Source: a virus. From it: a DNA stretch of 49,425 bases. The DNA lies in IMG/VR virus record IMGVR_UViG_3300042894_005638, positions 1 to 49,425 of that record. One strand, given 5' to 3'. The position numbers and the translations under genes are program-made. Positions 1-49,425 of this stretch are shown here, in pieces (positions within the stretch are counted from its first letter, which is position 1; each line of letters starts with the position of its first letter). The notes under the pieces were generated by a model. The model ran no database searches. It worked only from the letters and a program-made list of their open reading frames with translations, and was not told the origin of the DNA.

Positions 1-146
1 GGGTGTAAGTTTGTACGTCAAACTATCTCCACAAAACGTTAGTTTTTATCGCCAAAACTACTAAACGGTCAGACACCTTGTAACCCCCCTTTTAAGTGCG
101 TGTCACCATCTTCTCTCTGACAGAACTCTACTGACTACACTCCCGT
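1..146 (-). other. Non-coding trailer of the first tRNA transcript
   Basis: No convincing ORF on either strand. The stretch lies downstream, on the minus strand, of the tRNA-like genes at 147-487, so it is probably part of the same transcript. I see short inverted repeats but no clean terminator and no recognisable tRNA. Confidence 0.3.
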
Positions 147-225
147 ACTGACGGTTGGATTCGAACCAACGTTTTCAACTTACCACTACAGGTATGGACG
201 ATATAAGCGTCCACTGGTACGTCAG
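147..225 (-). tRNA. Aberrant tRNA-like gene, anticodon unresolved
   Basis: The ends pair as an acceptor stem (CUGACG with CGUCAG) and there is a perfect T arm (GUUGG, loop UUCGAAU, CCAAC). The middle does not fold as a normal cloverleaf. A strong 5-bp hairpin GGACG/CGUCC with loop CUUAUAU would read UAU (Ile) but leaves no room for a D arm. A second weak hairpin (UACC/GGUA) sits where the anticodon arm is expected. Length is about 78 nt, which is normal. It is either a highly derived tRNA or a decayed one. Confidence 0.5.
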
Positions 226-231
226 CATTTT

Positions 232-293
232 AAGGATGAACACGGGCTCAGCGTGCCGTCTTTCAGGAAGAGCCCTTCCACCTATCCATCCTT
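232..293 (-). tRNA. Short tRNA-like element
   Basis: A perfect 7-bp acceptor-like stem (AAGGAUG with CAUCCUU) encloses only 62 nt. A 4-bp T-like arm is present, but its loop UGAGCCC is not canonical. The central hairpin UCUU/AAGA would place CUG or UGA in the loop without a U at position 33. Its place between two tRNA genes suggests a degenerate tRNA. Confidence 0.35.
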
Positions 294-298
294 ATTGT

Positions 299-369
299 TG
301 CGGGAGCAGGACTCGAACCTGCGATCTAGGCTTATGAGACCCAGCGGATAACCATCTTCCACATCCCGC
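299..369 (-). tRNA. tRNA-Met (CAU)
   Basis: Minus-strand cloverleaf with acceptor GCGGGA/UCCCGC, anticodon loop CUCAUAA (anticodon CAU) and T arm GCAGG/CCUGC with loop UUCGAGU. CAU could also be a lysidine-modified Ile tRNA; I cannot separate initiator, elongator and Ile2 forms with confidence. Confidence 0.8.
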
Positions 370-377
370 TATATTTG

Positions 378-487
378 TAGGTAAGACAGGACTTGAACCT
401 GTACGATGAGTAATAATACCTATACTTGAGACACACAACATACTCATCTATCATCTCATTAGCGTCTGCCGATTCCGCCACTTACCT
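378..487 (-). tRNA. Oversized Leu-like tRNA, anticodon unresolved
   Basis: Acceptor AGGUAAG/CUUACCU, a D arm with the sequence style of tRNA-Leu (GGCGGAAUCGGCAGACGC) and a perfect T arm ACAGG/CCUGU. The gene is about 110 nt, roughly 20 nt longer than an ordinary class II tRNA. The extra bases lie between the D arm and the T arm, where a long GAUGAGUA/UACUCAUC stem forms. GAG or CAA could be the anticodon, both Leu. Confidence 0.55.
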
Positions 488-667
488 ATTTTTGTGATTC
501 ATAGTTAACACACACTCTCGTTTCACTATCTTATGTTAACAGGTTGATACACTTTACGAGTTTCCCGTTTCTTATGTCACAATATTTCAAATGTCAATGA
601 ACTTCTTCCTTTCCTCACGGGAGTAGGACAACCATTTCTAACTTTCCTACCCCCGTTGTTTGTTCTA
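488..667 (-). other. Structured 5' leader of tRNA transcript 1
   Basis: Lies between the promoter at 668-699 and the first tRNA-like gene. It has no ORF. It holds a degenerate boxA-like motif (GTTCATTGACATTTG, about 593-607) and several short inverted repeats, including GGTAGGA/TCCTACTCC near 610-655. Read as the untranslated leader of a stable-RNA operon. Confidence 0.4.
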
Positions 668-699
668 CAAAGATATGTCAAATTTTTTAATCTACCAAA
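668..699 (-). promoter_or_regulatory. Host-type promoter of tRNA operon 1
   Basis: Minus strand: TTTG, 20-bp spacer, then TATCTTTG at 675-668, a match to the Bacteroidota consensus TTTG-N19/20-TAnnTTTG. About 38 bp including the spacer are repeated almost exactly at 1300-1338, ahead of the second tRNA-like block. Confidence 0.75.
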
Positions 700-719
700 T
701 CTTTTTTTGTTTTTTTTTG

Positions 720-813
720 TAGTCAGGACAGGATTCGAACCTGTATGAGCGCTAACACATGATGTCCTTTAATACTCACCGTAACTTATTGATGCCATTA
801 CCACCACCTGACT
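720..813 (-). tRNA. Class II-like tRNA, anticodon unresolved
   Basis: Perfect 7-bp acceptor AGUCAGG/CCUGACU and T arm ACAGG, loop UUCGAAU, CCUGU. The D arm (UGG/UCA with GG in the loop) resembles Leu tRNAs. The 94-nt gene has a long arm GUGAG/CUCAU before the T stem. I cannot find a canonical 5-bp anticodon stem with a 7-nt loop, so the anticodon is not called. Confidence 0.5.
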
Positions 814-1041
814 AAAATTTCACCCAATCATTTCTGACTGTCCCCCAATACCGAATTTAAACGACATATCACATTTAAGTGAGGGGTTAGAACTTGTGTG
901 TTACTGGTACACCAACCAACCGACTTAGGTTCAAGTAATCGGCTCAGGTCCCTGTGGTAGTGACACCACTTCTCATCATACGGGAGCATATTAGGTGGGA
1001 ACTACCTCTTTTGGTTTATTTCCGACTACGGAAACCTCGTG
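814..1041 (-). other. Non-coding, structured spacer
   Basis: About 230 bp without an ORF between two tRNA-like genes. It contains self-complementary pieces, for example GTGGT-GTCACT-ACCAC near 955-970 and CCGACTTAGG/CAAGTAATCGG near 918-945. It could be a further unrecognised RNA gene; I see no tmRNA or other known family. Confidence 0.3.
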
Positions 1042-1123
1042 TAGTCAGAGCTGGATTCGAACCAACAATTAGCAACCGTTTCTAGAATAGGATTCAGCAC
1101 CATGCTTCTTTACGCTCCTGACT
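1042..1123 (-). tRNA. Aberrant tRNA-like gene, anticodon unresolved
   Basis: Acceptor AGUCAGG/UCUGACU is nearly identical to that of the gene at 720-813, suggesting duplication. T arm GUUGG, loop UUCGAAU, CCAGC is canonical. The D arm can form AGCG/UGCU. The expected anticodon region (UAUUCUAGAAAC) does not give a 5-bp stem and 7-nt loop. A CUA reading would be an amber suppressor, but the structure does not support it. Confidence 0.5.
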
Positions 1124-1264
1124 AATATTTTTGATAGTGTTGGGATACCCGTCTCGTCCCAATCTTAACTGCTTAATTGTAGTTTTACGATGCATCGGCA
1201 GGGGGTGCTGAATTCCTGATCCACTCTGGATTGTCGACATCCGTTGAGTGGGGAAAACCACTAT
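1124..1264 (-). other. Structured leader of RNA operon 2
   Basis: No supportable gene. Downstream of promoter and boxA on the minus strand. Contains a hairpin GGGA/TCCC around 1145-1163 and further short inverted repeats, consistent with a processed stable-RNA leader. Confidence 0.35.
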
Positions 1265-1280
1265 CAATATTTCAAAGAAC
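1265..1280 (-). promoter_or_regulatory. boxA-like antitermination site
   Basis: Minus strand reads GTTCTTTGAAATATTG, resembling rRNA boxA elements (E. coli TGCTCTTTAACA, B. subtilis TGTTCTTTGA). It lies about 20 nt downstream of the promoter at 1300-1331, as in a leader that loads Nus factors. Near-identical 16-mers occur at 1759-1774 and 7747-7762. Confidence 0.5.
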
Positions 1281-1299
1281 TTTTTCCTTATTTGTTTCA

Positions 1300-1331
1300 C
1301 AAAGATATGTCAAATTTTTTAATCTACCAAA
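1300..1331 (-). promoter_or_regulatory. Host-type promoter of RNA operon 2
   Basis: Minus strand TTTG-N20-TATCTTTG (TATCTTTG at 1307-1300). The sequence matches the promoter at 668-699 across about 38 bp, a duplicated promoter serving the tRNA-like genes at 1042-1123 and 720-813. Confidence 0.75.
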
Positions 1332-1421
1332 TCTTTTCTGTGTTTTTTCTTCCTTGTGTATTTTTTTCTATTGCGATACACATTGGGTCTTGTTGCCATT
1401 TTCAGTTCCTGATATGTAATC

Positions 1422-1727
1422 TCAATTGTTTTCATCTTTTGGTAATCTTATTATGTGTTTTATAATGTTATTTATATCTTCTTTTGATTGTCGTGCAAGA
1501 ACATCATCCGTCAAATCTGTTTCATAACACATACCCCAATTATCTTCGGTTCCTTTTATAATTCCAACCTCATAATCTTCTCTATCAACTGATGTATAAG
1601 AACCACCACCAAAAGGTGAGTTAAACCTTACAATTGAAAGTCCATAACCATTTGGAAAAAATACCTTTCCGTGTACACCCATACCCATTGAGTGGGTTTC
1701 AAACTTTATATCATCAAATGTTATCAT
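1422..1727 (-). CDS. Hypothetical phage protein, 101 aa
   Basis: I do not recognise a named family. The protein is soluble, rich in Gly in its middle (NSPFGGGSYTS) and acidic at the C terminus, with no signal peptide or membrane segment. The start is the Met of MITFDD rather than an upstream in-frame Met at 1769, because the host-type promoter TATCTTTG ends only four bases before this ATG, which would make the mRNA essentially leaderless. It has its own promoter, unlike the leader-peptide genes further on, and shares this promoter style with the gene at 3960-4454, suggesting early expression. Confidence 0.75.
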   Translation of the reverse strand: MITFDDIKFETHSMGMGVHGKVFFPNGYGLSIVRFNSPFGGGSYTSVDREDYEVGIIKGTEDNWGMCYETDLTDDVLARQSKEDINNIIKHIIRLPKDENN

Positions 1728-1731
1728 ATCA

Positions 1732-1761
1732 CAAAGATATAAATTATTTTTTAATTTCCAA
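1732..1761 (-). promoter_or_regulatory. Host-type promoter of the 1422-1727 gene
   Basis: Minus strand TATCTTTG at 1739-1732 followed by GTGAT and the ATG. A TTGG lies 18 bp upstream. The -33 region overlaps the end of the boxA-like 16-mer at 1759-1774. Confidence 0.7.
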
Positions 1762-1774
1762 TATGTCAAAGAAC
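1759..1774 (-). promoter_or_regulatory. boxA-like motif
   Basis: Minus strand GTTCTTTGACATATTG, identical over 16 bases to 7747-7762. Here it follows directly on a terminator hairpin and overlaps the -33 region of the next promoter, so its role may be either antitermination or an upstream promoter element. Confidence 0.45.
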
Positions 1775-1803
1775 AAAAAACCCACCTCTTAATTGAGATG
1801 GGT
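1774..1803 (-). terminator. Intrinsic terminator
   Basis: Minus strand hairpin ACCCA-T-CTC / GAG-G-TGGGT with a six-base loop, followed by TTTTTTG. It ends the transcript carrying the small ORF at 1828-1902 and possibly the gene at 1984-2433. Confidence 0.75.
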
Positions 1804-1827
1804 TCAAAATTTTATATGTATAATCTA

Positions 1828-1902
1828 TCACACCATCCCCATACAGAAAGTATCCTCAGCTATTGCCAATCCTCTCAATGTTATGATATGTAAATTTTTC
1901 AT
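1828..1902 (-). CDS. Possible 24-aa peptide
   Basis: A short ORF (MKNLHIITLRG...) sits between an ATATTTAT box, about 25 nt upstream, and a clean terminator downstream. The same arrangement occurs at 7918-8028, where a 36-aa ORF lies between the same kind of box and terminator. The peptides are not clearly related, so each unit could also be a small RNA. Confidence 0.35.
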   Translation of the reverse strand: MKNLHIITLRGLAIAEDTFCMGMV

Positions 1903-1983
1903 TTGCGTTTTTATTAGTTTTGTTATAAATATATGTTAGTTTGTAAAAAAGTCAAATTTTATTTAATTTTAACAAATTAGAAA

Positions 1984-2433
1984 TTAAAGTTCATTTAGTT
2001 TATCTACAAAATTTTTAAGTTTCTCTGATAATTCATATTCCTCATCTTCATTTGCCATTTCCATAATAGCACTTACTGTTGAAATAACACCATCCTTCAT
2101 TGACATAATATTTTCTGGTGTGAGTTTTTTATCACCATCTTTACTTAAATCAGCAAACATCATCATCATGTCTATCATTGCATCAAGTTCTTCCTCTTCC
2201 ATTGCGTCAGCGTCTAAACCCATTTGAGATGAAATCATTGACATAACTTTTTGTCTCATGTATTTCTTTTCGTATTCTTTGTATTTGGGATCGTTGTCTA
2301 ATTCAGAATCCATTGCGATAATTTCATCAAATTTAGAATTATCTTCCATTTCATCCTCTTCTTTAAGAACTCTTTTCTCTAATCTTAAATTTGATTCTAA
2401 AATGTGTCTGATTTTACTTTGACTTCTATTCAT
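1984..2433 (-). CDS. Acidic Met-rich protein with candidate leader
   Basis: 149 aa, no recognised family. It is strongly acidic and unusually rich in Met, with a run of four Met near residue 90 inside a helical segment (DAMIDMMMMFADLS). The N terminus MNRSQSKIRHILES ends in an (I)LE site followed by Ser, like the leader peptides of the genes further on, though the match is weaker. An ATATTTAT box lies about 15 bases before the ATG. Predicted mostly helical. It could be an internal virion protein or scaffold; this is inference from the leader and composition only. Confidence 0.75.
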   Translation of the reverse strand: MNRSQSKIRHILESNLRLEKRVLKEEDEMEDNSKFDEIIAMDSELDNDPKYKEYEKKYMRQKVMSMISSQMGLDADAMEEEELDAMIDMMMMFADLSKDGDKKLTPENIMSMKDGVISTVSAIMEMANEDEEYELSEKLKNFVDKLNEL

Positions 2434-2474
2434 AATTAATTTTATATATAAATATACGTTAACATGAAAAAATG

Positions 2475-2548
2475 TACCCCCACCGAGATTTGAACTCGGA
2501 AAATTCAGATCCTAAATCTGACGCGTCTGCCTATTCCGCCATGGGGGC
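2475..2548 (-). tRNA. tRNA-Leu (UAG)
   Basis: Full cloverleaf: acceptor GCCCCCA/UGGGGGU, Leu-type D arm, anticodon stem UCAGA/UCUGA with loop UUUAGGA (anticodon UAG), T arm CCGAG/CUCGG. The variable loop is short for a Leu tRNA, which normally is class II. Confidence 0.9.
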
Positions 2549-2560
2549 GTTATGTTGAGA

Positions 2561-3271
2561 TTACCAATTTTTTATTCTCTCAATCAATTCGTCAATTGTT
2601 ATTGATGAATTGTAGTTTTTTGAGTTATTTTCATTGTGTAACATTAGTTTACAATTTGCAGGGTGTTTAATTATTTCAGGATCTATTTTATTGATAAATC
2701 CATCTCTCACACTATACATATGATCTTTACTAACACCGTTTAAATTATTCCTTTTATTTTTTGGACTATACCAACCATGTTCGTCAACAATCCTCAAGTC
2801 AAACTTTTCATCATAATTTTTAATATTAAAATTAAAAGTACATAAAGGTTTATAAAACCTATAAAATTCTTTTTTGCAACTATCACAAATTACTTTTTTT
2901 GTTCCAGTAATATCTGTTTCACTACAAAATCTACAAACCTTTGGTTTTATAATTTTCTCTTTTTTAGGTTTAGTTAATTTTTCTCTAACTTTTTGTTTTT
3001 GTTCTTCAGTCACAATTCTTCCTTTATTATTAAAAATTGCAGAACAGGAATGATTACAAAATTTTCTATTATGTGATATTGTACCCACAAACTCAACACC
3101 ACAATTAAGGCAGGTTATTTTTTTATGATAAACAGTTTTAACACCTAATCTGAAAGCCCTATTCATAATTGACTTATATGTTACACCCATAATTTCAGCA
3201 ATCACTGAATATCTAACCCCCTCTGCAATCATATTTTTTAATTCTTCATCCTTTTCTTTAGTCCATCTCAT
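2561..3271 (-). CDS. HNH homing endonuclease
   Basis: 236 aa. Residues 1-45 form a helix-turn-helix or Myb-like DNA-binding segment (WTKEKDEELKNMI). Two Cys4 zinc-binding knuckles follow (CLNCGVEF...CNHSC near 54-75 and CRFC...CDSC near 113-135). The C terminus carries the phage HNH core: GVSKDHMYSVRDGF, then HPANCKLMLHNENNSKN with the conserved HPAN and NNSKN. Free-standing enzymes of this kind cut DNA and spread into phage tRNA clusters, and this one lies between tRNA-Leu and tRNA-Cys genes, as expected. No intron is seen around it. Confidence 0.85.
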   Translation of the reverse strand: MRWTKEKDEELKNMIAEGVRYSVIAEIMGVTYKSIMNRAFRLGVKTVYHKKITCLNCGVEFVGTISHNRKFCNHSCSAIFNNKGRIVTEEQKQKVREKLTKPKKEKIIKPKVCRFCSETDITGTKKVICDSCKKEFYRFYKPLCTFNFNIKNYDEKFDLRIVDEHGWYSPKNKRNNLNGVSKDHMYSVRDGFINKIDPEIIKHPANCKLMLHNENNSKNYNSSITIDELIERIKNW

Positions 3272-3323
3272 ATTAATAAATATGTTGAAAAGAGTTAAAA
3301 TAAGGTTTTGAACTTATTTTTTG

Positions 3324-3408
3324 AGTAAACGGTCAGATTCGAACTGACGGGAGACTTTCGTCTATCGGTTTTGCAGACCGACGGTTTCAACCGCTCACCC
3401 ACGTTTAC
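3324..3408 (-). tRNA. tRNA-Cys (GCA), class II body
   Basis: Acceptor GUAAACG/CGUUUAC, anticodon stem UCGGU/ACCGA with loop CUGCAAA (anticodon GCA), T arm GUCAG/CUGAC. The discriminator is U, the base expected for Cys. Unusually there is a long variable arm (AGAC-GAAA-GUCU) and a Ser-like D arm, so this is a class II tRNA with Cys identity. Confidence 0.85.
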
Positions 3409-3413
3409 ATAAA

Positions 3414-3866
3414 TTAACGACAGTGGTGGTCTGCCGCTTTAGTTGCGATTTGGTTATCGGGCTTGATATTTGTTTTGAAACCTAACGAGTTTGCCCATCC
3501 GACAGTAGGTGCCACCAATCGGGAACTGAAGTGTTTGTCTTCAGAATTATAATCCAAATCTATTTCCACATTGACATTAACTTTTTGTGTCAACCATTCA
3601 GCAACATTTATTGAATATTCAGCTTCCTTCCATAGTCGTGTCCACTTATCTCTAATCTTTTTCATTTTACTCTTTGTTAGAATATAATGAACACCTCTAT
3701 TTCCGTATCTATACGCAATAACCGTAACGTACACGGTACTTCTTCTGTGATTCTGTGAGTCAGTCCCAATATGGATTTCAACATAAGGACATTCTTTGAG
3801 AATATCCAACGTGTGACTTACCACATCAATTGGCTCATTATGAATCGTCCTAAATAACTTATCCAT
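3414..3866 (-). CDS. RNase H-like nuclease (DUF458/YkuK-like)
   Basis: 150 aa. Resembles the YkuK/DUF458 family of predicted RNase H-fold nucleases. The first acidic residue is in IGTDSQNH near residue 34, a Glu follows in WKEAEYS near 80, an Asp in EIDLDYNSED near 103, and a terminal KAADHHC supplies the last Asp. This is the acidic array expected for a two-metal nuclease. It sits between tRNA-Cys and tRNA-Phe genes, 17 bases before the Phe gene, with no obvious promoter of its own, and is probably cotranscribed with the tRNAs. A role in RNA processing is possible but not shown. Confidence 0.65.
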   Translation of the reverse strand: MDKLFRTIHNEPIDVVSHTLDILKECPYVEIHIGTDSQNHRRSTVYVTVIAYRYGNRGVHYILTKSKMKKIRDKWTRLWKEAEYSINVAEWLTQKVNVNVEIDLDYNSEDKHFSSRLVAPTVGWANSLGFKTNIKPDNQIATKAADHHCR

Positions 3867-3883
3867 ATCTTTTATTTTTGTTG

Positions 3884-3959
3884 TGGAACCATACGGAGTC
3901 GAACCGTAACCTGTGGATTTTCAGTCCACCGTGACACACCATACTTACACCATAGTTCC
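3884..3959 (-). tRNA. tRNA-Phe (GAA)
   Basis: Anticodon stem GUGGA/UCCAC, loop CUGAAAA (anticodon GAA); T arm UACGG/CCGUA; acceptor GGAAC/GUUCC with weaker inner pairs; discriminator A. It begins one base after the stop codon of the gene at 3960-4454. Confidence 0.9.
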
Positions 3960-4454
3960 TTATTTAATTTGAAATGCGAATCTAACAACACGTTTCTTTT
4001 TAACTGAATCTTCCCAGTTACCAATAACAACACCGTCCTTAATTGTAAAAGCGTGTCCTTTAACAAGAATGAAGAATGTCCCAACAGGATTTTGTTTCAC
4101 AAAAGTTCCAACAGTCATATCTCGTTTAACCACACCATTTTTAGTTTTAACATCATACCTTAAAGTGTAACTCCCAAAACCATTTGCACTACCAACACAT
4201 TTAACTCTCTTGTAGTTAATTTGTTTTCTTTGATTTGCAAATGTTTTCATTTTGGTAACCGTACCATAAGTTCCTTGACGGTCTTTACGTCCAAATTTCT
4301 CCTTAACAAATTTATGTGCGTAATCATATGAAACATCAAATGATGAGGCAAATGCTCTTACAACACAATCATTTGTTTCTCCTCTCGCAATTACAGAATC
4401 ACTATAACCCTTAATCGCCTTTCCTGTTGTACAATATGGTAGTCCTTCTTTCAT
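3960..4454 (-). CDS. Papain-like cysteine peptidase-like protein
   Basis: 164 aa. The order of candidate catalytic residues fits a papain-like fold: Cys in ETNDCVVRAFAS near residue 25, His in KGHAFTI near 138, then Asn in VIGNWEDS about ten residues later. No signal peptide. The start is the ATG at 4454, not an in-frame Met five codons upstream, because TATCTTTG ends four bases before it. The promoter is the same host-like type as that of the 1422-1727 gene, so early expression is likely. Whether it is an active protease, a deubiquitinase-like enzyme or an inactive homologue cannot be told from the sequence. Confidence 0.6.
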   Translation of the reverse strand: MKEGLPYCTTGKAIKGYSDSVIARGETNDCVVRAFASSFDVSYDYAHKFVKEKFGRKDRQGTYGTVTKMKTFANQRKQINYKRVKCVGSANGFGSYTLRYDVKTKNGVVKRDMTVGTFVKQNPVGTFFILVKGHAFTIKDGVVIGNWEDSVKKKRVVRFAFQIK

Positions 4455-4458
4455 ATCA

Positions 4459-4489
4459 CAAAGATACAAAAAATTATTAAACCACCAAA
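4459..4489 (-). promoter_or_regulatory. Host-type promoter of the 3960-4454 gene
   Basis: Minus strand TTTG-N19-TATCTTTG (TATCTTTG at 4466-4459), then GTGAT and ATG. The last 13 bases before the start codon are the same as in front of the gene at 1422-1727. Confidence 0.75.
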
Positions 4490-4500
4490 ATTAATTTTTG

Positions 4501-4571
4501 CACGTGGTGTAGGAATCGAACCCACCCAGCGAGGTTTTGGAGACCTGCCCGACACCATGTCTGTACCACGT
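4501..4571 (-). tRNA. tRNA-Trp (CCA)
   Basis: Acceptor ACGUGGU/ACCACGU, anticodon stem AGGU/ACCU with loop CUCCAAA (anticodon CCA), T loop UUCGAUU, discriminator G as usual for Trp. Confidence 0.9.
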
Positions 4572-4577
4572 ATAGTG

Positions 4578-4650
4578 TACCCCCAGCGAGATTCAAACTC
4601 ACAACTCTGAATTCGTAGTTCAGGGTTTTATTCTATTAAACTACAGGGGT
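4578..4650 (-). tRNA. tRNA-Arg (ACG)
   Basis: Acceptor ACCCCUG/UGGGGGU, anticodon stem CUGAA/UUCAG with loop CUACGAA (anticodon ACG, to be edited to ICG), T arm GUGAG/CUCGC, discriminator A. Confidence 0.88.
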
Positions 4651-4785
4651 AATTAAAGAATTTTGGTCAACCACTCGCATCCCACCAATCTCTTGTATCA
4701 AACTTTTTGTAGTCCAAACGATTATATCTCCTACGACTCATTCTCAACTCACTTGCCAAAGCCTTGTCCGTTGTAAATTCTTTTT

Positions 4786-4860
4786 GGGTGAATAATGGGA
4801 ATCGAACCCATGGCACAAGGAACCACAATCCTATGCTCTACCTACTGAGCTATATCCACC
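4786..4860 (-). tRNA. tRNA-His (GUG)
   Basis: Acceptor GGUGGAU/AUUCACC, D arm GCUC/GAGC, anticodon loop UUGUGGU (anticodon GUG), T arm AUGGG/CCCAU. The discriminator is C, the His identity base. The base before the 5' end is U, so the extra G(-1) is not plainly encoded. Confidence 0.88.
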
Positions 4861-4869
4861 ATATATTTG

Positions 4870-4953
4870 CGGAAAGTATTGGAATCGAACCAAATACCCG
4901 AAGGTACATCTCGCTTAGCAGGCGGACCCTATCGCCATCAAGGTTTACTTTCC
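4870..4953 (-). tRNA. tRNA-Ser (GCU)
   Basis: Acceptor GGAAAGU/ACUUUCC, anticodon loop CUGCUAA (anticodon GCU), class II variable arm GUACC-UUCG-GGUAU, T arm UUUGG/CCAAU, discriminator G. Confidence 0.87.
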
Positions 4954-4957
4954 ATAG

Positions 4958-4995
4958 AGTGTGGTAGGACTGCAGTTCCTTGGGGATCCCACACT
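4958..4995 (-). other. Stem-loop between tRNA-Ser and tRNA-Ile
   Basis: A perfect 7-bp stem AGTGTGG/CCACACT closes a 24-nt interior that contains an AGGA-ACUGCAG-UCCU hairpin with a 7-nt loop. It looks like an acceptor stem joined to a T-like arm without D and anticodon arms. There is no U tract, so it is not a simple terminator. Candidate tRNA remnant or processing signal. Confidence 0.35.
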
Positions 4996-5012
4996 ATTTA
5001 TTCCCCTTTTTG

Positions 5013-5085
5013 TGTTCACGACGGGTTACGATCCCATTACCTCTTGTGTATCAGACAAGTGCTCTACCAATTGAGCTACGTGAAC
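5013..5085 (-). tRNA. tRNA-Ile (GAU)
   Basis: Acceptor GUUCACG/CGUGAAC, D arm GCUC/GAGC, anticodon stem CUUGU/ACAAG with loop CUGAUAC (anticodon GAU), discriminator A. The T loop (GAUCGUA) is less canonical. Confidence 0.87.
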
Positions 5086-5091
5086 TTATTG

Positions 5092-5163
5092 CGGAATAGG
5101 AAGGGATCGAACCTCCGACCTTCAAGTTAACAGCTTGTTGCTCTACCTCTGAGCTACTATTCC
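5092..5163 (-). tRNA. tRNA-Asn (GUU)
   Basis: Acceptor GGAAUAG/CUAUUCC, D arm GCUC/GAGC, anticodon stem CAAG/CUUG with loop CUGUUAA (anticodon GUU), T loop UUCGAUC, discriminator G. Confidence 0.9.
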
Positions 5164-5171
5164 TTTTTTTG

Positions 5172-5254
5172 TGGGAGAGGAGGGACTCGAACCCCCAAGG
5201 TCTCACGACGACGGATTTACAGTCCGCTGAGCCAACCAATTGCTCAACTCTCCC
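5172..5254 (-). tRNA. tRNA-Tyr (GUA)
   Basis: Acceptor GGGAGAG/CUCUCCC, anticodon stem CGGA/UCCG with loop CUGUAAA (anticodon GUA), class II variable arm, T arm GGGGG/CCCUC with loop UUCGAGU, discriminator A. Confidence 0.9.
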
Positions 5255-5273
5255 TTAAACCATACAATTAAAT

Positions 5274-6122
5274 TTAATTTGGTAATTCGTTTTTAATCCT
5301 TGTTTCTAACATAGAAATACAATTTTTATTAACATCAAAAACTATTGAATTTCTATTAGTTTCTTCTGACGCTATTGCGGTTGTACCACTACCTGAAAAA
5401 TAATCAACAATTAAATCACCTTCATTAGAACTTGCCAAAATACATTTTTTAACTAAATCCTTTGGTTTTTGAGTGTTGTGTTTTTGTAAGACATTTTGAG
5501 GTGTTTTTTTTGTCTTTGCGTAGGACTTAACTTCGTTCATACTCCAATAAGGAACACAGAACTCATCCCATAAATTACCAGGATATGTCATCCTAACTTT
5601 TTTTCCATTTTCATCAACCCACCAATCTTTTGGTGTACCATCTTCATTTCTATAAGGAGCAATTACTTCCTTTTTAACCATAACCTCATTTATATTAAAG
5701 GTATAGTTTTTTTGATTTTTTGTTGCGAAAAAAATATCTTCGTGAATTGATTTCCAGTTAGTTTTAGCACCTCTTCCTTTATCCCTTTTCCATGTTATTC
5801 TGTTTTGTACATAGAACCCAACCTCCTCCAGTACCTCTTGAACAATATTTGATGTTTGCCATTGTATGCACACATATATCGAACCATTAGGTTTTAGTTG
5901 TTCGTAAGCTAACTGTAGATATACTTTAGTCCATTCTTTATAGTCGTCTTTAGACTTCCACTGTTTGTCCCAATCTTGTCTATCACCCAATTCCAAGTCA
6001 AGATTCTCATTTTTACCTCCACTTATATAATAAGGTGGATCTAAAAAAAACATATCTACAGTCTCAACACCAATTATATCCTTTGATTCTATAAAAGATT
6101 TATTATAATACTTTATACCCAT
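5274..6122 (-). CDS. DNA methyltransferase (beta class)
   Basis: 282 aa, an S-adenosylmethionine-dependent amino-methyltransferase. The catalytic motif IV DPPYYISGG is at residues 28-36 and the AdoMet-binding motif I DYFSGSGTTAIAS near 238, so the motif order is that of the beta group (N6-adenine or N4-cytosine; DPPY favours adenine). Length is normal for the family. Its start overlaps the end of the upstream gene by ten bases, so the two are translationally linked. That neighbour looks like an endonuclease, which suggests a small type II restriction-modification pair rather than an orphan methylase; target sequence unknown. Confidence 0.88.
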   Translation of the reverse strand: MGIKYYNKSFIESKDIIGVETVDMFFLDPPYYISGGKNENLDLELGDRQDWDKQWKSKDDYKEWTKVYLQLAYEQLKPNGSIYVCIQWQTSNIVQEVLEEVGFYVQNRITWKRDKGRGAKTNWKSIHEDIFFATKNQKNYTFNINEVMVKKEVIAPYRNEDGTPKDWWVDENGKKVRMTYPGNLWDEFCVPYWSMNEVKSYAKTKKTPQNVLQKHNTQKPKDLVKKCILASSNEGDLIVDYFSGSGTTAIASEETNRNSIVFDVNKNCISMLETRIKNELPN

Positions 6123-6703
6123 TTTAATTTATCCTTTTCAATCATTTTTATACGATCATCGTGATATTTTCTAACAATACTTTTTAGAGTAGAAAACCAT
6201 TCTGTTTTACCAATATTGGTGAATATTGGTGCTTTATTCATGTTAGATATTTGTAATTGTCCTTTACCTAATGAACCAACCCTCAACATATCAAAAGATA
6301 ATTCCCACACATATTTAACGTCAATTGATTCTATATTAACTAATTTATCACTTACACGGTAAGAAACAAAAACATAGATTAGGTTTCCATTTTTGGAAAG
6401 TAATAATTTTCTCAACTTCTCAACAGATGTAAGATTAGGCATAGAAAATGAACTATCTACATTATGAGACTTTGTATCTATATAATATTTAATATCATCA
6501 TTATCAATAACTGTAACATCCTCTATAGATTTTTTACTTCTAGGTTCCAAACACTTTTTTATATTTTCATCATCACTTAATGACATTAAAATATTTTTCA
6601 CTTTGAATTCGATGATATCCCCAACGGTTCTTTGTTCGCCACCATCTTGGATTTCAAAATTAGTCATTTCTAAAAGTAGTTTTTGTTCGATTAAATTTTT
6701 CAT
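6113..6703 (-). CDS. Putative type II restriction endonuclease
   Basis: 196 aa. No family is recognised with certainty. A PD-(D/E)xK-like core can be seen: Glu in DIIEFKVKNI near residue 35, then EDVTVIDNDD followed by a strand with YIDTKSH (D-x-K) near 100. It overlaps the methyltransferase start by ten bases and shares its promoter, the normal layout of an R-M operon. The ATG at 6703 is preferred over the in-frame ATG at 6724, because the promoter element TATTTTTG at 6735-6728 would put the transcript start near or beyond 6724. Alternative: a control or accessory protein of the methylase. Confidence 0.5.
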   Translation of the reverse strand: MKNLIEQKLLLEMTNFEIQDGGEQRTVGDIIEFKVKNILMSLSDDENIKKCLEPRSKKSIEDVTVIDNDDIKYYIDTKSHNVDSSFSMPNLTSVEKLRKLLLSKNGNLIYVFVSYRVSDKLVNIESIDVKYVWELSFDMLRVGSLGKGQLQISNMNKAPIFTNIGKTEWFSTLKSIVRKYHDDRIKMIEKDKLKWV

Positions 6704-6727
6704 TTTGTTTATGTTTATTAGTTCATA

Positions 6728-6758
6728 CAAAAATAAGTAAAAAAATCAATTACACAAA
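6728..6758 (-). promoter_or_regulatory. Host-type promoter of the R-M pair
   Basis: Minus strand TTTG-N19-TATTTTTG, a full match to the Bacteroidota consensus, placed about 25 bases before the chosen start of the endonuclease-like gene. Confidence 0.7.
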
Positions 6759-6778
6759 ATTTAAATTAATTTTTTTTG

Positions 6779-6852
6779 TCCCCCCGACAGGACTCGAACC
6801 TGTACTCTTCCGATTAAAAGTCGGAAGCTTTAACCAATTAAGCTACGAGGGG
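6779..6852 (-). tRNA. tRNA-Lys (UUU)
   Basis: Acceptor CCCCUCG/CGGGGGG, D arm GCUU/AAGC, anticodon stem UCCGA/UCGGA with loop CUUUUAA (anticodon UUU), T arm ACAGG/CCUGU, discriminator A. Its 5' ten bases overlap the end of the HNH gene at 6843-7430. Confidence 0.9.
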
Positions 6853-7430
6853 TTTTGTTTGTCATACTTGTCACTTTCCATAACAATTGTTTTTATTTGT
6901 TTATTTAATTTATTTCTATATTCATCAATTTTTCCCATAATCTCATCTTTATATCTTGAATGGGCATACTGATGATGTGTCGGACATAACGGTATCAAAT
7001 TTTCAATTGAATTGTTATTGTGGTTTTCGTCATAATGATGAACAGCAACTATTTTATTCTCACCACATACAACACACTCCTTTTTATGGTGTTCAAAACA
7101 AATTCTTCTATAATGGTTTTTATCTCCTGAAATATTCCCATAATTTGGGTTATTTTCCCCTGATCTGAAATATGTGTTTGAACAAGAATAAGAACAAGTA
7201 GTTTTTTCCCTTTTATGATTAATCATAGTTTCAAATTTATTTCCACAGACTGGACAATCTTTTATTTTTCTTTCATACAAAAAAGGACGTTTACTTAAAT
7301 GTGTTATATCAATATTATTTTCATTTACATATTTATGAAACTTTCTTCTTGATGTCCCATTATCATATCCATATAATGAAATGATTGCCTGTGATTTTGT
7401 TTTACTATTTTTAATTAATTCATTTTCCAT
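6843..7430 (-). CDS. HNH endonuclease
   Basis: 195 aa. An N-terminal helical segment is followed by a Cys4 knuckle (CPVCGNKF...CSYSCSNTYF), then an HNH core: CVVCGENKIVAVHHYDENHNNN, IENLIPLCPTHHQYAHS, with the His-His pair, Asn and final His expected for a beta-beta-alpha metal nuclease. The ATG at 7430 is chosen because a TATTTAT box lies just upstream, while earlier in-frame starts would run across tRNA-Pro. The stop codon TAG lies inside the 5' end of tRNA-Lys, so gene and tRNA overlap by ten bases. Likely a free-standing homing endonuclease. Confidence 0.82.
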   Translation of the reverse strand: MENELIKNSKTKSQAIISLYGYDNGTSRRKFHKYVNENNIDITHLSKRPFLYERKIKDCPVCGNKFETMINHKREKTTCSYSCSNTYFRSGENNPNYGNISGDKNHYRRICFEHHKKECVVCGENKIVAVHHYDENHNNNSIENLIPLCPTHHQYAHSRYKDEIMGKIDEYRNKLNKQIKTIVMESDKYDKQNPS

Positions 7431-7493
7431 ATAAATAAATATCATCATTTGTCGTAAAAACCACATTTGTCCAAAAGTTTTATATACGATAGT

Positions 7494-7562
7494 CGAATGT
7501 GTACGAATCGAACGTCTCCCGAATGTCCCAAACATCCTGTGCAACCATTACACCACACACTC
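7494..7562 (-). tRNA. tRNA-Pro (UGG)
   Basis: Acceptor GAGUGUG/CACAUUC, anticodon stem GGAUG/CAUUC with loop UUUGGGA (anticodon UGG with G37, typical of Pro). The T stem is weak (three pairs) although the loop UUCGAUU is canonical. Confidence 0.82.
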
Positions 7563-7574
7563 GTTATTTTTTTG

Positions 7575-7660
7575 AGGAAGAAGTAGGTGTCGATCCCAAT
7601 ACCCGTCAAGGTACCGCCCGTTTTCAAGACGGGGTCACAGGCCGCTGTGATTCATCTTCC
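7575..7660 (-). tRNA. tRNA-Ser (UGA)
   Basis: Anticodon stem CCCGU/ACGGG with loop CUUGAAA (anticodon UGA), class II variable arm (GGUACC...GGGUAU). Odd points: the acceptor has a mismatch at the seventh pair, the discriminator is U rather than G, and the T arm pairs poorly. It may be weakly functional. Confidence 0.75.
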
Positions 7661-7666
7661 TTATTG

Positions 7667-7737
7667 TTGTCTCGGCTGGACTCGAACCAACACACTCGGA
7701 GCCAAAATCCGATGCCCTGCCTTTAGGCTACGAGACA
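7667..7737 (-). tRNA. tRNA-Gln (UUG)
   Basis: Acceptor UGUCUCG/CGAGACA (U1-A72 as in Gln), anticodon stem UCGGA/UCCGA with loop UUUUGGC (anticodon UUG), T arm GUUGG/CCAGC, discriminator A. Confidence 0.88.
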
Positions 7738-7746
7738 ATTTAATGC

Positions 7747-7762
7747 CAATATGTCAAAGAAC
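7747..7762 (-). promoter_or_regulatory. boxA-like motif between tRNA genes
   Basis: Minus strand GTTCTTTGACATATTG, identical to 1759-1774, lying in the 37-base gap between tRNA-Thr and tRNA-Gln. No -7 element follows, so antitermination within a tRNA transcript fits better than a promoter. Confidence 0.5.
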
Positions 7763-7774
7763 GTTTTCTTTTTG

Positions 7775-7846
7775 AGGTCCTTGTCGGAACTGACCCGACA
7801 ACTCAACTTTACAAGAGTCGTATTTTTCCTGTTAAACTAAAGGACC
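7775..7846 (-). tRNA. tRNA-Thr (UGU)
   Basis: Acceptor GGUCCUU/AAGGACC, anticodon stem CGACU/AGUUG with loop CUUGUAA (anticodon UGU), T stem GUCGG/CCGAC. The T loop GUCAGUU departs from UUCRANY. Discriminator U. Confidence 0.82.
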
Positions 7847-7855
7847 AAATGTAAA

Positions 7856-7885
7856 ACAAAAAACCCGAACTTTTTTGGTTCGGGT
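7856..7885 (-). terminator. Intrinsic terminator
   Basis: Minus strand 8-bp stem ACCCGAAC/GTTCGGGT followed by TTTTTTG. It separates the tRNA block from the small ORF at 7918-8028 and the long proteins beyond. Confidence 0.85.
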
Positions 7886-7917
7886 CTTTCATTTTGTGGT
7901 TATAATTAAATGATACG

Positions 7918-8028
7918 TTATACCATAATTTTAGATGAAAAACCGCGAACCATACGAATCGTCTGATACGAAAGTAGCCAATTTTGACACGGGTTACTAA
8001 AGTTCTTATGTTTCATTTGTGTTTTCAT
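7918..8028 (-). CDS. Possible 36-aa basic peptide
   Basis: MKTQMKHKNFSNPCQNW... ends before the terminator at 7856-7885. A TATTTAT-type box lies about nine bases upstream of the ATG. The unit mirrors the one at 1828-1902. Coding is suggested by the promoter-ORF-terminator layout only; a small RNA is the alternative. Confidence 0.4.
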   Translation of the reverse strand: MKTQMKHKNFSNPCQNWLLSYQTIRMVRGFSSKIMV

Positions 8029-8119
8029 CGTTTTATAAATATGTTGTTTTTTCTAAAAATTCAAATTATGATACAAATATAGGTAATTTTTTTTAATTGA
8101 CAAGTGTTTTTAATAATTA

Positions 8120-9829
8120 TTATGCAACAACAGTATACTTGTCCCAATTTTTTAAGACACCTTGCATAAGGTTTGTATCATTATTTACACTATACCAACT
8201 TTTTGCTGGACCTATTTTACTTGTCCAATACTCATTTCCAAATTTTGCAAAGTAATTATTTTTACCTTTTCTTAAATCCCCAGCTTTAAGTATTTCTGCT
8301 TTTGACGCTAAGTTAGTCTTTTTCAGATAATTTTTATAATATTTTAATCCTTGTTCTGTTGCTTTAAGTGCTTTTTGTAATGGACCTCCTTTCCATCTAC
8401 TTAAAAATACACCATAATCACCAGCAAGTGCTTCTTTTACATTATTTTTTACTTTTTTCTGTAAAGCTTCTTTTTTAAAATCACTTAAACCTTTTCCGTC
8501 TACATAATCTTTGGCACTTTTTACAAATCCTTTTAAGTCACTATTAACACTATCTTTATATTTCTCAACTAACTTCATTGCTTTAGCCTCAACTTTATCT
8601 AATTTAGCACCTGTTGCAATCTTTTTTGAAATTTTATTCATTGTTTCAACACCGATGTTTTTTATCACTGGTATTCTACTTACAAATGGTAAAATTGATA
8701 AACCTAATGTTATTGCAGCTTCAGTTCCCTTACCTTCATAATAATAAATTCCTGCATCAATCGTTCCAATACCTGCAGCAATAATCGGTCCTGCTATTGG
8801 GATTAGATATGAAAAAACTTGTGCCAAGGCTAAAACATCGTGTATTGAAAAGACAAAGCCTCCATCTCCGACATAACTGACACCACATCCTCTTACCAAT
8901 GGTTTACTTCGGATTATACTCATTATCTTATATACATCTGTTGTTCCTGCAGAATCAACATATAGTCGTCCATATAAATTATACCAACCATCTTTTGAGT
9001 AATATGTCTTAGTAGTAAAATTGTTTTTTATATCTTTCATAAAATCAACACCACCCCAAATCATGTCCGCAGAATAAAATCCCCAAAACATATCACTGAA
9101 GTCATCTGGTTGTCCTGAAATATTCTGTTGTCCACCATTTTTTCCTCTAAAATTTTTCCATAAAGTCTCAAAACTAGAAAAATCATAAGAATTTAATAAC
9201 TGATTATCATATCTTAAACCGTTAGCCGATTTATTTTCCCTTAATCCAACACCAAAACAGTTGTTTATAGTTCCCTCACCCTTTCCGTTATTAAATCTAT
9301 TCTCAAATATCATCCTATTTATTTTTTGCATTGACATAAATGCCGCAATATTAAAATGTTGTGATGCCGAATCTGCTTTAGCATCCCACCCTAACATACC
9401 CTGATCTTTTAGAAACTGTTTATTTCTTGTATAATCTTCACTATATATGTATTTTACTGGTGAGTTACTCGCATCTTTAAAAAGACTACCCTCAAGTCTT
9501 CTCTCTTTTAATGTTTTACTGTCCTCTACGTATTTTTTATTGAAGTAGGCGTTTAGTTTTTCAACTAATTTTAAATCACTTACACCATTATATGGTGGTT
9601 TACTTGTTGTTGACCAAAATAATTTAGCAAAAACTTGTTTTTTTGTTTTTGGACTATACATTTGTGAGTTCTTAATGATAGAATAGTTCTTACCATCTTT
9701 AATTGGATTAGTGAAAGTTACTGCGGTGCCTTTAAAATCATCGCTATTTGCATTCAGAACCCAAGTAAAGTGTGGACTTGATTCAAGTAACAAATAATTA
9801 TATTGACTTTCACTAATCAAAATTTTCAT
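8120..9829 (-). CDS. Leader-bearing large virion-type protein A, 569 aa
   Basis: Starts with MKILISESQYNYLLLE/S, the MKIIITESQY leader ending in an LLE site. Residues 20-320 show no family I know; two short W/Y-rich stretches recur (FWGFYSADMIWGG, DGWYNLYGRLY). Residues 328-392 form a hydrophobic Gly/Ala-rich module (IPIAGPIIAAGIG, then YYEGKGTEAAITLGLS, then PVIK) that also appears in the proteins at 9862-11517 and 17607-20027. The C-terminal third is Lys-rich and helical. A TATTTAT box ends four bases before the ATG. Inference: packaged in the capsid and ejected with DNA, the hydrophobic module helping it cross a membrane. Confidence 0.8.
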   Translation of the reverse strand: MKILISESQYNYLLLESSPHFTWVLNANSDDFKGTAVTFTNPIKDGKNYSIIKNSQMYSPKTKKQVFAKLFWSTTSKPPYNGVSDLKLVEKLNAYFNKKYVEDSKTLKERRLEGSLFKDASNSPVKYIYSEDYTRNKQFLKDQGMLGWDAKADSASQHFNIAAFMSMQKINRMIFENRFNNGKGEGTINNCFGVGLRENKSANGLRYDNQLLNSYDFSSFETLWKNFRGKNGGQQNISGQPDDFSDMFWGFYSADMIWGGVDFMKDIKNNFTTKTYYSKDGWYNLYGRLYVDSAGTTDVYKIMSIIRSKPLVRGCGVSYVGDGGFVFSIHDVLALAQVFSYLIPIAGPIIAAGIGTIDAGIYYYEGKGTEAAITLGLSILPFVSRIPVIKNIGVETMNKISKKIATGAKLDKVEAKAMKLVEKYKDSVNSDLKGFVKSAKDYVDGKGLSDFKKEALQKKVKNNVKEALAGDYGVFLSRWKGGPLQKALKATEQGLKYYKNYLKKTNLASKAEILKAGDLRKGKNNYFAKFGNEYWTSKIGPAKSWYSVNNDTNLMQGVLKNWDKYTVVA

Positions 9830-9861
9830 ATATATAAATATATTTTACCATGAAAAAAATA

Positions 9862-11517
9862 TTAACCCCTATCTCTCTTTGTTTGTTTTGTTACGGCACT
9901 TGTTACATAACCTGATTTTTTAGGTTGTGATGTTGCCGCTAAACTTGGTGCTTGAATTGCCTGTTGAGCTGTAGCCGGAGGTGCTGGATTTGCTCCTTGT
10001 TTGGCAAAATGTTTAACAGTTGTACTACCTTTTGTAGGCACACCTGCATAGTTGATAAGAAAATCCCTTCCTTTACTTATGAGTTCATTTTTAGCAACAT
10101 CCGTCAAACCTTCAGATGTTGATGAGTTGAAGTTCTTTTTGAATCCTTGGGTTTGTTGTTGCCACCAACTTCCAGCTGTCTCATTTTTTGCTGTTTGTAT
10201 TTCAGCTTTTATTTTATTTTGATATTTTAAAATATCTTTCCATAATTTACCTTCTGCTTTATCTAAAGGTAGTTTAGATATTATTTTTTTACTCAATGTT
10301 TTGAATGTTGCATCGGCATACTTTTTTACAAAAGGTAGTTTAGACGCTAAAGGTAAAAAACTTAACACAAAGGTAACTGTTGCCATACCAGGTTTTCCTT
10401 CTTTATAGTATCTTGCGGCTTCAGTCGTACCTAATGCAATAAAAAGTGGTATTGCAAAAGGTCCTGTGAATGCTGCGGCAATATTAGCAAGAAAATACTG
10501 ATTATGTTTGTCTGATAACCAATCAGTGACAGGTTTTACTACTTCTACATATCGCTCATAACTACAATCAAATATAGGTTTTGTACTTATTTGTGATAAA
10601 ACCTCACCTAATTTATCATTACCATATAATCCTTGCCAAAAAGAATAGTAACCATCAGGAAATAATGGTGTTTTGTACCCTTTTGATTTATCTTTTAGGG
10701 TATTCGCATCTTTAACTAAATCTGAATATTTAGCTATGAACTCTATACCCATATAAACACCAGCATATCCTTTTTTATACTTGGCTTTAAACATTTTTTT
10801 ACCTTTTTCGGCTAAACTTCTACCTGTGGCATTACTAAAATCAACCACTCTACTTGAATCTGTCCTCTCTATTGTACTCCCTGGTTTTATATATTGTTTT
10901 TCAGTTGATTGATCATAAGACATACACCCTGTATTACCATTTGTAACTCTTTCTATTCTTAATGTCACCATTCTCAATGCTTGTAAAACAACTAATGCAG
11001 TATGATGGTTTTGATTAACTGGTATTTCTATTTGTTGTTGATCAACATTAAAAAACCCTTTACTCATCAACCATTTTTTTTGATATTCAAAGGCCACACT
11101 TTGTGAGTATGGTACGGTTTCACCTTTTGTATTTTTGTAGGTTGATGTTTTATCGTATTTGTTAGTTAAAGATTTTTTATCTAAATTTGCTTGACCACAC
11201 ACTTTGGATAATAACACATTTGATAAAGTTTTTGATTTTTCAGTACCATTTGCATTTGATGGTCTATTATAAAATCTTCCAGTACCACAATAGAATATTG
11301 TTGACGGAACATTTTTCCCACCCTCAATTCTGTCTACAGATGCAATATTTTTATTATTCCAATAGTGTGCGGTAAATTTTGTTCCTTTTGGTATTTTTAT
11401 TTTATTACCACTATCTGATGTAAAATAATTATCCTGTGTAGTCGTATAAGTGGCATTTGTTTCTGTTGCTTCACTTATAATTTTTTTTAATTGACTTTCT
11501 GTAATAACTATTTCCAC
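9862..11517 (-). CDS. Leader-bearing large virion-type protein B, 551 aa
   Basis: Begins at a GTG codon; the first residues (M)EIVITESQLKKIISE/A match the leader family and end at an ISE site. A GATATTTAT box lies about 14 bases upstream. The central part (residues about 335-405) repeats the hydrophobic module of its downstream neighbour at 8120-9829, with the shared pattern YYxEGK...LSxLPxxSxxPxxK, so the two are distant paralogues. The C terminus is Ala/Pro/Gln-rich and probably disordered (PAPPATAQQAIQAP). It precedes the 8120-9829 gene by 32 bases, which contain that gene's own promoter box. Confidence 0.8.
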   Translation of the reverse strand: MEIVITESQLKKIISEATETNATYTTTQDNYFTSDSGNKIKIPKGTKFTAHYWNNKNIASVDRIEGGKNVPSTIFYCGTGRFYNRPSNANGTEKSKTLSNVLLSKVCGQANLDKKSLTNKYDKTSTYKNTKGETVPYSQSVAFEYQKKWLMSKGFFNVDQQQIEIPVNQNHHTALVVLQALRMVTLRIERVTNGNTGCMSYDQSTEKQYIKPGSTIERTDSSRVVDFSNATGRSLAEKGKKMFKAKYKKGYAGVYMGIEFIAKYSDLVKDANTLKDKSKGYKTPLFPDGYYSFWQGLYGNDKLGEVLSQISTKPIFDCSYERYVEVVKPVTDWLSDKHNQYFLANIAAAFTGPFAIPLFIALGTTEAARYYKEGKPGMATVTFVLSFLPLASKLPFVKKYADATFKTLSKKIISKLPLDKAEGKLWKDILKYQNKIKAEIQTAKNETAGSWWQQQTQGFKKNFNSSTSEGLTDVAKNELISKGRDFLINYAGVPTKGSTTVKHFAKQGANPAPPATAQQAIQAPSLAATSQPKKSGYVTSAVTKQTKRDRG

Positions 11518-11546
11518 AAGTATGTTTCTTTATAAATATCAATTTA

Positions 11547-11648
11547 TTAAGAAAGTGAATTTGTATAATATGAAATTTCTTGCAAGTAAGAGTCGTAATA
11601 TTCTGAATTTATAAACTCATTATGTATTTGTTCAAAAATGTCATCCAT
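11547..11648 (-). CDS. Small 33-aa acidic protein
   Basis: MDDIFEQIHNEFINSEYYDSY... begins four bases after the stop of the 59-aa gene upstream, so the two are probably cotranscribed. No family recognised. The packing and amphipathic composition favour a real gene. Confidence 0.5.
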   Translation of the reverse strand: MDDIFEQIHNEFINSEYYDSYLQEISYYTNSLS

Positions 11649-11652
11649 AACT

Positions 11653-11832
11653 TTATATTTTTTTTACTTCGTATTTATGTCCAGAATCAGAGTTTGCTTG
11701 AAATATTTCACATATTTTTTCAGCATCTTTTTCTTTGTCAAACTCCCAAACTTCATTATCTGAATTTAATAAAATAACAGGAAGTGTTTTACCTGTTTTC
11801 GTATTCTCAATGTGTTTAATTATACAATACAT
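11653..11832 (-). CDS. Small conserved-type phage protein, 59 aa
   Basis: MYCIIKHIENTKTGKTLPVI at the start, GHKYEVKKI at the end. The layout resembles small hypothetical proteins I know from marine phages (start, NTKTGK, a DSGxKYEV ending), but no function is known to me. It has a full host-type promoter, so it belongs with the early-like genes rather than with the leader genes around it. Confidence 0.75.
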   Translation of the reverse strand: MYCIIKHIENTKTGKTLPVILLNSDNEVWEFDKEKDAEKICEIFQANSDSGHKYEVKKI

Positions 11833-11845
11833 ATTTTTCTTTTTA

Positions 11846-11877
11846 CAAAGTTAACAATTTAGAAGTATTAAATCAAA
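11846..11877 (-). promoter_or_regulatory. Host-type promoter of the 59-aa gene
   Basis: Minus strand TTTG-N20-TAACTTTG, with the -7 element at 11853-11846 and the ATG 13 bases further on. Confidence 0.75.
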
Positions 11878-11879
11878 TT

Positions 11880-13646
11880 TTATTTGTCTCTGACAATAAC
11901 ATTTGATTTCCTTGGTAAAACATTTTTTACTTTACCTTTTTCAATCACCCTGTTTGATTCACTCACAACATCACCGCTTGTATTATTTGTATTTGTGTTA
12001 TTATTTGTTTGTTGTCTATTAGAACCCTGAAATTTACTTCTATCAAATAAACCTCCTACTTTTTTTGGTTCTTCTATTATTTGTTGTGGTTCGTCCCATG
12101 TGAAAAAAGTCTCCTTTGGTGTTGTTGTTTTGAACGTAACAACATTTGTTCCGTTGATAGTTGTAAAAGGGGCTGTCGTCATTTTAGTAAGTGGTCCTGC
12201 GAAAGTTTTACTTTTTGATATTTTTACGTATTCAGCTCGTAATTTTGATTTCATACCCGTATCAGGTCTACTTGTTAATCCTTTTTGGTGTACTCTACGA
12301 TAGAAACTAATATAATTTGAGGAACCTACTTTCACATCACTTTTATATATTCTACCCATAAAATCAGAATCTGCTGCGCACATCCAAGGTTCAAAACCAT
12401 TCATATAATGAAAAACATCTCTTTTTATTGCAAAAACACCTTCACTTAAAACTTTTTTAGTTGATGAATCATATTTTTGTCCATCCCTAAATTCTGAATA
12501 ATGTGGTTTCACACAATCAAATTTATTTAACCCTTTTAGTATTTCATCAATCATATTATCTTTCATTATGTCATCTGACGCAAAGAATAAAATGTTTTGA
12601 GAATCCACAATACGAGAAAGTGAATTGAAGACTGTGTAAGGTCCTTTATTTTCCTCAAAGTAATAAATTTTGAACTCTTTTGGGAATTTATTTATCTCAA
12701 AAAACCTTTTTGATTCCTCACACCCATCAATTCCAACTAAAATCTCAACATTATAATTCTTAATTGCTTTTGATATTGAGTTAAAACATTCTTTTATAAA
12801 TTCTACGTTTTGGTACGTGGCAATTATAATTGATAAATCTTTTTCTACATTTGGTTTCTTTTTTGTTTTAACCCAATTTATCACATTTTCATTCCATCCT
12901 AAATTGTCAACTGGAATATCTACAATGGAGAATATATTTGGTTTATCATCAAAAAAACTTTCTCTTGATAAACTTATATTATTAAAACCATGTGTATCAA
13001 CACTATCATTATATATTTCCTCATCAAAATATCTTCTAAATGATTTGTTTGTTTTTTTACAATTTGTAATCACATGATTATAGATAAACCCATCAATACC
13101 CTTCTTCAAACTTGAATTTGGTAGGTTTTTTATGTGTTGCGTTCTTAACGACATATTAAGGTTTGTTAATCCATTGTAGTCATAGAGAATAACTCTTTTA
13201 CTAATGAATGAATAAAAGTAACCTTTTGTTTGATCATACCAATCAAAGTTTTCTGTTACAATCTTATCAAAACTTGTTTTTAATCTTCTTTTAGGTGAAT
13301 AACAATCTGCCGCATGCAACATAAAACATTCAGACGACGGACTTACATTTCTTCCAATCTCAATCCATTTTTGTACTAATGTTACCTTATCTGTGTTATC
13401 TATGTGTAGAATTTTAACACACCCAACTGATTTTAGTTTTTCAATATATTGTAAAAATAATTCAGGAAAAACAGATTGTTCGTGTCTTTCTTCATAAACT
13501 ATTAATTCCCACTCAAAATCAATATCTATTTGTTCTGATAAACTCTCAAGAGCAATCCATGCAACTTCTTTTCCATTGTATACAGGAAGTGCTACCGTTA
13601 ATTTGGGGTTTCCGTTAAGATTTAGAATTTGATTTAATTTAACCAT
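11880..13646 (-). CDS. Double-domain family 2 glycosyltransferase
   Basis: 588 aa. The first GT-A domain starts near residue 12 (KLTVALPVYNGKEVAWIALESL) with a DxD-like HAADCY near 110. The second begins near residue 268 (LSIIIATYQNVEFIKECFNS) with FFASDDIMKDN as its DxD-type metal site and a later AADSDFMGRIYK. Together they would move sugars onto an acceptor. Residues 540 onward are a Gln/Asn/Thr-rich tail (NRQQTNNNTNTNNTSG). The ATG at 13646 is preferred over 13700, as the TATTTAT box lies inside the longer version. Possible roles: glycosylation of virion proteins, DNA or host glycans; target not predictable. Confidence 0.85.
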   Translation of the reverse strand: MVKLNQILNLNGNPKLTVALPVYNGKEVAWIALESLSEQIDIDFEWELIVYEERHEQSVFPELFLQYIEKLKSVGCVKILHIDNTDKVTLVQKWIEIGRNVSPSSECFMLHAADCYSPKRRLKTSFDKIVTENFDWYDQTKGYFYSFISKRVILYDYNGLTNLNMSLRTQHIKNLPNSSLKKGIDGFIYNHVITNCKKTNKSFRRYFDEEIYNDSVDTHGFNNISLSRESFFDDKPNIFSIVDIPVDNLGWNENVINWVKTKKKPNVEKDLSIIIATYQNVEFIKECFNSISKAIKNYNVEILVGIDGCEESKRFFEINKFPKEFKIYYFEENKGPYTVFNSLSRIVDSQNILFFASDDIMKDNMIDEILKGLNKFDCVKPHYSEFRDGQKYDSSTKKVLSEGVFAIKRDVFHYMNGFEPWMCAADSDFMGRIYKSDVKVGSSNYISFYRRVHQKGLTSRPDTGMKSKLRAEYVKISKSKTFAGPLTKMTTAPFTTINGTNVVTFKTTTPKETFFTWDEPQQIIEEPKKVGGLFDRSKFQGSNRQQTNNNTNTNNTSGDVVSESNRVIEKGKVKNVLPRKSNVIVRDK

Positions 13647-13702
13647 AAAAAAAGCTTTGGTATAATAATAAATTGTTACCTTTAATAAATAAATAGACAT
13701 TA

Positions 13703-13730
13703 AAACAAAATAGGAACCAACGTTCCTACT
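13703..13730 (-). terminator. Terminator after the 13808-15718 gene
   Basis: Minus strand stem TAGGAAC/GTTCCTA with a short loop, followed by TTTTG TTTT. It would end the multi-gene transcript running down from 17552 or 21854. Confidence 0.65.
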
Positions 13731-13807
13731 TTGTTAGATAATGAACACCTCCCTTCTTCTAGATGGTTTATCCTTGTCAAACAACTACGTTCAACAAGTG
13801 TCCTAAA

Positions 13808-15718
13808 TTATCTTTTCATTTCCAATAATATCTCGGTAATGATTCTATTTTTTATTTTAACTTTTTCTTTAGTTTTAATTGCTTCTGTAATATGTCGTTT
13901 AACTTTTGTATTAAGTGATTCATAAACAGCATTTTCTGTTGCAAAATTCTCATCAGAAAATTGCGCTTTCAATTGTATTCCATTGATAGTACCACCCCTT
14001 AATAATCTTTTTATATCGGCAAGTTTTAATTCTTTTCTAATCATATTAAATGGTAATTTGTCACTACTTACATTTGGAAAATCTTCTCTTGTAAATGGAG
14101 TAAAATTATCATCATTAATTACATTTGTGGCAATACATCTATTTAGGTAATATAAATTTTCATAAACATTTTTTGTTTGTCTTGTACCTAAAAACGCACT
14201 TGTTAAATAAATTTTGAAGTTCTCTCTAACACGTTCTGGTTTGTCTGCACAAGCCGCAGGAATATTTCTTACCGCCTGTCTTCCTGACTGCATTAAAAAT
14301 AACTTTAATGTTGAGTTTGTACCAAGAAATTTACCAAAAGTAAATTCACTATATTGAGTTGCAGCATCACCCTCAAGTGGAATTAATCCTGATGAGTTTT
14401 CAAGATCAATTGTTTGTCCTGCATAATTAGTCATAGGATAATCATCAGGGTATTTTAGTAAATCACCAGTTAATCCCTCTAACTCTAATAACTCATTGTA
14501 ATCATCAAAATAGTTAGATCTTGCATCATATTGACTAATTGCGAACTGAATACTTCCTTCACCAGCAATACCTAAAGTTGGATCGACGTTCATGGTTTCT
14601 ATCTTAACTTTAGGTGAAAAAGTTTCACCGTCATCATTAATAAAACCAAACATACACCTTAACTTATCTTGTCTATTAGACATTGATTCACAAAAAGTTA
14701 AAGAATTAAATTTTTGTTTGGTTGCATCTTCTTCGTCGTCATCAGATGATGAACCTCCACTACCTGATTTATTATCAGATGTACCATACTCACTTTTTTT
14801 AATTTCATTTTCACTACCCGATCCCTGTGATAATGAACCAAACATATCTGATGAAGAACCACCACCACCTATGATTTTACTAAAATCAACAACTTGTTCA
14901 TCTAATGAAAATTTGAAACTTGAGTTACCTGGTTTCCAACTTAGTCCTTTATTTGAATACTCTAATTTATTACCTTTTTCTAAATAACCCCAAAGTAAAT
15001 CATAAAAGAAAATAACAACCAACGTGTTGTCTTCATAAGTTATTTCATTTTTTGTTTTCATAGGTTTTACGGCACCAACACTCAAAAGTTTACCTGAACT
15101 ATCTCTTTTTGCATTGTATTTTTTAGCATAAGCCCACATATAATTAGATACACCGTCTAATGCCTTATATGGTACTGTATTACCTGTAATTCCAATTAAA
15201 ATGCCGTCCTCAATGTTTCCATCATTAATATAGTCTTGTAATATTTTCTTTTGTTCGTCAGCAGTTTTTGCGACAGTTGTCACATTTATAAAACTTGATG
15301 CAAGTTCTATTTCTTTTTTTGCTTCCTCAACTGAAATTTCTTTTTTACCAAGTTGTTTAAAAAGAGCATTCTCTGTACGTATCCCAAAATAACCATCTTG
15401 GGTTGTACCAATCACTTTTTGTAATTTATAAATAACACCTTCTTTGTTTGGGTTAGTTCTTGACGCCCCTTCATCTTTACAACATTTTTTTAATGTACCT
15501 GTTGTACATACGGTATATGATGTACATTGTTTTCCTGTTGTAGTTTTTTTAGGAGACGAAGGTGAAGGCGAAGGAGGTCCTGTAACAACACCGTCTGCAG
15601 GAGGTCCTGTAACAACACCTGATGGAGGAGGTCCTGTAACAACACCTGATGGAGGAGGTCCTGTAACAACACCTGATGGAGGAGGTCCTGTAATTTGTTC
15701 GGTTAAATTATTTATCAC
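13808..15718 (-). CDS. PG-binding-like large protein with Pro-rich repeats, 636 aa
   Basis: Starts most likely at GTG 15718 giving (M)INNLTEQ, eight bases after the previous stop; an in-frame ATG at 15772 would overlap the previous gene by 46 bases. Residues 8-50 are tandem TGPPPSGVV repeats coded by 27-bp DNA repeats. Next comes a Cys-containing segment and a peptidoglycan-binding-like stretch (EGVIYKLQKVIGTTQDGYFG). The middle has Gly/Ser/Asp-rich linkers (GGGGSSSD, SDDDEED). The last third holds a compact unknown domain. Not a known enzyme; read as a virion-associated or wall-binding protein. Confidence 0.75.
   Translation of the reverse strand: MINNLTEQITGPPPSGVVTGPPPSGVVTGPPPSGVVTGPPADGVVTGPPSPSPSSPKKTTTGKQCTSYTVCTTGTLKKCCKDEGASRTNPNKEGVIYKLQKVIGTTQDGYFGIRTENALFKQLGKKEISVEEAKKEIELASSFINVTTVAKTADEQKKILQDYINDGNIEDGILIGITGNTVPYKALDGVSNYMWAYAKKYNAKRDSSGKLLSVGAVKPMKTKNEITYEDNTLVVIFFYDLLWGYLEKGNKLEYSNKGLSWKPGNSSFKFSLDEQVVDFSKIIGGGGSSSDMFGSLSQGSGSENEIKKSEYGTSDNKSGSGGSSSDDDEEDATKQKFNSLTFCESMSNRQDKLRCMFGFINDDGETFSPKVKIETMNVDPTLGIAGEGSIQFAISQYDARSNYFDDYNELLELEGLTGDLLKYPDDYPMTNYAGQTIDLENSSGLIPLEGDAATQYSEFTFGKFLGTNSTLKLFLMQSGRQAVRNIPAACADKPERVRENFKIYLTSAFLGTRQTKNVYENLYYLNRCIATNVINDDNFTPFTREDFPNVSSDKLPFNMIRKELKLADIKRLLRGGTINGIQLKAQFSDENFATENAVYESLNTKVKRHITEAIKTKEKVKIKNRIITEILLEMKR
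15573..15692 (-). repeat. 27-bp tandem repeats
   Basis: The unit GGAGGTCCTGTAACAACACC plus seven bases (plus-strand reading) occurs in three near-perfect copies, with one divergent copy at the low-coordinate end and a partial copy at the high end. In the gene they encode TGPPPSGVV. Length variation by slippage is likely. Confidence 0.9.
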
Positions 15719-15725
15719 TTTGTAT

Positions 15726-17552
15726 TTATTTTTGTGTAATTTTATTATCGGTAGAGATAATCCAAGTTGCACCTACTTTTCCACCTTTCATAGCAACCCA
15801 ATTTCCATCAGCATTTTGAGATATTGTCCAACCATCTTTAGTCCATAAATCGTACGCATTTTTACCATCAGGAGTTACCATTAATTTCTTTAAGTTATCT
15901 AATGTATTATAAGAATTTGATGATGGTGCTGGTGGTGCTGGTGGATTCGGTGGTGCTGGTGGATTCGGTGTTCCTCCACCAGTAACAGGTAAATTTTTCT
16001 TAACACCACCTTGCATTACTTCAAAATAAGCTGGTGTTGGTTCACCCCCTTGTGGTTTTTTTGATGGTACAAAATCATAAATTTGTGTAACAACAAGACT
16101 ATAGGTTTCTGGTGTATAAATAACATTATCACAATTCAAACCTGTACCTGGTAAAATCTGTCTTTCTTCTTCTGTTAAATCCCAATAACCTATAATTTCC
16201 GATAAACATTGTGGCATTGTTTCCTCAATGTCATCTATACCTGGTATTCTGTCTACAACATCCCAAATAAAATATCCAACCCTATCAAACATTTCTCTAA
16301 AAATTTCCCAATTACTTAAGAACTTAAATGCACCATAAAGAGCTATAACCATTAAAATCCCTTTAACCAAACCTTTTAATTTTGGGTATAAACCAGGAGA
16401 CAAGTCAGTCATAAACTTATCAAATTTTATTTTAGATACGATTAACCTTTTCCATATTCCCTTTTTAGTTTTACCTTCTTCTGCCAAATCTTTTACTTTA
16501 TCATTATATTTTCTTAAGATTTCAGATCCATCAATGTCATCACCGAGTTTTATTAAACTATCAATATCCATTTTTGACAAATCAGACATAAGCTCTGCTT
16601 GTAGTCCTGGAATTTTACCCCAACCAAAGAAGTTTAACCATCTTTGTAACATATTATAAGCTTTGTTAAATTCTCCGTTCTTTTGTAATTTAGCTAATAA
16701 ATCTTTACCAGTTTTTTTCTCTAATCTATACCTATTAATGATTTCATCTGATTCGTCAAGTAACTCGTCGGTCTCTTCCAACTCATCTTCATACTGTCTT
16801 GGAGATATATACTCTTCATCAGCAAATTCATCGGCAGTATTGTCAATAGCATCATCGGCAGTGTTGTCAATAACATTGTCAACTACATTAGTTGTACCTA
16901 TTGCATTATCTATATCTGCGGTAGCATCATCTATTGTATTTCTTGCATTTCTTGCCGCATCAATATTACTAATAACATCATCAACCCATGCATTAACATC
17001 AGCATCGTTAAGTTTAATTTTTACATCATCAAGTTGCATTATAATAGCGTCCATTATTGGTTCATTAATTATATATTTATCAATTCCCTCTTTTTCTATT
17101 TTCTGAATATATCCAAGTACACTTTCTTCACCGACTTCTGCATTTAATAATGCATCGTTAAGACTAACTGGTTTTCTTGACAGAGCACCATTCAAAATTT
17201 TCATATTAGCAGTAACGTAATCGTCAACTACTTTTGATAATGATTTCGTAACATCGGCAGAATTTTTTTGTAAAAACTCTAAAAACGTTTTTTTAGCCGC
17301 CCCTTGGAAAACGTCATTAATGGTTTTTAACCCTTTTGATGAGAAGTTATCTATGTTTTTTACATTCAATTCATCTAGTAAATCACTTAAAACTTTTCTT
17401 TGTTCTTTGGTTAAATCATCAACTGTACCAGATTTTACTAACGCCTTTGCAAAATCCTTAACCCCGTCTCCTATGGTTTCTAATAATAATGGTTTAACAC
17501 CCATCATAGTTCTAATTCTATTTATTTCAGTGAGTAATTTTTTTGATTCCAT
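15726..17552 (-). CDS. Leader-bearing large protein C, 608 aa
   Basis: The start MESKKLLTEINRIRTMMGV is followed by KPLLLE/T, combining the RIxxMMGV leader seen in the 47.6-49.3 kb genes with an LLE end site. Residues 60-330 are helical and acidic, with repeated NTADDAIDN-type segments. A single hydrophobic segment (GILMVIALYGAFKFL) lies near 395. After a Pro-rich linker (NPPAPPNPPAPP) a small C-terminal domain ends the protein (DGWTISQNADGNWVAM). A TATTTAT box lies about 16 bases before the ATG. No family recognised; an ejected or virion-internal protein is inferred from the leader. Confidence 0.78.
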   Translation of the reverse strand: MESKKLLTEINRIRTMMGVKPLLLETIGDGVKDFAKALVKSGTVDDLTKEQRKVLSDLLDELNVKNIDNFSSKGLKTINDVFQGAAKKTFLEFLQKNSADVTKSLSKVVDDYVTANMKILNGALSRKPVSLNDALLNAEVGEESVLGYIQKIEKEGIDKYIINEPIMDAIIMQLDDVKIKLNDADVNAWVDDVISNIDAARNARNTIDDATADIDNAIGTTNVVDNVIDNTADDAIDNTADEFADEEYISPRQYEDELEETDELLDESDEIINRYRLEKKTGKDLLAKLQKNGEFNKAYNMLQRWLNFFGWGKIPGLQAELMSDLSKMDIDSLIKLGDDIDGSEILRKYNDKVKDLAEEGKTKKGIWKRLIVSKIKFDKFMTDLSPGLYPKLKGLVKGILMVIALYGAFKFLSNWEIFREMFDRVGYFIWDVVDRIPGIDDIEETMPQCLSEIIGYWDLTEEERQILPGTGLNCDNVIYTPETYSLVVTQIYDFVPSKKPQGGEPTPAYFEVMQGGVKKNLPVTGGGTPNPPAPPNPPAPPAPSSNSYNTLDNLKKLMVTPDGKNAYDLWTKDGWTISQNADGNWVAMKGGKVGATWIISTDNKITQK

Positions 17553-17606
17553 ATTTTTGTTTTATTTATAAATATATTATTTTCACAAAAAAAATAATTA
17601 ATCTTA

Positions 17607-20027
17607 TTAATTTGTGTATCTCATATTTTCAGGTAGTTTATCATATTCTTCTTTAGAACAAGGATAACTAATACCAGAAGTTGTTTTACAGAAATAATTA
17701 ACTATATTTTGTGGTGTAGTAGTAGTATTTGTAGTTACAGCTGTAGTAGTAGTGTTTGTGGTTACGGTATTAGTTTGTGATGTATCCACCTCAACTTTAA
17801 CTGGAACTTTTTGTTCTTTGTATTTTATATATTCTTCTTGTGTTGTTTCAACCCAATTTTTCTTTGTATCTTGATAATAATACTTATATTTTTTTCTAAA
17901 TTGTTCATACTCTTGGGAATAAAGCTTGAACGCATTTCTTATTCCACACTCATTTAAGATATACCATTCTGGAATACCTAAATTATTAGACTCTATATCA
18001 GCACAAGTTAAAAGGTTATATGTTTTTGGTTCTTTACCCTCAAAGGTAACTGTATATTCAAAATCCTTTTTATTTGTTGTCATCCACAGCAAAAAGTCAC
18101 AAGCCTCTTCTTTTATTTTGAAATCCGTGTATGCCAGATCTGTACACCCCTTTAATGCTATTTCAAATACGTTAACCCCAGTTAAATCCACTACTTGATT
18201 TTGTTCTTTTTTAGCATCATCAAATCTACGTTCTTTTAATGCTAACCCATAGGCAACTGCGGCATCAATTGTTATTATTTTAATTAACGCTGCAATGTTT
18301 TTGTTTTCCTGACTTTTTGCTTGATCTAATTCTCCCAATAATATTAAATAATCAACATACTCTCTTTGGAATGAAAGGTTACCTGGATTGGCATCTATCC
18401 TTTTTTTAATGTCCTCTCCTATTGCTTGTATATCCTTTTGGGCTTCTGCACTAACCATTTCACTTATTTTTCTGGCATTTTCTTCCGCAGAATCCAAAAT
18501 ACCCCTCAAGTCAGTGCTGTCTTCAACAAATTGACTTCCGCCAATTATACCAGCAATAAAAGCAATATTAATACCCACAAGTTTGTATGTGGATGCATAT
18601 GATTTAGGTAAATCATCAAAAACTTCTTTTGCTGTTTTTTGTGCAAGCTCGGTTACCGTTCCTTTTTCAACAATTTCTTTTAGAATCTTTTCAAGACCCG
18701 CATTAATTTGATCTTGCATTTCTTTAGCACTAAATTTTGAAAGGGATTCTGCTGCTTCCTCTAAATATGTCTCAACAAATTCGGCGGTTTTAGGGTCTAA
18801 ACCTCTAATCCATGATTTTACATCTCCTGGTGTTTGGAAACTCGGTGTGTTTTTTTGGAAATCCGCCAAAAATTTTTCAATATCACCACGCGTCATTAGT
18901 CCAGCTGCTTTCTTGATAAAACCCAATTCATTTAAGATTGGGAAGAAAGCAAATATTAATACCATAGTTGCATCACTGTTTTTCCCTCTTCCCCAAAGAT
19001 ATTTTGCTTCAATCATTGCCATACCAAACTCAGCACCAACCTCAACACCTAAAATAATAAGTCTAGATGCCCACGCACCAACCCTTGCTGCGGTTAAAAA
19101 ATAACTTGCAACCCCTGCAGTTGCAATACCAACAATGATATTAACCGCAAGAAATACAAACGTACCAAAAGCTGAGTCATACCATTGATCAAATCGTGAT
19201 TTTGAATATTCATCTTGGTATCCCTCAAGTTGGAACTCTTTGAAACTTTGTGGTAAAATTGGTAGTGCTTTATTGCCACCTTCTTCTTCGGTTTCATAAA
19301 AACTAACTTCATCAAAGGGTACCAAGTTTCTGAAATAACCTGTTTCTCCACTACCAAAAGGTGTTATAACCCATCCTCTTGATGGGTCATCAGAATATGC
19401 TTCACCTTCACCATTAACATCGTGTAGGTTTCCAATAATTGCTTTTGTTGCGTCATTTAACTGGTATACTAAATAGTAAGTTTTTCCATTCTTTTTTTCT
19501 TTAAAATCTGTACAAGTTTCATATGCAGTAAAATTTTTCACAACACCTTGTAAGTTTGCAAACCATTCATCTTTTGGTAGATATACTTTAATTTTTCTTT
19601 GTCTTGGTTCACCATCTGGATTATAATCTAAACCAGCAAATGAATTTACGGATTCGGCAAGTATGTAAAAGCCTTTATTATCTTGGAAGATACTATTTTC
19701 AAACCCTTTTCCGCCTCTCATTGAATTGTAAGCGTTTGAACTTGAATCAAACAACACTACGTCAAAACATTCCCCCAAGCACATATTATTATTAAAATAA
19801 CCCTTGTGATCACATTCAAACTGTTGCCTATATAAAATTCCTTCTTTGTCTTTCACTTCGGATTTTGAATCTGAATACTCAACCCTGTTTGGACCAATAT
19901 TTAATCTACGATCCATAACAAAATCAGGATCTTCCCTTAAAACATTCTCACCACCTCTTTTGTAGTGAATAAGTCTTTTCATGTTTTCCAATATTGGAAC
20001 TATATTTTTTGTTACATCTTTTTCCAT
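17607..20027 (-). CDS. Large protein D with hydrophobic module, 806 aa
   Basis: The N terminus MEKDVTKNIVPILE/NMKRL has a possible ILE cleavage site and a second candidate (NVLRE) near residue 32, so a divergent leader is plausible. Residues 287-375 are a strongly hydrophobic Gly/Ala-rich module with AKYLWGRGKNSDATMVLIFAFFP, related in layout to the modules of proteins A and B. Residues 380-650 are helical. The tail has Thr-rich sequence (TNTVTTNTTTTAVTT), then a small Cys-containing end. Its ATG lies one base after the stop of the upstream gene at 20029-21618, so they form an operon. Function unknown; a virion-ejected protein is a fair guess. Confidence 0.75.
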   Translation of the reverse strand: MEKDVTKNIVPILENMKRLIHYKRGGENVLREDPDFVMDRRLNIGPNRVEYSDSKSEVKDKEGILYRQQFECDHKGYFNNNMCLGECFDVVLFDSSSNAYNSMRGGKGFENSIFQDNKGFYILAESVNSFAGLDYNPDGEPRQRKIKVYLPKDEWFANLQGVVKNFTAYETCTDFKEKKNGKTYYLVYQLNDATKAIIGNLHDVNGEGEAYSDDPSRGWVITPFGSGETGYFRNLVPFDEVSFYETEEEGGNKALPILPQSFKEFQLEGYQDEYSKSRFDQWYDSAFGTFVFLAVNIIVGIATAGVASYFLTAARVGAWASRLIILGVEVGAEFGMAMIEAKYLWGRGKNSDATMVLIFAFFPILNELGFIKKAAGLMTRGDIEKFLADFQKNTPSFQTPGDVKSWIRGLDPKTAEFVETYLEEAAESLSKFSAKEMQDQINAGLEKILKEIVEKGTVTELAQKTAKEVFDDLPKSYASTYKLVGINIAFIAGIIGGSQFVEDSTDLRGILDSAEENARKISEMVSAEAQKDIQAIGEDIKKRIDANPGNLSFQREYVDYLILLGELDQAKSQENKNIAALIKIITIDAAVAYGLALKERRFDDAKKEQNQVVDLTGVNVFEIALKGCTDLAYTDFKIKEEACDFLLWMTTNKKDFEYTVTFEGKEPKTYNLLTCADIESNNLGIPEWYILNECGIRNAFKLYSQEYEQFRKKYKYYYQDTKKNWVETTQEEYIKYKEQKVPVKVEVDTSQTNTVTTNTTTTAVTTNTTTTPQNIVNYFCKTTSGISYPCSKEEYDKLPENMRYTN

Positions 20028-20028
20028 A

Positions 20029-21618
20029 TTATTTTCCTAATAATCTTATTCCTTGTGAAGCAACAAGTTGTGCTTGTTTTCCTATCAAATCAGTTATTTC
20101 TTTGTTTTCTTTATTGTCATCAAACCAAAACTTTTCATCTGCCGCATCTGTTGATGAACTATAAACACTATTTGCATTCTGTTCCAAAAAATTAGGATTT
20201 TGGGAAGAATAGTTATATTCACCAAACTGTATAGTTGGGGGATATAGAATTTCCTCCAACTGTCCTGAAACACATTTATTAGCAGTTTTTATACCTGTTG
20301 CATCATCAACATCCCCTTCAACTATACCTTCCGCACTAAAAAAACTATTAAACTTACTCAACCAAGGTTTGGCAGTCTCATACTTTATACAAACAGCGAA
20401 ATTTTTTATTTCATTTTTTGAGTTTTTATATTTAAATACAGTAACACCCCCGTCAACAGCACCATATTTATAAAGTCCTGCCCAAGATAACCTTAAACAT
20501 TCATTATAGGTGAGCATCCTACAATCTTCAGGATATTCATAAGTAACTTTCCTTGTTAAAGCTGGGTTATCTTTACTAAAATCAACATTTTTTATTATTG
20601 CAGCTAGTCTGTCACCTTGTGGACGTTTCCAACCGTCCTTATTGTTTTTTTCTTTATAATAATATCTTGTATCTTCAATTACAAGTGGTGTTTTTGTAAA
20701 TTCAAGCATCCCACCACTATAGTTGCCTTTTTCCATTTTTACATAATCATATGATTTGTCATTCACCTTATTAAATGTCCAATATAAACTTTTTGATGGT
20801 TTACACTCCTCATTTTTTTGATTAATATAATATTTATCCCAACCTTCCTCGTTTACTGTTTCTTCACCATTATCACTTATTCTAACACAATAATAAGAAA
20901 ATAACCTTTTAGCTCTATAATCATTATAAGGTTCATTTGCGTCATGGTATTTTGCTGGTTCTAAAAATGGCACTATTATACCCTCTTGTTCCTTTCTATA
21001 ATCCATAACGTATGGTACTGTAATTAACTTACCGATTGCTGCTGTTTTATAAGTAATTAATTGACTCATAACATTTGTAGAATCATCCTCACCTAAACTT
21101 GGGTAAGTTTTTGTGTAAGGAGCATCAACATAAGAGTTATATACGGCATCTTCCCAACCATCTTCATATCTTCCTTGATCGATAACACCTTGATTATATA
21201 GTAAATCCCAATATTTAGGGTTATCCCTACCCAATTTTTTTTGTAACTGTTTAAACTCATCTGATTTTTTATCAATTTTTCTTCTTCCTGAAATGACATC
21301 ATCATATTCCGCAAATGTTAACTCATTCCATTTATCCCAATATTCAACGTACTGAATCCATCCCTGTTTGTATTTCATCTCCCACAATTTGATATTGTCT
21401 TCTCCTAATTTTTTGACTATCTCTTTTACCTCTGGTGATAATTTTTCTACTTTTATCTTTCCGGCAATAATATCATTTTCTCTTTGGGTTAAAGGTTCAG
21501 TTTCTTCTAAAATATAATTTTTATTTTCCTGAATAATTTTTTTACTAACAGGAGAATGATTATTATTAAAATTAATATTAGATAATATTTTATTTATTGT
21601 TTCATCTAAATTTTTCAT
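20029..21618 (-). CDS. Large protein E, 529 aa
   Basis: No recognised family. The N-terminal 50 residues contain SKKIIQE/N and NYILEE/T, two sites of the (I)xE type. Residues 45-130 hold a twice-repeated unit of about 45 residues: a D(I/V)I(A/S)G(K/R) segment, then LGxDNxKxWxxxYxQG, seen at about 46-86 and 104-150. The remainder is Tyr/Lys-rich with several Cys and no membrane segment. Upstream it overlaps the 79-aa gene by four bases (start/stop coupling) and downstream it abuts the 806-aa gene, making a three-gene unit from the box before 21854. Possibly one structural complex. Confidence 0.75.
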   Translation of the reverse strand: MKNLDETINKILSNINFNNNHSPVSKKIIQENKNYILEETEPLTQRENDIIAGKIKVEKLSPEVKEIVKKLGEDNIKLWEMKYKQGWIQYVEYWDKWNELTFAEYDDVISGRRKIDKKSDEFKQLQKKLGRDNPKYWDLLYNQGVIDQGRYEDGWEDAVYNSYVDAPYTKTYPSLGEDDSTNVMSQLITYKTAAIGKLITVPYVMDYRKEQEGIIVPFLEPAKYHDANEPYNDYRAKRLFSYYCVRISDNGEETVNEEGWDKYYINQKNEECKPSKSLYWTFNKVNDKSYDYVKMEKGNYSGGMLEFTKTPLVIEDTRYYYKEKNNKDGWKRPQGDRLAAIIKNVDFSKDNPALTRKVTYEYPEDCRMLTYNECLRLSWAGLYKYGAVDGGVTVFKYKNSKNEIKNFAVCIKYETAKPWLSKFNSFFSAEGIVEGDVDDATGIKTANKCVSGQLEEILYPPTIQFGEYNYSSQNPNFLEQNANSVYSSSTDAADEKFWFDDNKENKEITDLIGKQAQLVASQGIRLLGK

Positions 21619-21854
21619 AACAAAGTATTCGCTTTTCCTCTTGCAATTTTATTAAGTGATTTCCATGTCACTTTATCGTCAATTTGATTTGCATTACTTC
21701 TTACCAAACCTGTTTCCCACTTTGTAACAGTAGGGTAAGTGCCCCCACCACTTGCTCCTGCCGCGGGTGCCGCATCTTGTTCTTTCATTTCACCATCAAT
21801 GTTTTGGTTACGTGTGTATTTTTCCATCAATGTTATTAAATCATCAAGTTGCAT
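21615..21854 (-). CDS. Small 79-aa protein heading the D/E operon
   Basis: MQLDDLITLMEKYTRNQNID starts it; a Gly/Ala-rich linker (APAAGASGGG) follows, then a basic C-terminal part. No known family. A TATTTAT box lies about 14 bases before the ATG, and the stop overlaps the next start by four bases. It may act as a small partner of the large proteins encoded behind it. Confidence 0.7.
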   Translation of the reverse strand: MQLDDLITLMEKYTRNQNIDGEMKEQDAAPAAGASGGGTYPTVTKWETGLVRSNANQIDDKVTWKSLNKIARGKANTLL

Positions 21855-21875
21855 AAAATATTTCTTTATAAATAG

Positions 21876-21905
21876 TTGTAGGATACAAAAAAAAATGTAT
21901 CTTTG
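21876..21905 (+). promoter_or_regulatory. Host-type promoter of the lipoprotein gene
   Basis: Plus strand TTG-N19-TATCTTTG with the -7 element at 21898-21905, leaving a 22-base leader before the ATG at 21928. Confidence 0.7.
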
Positions 21906-21927
21906 TAATTATATAAATTATAACACT

Positions 21928-22431
21928 ATGAAAAACCTTTTTGTATTCTTCGCTATCATTTTTTCTTTAACTTCTTGTGTAAAGTATACACAACCTAAAC
22001 TTTTGTCTTTGAATGGTGAATATCGTATTGATAAAATCACTTATGAAGAAATTGATAATACCGATACAAACGAGTTTATGGTATTTTATCCTGGTGATAT
22101 GTATATCAACCCAAATGAGAGTTCTCACTTTGACACAATAGCTGTTGGTTTTTACAGATTACACATGGACAATGTTATAATGAGATTTTGTCCAAATCCA
22201 ATGCCTGACGGTTCTACAGTATGGGGTGAAGAATATTTTTACGAAGTTGTTGGTGAAACAAATTCAAACTTGGGTAACCTTATTGTTAATTTTGATGGAA
22301 CAAGAAAAGTATTCAATATAATTGAGGATGGGAATGAAACTTTGGTTTTACGTTCAACAGGACAGTGGGCTTCAGGTTCATCAGGTGCTAACGAATCAAT
22401 CACCCTTTTTCTAACAAGAGTAGGTCCGTAA
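21928..22431 (+). CDS. Secreted lipoprotein, lipocalin-like
   Basis: 167 aa. Residues 1-17 are a signal peptide (MKNLFVFFAIIFSLTSC) ending in the lipobox LTSC, so Cys17 should be lipidated and the protein anchored in a host membrane. The mature part begins with LNGEYRIDKITYEE, the usual opening of lipocalin-like domains of Bacteroidota, and is rich in beta strands. It has a host-type promoter and a terminator of its own. Phage lipoproteins made early often block further infection; that role is inference. The ATG at 21928 is required by the signal peptide. Confidence 0.82.
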   Translation: MKNLFVFFAIIFSLTSCVKYTQPKLLSLNGEYRIDKITYEEIDNTDTNEFMVFYPGDMYINPNESSHFDTIAVGFYRLHMDNVIMRFCPNPMPDGSTVWGEEYFYEVVGETNSNLGNLIVNFDGTRKVFNIIEDGNETLVLRSTGQWASGSSGANESITLFLTRVGP

Positions 22432-22450
22432 GTAATTACGGACTTTTTTA
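22423..22450 (+). terminator. Terminator of the lipoprotein gene
   Basis: Stem GTCCGTA/TACGGAC followed by TTTTTTA, overlapping the end of the coding sequence. Confidence 0.8.
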
Positions 22451-22750
22451 TATTATTTCAGCTTTGGGTAATTTTTTTGGGTTTACAATGTAATATTCAT
22501 TTAGAAACGATAAGAGTTGTTCTTCATCAATTGATTGGAAATCTTCATCGTCCTCCTCCTCAATATCGTCTTCATCAATAAAAAAGTTAAAGGACTCTTC
22601 AATTAAGTCATAACCAAATTCTTTTGCTTCTTGAAGATTTATTGTATCATTTCTAATCTCATCTTCTGAATCACTTGTTAATCTAAAAGAAACCTCAACT
22701 TGTTTTGTTCCTTCATATAGATAATAAAAAGTAATTTCTTGTATTTCCAT
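22448..22750 (-). CDS. Acidic small protein, 100 aa
   Basis: MEIQEITFYYLYEGTKQVEV opens a short beta-rich part, then a very acidic segment (IDEDDIEEEDDEDF) and a C-terminal helix. No family recognised. It starts two bases after the stop of the upstream gene at 22753-23310, so it is the distal gene of that transcript. Its high charge resembles phage DNA mimics and scaffold proteins, but nothing specific supports either. Confidence 0.7.
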   Translation of the reverse strand: MEIQEITFYYLYEGTKQVEVSFRLTSDSEDEIRNDTINLQEAKEFGYDLIEESFNFFIDEDDIEEEDDEDFQSIDEEQLLSFLNEYYIVNPKKLPKAEII

Positions 22751-22752
22751 TT

Positions 22753-23310
22753 TTAATTGTATTTCCTAAATCTTCTAAACATATCTAACGACTCGTTTAG
22801 TTTCTCCATAAAGTCAGGTAATTCCTCATCATCTACCTCATCACGAAAACTATCACCTTCTACTTCATAATTCATAGGGCCTGCCATATCTTCATCAAAA
22901 TCCCTATCAATATCATATTCATAATCTTCTTCTAATTCATCAAAACTAATCATAATACCCATCATATCATCATCCCCACATTCACCACAACCATCAGTTT
23001 CTTTTCCAAGAGAAATGTATTCAGAGTCATTGTCAAAATCAACAGTTCCGTTTTTTAAGTCATTTGGACCATCACCAATTCTATCTCTTCTATCAATATC
23101 TTCGTTAATACCCATATTAGTATAAGGTTTTACAACACCTTTATTTGAAACTGTAATACCTTCCTTATCGTTTGCAAAATCCTGAACATATAATGGTTGT
23201 TGATTTGAGCCTTGAGCATATTCTGTAACATAACCATCATAGACAGTTTTATGTTTATCTAATATATCATTTTTTTCTGCCTGTGACATTTTGAAAAAAT
23301 ACTGTGCCAT
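22753..23310 (-). CDS. Acidic protein with type B leader, 185 aa
   Basis: The N terminus MAQYFFKMSQAEKNDILDKH aligns with the leaders of 37505-38017, 39499-40083 and 42301-43296 (pattern EKxxIL, a His or Tyr two residues later, then an xxE end; here YVTE/Y near residue 30). The rest is highly acidic with a CGECGDDD motif near 115 and no membrane segment. It lies 13 bases behind the DUF4314-like gene and before the 100-aa gene, so the three probably form one transcript. Inferred to be packaged like other leader proteins. Confidence 0.75.
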   Translation of the reverse strand: MAQYFFKMSQAEKNDILDKHKTVYDGYVTEYAQGSNQQPLYVQDFANDKEGITVSNKGVVKPYTNMGINEDIDRRDRIGDGPNDLKNGTVDFDNDSEYISLGKETDGCGECGDDDMMGIMISFDELEEDYEYDIDRDFDEDMAGPMNYEVEGDSFRDEVDDEELPDFMEKLNESLDMFRRFRKYN

Positions 23311-23322
23311 AACTTTTTGTTT

Positions 23323-23637
23323 TTATTTATTTTTAATTTCATTAAGCATTGCCCTTTTGGTTGTAAAGAACATTACGTTTTCGTTTATTTCTTCTGATTC
23401 TTCATCATCAACCTCAATAACTTTTCTCCACATATCAACACCTTCAATAAGGGCTAATTTACTTCCACTCTTCCAATTAACGTAATATTGTTTTTCACCA
23501 AAAACCTCACTTACGTTCTTTACAATACCAGGAGTTCCCGCTTTTACAGGAGAATACGGATCATCCATTTTTATACAAACTACCTTATCTCCCTTCTCAA
23601 GTGGAGCGTTCGGAATATATTTTACTCTTTTTGCCAT
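23323..23637 (-). CDS. DUF4314-like SH3/KOW-type protein
   Basis: 104 aa. Residues 14-72 match the style of the DUF4314 family: GDKVVCIKMDDPYSP, then AGTPGIVKNV, then VNWKSGSKLALIEGVD, a small beta-barrel that in many bacteria and mobile elements stands alone. The C-terminal 30 residues are an added acidic and helical tail with INENVMFF. The promoter region is shared with the divergent gene at 23671. Function of the family is unknown; nucleic-acid or protein binding is likely from the fold. Confidence 0.72.
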   Translation of the reverse strand: MAKRVKYIPNAPLEKGDKVVCIKMDDPYSPVKAGTPGIVKNVSEVFGEKQYYVNWKSGSKLALIEGVDMWRKVIEVDDEESEEINENVMFFTTKRAMLNEIKNK

Positions 23638-23670
23638 ACAAATATAAATATATCGTAATATTTATTTGTT
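23638..23670. promoter_or_regulatory. Divergent promoter region with TATTTAT boxes
   Basis: Between two divergent starts lie two opposite boxes: ATATTTAT then TTGTT and ATG on the plus strand (23658-23665), and ATATTTAT with a following ATTTG before the ATG on the minus strand. This 33-bp gap shows how little sequence the phage-type promoter needs. Confidence 0.6.
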
Positions 23671-24288
23671 ATGAAGATTATTCTAACTGAAAGACAATAT
23701 AAGAATTTGATTTATGAAAATATATCAAAAGAAAGTACAAATAAATTAAAATCCTTAATGGACTTCTTTAAAGGAGTATCAAAAGACACAAAAGAACAAG
23801 TTGGTTTTGATTTAAGTTTTTTAGTTACTTGGGGAGCAAGTATTGCAGGATTTGTAAAACCTGTTTCTGATTTTATTGCGGGAGAATATCCTGAATTGTC
23901 ATCAACTGATTTGGCTTTGATTACAACAGGTGCCATTCTTACTTACTTCACCTCAAATAAAGAAAAGTTAGGTAGAGTTTTAGAAAAGATAAAAGAAAAA
24001 TTATTAATTGCAGAATTTGATCACTTTCTAATGAAATGTGAGGACTTAAAAAATGCGTTTTTTGGTTTTATTGAAAGTTTGGCAATCCCGTTTACAAAAG
24101 TTTCAAATATGCTTGCATATACTTTTATTATTCCAATAATTCCTCAATTATATGAATTAGCACAAGGTTATGGTGACGCAGAAATAAGTGAGATTGTGAA
24201 AAGAATTGTAATGTTCCTCTCCGTAAGTTTTTCCGCAAATATTATTAAAAGATTGATGCATTCAATAGTAAAAAGATTCAAATCTTAA
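23671..24288 (+). CDS. Leader-bearing membrane protein, 205 aa
   Basis: MKIILTERQYKNLIYE/N is a clear type A leader with an IYE end. Hydrophobic segments follow near residues 50-65 (FLVTWGASIAGFV), 80-95 (LALITTGAILTYF), 140-160 and 170-190, separated by Lys-rich helices. The combination of a capsid-targeting-like leader and membrane helices is also found in the larger proteins A-D. A TATTTAT box sits five bases before the ATG. Its end overlaps the convergent gene at 24285 by four bases. Possibly inserts into the host inner membrane after ejection; inference only. Confidence 0.78.
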   Translation: MKIILTERQYKNLIYENISKESTNKLKSLMDFFKGVSKDTKEQVGFDLSFLVTWGASIAGFVKPVSDFIAGEYPELSSTDLALITTGAILTYFTSNKEKLGRVLEKIKEKLLIAEFDHFLMKCEDLKNAFFGFIESLAIPFTKVSNMLAYTFIIPIIPQLYELAQGYGDAEISEIVKRIVMFLSVSFSANIIKRLMHSIVKRFKS

Positions 24289-24692
24289 AAATTACTTTCA
24301 GGATCAAAGAAAACAGAAAGTTGTAGTTCGTTTATTGTATCCAAACTATAATCTAAAGAATCCAAAGTAACACCACGACAATCGTTACCTTTTCTTATTT
24401 TAAGTGTTGACGCTTCTAAACCAAAATTACAAGCTCCGTAAATTCTACTTTTCATATCTTCTATTTCTCTTGTGAGAACAGCAGTTTTAAAACCTGCGTC
24501 ATAAACATCAATACCTGTTATTTTAACAGAAAAAACAAGTTCACTAACTTCCCCACCACCCTGACTGTATGTTGAGTAATCATATAATTTTACCTCAACG
24601 TTTTTACCATATTCAGATAACAATCCAGTTCTTATTAGTATTGCCTTTCTAATTGTTTCAACACCTCTTTGTTGTTCTTGATTTAAAGCCAT
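24285..24692 (-). CDS. Hypothetical protein, 135 aa
   Basis: MALNQEQQRGVETIRKAI opens a helical start, followed by a beta-rich body with Gly turns (YSQGGGEVSELVFSVKI) and an acidic end. No leader, signal peptide or membrane segment. It begins five bases after the stop of the metalloprotease-like gene, so the two are cotranscribed. Size and composition fit a small tail or head-completion protein, but I cannot assign it. Confidence 0.7.
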   Translation of the reverse strand: MALNQEQQRGVETIRKAILIRTGLLSEYGKNVEVKLYDYSTYSQGGGEVSELVFSVKITGIDVYDAGFKTAVLTREIEDMKSRIYGACNFGLEASTLKIRKGNDCRGVTLDSLDYSLDTINELQLSVFFDPESNF

Positions 24693-24696
24693 AATA

Positions 24697-25290
24697 TTAA
24701 TTATTTAGTATTTTACTTATTACTTCTTTTACTTGTTCATCGTTTAGGTTATGAACATCTTTATGTGTCTGAAACCATCTTTTAACAATAACATCAAATG
24801 GTGTTTTTGTTATTTTTGCTAACCTCTTAAACCCAAATCTTTGTGCATCCAATTCGTGTTCTTGTGTATAATATTTAAACGGATCTGTTTCTTCTGGTAC
24901 ATCTAAATTAAACGTCCCTTTTCGTTTTTGTTGTGTATGTCTAAATTCGTGGGCAATAACCTCATTTAATTCACCAACTAAATCATATAAGGATGTCCTC
25001 TTATTTTTGGGGTTATATTCAATTATGATTTGAATTATTTCATCATCCCTAAAATAATTAGCATCTACCTTAAAGGTTTCAATTGTATCATTTATTTCAA
25101 CTACCAATTCTACCGCTAAATCTATACCAATACCTGGAAAGTCGTAGATTTCTCTATTATCATCAATGTAGTTTGGCAAATAAAACTCACCCTCCTCTTC
25201 ATTTTTGAATACGTTGATAATATCTCTGACTATAGTTCTGGTAACCACGCCATGTCTTCCATCTTCAGATAATAGGAATTTTGATTTCAT
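24697..25290 (-). CDS. HExxH zinc metalloprotease-like protein
   Basis: 197 aa. ELNEVIAHEFRHTQQ near residues 112-126 is a zincin HExxH motif (HEFRH), and EHELDAQRFG near 147 supplies a plausible third ligand. The N terminus MKSKFLLSE/D is short but leader-like, with an LSE site. A TATTTAT box lies five bases before the ATG. Such a protease in a phage could process virion proteins, or act in the host cell if ejected. The prohead protease itself is unlikely, since those of T4 type are serine enzymes. Confidence 0.7.
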   Translation of the reverse strand: MKSKFLLSEDGRHGVVTRTIVRDIINVFKNEEEGEFYLPNYIDDNREIYDFPGIGIDLAVELVVEINDTIETFKVDANYFRDDEIIQIIIEYNPKNKRTSLYDLVGELNEVIAHEFRHTQQKRKGTFNLDVPEETDPFKYYTQEHELDAQRFGFKRLAKITKTPFDVIVKRWFQTHKDVHNLNDEQVKEVISKILNN

Positions 25291-25343
25291 ATAAATAAAT
25301 ATTGTGGTTGATTGTAATTGGAAATATAATTATACTTTCCCAT

Positions 25344-25751
25344 ATGGAACTATTAAACACACATCCGATTAAAAAATCCGACTTGGGGTTCCACGGAAAT
25401 CTATTTGGTGGAAAATTACTTGCTTGGATTGACGCTTCTGCCGCAGGTTACGCTATGCAACTTTGTGATTCACCAAGAATGGTTACTGTGTCAATTGATA
25501 AATGTAATTTTGAGAAACCTGCAAGAGAAAGTCAATTATTAAAAATTTACGCTAAACCAAAAGAAATAGGAAATACTTCTATTACTTTATATATGGAGGC
25601 AAGATCACATAACGTTTATACAGGAAGACAAGTTTTAATATTGAAAACTAATATTAAATTTGTTCACATAGATGAAGAGGGAAATCCAATACCTATTGGT
25701 GAGAAAGGAAAAAACAGAATAAATAAATTAATATTACAAGAAGAAATATGA
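25344..25751 (+). CDS. Acyl-CoA thioesterase (hotdog fold)
   Basis: 135 aa. Residues 14-32 (LGFHGNLFGGKLLAWIDASA) match the active-site region of YciA/BACH-type hotdog thioesterases, with HGNLFGG and the catalytic Asp of WIDA. A second conserved part is VTVSIDKCNFEKPA. These enzymes hydrolyse acyl-CoA to free acid and CoA in the cytoplasm. The ATG at 25344 is chosen on the family's usual start; the upstream region holds a weak host-type promoter (TATACTTT). It overlaps the GMP reductase start by four bases, so the two are made together. Unusual in a phage. Confidence 0.85.
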   Translation: MELLNTHPIKKSDLGFHGNLFGGKLLAWIDASAAGYAMQLCDSPRMVTVSIDKCNFEKPARESQLLKIYAKPKEIGNTSITLYMEARSHNVYTGRQVLILKTNIKFVHIDEEGNPIPIGEKGKNRINKLILQEEI

Positions 25752-26704
25752 GAAGATTTGACTTTGACAACATTACATTAATTCCAAAATACAGTTATAC
25801 TCAAAGTAGGAGTTTTTGTTCAACAAGTGTGGAGTTTGGTGATAAAATTTTTAAATCCCCAATTATACCCGCAAATATGGAAAGTATAATTGATCAAAAA
25901 CTTGCAGTTGAGTTAGCAGAAAAAGGATACTTCTATATCTTACACAGATTTGGTGTGGATAATTATAGATTTGTAAAATCAATGAAAGATTTTAATCTTA
26001 TTTCATCCATATCCGTTGGGGTTAATCAAGAATCACATACTCTTATAGAAAGATTAGTTTCTGATAATTTAATTCCTGATTTTATCACAGTTGATATTGC
26101 ACACGGACACTCAACCAAAATGAAAGAAATGGTTCACTTTATTAAAGAGATGATGCCCAACGTATTTCTAATTGGTGGTAATGTTTGTACACCTGAAGCC
26201 GTAACAGATTTAGAAGAATGGGGGTGTGATGCTGTTAAATGTGGAATCGGTGGTGGTTCTGTATGTACAACCTACCACTCTACTGGTTTTGGAAATCGTG
26301 GTTGGCAAGCGAGTATGATTGAGGAATGTTCTAAAGTTGCCAAAAAACCAATAATTGCTGACGGTTCAATTAAACTAAATTGTGATATAGTTAAAAGTTT
26401 AGCTTTGGGTGCATCAATGATTATGATTGGTGGAATGTTGGCGGGTTATAATGAATCACCTGGTAAATTAACTCAAAAGGGTAATGATTGGTATAAAACA
26501 TTTTGGGGTTCAGCATCTGTAGAACAAAAAGGAAACTCAAGAAGGGTTGAGGGGATTAAAACTCTTATTCCTTACAAAAGTGAGTCAATTTTCACAAAAC
26601 TTAAAGAAATTGAGGAATCACTTCAAAGTGCGATTTCATATGCTGGTGCAAACCCTGCAACATTAGAATGTCTTAAGTTTGTGGATTACGCGATTGTAAA
26701 TTAA
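25748..26704 (+). CDS. guaC: GMP reductase (IMPDH/GMPR family)
   Basis: 318 aa. The N terminus (FDFDNITLIPKYS) and PANMESIID match the family. The catalytic loop is GIGGGSVCTT with the nucleophilic Cys near residue 176, and the phosphate-binding part is IIADGSIKLNCDIVKSLALGASMIMIGG. There is no CBS domain and the C terminus is EGIKTLIPYKSES, which favour GMP reductase (GMP to IMP with NADPH) over IMP dehydrogenase. Somewhat shorter than bacterial GMPRs, about 325-345 aa. Linked by a four-base overlap to the thioesterase. It probably remodels purine pools during infection. Confidence 0.85.
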   Translation: MRRFDFDNITLIPKYSYTQSRSFCSTSVEFGDKIFKSPIIPANMESIIDQKLAVELAEKGYFYILHRFGVDNYRFVKSMKDFNLISSISVGVNQESHTLIERLVSDNLIPDFITVDIAHGHSTKMKEMVHFIKEMMPNVFLIGGNVCTPEAVTDLEEWGCDAVKCGIGGGSVCTTYHSTGFGNRGWQASMIEECSKVAKKPIIADGSIKLNCDIVKSLALGASMIMIGGMLAGYNESPGKLTQKGNDWYKTFWGSASVEQKGNSRRVEGIKTLIPYKSESIFTKLKEIEESLQSAISYAGANPATLECLKFVDYAIVN

Positions 26705-28374
26705 TATTCTTTAATCTTAACAACCAAATCTCCATTACCTTTTAGTACTCTATGGTATTCTCCTTTTGGGATTGTAATAACATCACCTTCCTTTAATGTT
26801 ACTGGAAGGTGATTATCCATTTGGAATTTCCACCCGCTTGATTTTAGAACTTTAACTTTTCTATCTCTTTCGTCAAAGTGCCATTTAAGTTCGTGATTGT
26901 CTACATTCTCGTTAAAAACTCTTGTTTTTATTCCATTTTTAACTCTCTCATTGAATGGTAGGCGACTCTCGTCTATCTTTCTATTCAGATATCCTTTCTC
27001 CCATTTCAAATTGTCCTCATAACTATCAATTGTTGATGTACTTCCGCCATAGTAAGTTGCGGTTCTTAAAAAAGGAAAAGTATTTTTTATTAGTTTTGTT
27101 ACTTCTCTTGATTTATAGTGAACTCTATCTGAATCATCTTGAGTATATGGTTTTTTGAATAGACCTGTTAATTTTATTGTGAAATCTCCATACCTATCTT
27201 TTCCTAACAAAACCCTATACCCCGCAAAATTTGGCATATTCTTAAACTTAATTGATTTTACAAATTTGTTTAATAGGTTTTCAACCATTACATAATACTC
27301 TTCAGTATCTTCGTAATCGTATTTTCCTTTTGGTTTTTCTTCGTCATCCTCCTCCGTAATTGTCTCTTCCTCGTCACCCAATTCTTCATCTTCTTTTTCT
27401 TGTGGAACATCTTTTTGTGGAAGTGGTGGATTAAGTAAAAACTTATCGTTTAACCATCTTCGTAATTCATTCTCAACAAAAAATTCAGGAACCTCCTCAT
27501 CGTCTGGTTTTTCTGAAGCTAATAGCGCTATATGTCTTGCAAATTTTATTTTTTCTTTTTGATCCAACATTGTCATTAAACCATCAGATATAAAAAATAC
27601 TTTTGATAATGGATCCGCAATATTTAATTCACCCTCAACCATATTGAACACCCTCATTATAACTTTACCCCACCAAGTCTTATAACCTGTTGTGTCTTCA
27701 AGTGTTGGTTTGAATACTTTATTAAACGCTCGTATTACAGAACTAGTAAATCCTGCAAGTGCTAATTGGGGCAAAAACCAAGGAAGTAAACGAAGTGTTG
27801 CTTTATAACCACCTTCACCGACATCTCTCATTATTTTTCTTGTCTTCGCACTTTCAACAAGAGCCCTTAATTGTCCAAATGTTATTTTACCTTGAGCTTT
27901 GCAAAACTTTTCAGCATCACATATATTTTTAATAGCTCTTCCTGAAGGTTCAACTTCTTCTTGTAATTCATCACTTACTCTATAATCCAATTCGTATGAA
28001 GGTCTTTCATTAATTTTTAACTTTACCTTAAAATCTTCATCTTGATTCATAAAGTTGAAAAAATTTTCATACTTTAATCCTAATATTTTTTCACCTAACT
28101 CATACATTATCTTAACCAACATACTTTCTCGTATTGTTATATCTGGATCAACATCAATGAAAAAAGTAACAATTGTTTGTGGGTCAGTTAATTTCTCAAC
28201 TGGTATATTATTAAATGAAGTTTTCTTTGGTTTTATTTTAATACCATATAATCTTAATTTTAATTTGATAGTCGCATAAAGTTCCTTACGTAATCTTGGT
28301 TCAATAACTTTATCTAAAAAGTTGTTGAATAGTTTTACATATCTTGGATTTATAAATTTCTGATAAGGTGTCAT
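26701..28374 (-). CDS. Large protein with C-terminal cupin-like domain, 557 aa
   Basis: No family recognised over most of its length. Residues 1-140 are charged and helical. A hydrophobic segment (WFLPQLALAGFTSSVI) lies near 205-220. An acidic linker (EDEELGDEEETITEEDDEE) is near 325. Residues 475-557 look like a small cupin: NHELKWHFDERDRKVKVL, then LKEGDVITIPKGEYHRVL with a His in the usual position. The convergent end overlaps the GMP reductase stop by four bases. It follows the DUF5872-like gene by six bases, so both are in one transcript. Possibly a structural protein with a sugar- or metal-binding end. Confidence 0.7.
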   Translation of the reverse strand: MTPYQKFINPRYVKLFNNFLDKVIEPRLRKELYATIKLKLRLYGIKIKPKKTSFNNIPVEKLTDPQTIVTFFIDVDPDITIRESMLVKIMYELGEKILGLKYENFFNFMNQDEDFKVKLKINERPSYELDYRVSDELQEEVEPSGRAIKNICDAEKFCKAQGKITFGQLRALVESAKTRKIMRDVGEGGYKATLRLLPWFLPQLALAGFTSSVIRAFNKVFKPTLEDTTGYKTWWGKVIMRVFNMVEGELNIADPLSKVFFISDGLMTMLDQKEKIKFARHIALLASEKPDDEEVPEFFVENELRRWLNDKFLLNPPLPQKDVPQEKEDEELGDEEETITEEDDEEKPKGKYDYEDTEEYYVMVENLLNKFVKSIKFKNMPNFAGYRVLLGKDRYGDFTIKLTGLFKKPYTQDDSDRVHYKSREVTKLIKNTFPFLRTATYYGGSTSTIDSYEDNLKWEKGYLNRKIDESRLPFNERVKNGIKTRVFNENVDNHELKWHFDERDRKVKVLKSSGWKFQMDNHLPVTLKEGDVITIPKGEYHRVLKGNGDLVVKIKEY

Positions 28375-28380
28375 ATTTTA

Positions 28381-28989
28381 TTACCAACTTCTTGATGATT
28401 TAAGTCCCAATTTTTTTCTATACCTTGAAACGTTACACGCCCAATATCCTGCCTTCGTTCTATCTTTTTTCTGATCACATTTATGACGAGCTCTAAATGA
28501 TTTTGCACGTGCTTTATTTGCGTTTCTCACACGTAGATTTGGATCACCAAAAGTTACTTTTTTTACTCCACCACCAGGGGTTTTAACATATACCGCAAAT
28601 TTCTTCGGTCCACCAGGAGTTCTAAACGGACTATTAAGTTTAACATTTTTACCGTGGTGTTTAATTTCTGTAAGTGTTTCCTCAATTTCAAATGGGGCAT
28701 CCAACCAAACAGTTTTACCGTTATCTAATGTAACTGACAAACCTAAGTCAGATTCTACTAACCATACATCTTCATCCTCAAGTTCAATTGAACCTTCATA
28801 ATAAAGTTCTCTTACTTCATTGATTAAATTAAAGAATGAGTCGGAATAAATCCTGAACATATTTTCAGACAAACTTATTGAGTTGTCAAGATGAAATTTT
28901 AATTCATCTGACACATTTACATTTTCAGTTAAAACCATTTTAGGTTTAAATTCTTCTTTTATCACCTTCTTAATAATATTTTCTAACAT
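28381..28989 (-). CDS. DUF5872-like protein with possible leader, 202 aa
   Basis: The C-terminal third resembles a short domain that I know from many marine phage proteins (DUF5872-like): VKLNSPFRTPGGPKKFAVYV, then VTFGDPNLRVR, then KSFRARHKCD and AGYWACNVSRY. The N terminus MLENIIKKVIKE/EF and PKMVLTE/N has two (I/L)xE sites, compatible with a leader. The middle is acidic. A TATTTAT-type box lies about 30 bases before the ATG, further away than usual. The domain often occurs as a C-terminal tag on diverse phage proteins; its role is unknown to me. Confidence 0.75.
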   Translation of the reverse strand: MLENIIKKVIKEEFKPKMVLTENVNVSDELKFHLDNSISLSENMFRIYSDSFFNLINEVRELYYEGSIELEDEDVWLVESDLGLSVTLDNGKTVWLDAPFEIEETLTEIKHHGKNVKLNSPFRTPGGPKKFAVYVKTPGGGVKKVTFGDPNLRVRNANKARAKSFRARHKCDQKKDRTKAGYWACNVSRYRKKLGLKSSRSW

Positions 28990-29068
28990 TGTGATATATT
29001 TGGATATTTATTACTATAAATACATCGTAACTAAATTAAATAATACATATTTATAATAAAATCATTAT

Positions 29069-29617
29069 ATGAAAAGAGTAAGATTAACAGAGGGTGATTT
29101 GATTAGGTTAATTAAAAAGGTTATATCTGAACAAAATGTAGCAACACCAACTGAAAATAAAGAAAGTAAAAAGAAACAACCGCCAAAACCAAGATGCATT
29201 CCTGAAAATATGATTCCATTGGATGAAATAGTAGGACAAGCTGATGAATTTGTTAAATATTCACCAGGTGTTAGTAAAAGAAGAATGGGGGTTAATTCTA
29301 TGGTAGATACATTAGGTATTCTTAATAATATCAGATTATTTAAGGATGTTAAAGACGGAGGAACTCATTTAGCGTATGATATGATGAATAATCTTAATCG
29401 TTTCAGAAATAAAAACTATTACGATGAAACTACAGGTGAATGTCATAAAGCAATGGATAAAATAACAGAATTATACAAAGAAAACGAGCACGGTACAGAA
29501 CTTGTTAAAGACATTGAGAGAGTTCTTAACCTTCAAACTAAAGATGATGAATACACACCATCTCCAAGAGCAAAAGAATACTTAAAACAGTGTGTCAACC
29601 TTGTAAAAGGGCAATAA
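29069..29617 (+). CDS. Leader-bearing protein, 182 aa
   Basis: MKRVRLTEGDLIRLIKKVIS then E/Q gives a very clear type A leader, closely matching that of the gene at 41221-41616 (RLTESDLARIIRRVIKE/S) although the bodies are unrelated. A Lys/Pro-rich linker follows, then a helical domain without known relatives. A CATATTTAT box lies 15 bases before the ATG and a strong terminator follows the stop, so it is a single-gene unit. Inferred internal virion protein. Confidence 0.8.
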   Translation: MKRVRLTEGDLIRLIKKVISEQNVATPTENKESKKKQPPKPRCIPENMIPLDEIVGQADEFVKYSPGVSKRRMGVNSMVDTLGILNNIRLFKDVKDGGTHLAYDMMNNLNRFRNKNYYDETTGECHKAMDKITELYKENEHGTELVKDIERVLNLQTKDDEYTPSPRAKEYLKQCVNLVKGQ

Positions 29618-29652
29618 TTTTATTTAGGACCGTTGTCGTTAAGGCAACACCA

Positions 29653-29684
29653 AAAGGGACAATTCGCTACTGTCCCTTTTTTTA
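29653..29684 (+). terminator. Terminator after the 29069-29617 gene
   Basis: Stem AAAGGGACA/TGTCCCTTT with an eight-base loop, followed by a T tract (TTTTTTTATTT). Confidence 0.85.
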
Positions 29685-29731
29685 TTTATAAAAATATTTA
29701 TTAACAAATAAATTTATAAATCAAAAGTAAA

Positions 29732-29860
29732 ATGGCAAAATCTAAATCATCAGGAACATCCCTAAAACAAAGTTTCGGGAAAAAAAGAACTGGAAAACTA
29801 AAAAGAAAGTTCGGTCCAAAAGAACAAAAACCAAAGGCTTACAGAGGACAAGGTAGATAA
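29732..29860 (+). CDS. Very basic 42-aa peptide
   Basis: MAKSKSSGTSLKQSFGKKR followed by a Lys/Arg-rich tail ending YRGQGR. About 14 of 42 residues are Lys or Arg, suggesting nucleic-acid or ribosome binding. A TATTTAT box lies about 30 bases upstream, in the gap after the previous terminator. It is too short to assign by sequence alone, but spacing and composition favour a real gene. Confidence 0.65.
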   Translation: MAKSKSSGTSLKQSFGKKRTGKLKRKFGPKEQKPKAYRGQGR

Positions 29861-29913
29861 AATAGTAACATTACAAAAAAAGTAAATATTTATTGTTATA
29901 AAAACAATTAATT

Positions 29914-30177
29914 ATGAGAAACTTTTTTAAACAATTATTTTGTGATAGTAACACTATCAATGAAAAATCCGTTGTTGGATTTATCGCATTTGTTATGATG
30001 TGTTTATTTGCTACAGCAGATATTATTACAGGATTTATGGGGATGCCATTGGTAATTAATGAATTTATCTTTAATTCATTTCTTATATTGGTTTTAGGTT
30101 CTTTCGCAATTGGTTCTGTTGATAAGTTCATCAATAAGAAACACAGTTCTGAAGGAGAAGAAACCCCTGTAGAGTAA
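29914..30177 (+). CDS. Putative holin, 87 aa
   Basis: Two hydrophobic segments (VVGFIAFVMMCLFATADII near 20-38 and EFIFNSFLILVLGSFAIGSV near 50-70) with a short turn and a charged C terminus (KHSSEGEETPVE). Size and topology match two-helix holins found in Bacteroidota phages. A TATTTAT box is about 20 bases upstream and a terminator follows. Holin function would be a pore in the inner membrane at lysis. It is not next to a lysin here; the nearest lysozyme-like gene is at 34635-35417. Other small membrane proteins are possible. Confidence 0.6.
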   Translation: MRNFFKQLFCDSNTINEKSVVGFIAFVMMCLFATADIITGFMGMPLVINEFIFNSFLILVLGSFAIGSVDKFINKKHSSEGEETPVE

Positions 30178-30197
30178 TTTATTGATTTTTTTAGTTA

Positions 30198-30224
30198 GCC
30201 CCACTCACAAGGTGGGGTTTTTTT
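30198..30224 (+). terminator. Terminator of the holin-like gene
   Basis: Stem CCCCAC/GTGGGG followed by TTTTTTT. Confidence 0.85.
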
Positions 30225-30226
30225 AT

Positions 30227-30234
30227 TATATTTG
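30227..30234 (+). promoter_or_regulatory. Host-type -7 element
   Basis: TATATTTG lies six bases before the ATG at 30241, giving a nearly leaderless mRNA as at 1727 and 4454. A good -33 box is not evident. Confidence 0.55.
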
Positions 30235-30240
30235 TATTCT

Positions 30241-30396
30241 ATGAAAACAAAGAAACTAACCAAAGAAGTAGTTCATAAGAAATATGAACGTGTTTTTACC
30301 TACCCTGATTGCACTGTTGTGTGGAAATATGACACAAGTAAGACAAATTCAGGCCCTTTTGAGGTAGAAGTGAAATACCCAAAGAAAAAGGGTTAA
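30241..30396 (+). CDS. Small basic protein, 51 aa
   Basis: MKTKKLTKEVVHKKYERVF opens the protein, then a Trp-containing beta-like stretch (VVWKYDTSKTNSG) and a Lys-rich end (KYPKKKG). A TAnnTTTG element just upstream and the tight placement between two terminator/promoter units support coding. No family recognised. Confidence 0.65.
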   Translation: MKTKKLTKEVVHKKYERVFTYPDCTVVWKYDTSKTNSGPFEVEVKYPKKKG

Positions 30397-30413
30397 TTTG
30401 TGTATTTATTTAT

Positions 30414-30854
30414 ATGAAAATATTACCCATTTTAAGTGAAATAATAGACAAAAAAGTCCTTATTTCTGCCCTAAAATCAATGGATTATAGTGAAAAAGAC
30501 GCTAAAAATGAACTAAAATACCATTTAGAAAGGGTAAAAAACCTTCCAGAAACACTAACAGGATACCGAATTTTGGTTGTAAATGACAAAAAAGACATCA
30601 ATTTAGATGAAATTGGCTCACATTTTAGTGAAAATAAGGTAGAATTATTGTCAAATCACTCATTTTGTACTGGTTGTGGGGAAAAATACTTCCTAATTAC
30701 GGCAAAAATACCAAAAAAAGAGGTAGATTTACAAGAAATGATTAAAAATAACATACTTTACCCAAATGAACTTGAGATTACAGTAAAAAATAAGGGAAAA
30801 AACGTAAAAATCGTCAAAATTCAGGAAATTAATACTGAAAATGACGATTTTTAG
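30414..30854 (+). CDS. Putative ADP-ribosyltransferase-like protein, 146 aa
   Basis: I recognise a layout seen in marine phage proteins: LTGYRILVV with Arg near residue 48, a Gly/Ser-containing middle, and IKNNILYPNELEITVKNKGK with an E-x-E near 118-120. Arg...ExE is the arrangement of R-S-E mono-ADP-ribosyltransferases; the middle STS motif is not clear. The start MKILPILSE/I is a short leader-like sequence with an LSE site. T4 Alt is likewise an ADP-ribosyltransferase packaged in the head through such a leader. A TATTTAT box lies four bases before the ATG. The enzymatic call is tentative. Confidence 0.55.
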   Translation: MKILPILSEIIDKKVLISALKSMDYSEKDAKNELKYHLERVKNLPETLTGYRILVVNDKKDINLDEIGSHFSENKVELLSNHSFCTGCGEKYFLITAKIPKKEVDLQEMIKNNILYPNELEITVKNKGKNVKIVKIQEINTENDDF

Positions 30855-30868
30855 TCAAAAAATGCAAA

Positions 30869-31093
30869 TTATTTTCTTTTTTTCATAAATTCATTAATCA
30901 TTTTCATCTGATCGTTTAAATTCTTTGAAAAATCAGTCAAATTTGGTGTTTTCATGGTGTTTTGGTTCATTTGTGTTAGATTTTTAGCCATTTTGAAGAA
31001 GTTTCTTCCAAATTTTATCCACCAAACAACTGCACCTATTACAATTGTAGCCAAAAACACTGTAAGAATGATTAAAACAATAGTTAATAACAT
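30869..31093 (-). CDS. Small single-span membrane protein, 74 aa
   Basis: Residues 2-26 form one long hydrophobic helix (TIVLIILTVFLATIVIGAVV), followed by a Trp-Trp and a Met/Asn-rich cytoplasmic helix (NLTQMNQNTMKTPNL) with a basic end. No known family. Candidates include an accessory lysis protein (spanin-like or antiholin) or a membrane tether; nothing in the sequence decides this. Confidence 0.65.
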   Translation of the reverse strand: MLLTIVLIILTVFLATIVIGAVVWWIKFGRNFFKMAKNLTQMNQNTMKTPNLTDFSKNLNDQMKMINEFMKKRK

Positions 31094-31148
31094 AATTTTA
31101 TAATTTTATACCTAATATTACGTGTTTTTTAGGTATTTGTCAAATATT

Positions 31149-33371
31149 TTATCTTACAAGTGTTAAATGTCCGTGTTTAACCACTCTTTTATCGTTTTCA
31201 AGCACACCAAACTCAACAACCCAAGTATAAACACCTTCTTGACAAGGTTTTCCGTTGTATGAACCATCCCAACCAGTAGATGCATCCTTTGATACCCATA
31301 CTATTTCTCCCCAACGGTTTAAAACAGTCATTTCAAAGTCGTAAGGGTCGTATCCTTGTGTAAATATTGGTTGCCACACTTGATTTACCTCATCACCATC
31401 AGGTGTAAACGTATTTGGAATGAAAATTAACTCTTGTGGACAGAATTGGATAGATACATTGTAGGTTTCAGGATAAGAAACACACCCATTTTCAGTTGTA
31501 ATAACACTAAATGTGTAAAACCCCTCTTGTTCCCATGTTAAATTGACATTTTGCGACTCAATTGTGTCCCCAAACACGTACCAAGTGTTCAATCCACCTG
31601 TTCCTAAAGTATTATATGTGTTTGTAAGATTTTCTCCTTCACATACTTCACTATATTGGTATTCTGTCGCACCTAAATTATTAATTACGTTGTCAATAAC
31701 AGGACGTGGATAGACAATTACCGTAGTATTCACATCAAAAGTACAATTTGATTGTGTATAAGAGTAATTTATTGGGTTATTTCCCGTTACAGTTGAGTCA
31801 GGACAGAACTGATTACCAATAACATTAGGACCAAAGAACACACCACCCAAAGGATTACCAATTAATGTTACACAACTACCATATTCACACATAGGAAGTA
31901 TGGTATCTATTGTCGGTTGCAAGTTAAACACAAGAATTTCAAAGGTTTCTGGTAAACTTTCACATCCATTTACATCAACACCTATTACTTCTAACATATT
32001 TGAGTACAAACCACCAGTAACACCATTAACATTTAAGTTAATATTGTCAGTTCCTTGTCCTTGATTAATGGAACCATTGGTTGTTGTCCAATTGTATGTT
32101 AGGTTTGTAAAGGTACTTGACACATTGTAAGGGTTAAATTGTGAATTAAAACAAACTGTGTCGGAACCTGTAATAGAATTGATGGTAATTTGTGGTGGAT
32201 TATTAATTGTTATAGTAGAACTATACGTACATCCTGCCGCATCTACCATATTATAAGGGTATATACCTGCACATAGGTTAGAAACATTAAATGAATTACC
32301 TAAAGCACCCCAAGATATGTTAATTGTTCCATTTCCACCATTAGGTGTTACCACAACAGAGCCATCACAATCATTATAACAAGTGGGATCTACAGTTACA
32401 ACGGTTGGTGTTGGTAAATTTGGTGGACCTGGTTGTACAAATACCGTATCAGGGATTGCACCTGGTGCCCCATTACAAGTAGCCCACCCCGCATTACAAG
32501 AAGGGTATGTTAATTGACACGTATAGTTAGCGCCTGCGGTAGGAGGAGTTACATTTATTGAAGGTCCAGTCCCGATTGGAATGGGATTTCCTACTTGATA
32601 CCAAGTAAGTGTAGGAACTACGGGAGGTCCACTTGGATTATATCTTACTGCGTCGTTATTTGCTGTCCATTGTGTTGAGTTTCTACCTACAACTGTTACA
32701 GCAGCTGTACCTGCTAAATTGTGTAGTCCCTGAACCGCAGTACCACCTGCCCATGCAGGACAATTTGGTTTTGATTGTATGTAATTTTCAATAACATTTG
32801 ATGATTCATAAATAACAATATGAAATGTTCCCTGTAAATTTGTACAAGAAAACATAGGAACCCCAATCCAACTAACAATAAGTTTTCTACAAGGGGCTGT
32901 TCCTTGTACCTGATACCTTATTTGTCCGCCAACACCAGGGTGCCAATCTTGCCAAGGGCCCATAATACAATTCTTTGGTGTATTAATATTGTTTGTTGGT
33001 ATTGTTACGGATGTGAAGGTTGTTGGTTGTGCTGTACTAAATGAAATCCACCCGTTGGAACCAACCCAAAATTGTGAATATGTCTGCCCATAAAAACAAA
33101 AGTTAAATCCAATATTAAATGGACCTTGTTGTGAGTCATCAGACATAAACAATTGTGTTCCCGTATTGTTTTGAGCAACATATGGAATGTTCTGAACTGT
33201 ATAATTTGTAGTTTGATTTGGGTTATTTCCTCCCCCACATTGACTTAAGTCAGCTGTTAATGTTGTAGAGTTTACACCACAGGGTAAAAATTGATCTGGA
33301 CCCAAAAAAGGACACAATTGTGAATAAACAAAACTGTGTAAAAATGCGAATACTATTATTAATCTTTTCAT
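31149..33371 (-). CDS. T9SS type B secreted multidomain protein, 740 aa
   Basis: Residues 1-18 are a signal peptide. Residues 80-245 hold a beta-rich domain with VGSNGWISFS and IVIYESSNVIENYI, common in Bacteroidota surface proteins. Immunoglobulin-like stretches follow, with a SprB-type repeat near 327-390 (DPTCYNDCDGSVVVTPNGG). Residues 649-740 are a gliding-motility C-terminal (CHU_C) domain: FIPNTFTPDGDEVNQVW, LNRWGEIVW, TGWDGSYNGKPCQEGVY. That is the type B sorting signal for the T9SS, so the protein should cross the outer membrane through host machinery. The upstream box AGTATTTATAAG-TATG marks it as a phage-controlled gene. Confidence 0.9.
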   Translation of the reverse strand: MKRLIIVFAFLHSFVYSQLCPFLGPDQFLPCGVNSTTLTADLSQCGGGNNPNQTTNYTVQNIPYVAQNNTGTQLFMSDDSQQGPFNIGFNFCFYGQTYSQFWVGSNGWISFSTAQPTTFTSVTIPTNNINTPKNCIMGPWQDWHPGVGGQIRYQVQGTAPCRKLIVSWIGVPMFSCTNLQGTFHIVIYESSNVIENYIQSKPNCPAWAGGTAVQGLHNLAGTAAVTVVGRNSTQWTANNDAVRYNPSGPPVVPTLTWYQVGNPIPIGTGPSINVTPPTAGANYTCQLTYPSCNAGWATCNGAPGAIPDTVFVQPGPPNLPTPTVVTVDPTCYNDCDGSVVVTPNGGNGTINISWGALGNSFNVSNLCAGIYPYNMVDAAGCTYSSTITINNPPQITINSITGSDTVCFNSQFNPYNVSSTFTNLTYNWTTTNGSINQGQGTDNINLNVNGVTGGLYSNMLEVIGVDVNGCESLPETFEILVFNLQPTIDTILPMCEYGSCVTLIGNPLGGVFFGPNVIGNQFCPDSTVTGNNPINYSYTQSNCTFDVNTTVIVYPRPVIDNVINNLGATEYQYSEVCEGENLTNTYNTLGTGGLNTWYVFGDTIESQNVNLTWEQEGFYTFSVITTENGCVSYPETYNVSIQFCPQELIFIPNTFTPDGDEVNQVWQPIFTQGYDPYDFEMTVLNRWGEIVWVSKDASTGWDGSYNGKPCQEGVYTWVVEFGVLENDKRVVKHGHLTLVR

Positions 33372-33450
33372 ACTTATAAATACTAATTTTTTATATAATG
33401 GTTGTCTTAATTTATTTTCTAATGAACATATATTGGTTATTATTTATCAA

Positions 33451-33732
33451 ATGAAACATAAGAAGTTTTTACAAAAGTTTTTAAACACTCAAATGAAAAA
33501 AAGAATTGAGAGTATATTCGGTAAAGGTAGTAATATTTTTGTAAATAATCTTTCATTTGTGAGGAGTAAAAATTCTTATTTGATAAATGTTACTTTATAT
33601 TTGAGTGAGTTAGAAAACTTTGATGAGGTTTACCCAACTGGTTTAACTATGGTTATTGAACAAGCTTGGGGTGTTGTTGGTGACAGTAGTAAGAATGTTA
33701 TTGTTCAGACATCTGTTGACTTAGTTCAATAA
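33451..33732 (+). CDS. Hypothetical protein, 93 aa
   Basis: MKHKKFLQKFLNTQMKKRIE gives a basic helical start; the rest is beta-rich and ends VIVQTSVDLVQ. The ATG at 33451 is chosen over 33433 because a TATTTAT box ends three bases before it. Convergent with the 65-aa gene at 33698-33895, overlapping by 35 bases. No family recognised. Confidence 0.65.
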   Translation: MKHKKFLQKFLNTQMKKRIESIFGKGSNIFVNNLSFVRSKNSYLINVTLYLSELENFDEVYPTGLTMVIEQAWGVVGDSSKNVIVQTSVDLVQ

Positions 33733-33895
33733 TTAATTCTTCCTCAATTAATGGTATTATTCTTTTATTATATGGTGCTTTGAGAAAATAATTCTCACCA
33801 TCGTTTCTAAAAAAACACCAACCACTCAAATGAGGTTTAAGATTCTCATAAGTTTTTTTGTCTTTAAACTTAAATGTCGTTAATCCCACCACCAT
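33698..33895 (-). CDS. Hypothetical protein, 65 aa
   Basis: MVVGLTTFKFKDKKTYENLK with a compact alpha/beta composition. It overlaps the upstream gene at 33880-34458 by 16 bases and ends inside the convergent gene. The order of three overlapping minus-strand genes from 35417 suggests one transcript. Function unknown. Confidence 0.6.
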   Translation of the reverse strand: MVVGLTTFKFKDKKTYENLKPHLSGWCFFRNDGENYFLKAPYNKRIIPLIEEELIIELSQQMSEQ

Positions 33896-34458
33896 TGCAT
33901 CCTTTCTTTTAATATATTAAACAATAAATTTTTTGCCTTTTCTTGGTTATGTAATGATACATAAAAACATAAATCTTTTTTACTTATTTTCCCTTTTCGT
34001 TTCAATACACAACGTACACTTGATGGGTATTTTTTTAAGTATTCATCGTACCTTTCAGAAATAACTTTAATGTTGCAACTTTTTAAATCGGGGAATCCCT
34101 CAACAGGTTCAAATACCCACTCCGATTCTTCATAATCAAGATATTCTGTATTGTAATACTCCTGTTTAACTCTTTCAATTAAATTCAAAACAATTGTCAT
34201 ATCACGATTTTCTCTTTCAACACCATTATATCTGTTTGAGTAGGTAATTTCTTTTCTTTGGTGTTCTATCTTTTTTTGAAGAATAGTAAAAATATAATTA
34301 CTATCCCAATCCCTATCGTGATATAAAGTGGGTATCCATCTTATTATGTTTTTGATTCCTGTAAGAAAATACCTTATTCTCCAATTAAGTTTTCTCCATA
34401 ATGGGTTTCTACTCCAAGCGGAATCTTCAGGTATTGGTAGTTTTTTGTAATTTTTCAT
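33880..34458 (-). CDS. Conserved-type phage protein, 192 aa
   Basis: A Trp/Arg-rich opening (NPLWRKLNWRIRYFLTGIK, then WIPTLYHDRDWDSNYI) followed by long amphipathic helices. This opening resembles a widespread family of unassigned phage proteins that I know only by sequence style. No signal peptide. It overlaps the 71-aa membrane protein upstream by 32 bases. Confidence 0.68.
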   Translation of the reverse strand: MKNYKKLPIPEDSAWSRNPLWRKLNWRIRYFLTGIKNIIRWIPTLYHDRDWDSNYIFTILQKKIEHQRKEITYSNRYNGVERENRDMTIVLNLIERVKQEYYNTEYLDYEESEWVFEPVEGFPDLKSCNIKVISERYDEYLKKYPSSVRCVLKRKGKISKKDLCFYVSLHNQEKAKNLLFNILKERMQWWWD

Positions 34459-34642
34459 CTTCTTTATCTTTCCACTCCAAATATACGGAAAAAATCATTA
34501 AGAAGTTAATAAGAACACATAAAAAAATTTCTAAAAGATAATGCCAATCAACTTGTGTTAAACTTACGTGTGTTCCAAACCACATAAATGAACCGTATTT
34601 GTTCATTAACTGAACAATTAAGTATCTAAAAAATTTAGGCAT
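34427..34642 (-). CDS. Small membrane protein, 71 aa
   Basis: A hydrophobic helix (YLLEIFLCVLINFLMIFSVY) lies near residues 35-54, with an amphipathic N-terminal helix and a charged tail (KDKEDEKLQ). Its start overlaps the end of the lysozyme-like gene by eight bases, so it is translated from the same mRNA. A membrane protein coupled to a wall hydrolase suggests a lysis or entry role; inference. Confidence 0.6.
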   Translation of the reverse strand: MPKFFRYLIVQLMNKYGSFMWFGTHVSLTQVDWHYLLEIFLCVLINFLMIFSVYLEWKDKEDEKLQKTTNT

Positions 34643-35417
34643 TTTTTATAAGGTTTGCGACTTTACTTTTGTTAAGTAATCCTGTGCTAGATCTATCTTG
34701 TATCGCAAGTTCAATAAGTTGTTTGTCCGACATTCCTTTTTTAACACCCTTTTCTAAACTATTTGCAAATTTCTTAAAAAACCCAGGTCCATTCCAAGTT
34801 GCATATGACATATGTAAAAGTAATCCACGATTTCCTTTAATTCTCCTTTCAGTTTCAGCATCCACAAAATTGTCCATATTTCTATCAAAAGCATTTTTCA
34901 TTATTTTTGCCGCTAATGTTTTTAATTCTTCTTCATGTTCACCACCCCTGTAAAGCCATTTCCATTTTTTACAGAACTTATCCATTCCTAAATCTTCTTT
35001 TTGTTGATCTATGATTTCAAAAAATTCTTTACCGTCTTCCGTTCTTTCTATTGCCCCGTTGTATCTGTCAAGTCCGAACATTGTTTCGGTTGACCTACCC
35101 ATACCAGAACTTGGGTGTTTACATTTAGGGTTCCAATACCCACCTTCTAATTTGTCAATCACCTTTTTTGTTATAGACATCCAATCAGAATCAACATAAG
35201 ACTTACCCTTGGATGTTTTTGTTTCTTTTGATTTTTCACCTTTGAACTTATCTACGATATCAGACACTTTATTTTTTACATCGGCACCAGCATTACTGAT
35301 TTTTGTTAAAACATTTTTAGGTGTAATATCATCTGTGTTTGGTAAATCTACAACTTTACCCACAACATTTTTTATTAAATCAATTAACTCATTTTCTGTT
35401 AAAAATACTTTTCCCAT
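34635..35417 (-). CDS. Leader-bearing lysozyme-like protein, 260 aa
   Basis: MGKVFLTENELIDLIKNVVG is a type A leader, though its end site is less clear. After a Lys-rich linker, residues 80-260 look like a glycan hydrolase of lysozyme type: VIDKLEGGYWNPKC with a possible catalytic Glu near 91, then GMGRSTETMFGLDRYNG, and a C-terminal MSYATWNGPGFFKKFANSLEKG typical of such folds. A CATATTTAT box lies four bases before the ATG. A leader-tagged wall hydrolase would travel in the virion and could open the cell wall during entry rather than at lysis. The exact family is uncertain. Confidence 0.65.
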   Translation of the reverse strand: MGKVFLTENELIDLIKNVVGKVVDLPNTDDITPKNVLTKISNAGADVKNKVSDIVDKFKGEKSKETKTSKGKSYVDSDWMSITKKVIDKLEGGYWNPKCKHPSSGMGRSTETMFGLDRYNGAIERTEDGKEFFEIIDQQKEDLGMDKFCKKWKWLYRGGEHEEELKTLAAKIMKNAFDRNMDNFVDAETERRIKGNRGLLLHMSYATWNGPGFFKKFANSLEKGVKKGMSDKQLIELAIQDRSSTGLLNKSKVANLIKNA

Positions 35418-35496
35418 AATTATAAATATGCAATTAATTTTGTTTTATGTTTTACAAAATGATTTTTTAGTAATAAACTTATAAAAAAATATTATT

Positions 35497-35922
35497 ATGA
35501 GTAAAGTTAATACGAGCAGTACTGTGACTGTAAATTACACAGGTAGATTAGAAGATGGTACTATTTTTGATTCATCACTAAATGAAGGTAGAGAACCATT
35601 AAAGGCAACTTTAGGACAAGGTTCATTAATCCCTGGATTTGAGGCTGGGTTAATTGATATGGAAGTAGGACAAAAGAAAACTATTGAAATTAATCATCAG
35701 GATGCTTACGGTGAATACCGAGAAGAGATGTTGGCTGAAGTAACCAAAGATAAGGTTCCTGAAGACATTCAAGTAGGAGCAATGTTACAAACATTGGGTC
35801 AGAACGGACCTATGATTGTTAAAGTTGTTGATATCAAAGAAAATCACGTAGTTATTGATGCTAATCATCCATTAGCAGGGAAAGATTTAATTTTTGATTT
35901 AGAATTGTTAGAGGTTAACTAA
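35497..35922 (+). CDS. slyD: FKBP-type peptidyl-prolyl isomerase, SlyD-like
   Basis: 141 aa. VTVNYTGRLEDGTIFDSS and LGQGSLIPGFEAGLIDMEVGQKK are the classic FKBP strands. The inserted IF domain begins with DAYGEYREEML and the protein ends NHPLAGKDLIFDLELLEV as in SlyD and FkpB. It lacks SlyD's His/Cys-rich metal-binding tail. Such enzymes speed proline isomerisation and act as chaperones in the cytoplasm. No clear promoter box is seen in front (only AATATTATT). An FKBP in a phage is unusual; it may help fold abundant virion or Pro-rich proteins. Confidence 0.9.
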   Translation: MSKVNTSSTVTVNYTGRLEDGTIFDSSLNEGREPLKATLGQGSLIPGFEAGLIDMEVGQKKTIEINHQDAYGEYREEMLAEVTKDKVPEDIQVGAMLQTLGQNGPMIVKVVDIKENHVVIDANHPLAGKDLIFDLELLEVN

Positions 35923-35927
35923 AAAAT

Positions 35928-35955
35928 AAAAGGGAGTTTGTGACTCCCTTTTTTA
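35928..35955. terminator. Bidirectional terminator
   Basis: Stem AAAGGGAGT/ACTCCCTTT with T runs on both strands, between the convergent FKBP gene and the gene at 35956-36486. Confidence 0.85.
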
Positions 35956-36486
35956 TTAATCATATTTTGGTTTATTTTTTTGAATTCTTGAACCAAACCT
36001 TTCATGTGTTGTTCTTAATTCTTCAATATAATCTTCCAAATACTTTCGTAAACCATTTATAAAATTCGTTATATTTTTTTTTGCGTCTTTATCATTAAAT
36101 GTTTCCTCTTTATAATGTAAAACTGTTCTCATTTTTTCAGTAAATGATTCTAGTTTTCTCATTAATATTTTACCTTTTAATATCAGTTCTTTTTCTGTGA
36201 AATCACGAAATAACCTTTTCATTGTTTGGTTCATATTTCCTATCACATCAAAAACTTCTTCTGAATAATCCTCAATATCATTGATACTTACATCATCATC
36301 TTTAAGTGCTACTTTCAACGCCCCTAACGTTGACATTAAATCGTTCAATAGATTAAGAAATTGTCCCATAGATTTTCCAGCGTGTTGAGACATAACAAAA
36401 AAGTCGTCATATCCTGCGGCTATTTCTGTGAGATTTCTCATCAGGTTTGAGAACTGTTCTTCAGTTATTTGATATTTCTTTCCCAT
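35956..36486 (-). CDS. Leader-bearing helical protein, 176 aa
   Basis: MGKKYQITEEQFSNLMRNLT then E/I is a type A leader with an LTE end. The body is almost entirely helical and probably a coiled coil (KSMGQFLNLLNDLMSTLGAL, then ELILKGKILMRKLESF). Its ATG overlaps the stop of the 38-aa gene upstream (TAATG), a sign of coupled translation. Ends at the bidirectional terminator. No family recognised. Confidence 0.78.
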   Translation of the reverse strand: MGKKYQITEEQFSNLMRNLTEIAAGYDDFFVMSQHAGKSMGQFLNLLNDLMSTLGALKVALKDDDVSINDIEDYSEEVFDVIGNMNQTMKRLFRDFTEKELILKGKILMRKLESFTEKMRTVLHYKEETFNDKDAKKNITNFINGLRKYLEDYIEELRTTHERFGSRIQKNKPKYD

Positions 36487-36602
36487 TACTTACTTTTTAA
36501 TTCTTTTATCATTTTACTTATAATATCAGAATTCTTATTTATAAGTTTTAATTTCTTTTTGAGATTTTTTTTATTTCGGGGTTTAGTTTCTGATTTTTTC
36601 AT
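36486..36602 (-). CDS. Lys-rich 38-aa peptide
   Basis: MKKSETKPRNKKNLKKKLKL opens it, and the end is MIKELKSK. Nearly half of the residues are Lys or Arg. A GATATTTAT box lies four bases before the ATG, and its stop overlaps the start of the next gene, so it heads that transcript. A DNA- or RNA-binding peptide packaged with or bound to the helical partner is one possibility. Confidence 0.65.
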   Translation of the reverse strand: MKKSETKPRNKKNLKKKLKLINKNSDIISKMIKELKSK

Positions 36603-36637
36603 ACATATAAATATCAGTAAACTACAGAAATTAAATT

Positions 36638-36970
36638 TTAATTTGGGTAATTATCACAATTGTATGAGTCGTAATAATCTTTAACCATGTCTTTTATTAA
36701 TGAATCTAACTCATTACGTACCATTTCATTAAATTCAAGTTCTACTTCTTCAGGTACATTTCCTAAATCATCAGAAAAATGATCATAAAAAATAAATTCA
36801 CTAACCGAATCTTTTACTGTCTCGTAATATCTTTGGAACCCCTTAACTTCAAATCTTCTTTTGTACCAACATGGTTCCTGATCCCTCATCTCCCTTTTTA
36901 CTAAAGGTTCGTAGAGTTCCCATCTTCGTTTAAGAAATTTATATTGTGATTCTGTGATAATTATTTTCAT
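36638..36970 (-). CDS. Leader-bearing small protein, 110 aa
   Basis: MKIIITESQYKFLKRRWELY starts with the purest form of the type A leader, shared almost letter for letter with 39153-39434 and 43861-44247, while the bodies differ. The remainder is acidic and helical with many Tyr and Phe. A GATATTTAT box lies six bases before the ATG. No (L/I)xE site is seen right after the leader, so if cleavage occurs here its position is uncertain. Confidence 0.78.
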   Translation of the reverse strand: MKIIITESQYKFLKRRWELYEPLVKREMRDQEPCWYKRRFEVKGFQRYYETVKDSVSEFIFYDHFSDDLGNVPEEVELEFNEMVRNELDSLIKDMVKDYYDSYNCDNYPN

Positions 36971-36991
36971 TATTGATAAATATCACTTTTT

Positions 36992-37471
36992 TTAAATTTC
37001 TGTCACATCCTCAATCTCACCATCCGAATAATCTGTATCACGTTCTTGAGTATCATATAATTCACCATAGAAATCAACACTACCATTAGTTTGTAAATCA
37101 TATATATAAGAATAATCATTTGATATATCGTAATATGAATCAACTCTACTTTCCCAATACTCGTGGACAGTTTTTCTTGAGACTTCTTTATAATCAATTG
37201 AGTAGTTTTTTAACTGTGGACGATTTATTGTTTCACTATCCTCGTCATTATGTGTATAAAGATAAAATAAATATTCAACGTCATACCTAGTCCAAGAACT
37301 CATAATTGGTTTGAATAATTGATTTGCCATTCTTTTGTTGCTCATATTTAAGGTATAATCAAAACTTGTTATGTCCCCATAATCAAACTCCCTACCTTTA
37401 AGAGTTTTTCTCACGTATTTCAAATACTGTGATAATTTGTTGTCTGGTATTTTTTCAAAAAAACTTGCCAT
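36992..37471 (-). CDS. Hypothetical acidic protein, 159 aa
   Basis: MASFFEKIPDNKLSQYLKYV opens it; the rest is rich in Tyr, Asp and Ser (YYDISNDYSYIYDL). No leader of the common types, no signal peptide. The promoter region has a weaker box (ATATTTTTAAC). Placed among leader genes, but its own class is unclear. Confidence 0.68.
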   Translation of the reverse strand: MASFFEKIPDNKLSQYLKYVRKTLKGREFDYGDITSFDYTLNMSNKRMANQLFKPIMSSWTRYDVEYLFYLYTHNDEDSETINRPQLKNYSIDYKEVSRKTVHEYWESRVDSYYDISNDYSYIYDLQTNGSVDFYGELYDTQERDTDYSDGEIEDVTEI

Positions 37472-37504
37472 ATGTTAAAAATATAAATTGTAAGACAAAC
37501 TATT

Positions 37505-38017
37505 TTATGCAGTTTGTCCACCTGTTTCTGCGGCACCTGTTGTTGTTTGTGGTTGTTGATTAGTGTTTTGTAATGTTGGGGCTTGTAGTTGTGCCGATGC
37601 CAATTGTGTGTTGTACGCTTTTACGTTTGCCAAAGTTTGTCTGTAACCATTTATTAAAGTTTCCAGTTGTTCAGCTTCTGTTTTGAACTGTCCTGTCTTT
37701 TCTGTTTGTGTGATTTGTAAAATTTTTGCCAAATCTGCATCCAAATCATCCATAGTTTTTTGAATTAAATTAGTCCTTGTTTTTGTTCTAGTTAAAGCTG
37801 CTGCCAATTTAGGACTATTGATAACCCTTTGTCCTTTATTAGGTGAAACCGCTCTCCCAACATTTTGTGCAATAGTTTTAATTCTACTACCTAACCCAGT
37901 TGCTGCAGCCGCAACACCTGAACCCAATTGTTCATTTATTAATTCACTGTTTGATGAGTGCATCTCAAGAATTCTATTTTTTTCTTCACTTGATAGGTTG
38001 TTAAATAAATGTTTCAT
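37505..38017 (-). CDS. Protein with type B leader, 170 aa
   Basis: MKHLFNNLSSEEKNRILEMH begins a type B leader ending near SELINE/Q, closely matching the start of 39499-40083. The body begins with a Gly/Ala-rich hydrophobic stretch (LGSGVAAAATGLGSRI), continues with basic helices and ends in a Gln/Thr/Ala-rich disordered tail. An ATATTTAT box lies about 15 bases upstream. The Ala/Gly stretch could insert in a membrane. Inferred internal virion protein. Confidence 0.78.
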   Translation of the reverse strand: MKHLFNNLSSEEKNRILEMHSSNSELINEQLGSGVAAAATGLGSRIKTIAQNVGRAVSPNKGQRVINSPKLAAALTRTKTRTNLIQKTMDDLDADLAKILQITQTEKTGQFKTEAEQLETLINGYRQTLANVKAYNTQLASAQLQAPTLQNTNQQPQTTTGAAETGGQTA

Positions 38018-38054
38018 AATTATTTTTATATATAAATATTAATCTTTAATGAAA

Positions 38055-38339
38055 TTACCTGTTTTCCCCCAAAAATTCCCTTAAAACCTTTTCATATTTT
38101 TCTGACAGGTAGTCCTGAAACTTATATAAGTCAGCAATATCTATTTCTTCGTATACGTTTACATCATAAATGGATGAGAAATATTCATCTAAAGCTTCAT
38201 TAAATACATTGACTTCAAATTCCCTGTAATTTCTTTTTGAGAAAGCAATCCAATATTCCATACTTTTAAAAAGAATGTTTTCAAAAACACCCTCAAGAAA
38301 ACGTCTCTTAAAAAAAATTGGTATTTTATGTTTACTCAT
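38055..38339 (-). CDS. Hypothetical protein, 94 aa
   Basis: A basic start (MSKHKIPIFFKRRFLEGVFE) and an acidic helical remainder. No leader. A TGTATTTAT box lies seven bases before the ATG and directly follows the terminator of the upstream gene, so the unit is independent. No family recognised. Confidence 0.68.
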   Translation of the reverse strand: MSKHKIPIFFKRRFLEGVFENILFKSMEYWIAFSKRNYREFEVNVFNEALDEYFSSIYDVNVYEEIDIADLYKFQDYLSEKYEKVLREFLGENR

Positions 38340-38361
38340 ATAATGATAAATACATTATAAA

Positions 38362-38392
38362 ATAAAAAACCCCACTGATGAGGTGGGGTTTA
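38362..38392 (-). terminator. Terminator of the 38403-38840 gene
   Basis: Minus strand stem AACCCCAC/GTGGGGTT followed by TTTTATTT; the TATTTAT box of the next gene begins a few bases further on. Confidence 0.85.
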
Positions 38393-38402
38393 AAAACGTC
38401 TT

Positions 38403-38840
38403 TTAATGTTTCTTTAACATACTTGATAATGGAATTTTAACACCAAAATCAAATGTTGAGTGTGGCATAGAAAAAGAAGGCACTGAATGCTCGTCGTGTC
38501 CACCTTCACCACCATGTCCACCAAATGGTGAAAACCCTAAATTCAGTTTTAATTTCTCTCCACCAATATCAAATCCCATATGTCCAGTTTTTGGATCAAA
38601 ATGTGAATGTATCATGTGTGAAACATCATTCAAAAAATTATGTTCTGTATGAGAATCATCAATATGTAATCTCTCTTTTAAATCCTCGTCATTACTAATT
38701 TTATCCCACAAAAAAGATGATATTTCTTTTGTTGCTTCAGGTGTTAATTCAGGTGGTTCATCACCAATAGAACCTTCCAATAAAGGTTTAACATTACCCA
38801 TTGTGGATTCCAATAGTTGATTAAATCTTTTTACATTCAT
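38403..38840 (-). CDS. Protein with type D leader, His-rich, 145 aa
   Basis: MNVKRFNQLLE/STMGNVKPLL then E/G matches the start of 43371-43751 (RFKQLLESKIGDVKPL) over about 20 residues, with two (L)xE sites. The body is rich in His and Gly (FGGHGGEGGHDEHSV), which may bind metal. A TATTTAT box lies about 13 bases before the ATG and a terminator follows. No known family. Confidence 0.78.
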   Translation of the reverse strand: MNVKRFNQLLESTMGNVKPLLEGSIGDEPPELTPEATKEISSFLWDKISNDEDLKERLHIDDSHTEHNFLNDVSHMIHSHFDPKTGHMGFDIGGEKLKLNLGFSPFGGHGGEGGHDEHSVPSFSMPHSTFDFGVKIPLSSMLKKH

Positions 38841-38875
38841 AGTTTTTTATTTATAAATATATCATAAATAAAAAA

Positions 38876-39124
38876 TCATTCTTTTGTATATAAATCATCA
38901 AATGAATCGGGGTTTATAAATTCCGATTCCAAATGTTCAATAACATCCCTCATTACTTTCGCCTGAAGTTCTGGAGTTTTTTCTGAACGAATTGACATTG
39001 CAACGGCACCCACAAGAATGGAACGAATATCTTCCATATATAAACCTTCATCTGCCATTATATCAAAAAAGAATCTTCCGTCTTTAACTTCCACGGAAAC
39101 ACCAACAAAAAATTTATCATCCAT
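38876..39124 (-). CDS. Hypothetical protein, 82 aa
   Basis: A beta-rich opening (MDDKFFVGVSVEVKDGRFFF) and a helical end. No leader and no strong promoter box (AATTTATTTTCC). It ends shortly before the promoter of the 38403-38840 gene. Family unknown. Confidence 0.65.
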   Translation of the reverse strand: MDDKFFVGVSVEVKDGRFFFDIMADEGLYMEDIRSILVGAVAMSIRSEKTPELQAKVMRDVIEHLESEFINPDSFDDLYTKE

Positions 39125-39152
39125 AAATTAATTATAGGAAAATAAATTTAAT

Positions 39153-39434
39153 TTAACAATCCTCCTCAAACAAATCGTAGTATGCTCTAATCTTATCATA
39201 GAATAATGACATGATATTATCTCTAAACTCAATTGTTTCTTCAGGGTGAGAAACAGACATTTTTTCAGAATGTATAACCTCCTCAAGTGCCATATTCAAA
39301 ACAATTCTTTGGTATTGCTCAAACCTACTATACTCACACGGATCATTAACATAAAGTGCTCTATCAATTGCAGAATCAATTAATTCCATTCTTCTGATAA
39401 AACTATGTTGAGATTCGGTTATGATAATTTTCAT
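39153..39434 (-). CDS. Leader-bearing small protein, 93 aa
   Basis: MKIIITESQHSFIRRMELID gives a type A leader. The ATG at 39434 is chosen over an upstream in-frame start because an ATATTTAT box ends five bases before it and the terminator of the upstream gene lies in between. The body is helical and acidic, distantly similar in layout to 36638-36970 (a Cys-Pro or Pro-Cys followed by RF-type residues), so the two may be paralogues. Confidence 0.78.
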   Translation of the reverse strand: MKIIITESQHSFIRRMELIDSAIDRALYVNDPCEYSRFEQYQRIVLNMALEEVIHSEKMSVSHPEETIEFRDNIMSLFYDKIRAYYDLFEEDC

Positions 39435-39454
39435 ATAAGATAAATATATGACAA

Positions 39455-39486
39455 AATAAAAATCCCCACTTGATGAGGTGGGGATT
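39455..39486 (-). terminator. Terminator of the 39499-40083 gene
   Basis: Minus strand stem AATCCCCACCTC/AAGTGGGGATT (short loop) followed by TTTATTTTG. Confidence 0.82.
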
Positions 39487-39498
39487 AAATTATATAAA

Positions 39499-40083
39499 TT
39501 ATACAAGATTATCAGGAATGGTTGACGAATCAACTTTTGCAAAATCAGTTTTACAAGGATAAATACCATCCAATACTTTTTTCAAACCATCACACTTGTA
39601 TGTAATATCAAAAGTTTTTTTATTAAAATTAGAATATTCATTTTCAACATTTAATCTCACACTAAATGTATCATCACCACAATTCATTTGGAACAACTCA
39701 ACATTCCCATTTCCAAAAACATTAGGTTCTAACTTTACTCCAATATAATGAGCGTTAGGCCCTCTCCCTGCTAAGTCGTCAGTTAACACTCCATTTATTG
39801 GTTTAGTTTCCAGTGTGTTTAAAAATTCTTTGTCATCCTCACTCATAGGTTGTTTTTTTAACTCTTCAAACGAGTAAGTGTCTGAATAATACTCTGGATT
39901 TGGATCAGCCTCTGTTCTCATTTGAATTACTTTGACGGGAGTAAACTTTACAGTTTTTCCATAAAGTGCACTATAATCGGGTTCTGTTGATCCTTCATTT
40001 AAGTATTGTTTTTTTGTTGCAGTTCGGTGCATTTCCAATATACGGGATTTTTCGTTTTCCGTTATTATAATTCTATTTTTCAT
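39499..40083 (-). CDS. Protein with type B leader, 194 aa
   Basis: MKNRIIITENEKSRILEMHR, then QYLNE/G, combines the type A opening (IIITE) with the type B pattern EKSRILEMH, which suggests the two leader types are related. The body is beta-rich with four Cys near the C terminus (CGDD, YKCDG, YPCKTD). A TATTTAT box lies about 15 bases before the ATG and it has its own terminator. No family recognised. Confidence 0.78.
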   Translation of the reverse strand: MKNRIIITENEKSRILEMHRTATKKQYLNEGSTEPDYSALYGKTVKFTPVKVIQMRTEADPNPEYYSDTYSFEELKKQPMSEDDKEFLNTLETKPINGVLTDDLAGRGPNAHYIGVKLEPNVFGNGNVELFQMNCGDDTFSVRLNVENEYSNFNKKTFDITYKCDGLKKVLDGIYPCKTDFAKVDSSTIPDNLV

Positions 40084-40115
40084 ATTTAATTTTATTTATA
40101 AATATCATATTAAGT

Positions 40116-40148
40116 AAAAAAATCCCCACTATTATTAAATGGGGATTT
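40116..40148 (-). terminator. Terminator of the 40153-40434 gene
   Basis: Minus strand stem AAATCCCCA/TGGGGATTT type (AATCCCC/GGGGATT) followed by TTTTTTAC. Confidence 0.75.
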
Positions 40149-40152
40149 AGTG

Positions 40153-40434
40153 TTACTGGTTCTGTTCTTTCAAACTATTGAGTGATTTGTCAATTCGTTT
40201 GTCAACATAACTAATAGTTTCAGTTACTTGGTTTGCAACCGTTTGAAAATGGTTGTCAATTGTTCTTCTTTCCTCATCAATTCTTCTGTGAATGTGATCA
40301 ATCTCCCTATAAAAAGATTGTTCAGTTCTCTCAACCCTTGATGTTAATTTGAAAATTTTAACAATACCCACAATCAAAACCCCAACAAGTATCAGAGCCA
40401 CAACCGAAAGCACACCAAAAATAAAATTAAACAT
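40153..40434 (-). CDS. Membrane-anchored coiled-coil protein, 93 aa
   Basis: Starting at the Met of MFNFIFGVLSVVALILVGVL, one N-terminal membrane helix (residues 3-27) leads into a long charged coiled coil (RVERTEQSFYREIDHIHRRI). The upstream in-frame Met at 40476 would add a non-hydrophobic stretch and is less likely. Topology would place the coil in the cytoplasm or periplasm. It could be a spanin-like or membrane-scaffold protein; no direct match. Confidence 0.65.
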   Translation of the reverse strand: MFNFIFGVLSVVALILVGVLIVGIVKIFKLTSRVERTEQSFYREIDHIHRRIDEERRTIDNHFQTVANQVTETISYVDKRIDKSLNSLKEQNQ

Positions 40435-40509
40435 ATAAGTGAAATTTAATGGTTTATATCCAAATGGATAAAACAATTATATACAAATAAAATGTGTTAT
40501 AAATATAAA

Positions 40510-41148
40510 TTAGTCATTCTCGGTATCATAAAACATTCTTTCAGAATCTTCGGTATTCCATTTGTCATACCCTTCGGCATTAAACCAATCTTTGTTTACA
40601 AGAAAGTCAGGTTTATCAGGAAATGGTTTTGTAACAAATGATGGTTCGGACCACTTAATTCTATTATTTGGCTGCAGGGCAATCTGTCCGTTGTCAAGAA
40701 GAATAATATGGTGTGATTTATGTTCCATTGGATCTTCAGCAAGTGTCAAATCTGTATTCATATCATTTGAACCCCAATTGATTGTTGCATAATAACTTCC
40801 CGAATACCATTTCTTATCTTTCATAAAGACATCAACGTTTGTATCATACACATAACTTAAATGAAGTAGGGTAAAATTATATGAGAAACAATTCCATAAC
40901 TGCAGAAAATGGAATGGTAAATCAGGATTTGGGATTTCAGGTTTTGTAAGAAGGGCATGCGAAGGTAATTTGTCCCGCATTACACCATTGTTTAATAACA
41001 CCTGAAATAGTGCCGCTTGTCCTGGCATACACCTAACGGAAATTATAACCCCTTCAGTAAATTCGCCAAATCCTTTCTTTCCTTGATAAAAGTATTCATT
41101 TCTAACCCATACCTTGATGGGGAAAAAGTTGTGTTCAATATAAGCCAT
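40510..41148 (-). CDS. Conserved-type phage protein, 212 aa
   Basis: MAYIEHNFFPIKVWVRNEYF opens a protein rich in aromatic residues, with GQAALFQVLLNNGVMRDKLP and LWNCFSYNFTLLHLSYVYD. This layout is familiar from T4-like phage proteins of unknown function. No leader. The ATG at 41148 is used; TTG at 41154 is the alternative. A variant box (GATATTTGT) lies about 25 bases upstream. Confidence 0.72.
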   Translation of the reverse strand: MAYIEHNFFPIKVWVRNEYFYQGKKGFGEFTEGVIISVRCMPGQAALFQVLLNNGVMRDKLPSHALLTKPEIPNPDLPFHFLQLWNCFSYNFTLLHLSYVYDTNVDVFMKDKKWYSGSYYATINWGSNDMNTDLTLAEDPMEHKSHHIILLDNGQIALQPNNRIKWSEPSFVTKPFPDKPDFLVNKDWFNAEGYDKWNTEDSERMFYDTEND

Positions 41149-41183
41149 AATCAATTATAGAAATAAAACTTACAAATATCAAA

Positions 41184-41212
41184 TAAAAAACCCCACTCAA
41201 TAAGGTGGGGTT
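41184..41212 (-). terminator. Terminator of the 41221-41616 gene
   Basis: Minus strand stem AACCCCACC/GGTGGGG type followed by TTTTTTATTTG. Confidence 0.85.
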
Positions 41213-41220
41213 AAACAATT

Positions 41221-41616
41221 TTATCGTCTCCATCTATTATACATTCCTCTTGACTCAAACTCATTGTCGTATTCTTTTTCCATTTTACGTTTTAGACGCA
41301 TCCACATATCATCACCCTTTTCGTCCAATTCCTCAACGCTTCTTTCACCATCATAATTGCAATACTCAATTAATGCGGTTTTGCTTGAGTTATCATAAAA
41401 TGCGTTATTTCTTTCGCAATCATCAATTTTTCTAACGGTATATTTAATTGATCTTTCACCAGGTGTTAATGTTCTTAAATCAACAAACCCCGTATCGTAG
41501 TTATTTATTTGATCTTGCATTTTATCCCATTTCCAATCAAACTCGTCACTTTCTTTTATAACCCTTCTAATAATGCGAGCCAAATCGGACTCCGTTAATC
41601 GTATAACTTTCTTCAT
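41221..41616 (-). CDS. Leader-bearing protein, 131 aa
   Basis: MKKVIRLTESDLARIIRRVI then KE/S is a textbook type A leader with a basic amphipathic helix, nearly the same as that of 29069-29617. The body is highly charged with several Trp near its start and a basic Arg-rich end (MYNRWRR). A TATTTAT box lies about 13 bases before the ATG and a terminator follows the stop, so it is a self-contained unit. Confidence 0.8.
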   Translation of the reverse strand: MKKVIRLTESDLARIIRRVIKESDEFDWKWDKMQDQINNYDTGFVDLRTLTPGERSIKYTVRKIDDCERNNAFYDNSSKTALIEYCNYDGERSVEELDEKGDDMWMRLKRKMEKEYDNEFESRGMYNRWRR

Positions 41617-41651
41617 ATTAAATTTTATTTATAAATATATCAGAACCAAAT

Positions 41652-41674
41652 AAAAAATCCGACGAAGTCGGGTT
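41652..41674 (-). terminator. Terminator after the 41723-42298 gene
   Basis: Minus strand stem CCCGAC/GTCGG with a TTCG-type loop followed by ATTTTTTA. Confidence 0.75.
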
Positions 41675-41722
41675 CGGGTTAGAAAAATCTACCAAAAGGA
41701 AGAAAATATTATCCCCCTTTAT

Positions 41723-42298
41723 TTATACCCTAAACTCATACCAAAGGTTATCTTCCTCAAGTAATTCAAGAACAATTGCGGGGTATTCATTATTAAACCA
41801 ATCAATAATATCAGAAAATGATTTTATATTATCGGGGTTTACATCTTTTTGATACTGAATAATTTCACTTGGTTCATAACCTCCCTCTTCCCCCTCATAA
41901 TGTGTAACATCAACGGGAACAAAACAATCTCCCTCATAAAATGGGCTTGCATATACGGTAATGGTATCCTTTTTTTCAATATCTGTTATATCGGCAATAA
42001 GGGCTGCTGTATGTCTATCGTGGGTAAAAACAAATTTATACATATTATCCCCATATTCAAAAAGTAAACTTCTACCTATAAAACCAATTCTAAAAAATGA
42101 GAAAATGAAATCATCAATAGCGGTACATCTATCATTACCATCTGATATTTCAGAAATTCCATCAGGAAATAATCTATCAAGAGCAGGAGGGGATAACTTA
42201 TATCTTTGTATTGTTTTAATATAACCAAACTTCTTAAATGAATCCAAAACCATTTGCTTTGTTTTACTATACTGTGATTCTGTGATGATAAATTTCAT
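41723..42298 (-). CDS. Leader-bearing protein, 191 aa
   Basis: MKFIITESQYSKTKQMVLDS begins with a type A leader. The body has a helix-turn-helix-like stretch (RYKLSPPALDRLFPDGI) and a beta-rich middle (YKFVFTHDRHTAALIADI), then an acidic end. Its ATG lies two bases after the stop of the upstream gene at 42301, and no TATTTAT box fits in between, so it is the second gene of a two-gene transcript ending at the terminator 41652-41674. Confidence 0.76.
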   Translation of the reverse strand: MKFIITESQYSKTKQMVLDSFKKFGYIKTIQRYKLSPPALDRLFPDGISEISDGNDRCTAIDDFIFSFFRIGFIGRSLLFEYGDNMYKFVFTHDRHTAALIADITDIEKKDTITVYASPFYEGDCFVPVDVTHYEGEEGGYEPSEIIQYQKDVNPDNIKSFSDIIDWFNNEYPAIVLELLEEDNLWYEFRV

Positions 42299-42300
42299 AC

Positions 42301-43296
42301 TTATCTATTTTTTTTCAATGACATATTAGAGTAATTATTTTCCAAAGATTTTCCAGTGGAAGGTCCAACAACACCGTCAGGTTTTAATCCATTATCTTTT
42401 TGGTATTTAATAACAGCTTTTCTTGTGCCATTACCAAAAACACCATCACAATCATACATATATGCCTTACAAGCCGCCTTATCTTTTGTTATATTATATT
42501 TATCATAACCTAAATTTAATAAATACAATTGTATACTTTGCACTATTTTTCCTTTGTCACCCATTTTAACATAGGTTAAATTATTATATGTGTCAGATAA
42601 AGTATCATCCATATTTGCCTTTTTCATGGTTTTGGTATAAGCAGGACCCCCTTGTAAATTACTTTCAAGTTCATTAAAAAATAGAACTTTATTTCCCGAT
42701 GAATCAGTATTAATGGTATAATTTGTGGACTCAAAGGTTTTACCTGTCACCAGTTCTACCTTAATGGATGTATTATTTGAGCTCACGTCAATATATGATA
42801 TTTTTGATTTAGCATCATTATTTGGGATAAGTAGAAAACCCATATTTGTCCCGTCATTTGCAACGTATAGTATTACGTATTTTTTTATAAAATTTGTTAG
42901 TTTATTTTCTTTAATTGCCAAAAATAACTCATCAAATTTTGGTAAAGTTTTATTTGTTATATCTGATGAATTTAATGTACCATTTGATGCCTTAAGAATA
43001 AACTCTTTTGCTTTTTCTTTTGGTAGTACATCCGTATCATAGATAAATAAATTGGTAATAAAGTTTGTTTTTGCAAAATTGATATCTATTGCACGACCAA
43101 TTGACATACGCTCATATTCCAAGTCAAAGCCAAAAACCTCCTTAAAGTTTGTCGCTTTACCTGTTACAAAGTCAACCTTTAAACCATATGGGGTGTTAGT
43201 TTCAACGGCGTCTGATTCCTCTTTAATCAAATTCTTTGTCCTATATAAATTAAGGATATATTTTTTTTCACTTTCGGATAATATAAATTTTTTCAT
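42301..43296 (-). CDS. Type B leader plus PG-binding domain, 331 aa
   Basis: MKKFILSESEKKYILNLYRT then LIKE/E is a type B leader. Residues 245-320 are a peptidoglycan-binding (PG_binding_1-like) domain: GDKGKIVQSIQLYLLNLGYD, DGVFGNGTRKAVIKYQ, LKPDGVVGPSTG. The middle is beta-rich and unassigned. A virion-packaged protein with a wall-binding domain fits a role during cell entry. The ATG at 43296 is used because a GTATTTAT box lies five bases before it and a terminator lies between it and the next gene up. Confidence 0.82.
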   Translation of the reverse strand: MKKFILSESEKKYILNLYRTKNLIKEESDAVETNTPYGLKVDFVTGKATNFKEVFGFDLEYERMSIGRAIDINFAKTNFITNLFIYDTDVLPKEKAKEFILKASNGTLNSSDITNKTLPKFDELFLAIKENKLTNFIKKYVILYVANDGTNMGFLLIPNNDAKSKISYIDVSSNNTSIKVELVTGKTFESTNYTINTDSSGNKVLFFNELESNLQGGPAYTKTMKKANMDDTLSDTYNNLTYVKMGDKGKIVQSIQLYLLNLGYDKYNITKDKAACKAYMYDCDGVFGNGTRKAVIKYQKDNGLKPDGVVGPSTGKSLENNYSNMSLKKNR

Positions 43297-43320
43297 ATTA
43301 GATAAATACTCACAAGAAAT

Positions 43321-43348
43321 AAAAAACCCCACCTTTTATGTGGGGTTT
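43321..43348 (-). terminator. Terminator of the 43371-43751 gene
   Basis: Minus strand stem AAACCCCAC/GTGGGGTTT followed by TTTATTTC. Confidence 0.85.
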
Positions 43349-43370
43349 GTTTATGAAAGAGTTATTATTT

Positions 43371-43751
43371 TTACGTGTTTCCTGTTTGCAAATGTGGAGG
43401 TAATTGAACAACATATTCGTTTGGTTTGTTAGATTTATCCTGAACCGCTTGCCCTTCAGGAGTTGTCGTTCTCCAAGTTTTATAATCATTAAGTGTTTTT
43501 TGTAAACGATTATAATCATCCATTGTCCATCCTGATGGATTACCAATTTCTCTTTGTACTTTATCTATTTCGTCCAACCAACACCCAAGTTCAATTAATT
43601 TACCACTAACACATGGGGGTCTATTCGTTTGTTTATTTACCGTACTTCCTGTTTGTGGAATTGTTGTTCCACTAATTTGTTGTTCCGCAATCAATGGTTT
43701 AACATCCCCAATCTTTGATTCCAATAATTGTTTGAATCTATTTAGTTCCAT
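43371..43751 (-). CDS. Protein with type D leader, 126 aa
   Basis: MELNRFKQLLE/SKIGDVKPL, then IAE/Q, aligns with 38403-38840 through the whole leader but not beyond. The body contains PPCVSGKLIELGCWLDEIDK with two Cys, then GWTMDDYNRLQKTLNDYK, and a Pro-rich end. A GTATTTAT box lies about 15 bases before the ATG and a terminator follows. No family recognised. Confidence 0.76.
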   Translation of the reverse strand: MELNRFKQLLESKIGDVKPLIAEQQISGTTIPQTGSTVNKQTNRPPCVSGKLIELGCWLDEIDKVQREIGNPSGWTMDDYNRLQKTLNDYKTWRTTTPEGQAVQDKSNKPNEYVVQLPPHLQTGNT

Positions 43752-43860
43752 AAAATATATTTAATAATAAATACCCAAGTTTTTACAAAAATTTTCTGGA
43801 AATTTTTTTTCAGAAATTGGACTATAAATTAGAAGGAGGGTGATGTTTGAAAAAAGATAT

Positions 43861-44247
43861 TTACATAAATCTTTTTATTGCCTTTATAACTTCTTCTTCA
43901 GAGAGCCCCTTATAATTCATTAGATAATAGATTGTCAATTCAAGATTAAACGTATCTTTTATTATTGGAACTATCTCCCACCATATGTCATATATTTTAC
44001 TATGCACCTCATCAGAGTCCTCAACACCATCAAATTTGTATCCCGTAATAAAATCATGCATTGCCTCCCTTACAACAAAGTCAACAAAATCCTTGTGATC
44101 TTCCACATCCAAATTAATGTCCTCGGCTGTTTCCCAAATAAGTTTTTCAAGTATCTCCATATCATCTTCGGACATTCTTCTTCTAATATGTGGGGGAAGT
44201 TTTTTTACCAACTCATTATATTGTGATTCTGTGATAATGATTTTCAT
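43861..44247 (-). CDS. Leader-bearing protein, 128 aa
   Basis: MKIIITESQYNELVKKLPPH is a type A leader. The ATG at 44247 is preferred to one at 44292 because a GATATTTAT box ends five bases before it. The remainder is acidic and helical (DDMEILEKLIWETAEDINLD) and ends in a small three-helix-like segment (YKGLSEEEVIKAIKRFM). Distinct from the other MKIIITESQY proteins beyond the leader. Confidence 0.78.
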   Translation of the reverse strand: MKIIITESQYNELVKKLPPHIRRRMSEDDMEILEKLIWETAEDINLDVEDHKDFVDFVVREAMHDFITGYKFDGVEDSDEVHSKIYDIWWEIVPIIKDTFNLELTIYYLMNYKGLSEEEVIKAIKRFM

Positions 44248-44300
44248 ATTAGATAAATATCCTCCCACAATAATAGTGGGGAAAAATACCAAAATTTTTT

Positions 44301-44807
44301 TTAGGCATTGGACATCTTATTTCCTTTTAACCTATTGTCCAATTTCCATAATGGTTGAAGATTAGAATAATGACATAAATTAATTACCTCTTCTTCGGTG
44401 TTCCCACTTGAAATGGGGATAATGTGATCAATCTCCCATTCCCCATAGTTATCCCAATTCATTCCATCAACAAATAGATTCTCAAAATACTCCTTAACAA
44501 ACTCCCATTCAGCCCCAAGTATTTCATATGTTTTTGATTTCTTTGTAAAACCCCCACGTTTAAAGGATTTACGGGTTGTCTGTCTTATTCTTTGTATAAA
44601 CCCCGTTAATTCATCCTCCCGTTCTTTTTTTCGTTTTCTTTTAACATCATATGCTTTTAGTTCCCTATCATATTGGGGATTAATCTTTCTACGTTCTTGT
44701 TTTTGTTTATACCTTATTTTATTCTCACAGGATTTACACATTGTTCTACCATTCCTATAATCAGACACAGGTTTTAATACGTCACAATTCCTACAGATTT
44801 TTTCCAT
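44301..44807 (-). CDS. HNH endonuclease with zinc ribbon
   Basis: 168 aa. CRNCDVLKP...CKSCENKIRY near residues 5-30 is a Cys4 zinc finger. A long basic helix (RKRKKEREDE) follows. The HNH core lies at 115-165: WEIDHIIPISSGNTEEEV with the DH pair, then LCHYSNLQPLWKLDNRLKGNK with Asn and the final N-x-x-KG-x-K. It has a host-type promoter (TATATTTG at 44819-44812) rather than the TATTTAT box, so it differs from its neighbours and may be a later arrival. No intron is seen. Confidence 0.85.
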   Translation of the reverse strand: MEKICRNCDVLKPVSDYRNGRTMCKSCENKIRYKQKQERRKINPQYDRELKAYDVKRKRKKEREDELTGFIQRIRQTTRKSFKRGGFTKKSKTYEILGAEWEFVKEYFENLFVDGMNWDNYGEWEIDHIIPISSGNTEEEVINLCHYSNLQPLWKLDNRLKGNKMSNA

Positions 44808-44811
44808 ACCA

Positions 44812-44819
44812 CAAATATA
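44812..44819 (-). promoter_or_regulatory. Host-type -7 element of the HNH gene
   Basis: Minus strand TATATTTG followed four bases later by the ATG, the same near-leaderless layout as at 1727 and 4454. Confidence 0.6.
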
Positions 44820-44996
44820 CGAAAATTTTCTGAAAATTTTTTCCAGAAATTTTTTGCGAATATATTACTTTGGGGATTGAGCCCCCTTTTGGGGCGACAA
44901 TATGTCATATATGGGGGGGATACGGGAGGGGGGAGGGGGTAAATATGTCATACCCCCCATAGGTAGGGGGCATTTAATGGTAGGGAGGGGGTTATG
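44820..44996. other. Non-coding G-rich stretch with TGTCA motifs
   Basis: No gene. Between 44913 and 44940 the plus strand carries four close runs of three or more G, enough for a G-quadruplex; G-rich sequence continues to 44992. ATATGTCA occurs at about 44901 and 44944, with ATGTCA again near 44994. The low-coordinate part has imperfect repeats of AAAATTTTTTCCAG. Confidence 0.4.
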
Positions 44997-45506
44997 TCAA
45001 TTTGTCATGTTGATAACTTTATCTATATCAACCATTGGCATCCAATTGGCAATGTTCACACCAACACCTTCTTTTGATTCCTTCCACTGATTAATTAAAT
45101 CACGTAGGTGTTCAGGTTGTCGCATCTGTTCAACATCCAATCCCTCGTATACAGAGAACCTTAAGTGTCGGGGAAGGTTCTTATATATCTGTGTAAGTGC
45201 TCCTTCAATCTTATTATTAAATTGATGTCCATAGCCATCCCTATACTTGTCATCAACAAACCCCATTAGATATCCTGATTCATTTTTAAGTAAGTCAAGA
45301 AGGAATGGTTTCTCAAGCCAACGTTCTGGGGGAGTTGTATTTGTATACTCATAGAACTTATTTAAGTCAAAGTATATATTCACAAACACAGATGTGCCAT
45401 ACTTCTCAAATATATCCATCCTTGGTTCAATCTTTACTATGTATGGGTATTTTCCTTTTAGGTATTTCTCAAGGACTTTGAATCCCATCTTTTTATTCTT
45501 ATCCAT
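44997..45506 (-). CDS. Hypothetical protein, 169 aa
   Basis: MDKNKKMGFKVLEKYLKGKY opens it, followed by a beta-rich part (YIVKIEPRMDIF, SVFVNIYFDLNKFYEY) and a helical end. No leader. ATG at 45506 is used, one base after the stop of the leader gene upstream, so both share a transcript. Family unknown. Confidence 0.7.
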   Translation of the reverse strand: MDKNKKMGFKVLEKYLKGKYPYIVKIEPRMDIFEKYGTSVFVNIYFDLNKFYEYTNTTPPERWLEKPFLLDLLKNESGYLMGFVDDKYRDGYGHQFNNKIEGALTQIYKNLPRHLRFSVYEGLDVEQMRQPEHLRDLINQWKESKEGVGVNIANWMPMVDIDKVINMTN

Positions 45507-45507
45507 A

Positions 45508-45726
45508 TTAATCAATATCTATTTCTCCGATTATCTCTCTCTTATCCCCAAGTGATTCCTTAAACATATTATAATCATCCATTGAGTTAAATTCCATTAT
45601 CTTTGATGAATATATTGGTTCACTATCTTTGGAGGGGGAATATTTAAATGCAATCCCCTTCTTTATCTTTTGTTCCTCCATTAGGATTCTTTTTACTTGT
45701 GATTCAGAAATAATATACGTTTTCAT
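45508..45726 (-). CDS. Leader-bearing small protein, 72 aa
   Basis: MKTYIISESQVKRILMEE/QK is a type A leader with a candidate MEE site; its first four residues equal those of the T4 capsid-targeting sequence MKTYQEF. The body is only about 50 residues, basic then acidic (FKYSPSKDSEPIYSSKIMEF). ATG 45726 is preferred to the in-frame upstream start at 45903 because a GATATTTAT box lies five bases before it. Confidence 0.76.
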   Translation of the reverse strand: MKTYIISESQVKRILMEEQKIKKGIAFKYSPSKDSEPIYSSKIMEFNSMDDYNMFKESLGDKREIIGEIDID

Positions 45727-45746
45727 ATAAAATAAATATCCCCTTG

Positions 45747-45778
45747 TTTGGATATGTAAATTATTATTTGTATCTTTG
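45747..45778 (+). promoter_or_regulatory. Host-type promoter, plus strand
   Basis: TTTG-N20-TATCTTTG, an exact consensus match, pointing away from the surrounding minus-strand genes toward the structured sequence at 45782-45862. Confidence 0.65.
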
Positions 45779-45781
45779 TAT

Positions 45782-45862
45782 TGTTGGTGGTTGATACTGA
45801 AACGGGTTCGGGGGATGTCCCTCGCAGAGGGTAGACTCCAACCTATCTTATTAAAAATAAGA
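45782..45862 (+). ncRNA. Candidate small structured RNA
   Basis: Directly behind a consensus promoter and without an ORF. A closing stem GUUGG/CCAAC encloses a hairpin CCCUC-GCA-GAGGG; a second hairpin UCUUAUU/AAUAAGA follows. There is no typical U tract at the end. The span contains GGGUUCGGGGGAUGUCCC, which recalls a T arm, but no full tRNA fold is found. The family is unknown to me. Confidence 0.45.
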
Positions 45863-46031
45863 CAAAAAAAATATAAGCCCCAAGTTGTGAGGTTTATTGA
45901 CATTTGTGTTTTGGTTTGAATCTATCTTAATCTTTACGTATCACTTGGATGACTGATTAACTAATTCCCTACTGTGGGGAAAATAAACTCTATTATAAAT
46001 ATATGGTTAATTCTAAAAAGGTAAATAATCT
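45863..46031. other. Non-coding spacer
   Basis: No ORF with support. It holds a short hairpin CCCTACTGTGGGGA near 45968 and a TATAAATATATG near 45995. I see nothing else. Confidence 0.3.
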
Positions 46032-46307
46032 TTACCCCTCTATTTGTTTTCTTGAGTGAGTTTGTATTTCATATCTCACCTGCTCTATGTCTGTGATTAA
46101 ATCTTTCTTGTATAGATACTCTATCACATCCCCCATATCTGTATTTATTAACACATTTATTTTTTGTTTAAACCTTTTGGTGCTGCCTTGAAGGGTTGCT
46201 TCTTTGTAAATGCACGTGCCAGAATAGTTAAGGTGACAATATGTCACAGTTATGGTATCACCTGATTGTGATACTTGGGGACTGAAGATGTCAAGTATTG
46301 ATGTCAT
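46032..46307 (-). CDS. Hypothetical protein, 91 aa
   Basis: MTSILDIFSPQVSQSGDTIT, then beta-rich sequence with two Cys (TYCHLNYSGTCIYK) and a helical end. No leader and no signal peptide. An AATATTTAT box lies about 20 bases before the ATG. Family unknown. Confidence 0.65.
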   Translation of the reverse strand: MTSILDIFSPQVSQSGDTITVTYCHLNYSGTCIYKEATLQGSTKRFKQKINVLINTDMGDVIEYLYKKDLITDIEQVRYEIQTHSRKQIEG

Positions 46308-46976
46308 AAGAGGGGTTTTTGTTAATAAATATTTGTTAAATTATTTGGAAATGTCAAAATGTCAGGTGGGAGTTAAGCACCACACAATCCCCTCACCCAC
46401 TTTTTACCACCAATCAATATTAGTCATATATATCAAAATCCCCATTCTTGATATCAAAAACAAGGTTTTTTATATATTCTAATACCCTATTATAACTATA
46501 CCTGTTTTCCAGTAAAAATAAATAGTTATCACCTCAGCAGCCGTGGACAGTCCTTTAGGACGTTAGAATACTCTTCAACGAGACACGTAAGTGCTTTACT
46601 TATGTGCATTTCAACAGTGTCCCCTTCTTTTTACACAACTAAATTAACACAAAATATGTGGTAGAAAGTGGGATAAAATAGTATCACTTTAATCAGGTTA
46701 AACCTGAAGTGTGTGATATAAAAAATCCCCCACAATTTACCACACCAATATATAATACTATTTGTTCATTAATTAAATCTGTTCAGTTTACTGAACATTA
46801 TCTTAAAGTGAACACCTCATCCATTATACAAAATGTGTTACGCAAAATGTGTAATATATGGACAACTAAAAAAGGGGGACTCCCCTGAAATGGGGGAAAG
46901 GATAATATAATATATGAATGAATGAAAAAGGAGACACGAATAGAGTCTCCCTTTTGTAATGAGTGAATAAATTATA
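46308..46976. other. 670-bp non-coding region rich in palindromes
   Basis: No ORF of note. Palindromes include TCAGGTTTAACCTGA-type at about 46694-46708 inside a larger TATCACTT...AAGTGTGTGATA, TGTTCAGTTTACTGAACA at about 46780-46797, and a hairpin CACGTAAG/CTTATGTG near 46583-46605. A direct repeat CAAAATGTGTTA/CAAAATGTGTAA lies near 46830-46855. It could hold operators, an origin of replication or small RNAs. Confidence 0.45.
46926..46955. terminator. Bidirectional-type terminator
   Basis: Stem AAGGAGAC/GTCTCCCTT with T-rich flanks on both strands, just after the minus-strand gene at 46977-47471. Confidence 0.75.
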
Positions 46977-47471
46977 TTATTCTTTTATATATACCCTATC
47001 TGTTGTTCCGTCGTTATAGATGTAAATTAATGATTGATTTAACATAATACTTGTTTCTCTTCCCATAAAATCTACAACCTTTACAATTTCTTTTTTATTT
47101 ACTGTTGTTTCATCAAGTTCTAATACTGAGCAATCGGCAACAAATGTAAGTGCCACTCCTGAATTTAATACTTGTGTTAAACATTGTGGTGTTTGTGGTG
47201 GGAATGGTGGTTGTGTTGCACCTACATATAAACAAACTGTTAATGTAATAGGATAAACTGTATCATTAATAATATAATGATGAACATTTTGAAATCCCAT
47301 ACTGTCAATGTAATCAAGCGTCATATTTCCTGCTCCCGTTGGTGAAACATAAGTGTCCGTTAATGAGTAAGGACATCCCCCTTGATTAAGAACAAAAACA
47401 TTAACGGGGGTTTGTGAGTATGTCATAAAAGACATAACACCGAAGATAAATGATAATAATAAGTTTTTCAT
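46977..47471 (-). CDS. T9SS type A secreted protein, 164 aa
   Basis: Residues 1-19 are a signal peptide (MKNLLLSFIFGVMSFMTYSQ, cut near Ser-Gln). The mature part has paired Cys (GGCPYSL, LTVCLYV, PQCLTQ, DCSVLEL) and many Thr and Val, like small surface adhesin domains. The last 45 residues, KKEIVKVVDFMGRETSIMLN and IYIYNDGTTDRVYIKE, match the Por/T9SS type A sorting tail. The protein should be exported by Sec and then carried across the outer membrane by host T9SS. The upstream region has TATCTTTA, near the host-type -7 element. A terminator follows. Confidence 0.88.
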   Translation of the reverse strand: MKNLLLSFIFGVMSFMTYSQTPVNVFVLNQGGCPYSLTDTYVSPTGAGNMTLDYIDSMGFQNVHHYIINDTVYPITLTVCLYVGATQPPFPPQTPQCLTQVLNSGVALTFVADCSVLELDETTVNKKEIVKVVDFMGRETSIMLNQSLIYIYNDGTTDRVYIKE

Positions 47472-47563
47472 AGTTTTTTTATTTAAAGATAATCATTTTT
47501 TGTGTTTAATCAATAAGAGGATAAGATTAAATTATGAGGTGAATTCCGAAACGAAGTGTAGGA

Positions 47564-47626
47564 CTATGAGCCGAATGAATTAATCTTATACTGAACCATC
47601 ATTACTATTTGTTCTTGTAGGTTCAT
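47564..47626 (-). pseudogene. 20-codon remnant of an MNLQE leader gene
   Basis: MNLQEQIVMMVQYKINSFGS overlaps the stop of the gene at 47623-48144 by the ATGA overlap used throughout this operon. It begins with the same MNLQEQI as its neighbours, then is cut short. It is either a decayed copy of a leader gene or a free leader-like peptide. Confidence 0.45.
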
Positions 47627-48144
47627 CTATTTAAATAACTATCTATTATTTCTTGTACTTCAGGATTGTCTCCTGTGTAAATTATATCAATAATATATTT
47701 GTGTAGTGGGTATATTTCATCGGTTAGTGCTCTTTCCTCAAATTCACCACCTTTACTTGTTCCCATATCATTAGGATCTAAACCATAATAATTAAATGGT
47801 TCTACTTCATATTTTGTTTGTAGTTTTGCTTTATCAACAACAAATATAATATCGCTATTTGAAATAGCTTCACCTGATCCCTTTCCTATTGATTGATCTG
47901 GTTTCCAATTTTTATCTCTTGTAAATGATATTGCACTTTGTTTGTCTGTGTTGGCTAAACTTTTATCAATTTTAAGATATTCATCTGAAGGTTTGGTTCC
48001 GATAAGAGAATCTGAAACTATTATTTTAATTCCTGTTTCAGTTGATGTTTTATGATATAATGGTGTTCCTTGTATATCTTCTAACTTTTCAGATATAACC
48101 CCCATCATTGATTGTATTCTTGATATTTGTTCTTGTAGATTCAT
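47623..48144 (-). CDS. MNLQE-leader protein, ART-like, 173 aa
   Basis: MNLQEQISRIQSMMGVISE/K is a type C leader with an ISE end. The body opens GTPLYHKTSTETGIKII, then QSAISFTRDKNW, and later GGEFEERALTDEIYPLHKYI. A YHKT-type His, an ISFTRD strand and an acidic EERAL segment are features seen in ADP-ribosyltransferase and RNA 2'-phosphotransferase-like folds of phages. With the leader, it would fit an injected effector like T4 Alt. Second candidate of this sort after 30414-30854. It is the distal full-length gene of the MNLQE operon. Confidence 0.6.
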   Translation of the reverse strand: MNLQEQISRIQSMMGVISEKLEDIQGTPLYHKTSTETGIKIIVSDSLIGTKPSDEYLKIDKSLANTDKQSAISFTRDKNWKPDQSIGKGSGEAISNSDIIFVVDKAKLQTKYEVEPFNYYGLDPNDMGTSKGGEFEERALTDEIYPLHKYIIDIIYTGDNPEVQEIIDSYLNR

Positions 48145-48145
48145 A

Positions 48146-49015
48146 TTAATCTAACCATTTAGCGTTTAGTCCAATGTACACATTAGGTTGTATAAACCCA
48201 TCGGGATATTGTATGAATGTTTGTGTAGTTCTGTGCCATCCTTCACCTAACTCATATTTACCATCTTTGGTTTTAAATAAAATAATTGGTTCTTCAGATA
48301 TTCCCTTACTTTGAAGTAACTCTTTTTGTGTTTCGTGTCTTTCGGTATCTTTATCAACATCTTGTCTTACTTCACCTTGTATTCTACTTTCTAACTCTTT
48401 TTTTGTTTTATCGGTAAATATATCCATTGATATTGGAAAATCTTTTTGAAACTCCCATTCTATATCTTTAACATACTCATCAATCCATTCTGTAATACCT
48501 TCATATGTGTTTACATCGTCTGATTGTTTAATCATTTTATAAACCCAATCTCTTATTACATATTCAGGAGTGTTTGGTAGTTTTTCTTTTAACCAATTAA
48601 ACATTCCTTGTCTTGTTTCTGTGACAATCCCCATCATTGATCGTATTCTTGATATTTGTTCTTGTTGATTTCTTTTTGGTGCGTCAGGTCTTTCAAACTC
48701 TTCTTTTGATTCCATTAACTCGTCTTCAAAAACATCATACTCAAACCCATCTTCAAAAACCACTCTATATACTCTTGGACATCCTTCTAAAAGTCTTTCT
48801 AATTTTGTATCCCCACATCCAAGTTCCACAATACTCAAAACTAAAACTTTATTGTGTGTCCTATACCATAATTCCGCATCACAAGATTTAGGGCTCTCAA
48901 AACAATGATATTCAAACCAAAACTTATTCCCTACAACATCATCAGTTGTTTCCGATAATTCTTTAATAACCCCCATCATTGATTGCATTCTTGATATTTG
49001 TTCTTGTAAATTCAT
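48146..49015 (-). CDS. MNLQE-leader protein with internal second leader, 289 aa
   Basis: MNLQEQISRMQSMMGVIKE/L starts the protein. A second copy of the leader, QQEQISRIRSMMGIVTE/T, lies at residues 117-134, so the gene looks like a fusion of two leader genes. The first half (residues 20-110) is a small Cys- and Trp-containing domain. The second half ends in EPIILFKTKDGKYELGEGWH-RTTQ, which resembles the ParB-like or sulfiredoxin-like nucleotide-binding core. It follows its upstream neighbour by one base. Cleavage at both sites would release two peptides. Confidence 0.72.
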   Translation of the reverse strand: MNLQEQISRMQSMMGVIKELSETTDDVVGNKFWFEYHCFESPKSCDAELWYRTHNKVLVLSIVELGCGDTKLERLLEGCPRVYRVVFEDGFEYDVFEDELMESKEEFERPDAPKRNQQEQISRIRSMMGIVTETRQGMFNWLKEKLPNTPEYVIRDWVYKMIKQSDDVNTYEGITEWIDEYVKDIEWEFQKDFPISMDIFTDKTKKELESRIQGEVRQDVDKDTERHETQKELLQSKGISEEPIILFKTKDGKYELGEGWHRTTQTFIQYPDGFIQPNVYIGLNAKWLD

Positions 49016-49016
49016 A

Positions 49017-49343
49017 TTAATCTGTTTTTAGTGTTCTATACATTGATGACATTCTTTTATCATACTGTTTGGTTAAAAACTTAACCACGTCTTCATACCA
49101 CTCAAACCAGTCCACATCTTCAGGTAAATAATATTCTAACTCTAATAACGTTATTAAATCAACTATTACCTCTCTTTTAAATTCTTTTTCGGGTAATAGT
49201 TCTGATCTACCCTTAAGGTTTCTTAAAAATACTGACGATACATAGTTTAATGATGAATTAAACTCATCGTCCATTTTATCTAATGTTTCTGATGGTAATC
49301 TACGTAATATCGTTTTTATAATCTTATTTTCTTGTAGGTTCAT
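49017..49343 (-). CDS. MNLQE-leader protein, 108 aa
   Basis: MNLQENKIIKTILRRLPSE/T begins with the operon's common MNLQE but then diverges; LPSE could be the end site. The rest is a helical acidic domain with many Tyr and Trp (YYLPEDVDWFEWYEDVVKF). Its ATG overlaps the stop of the gene upstream (ATGA), and the next gene begins one base after its stop (TTAATATG), showing strict operon packing. Confidence 0.72.
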   Translation of the reverse strand: MNLQENKIIKTILRRLPSETLDKMDDEFNSSLNYVSSVFLRNLKGRSELLPEKEFKREVIVDLITLLELEYYLPEDVDWFEWYEDVVKFLTKQYDKRMSSMYRTLKTD

Positions 49344-49425
49344 ATTATTTCGTAGTATCTTTCTTTTATTCTACTCCCGTAATGTCTAAGAAGTGGTTTT
49401 CTAATTTTATCATAATAGAAATCGT
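49340..49425 (-). CDS. Partial gene, C terminus only
   Basis: The last 27 codons (DFYYDKIRKPLLRHYGSRIK then ERYYEII) of a gene that continues beyond the window. It is coupled to the next gene by an ATGA overlap and so belongs to the MNLQE operon. Too short to name. Confidence 0.6.
   Translation of the reverse strand, partial: DFYYDKIRKPLLRHYGSRIKERYYEII

Follow-up and report, generated by a model that had tools for sequence, protein, structure and literature searches.

A putative orphan type B T9SS substrate conserved among giant T4-like phages and its predicted route to the surface of infected Bacteroidota cells

Phage genes whose products carry sorting domains of the type IX secretion system (T9SS) were described in Cryophage, for which hijacking of the host machinery and superinfection exclusion were proposed (Bellas et al. 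2020, PMC7468147), and T9SS-tailed proteins have also been noted in crAss-BACON phages (PMC6949934). The Cryophage cargo, encoded by a 76-kb phage and hypervariable between variants, consists of enzymes with type A tails plus a PA14 protein (PMC7468147). Type B tails are required for export, suffice for it and set the destination, and each needs a PorP/SprF shuttle; orphan type B substrates share such a shuttle, and 3 of the 12 type B genes of F. johnsoniae are orphans of this kind (PMC12618676). PorP-like proteins anchor type B proteins (PMC9143113). Phage T9SS cargo with type A tails, together with the hijack and superinfection-exclusion idea, has thus been known since 2020, and what is new here is a conserved family of type B orphans in T4-like huge phages. 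In the open-access literature we found no account of type B phage cargo, of a phage substrate that is an orphan and depends on a shuttle, or of such a family kept among T4-like giant phages.

The window analysed here is a linear IMG/VR virus record of 49,425 bases. Unlike the Cryophage cargo, its 740-aa protein is type B-tailed and stalked with a conserved head, and the family is carried by T4-like and 634-kb huge phages. The gene, its parts and its neighbours lie as follows.

31149..33371, minus strand: T9SS type B (CHU_C) protein gene, 740 aa, with an ATG start and 146 viral relatives
33321..33371, minus strand: Sec signal peptide (predicted), aa 1-17, leaving Gln18 as the mature end, from the invariant Q18 and a hydrophobic stretch
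32427..33320, minus strand: conserved head, aa 18-315, 50-82% identical among phages and Bacteroidota, with an AF2 model
32180..32402, minus strand: SprB-like repeat, aa 324-397, from BLASTP to SprB repeats of phage proteins
31437..32426, minus strand: Ig/PKD stalk, aa 316-645 (PKD_6 at aa 395-452), from Pfam and from GhpA profile and structure matches
31161..31424, minus strand: type B T9SS sorting domain (CHU_C), aa 650-737, from CHU_C, TIGR04131 and invariant residues
33376..33382, minus strand: TATTTAT promoter-like box, 11 nt before the ATG, from its frequency in the window and in relatives
30414..30854, plus strand: conserved neighbour, 146 aa, adjoining the gene in L002, L013 and L055 and the split version in a 296-kb phage
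33880..34458, minus strand: conserved upstream neighbour, 192 aa, in the same position and strand in L002, L021, L056 and L072-L074

A preliminary description of the window, made from the sequence alone, had proposed an open reading frame with a CHU_C tail here, and both were confirmed: Pfam CHU_C matched aa 650-737 (E=5e-14) and TIGR04131 matched aa 651-740 (E=3.6e-12), each exceeding its curated cut-off, and residues N653, F655, T656, P657, N685, R686, W687, G688, W701, G703, G713, Y715 and G734 were invariant among aligned relatives. The signal peptide that it named is supported by a rule-of-thumb prediction, which found a Lys/Arg start and, in 43 out of 45 phage relatives, a hydrophobic stretch; the first 17 residues resemble a Bacteroidota signal peptide cut before Gln18, and Q18 is invariant across the aligned phage relatives. 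The protein thus combines the C-terminal CHU_C/TIGR04131 domain and the predicted N-terminal Sec signal peptide of a T9SS type B substrate, and its tail is of type B, not type A. In the Ig/PKD stalk PKD_6 matched at aa 395-452 (1.3e-7). The "SprB-like repeat" of the same description is fair wording for aa 324-397: in BLASTP this stretch aligned with repeats in two further phage proteins (3e-10 and 2e-8) that Pfam confirms as SprB, though the Pfam SprB model gave no score on the 740-aa protein. PHROGs held no family for it.

In its signal peptide, repeat stalk and CHU_C tail ending in Arg/Lys, the protein resembles the type B CTD adhesins of Bacteroidota such as SprB and Fjoh_1123, and like Fjoh_1123 (PMC12618676) it has no linked SprF-like gene. 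It differs from them in being phage-encoded, in its length of 740 aa and in that the phage records searched yielded no PorP/SprF. SprB, a giant SprB-repeat gliding adhesin of 669 kDa, is paired with SprF, whereas the phage protein has one SprB-like repeat and no SprF. The Ig/PKD stalk repeats are related in sequence and fold to those of Aureispira GhpA, a T9SS grappling-hook protein (PDB 9flp and others): the stalk profile matched GhpA in 14 stretches (E=3.9e-88), and VIA aligned the stalk with GhpA fragment 9fls at Z 11.7 over 307 residues (rmsd 10.9). GhpA, however, is 5898 aa long, a hook-forming size of several thousand residues which the 740-aa protein does not approach, and it gave no match to the head. 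Bacteroidota T9SS proteins with the same head, of which the nearest (L083-L085, L090, L092 and L094) are 58-70% identical to the window protein in the head, carry a CHU_C tail, but are mostly longer (817-1429 aa), come from genomes with many PorP genes and lie outside the phage clade.

The full-length structural model (mean pLDDT 80, pTM 0.39) appears reliable for the separate domains and not for their arrangement. Modelled alone by AF2 (pLDDT 89.6, pTM 0.84), the head is predicted to form an Ig-like sandwich, with a beta domain (~aa 55-245) inserted between its two halves. A named fold for the head was rejected, as none was given by PDB profile search, which returned no relative, by Foldseek (best E 0.086, no close PDB fold), by VIA, whose best match (Z 7.4) was confined to the Ig part and left the inserted beta domain with no clear PDB relative, or by BFVD, where the best matches were unnamed phage proteins.

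Scanning viral contigs gave 146 relatives of the protein in IMG/VR, and among the best 80 of these 146, which were the ones examined, full-length relatives are mostly 731-745 aa, or ~818 aa with extra stalk. The huge phage LR745206 (634,780 bp) carries a relative with 51% identity over 98%; a study of huge phages reported a complete 634-kb genome and placed genomes >634 kb in the Mahaphage clade, with predicted replication in Bacteroidetes (PMC7162821). A T4-type Gp23 capsid gene was present on 14 of 20 long carrier contigs, and in one lineage our gene and the capsid gene share a strand, with ours ~20-60 kb upstream. The flanking gene order of the window was retained in L002, L012, L025, L048, L056, L072-L074, L077, L079 and others. 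This T9SS-tailed gene is embedded in a phage genome and is a genuine phage gene. Misassembly had been named as one thing that would overturn the preliminary description, and that worry is answered because relatives with the same flanking order occur in independent metagenomes; its statement that the gene is no stray host fragment likewise stands, on the phage clade described below, the synteny, the contigs bearing Gp23 and the copy in LR745206. Among capsid-bearing contigs >200 kb in one lineage, 3 of 3 had the gene (one split; two already known carriers). Its distribution is nevertheless patchy, which counts against the function proposed below: a number of long relatives that share the capsid type lack it, e.g. 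G050, G053 and G054 (129-156 kb), although these may be fragments. A "core gene of the phage family" is unsupported, as the gene is missing from several contigs of 129-156 kb in a second lineage.

The phage-type TATTTAT box reported upstream was also found, 11 nt before the ATG. The same box lies <=60 bp upstream of 24 of the 55 window genes, compared to ~2 expected, and precedes the gene in 33 of 74 phage relatives, with one subclade having a different start region. Boxes in the window favour two distances from the start codon, ~-11 and ~-21, and these two spacings might reflect two leader types or leaderless messages.

The closest relatives in genomes are T9SS proteins of Bacteroidota MAGs, and relatives L084 and L090 sit among ordinary chromosomal genes. 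In a head tree made by a quick method from rows picked by similarity, the 45 phage rows formed one clade (SH-aLRT 99) among 80 bacterial rows, for which the simplest reading would be a single old transfer from host to phage, then spread among phages. In the CTD tree the phage tails cluster, with at least 2 label changes forced on 92 columns, and they group with the tails of a few Crocinitomicaceae and Flavobacteriales, which the heads do not; exchange of tails with hosts is possible, if weakly resolved. The phage protein is under purifying selection, with a dN/dS between the window and L002 of 0.066 for the whole protein and 0.039 for the head alone; the other pairs gave 0.05-0.16 for the head and up to 0.44 for the stalk. 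In most pairs measured, constraint was stronger on the head than on the CTD, and the head is by far the better conserved of the two. Relatives were also seen in MAGs labelled Competibacteraceae and Sphingomonadales (L083; L130, L140 and L141), of which the L083 MAG is probably Bacteroidota or mixed, given 8 PorP-family matches in its genome.

Searching 20 phage records for a PorP/SprF shuttle gave none (0/20), and in the same search all of the 10 Bacteroidota genomes with relatives (10/10) yielded 5-22 PorP/SprF each. With this control working, a phage-encoded shuttle was rejected for the records searched; a linked shuttle gene, usual but not obligatory for type B substrates, was likewise not found in them. 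As these phage records yielded no PorP/SprF, the 740-aa protein appears to be a type B orphan, for whose export the translocon and the shuttle of the host would be needed. This agrees, at the level of sequence, with the earlier suggestion that the phage uses the host's own T9SS machine, given a type B tail and no phage-encoded T9SS partner found. In the route that we propose, Sec would move the phage protein into the periplasm, the host SprA translocon would take the CHU_C tail and a host PorP/SprF-like shuttle would collect the protein, because the phage brings none; a stalked adhesin would then stand on the infected-cell surface with its conserved head outward. From known type B biology, export and surface anchoring are highly probable, and the protein most likely becomes a surface adhesin of the infected cell. 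The gene has been kept across a lineage of related giant phages, and infection therefore probably alters the bacterial cell surface. Over much divergence, this phage lineage has kept a protein addressed to a secretion machine unique to its hosts. If the protein is exported, T9SS surface remodelling of infected cells becomes testable in laboratory flavobacteria, giant phages become linked to the biology of gliding and adhesins, and its orphan type B tail becomes a means to study the pairing of shuttles with tags.

Once displayed, the adhesin might occupy the type B shuttle or the gliding track, and/or its head might bind surface ligands, upon which the display of SprB-like adhesins or receptors would drop and superinfection of a cell infected by a slow giant phage would be limited. 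Flavobacterial resistance to phage V156 arises by mutations in gld/spr genes of T9SS and gliding (PMC9233685); that surface therefore matters for phage entry, and a phage protein placed on it could plausibly exclude other phages. Superinfection exclusion is thus a plausible, putative role, which the preliminary description had proposed beside receptor masking and attachment. As the specific use of the protein, a limit on superinfection through lowered adhesin or receptor display is the one that we tentatively favour over the others, at clearly less than even odds, and the whole chain from T9SS export to that limit comes only just short of an even chance. Linkage to other exclusion genes, which a superinfection role predicts, was not seen.

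The main rival to superinfection exclusion is adhesion for spread, whereby infected cells would adhere to one another, to particles or to new hosts and so raise transmission, as GhpA does for Aureispira. The stalk resembles GhpA by both profile and structure, and the head, which is the most conserved part, looks like a binding module; the GhpA likeness is, however, confined to generic Ig/PKD stalk repeats and the head profile has no PDB relative, and we consider this use unlikely. It is less likely again that the protein is a decoy or competitor whose CTD itself jams the shuttle and stops gliding or adhesin display, with the head mattering little. Such a role would suit an orphan type B CTD in phage records with no PorP/SprF, given that the CTD determines destination (PMC12618676), but would not lead one to expect a head far more conserved than the CTD and under stronger constraint in most measured pairs.

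A part for the protein in the virion, as a Hoc-like decoration or fibre of Ig domains with the T9SS tail as a relic, is very unlikely. Two relatives did match PHROGs weakly via their Ig-like parts (Hoc-like decoration, 3e-5; tail protein, 0.006) and the window gene has its phage-type promoter box, but signal peptide and CTD are retained family-wide under purifying selection, and a Sec-exported protein would quit the cytoplasm, where virions are assembled. That the gene belongs to a host, was joined on by misassembly or acquired recently, and has no role in the phage we regard as extremely improbable: relatives are common in Bacteroidota and local G+C is 0.34-0.39 against ~0.31 around, yet the phage clade has 45 diverse members, synteny holds in many independent contigs, Gp23 is on the same contigs and a huge phage has its own copy.

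To return to surface display through the host T9SS, a search for T9SS tails in other phages, as the preliminary description had suggested, gave type A tails above the cut-off in 7 of 22 records and CHU_C in 18 of 22, most of them selected for having CHU_C, with four copies in LR745206. Giant T4-like Bacteroidota phages may rebuild the infected-cell surface via the host T9SS with several proteins of their own, namely the orphan type B adhesin, a type A-tailed subtilisin and other type A-tailed stalk proteins, and the tails may suit the shuttles of particular hosts; we hold this reading to be somewhat less than evenly balanced. The sorting tail may serve as a clue to phage host range, and Crocinitomicaceae or other Flavobacteriales of fresh water are candidate hosts.

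In a 229-kb phage (L165:5629-7680, plus strand), a subtilisin that combines SprB repeats with a type A T9SS tail is encoded directly after the Gp23 gene, and the next gene encodes a 275-aa SprB-repeat protein that also has a type A tail. In the 296-kb phage (L254:854-2594, plus strand), the adhesin's stalk and tail regions fall into consecutive small genes (PKD, CHU_C) that come after a further small secreted protein, and each gene has its own signal peptide. In L264 (37-2789), L261, L263 and L266 a type A-tailed protein of ~640 aa comes before a conserved gene whose start is lipoprotein-like; the one such type A-tailed protein scanned had weak cohesin and dockerin matches. A CsgG-like identity, assigned by eye to the gene near the type A protein in L261, L263, L264 and L266, was dropped, Pfam (3/4) and PDB profile being negative. 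On the minus strand of L256 (154-2247), a 697-aa secreted-looking GEVED-domain protein matched the head profile weakly; in other phages the GEVED-domain protein sits directly after the capsid gene.

Within the window, six unrelated-looking proteins (8120-9829, 9862-11517, 23671-24288, 29069-29617, 34635-35417 and 35956-36486) share an N-terminal motif, M-x-x-x-hydrophobic-T/S-E-x-x-hydrophobic-x-x-L/I, which might be a virion targeting or processing tag. At 25302-26704 (plus strand) a thioesterase gene (4HBT), 80-82% identical in related phages, overlaps an IMP dehydrogenase/GMP reductase-like gene, and at one end of the window (297-7846, minus strand) 14 tRNA genes are interspersed with ORFs.
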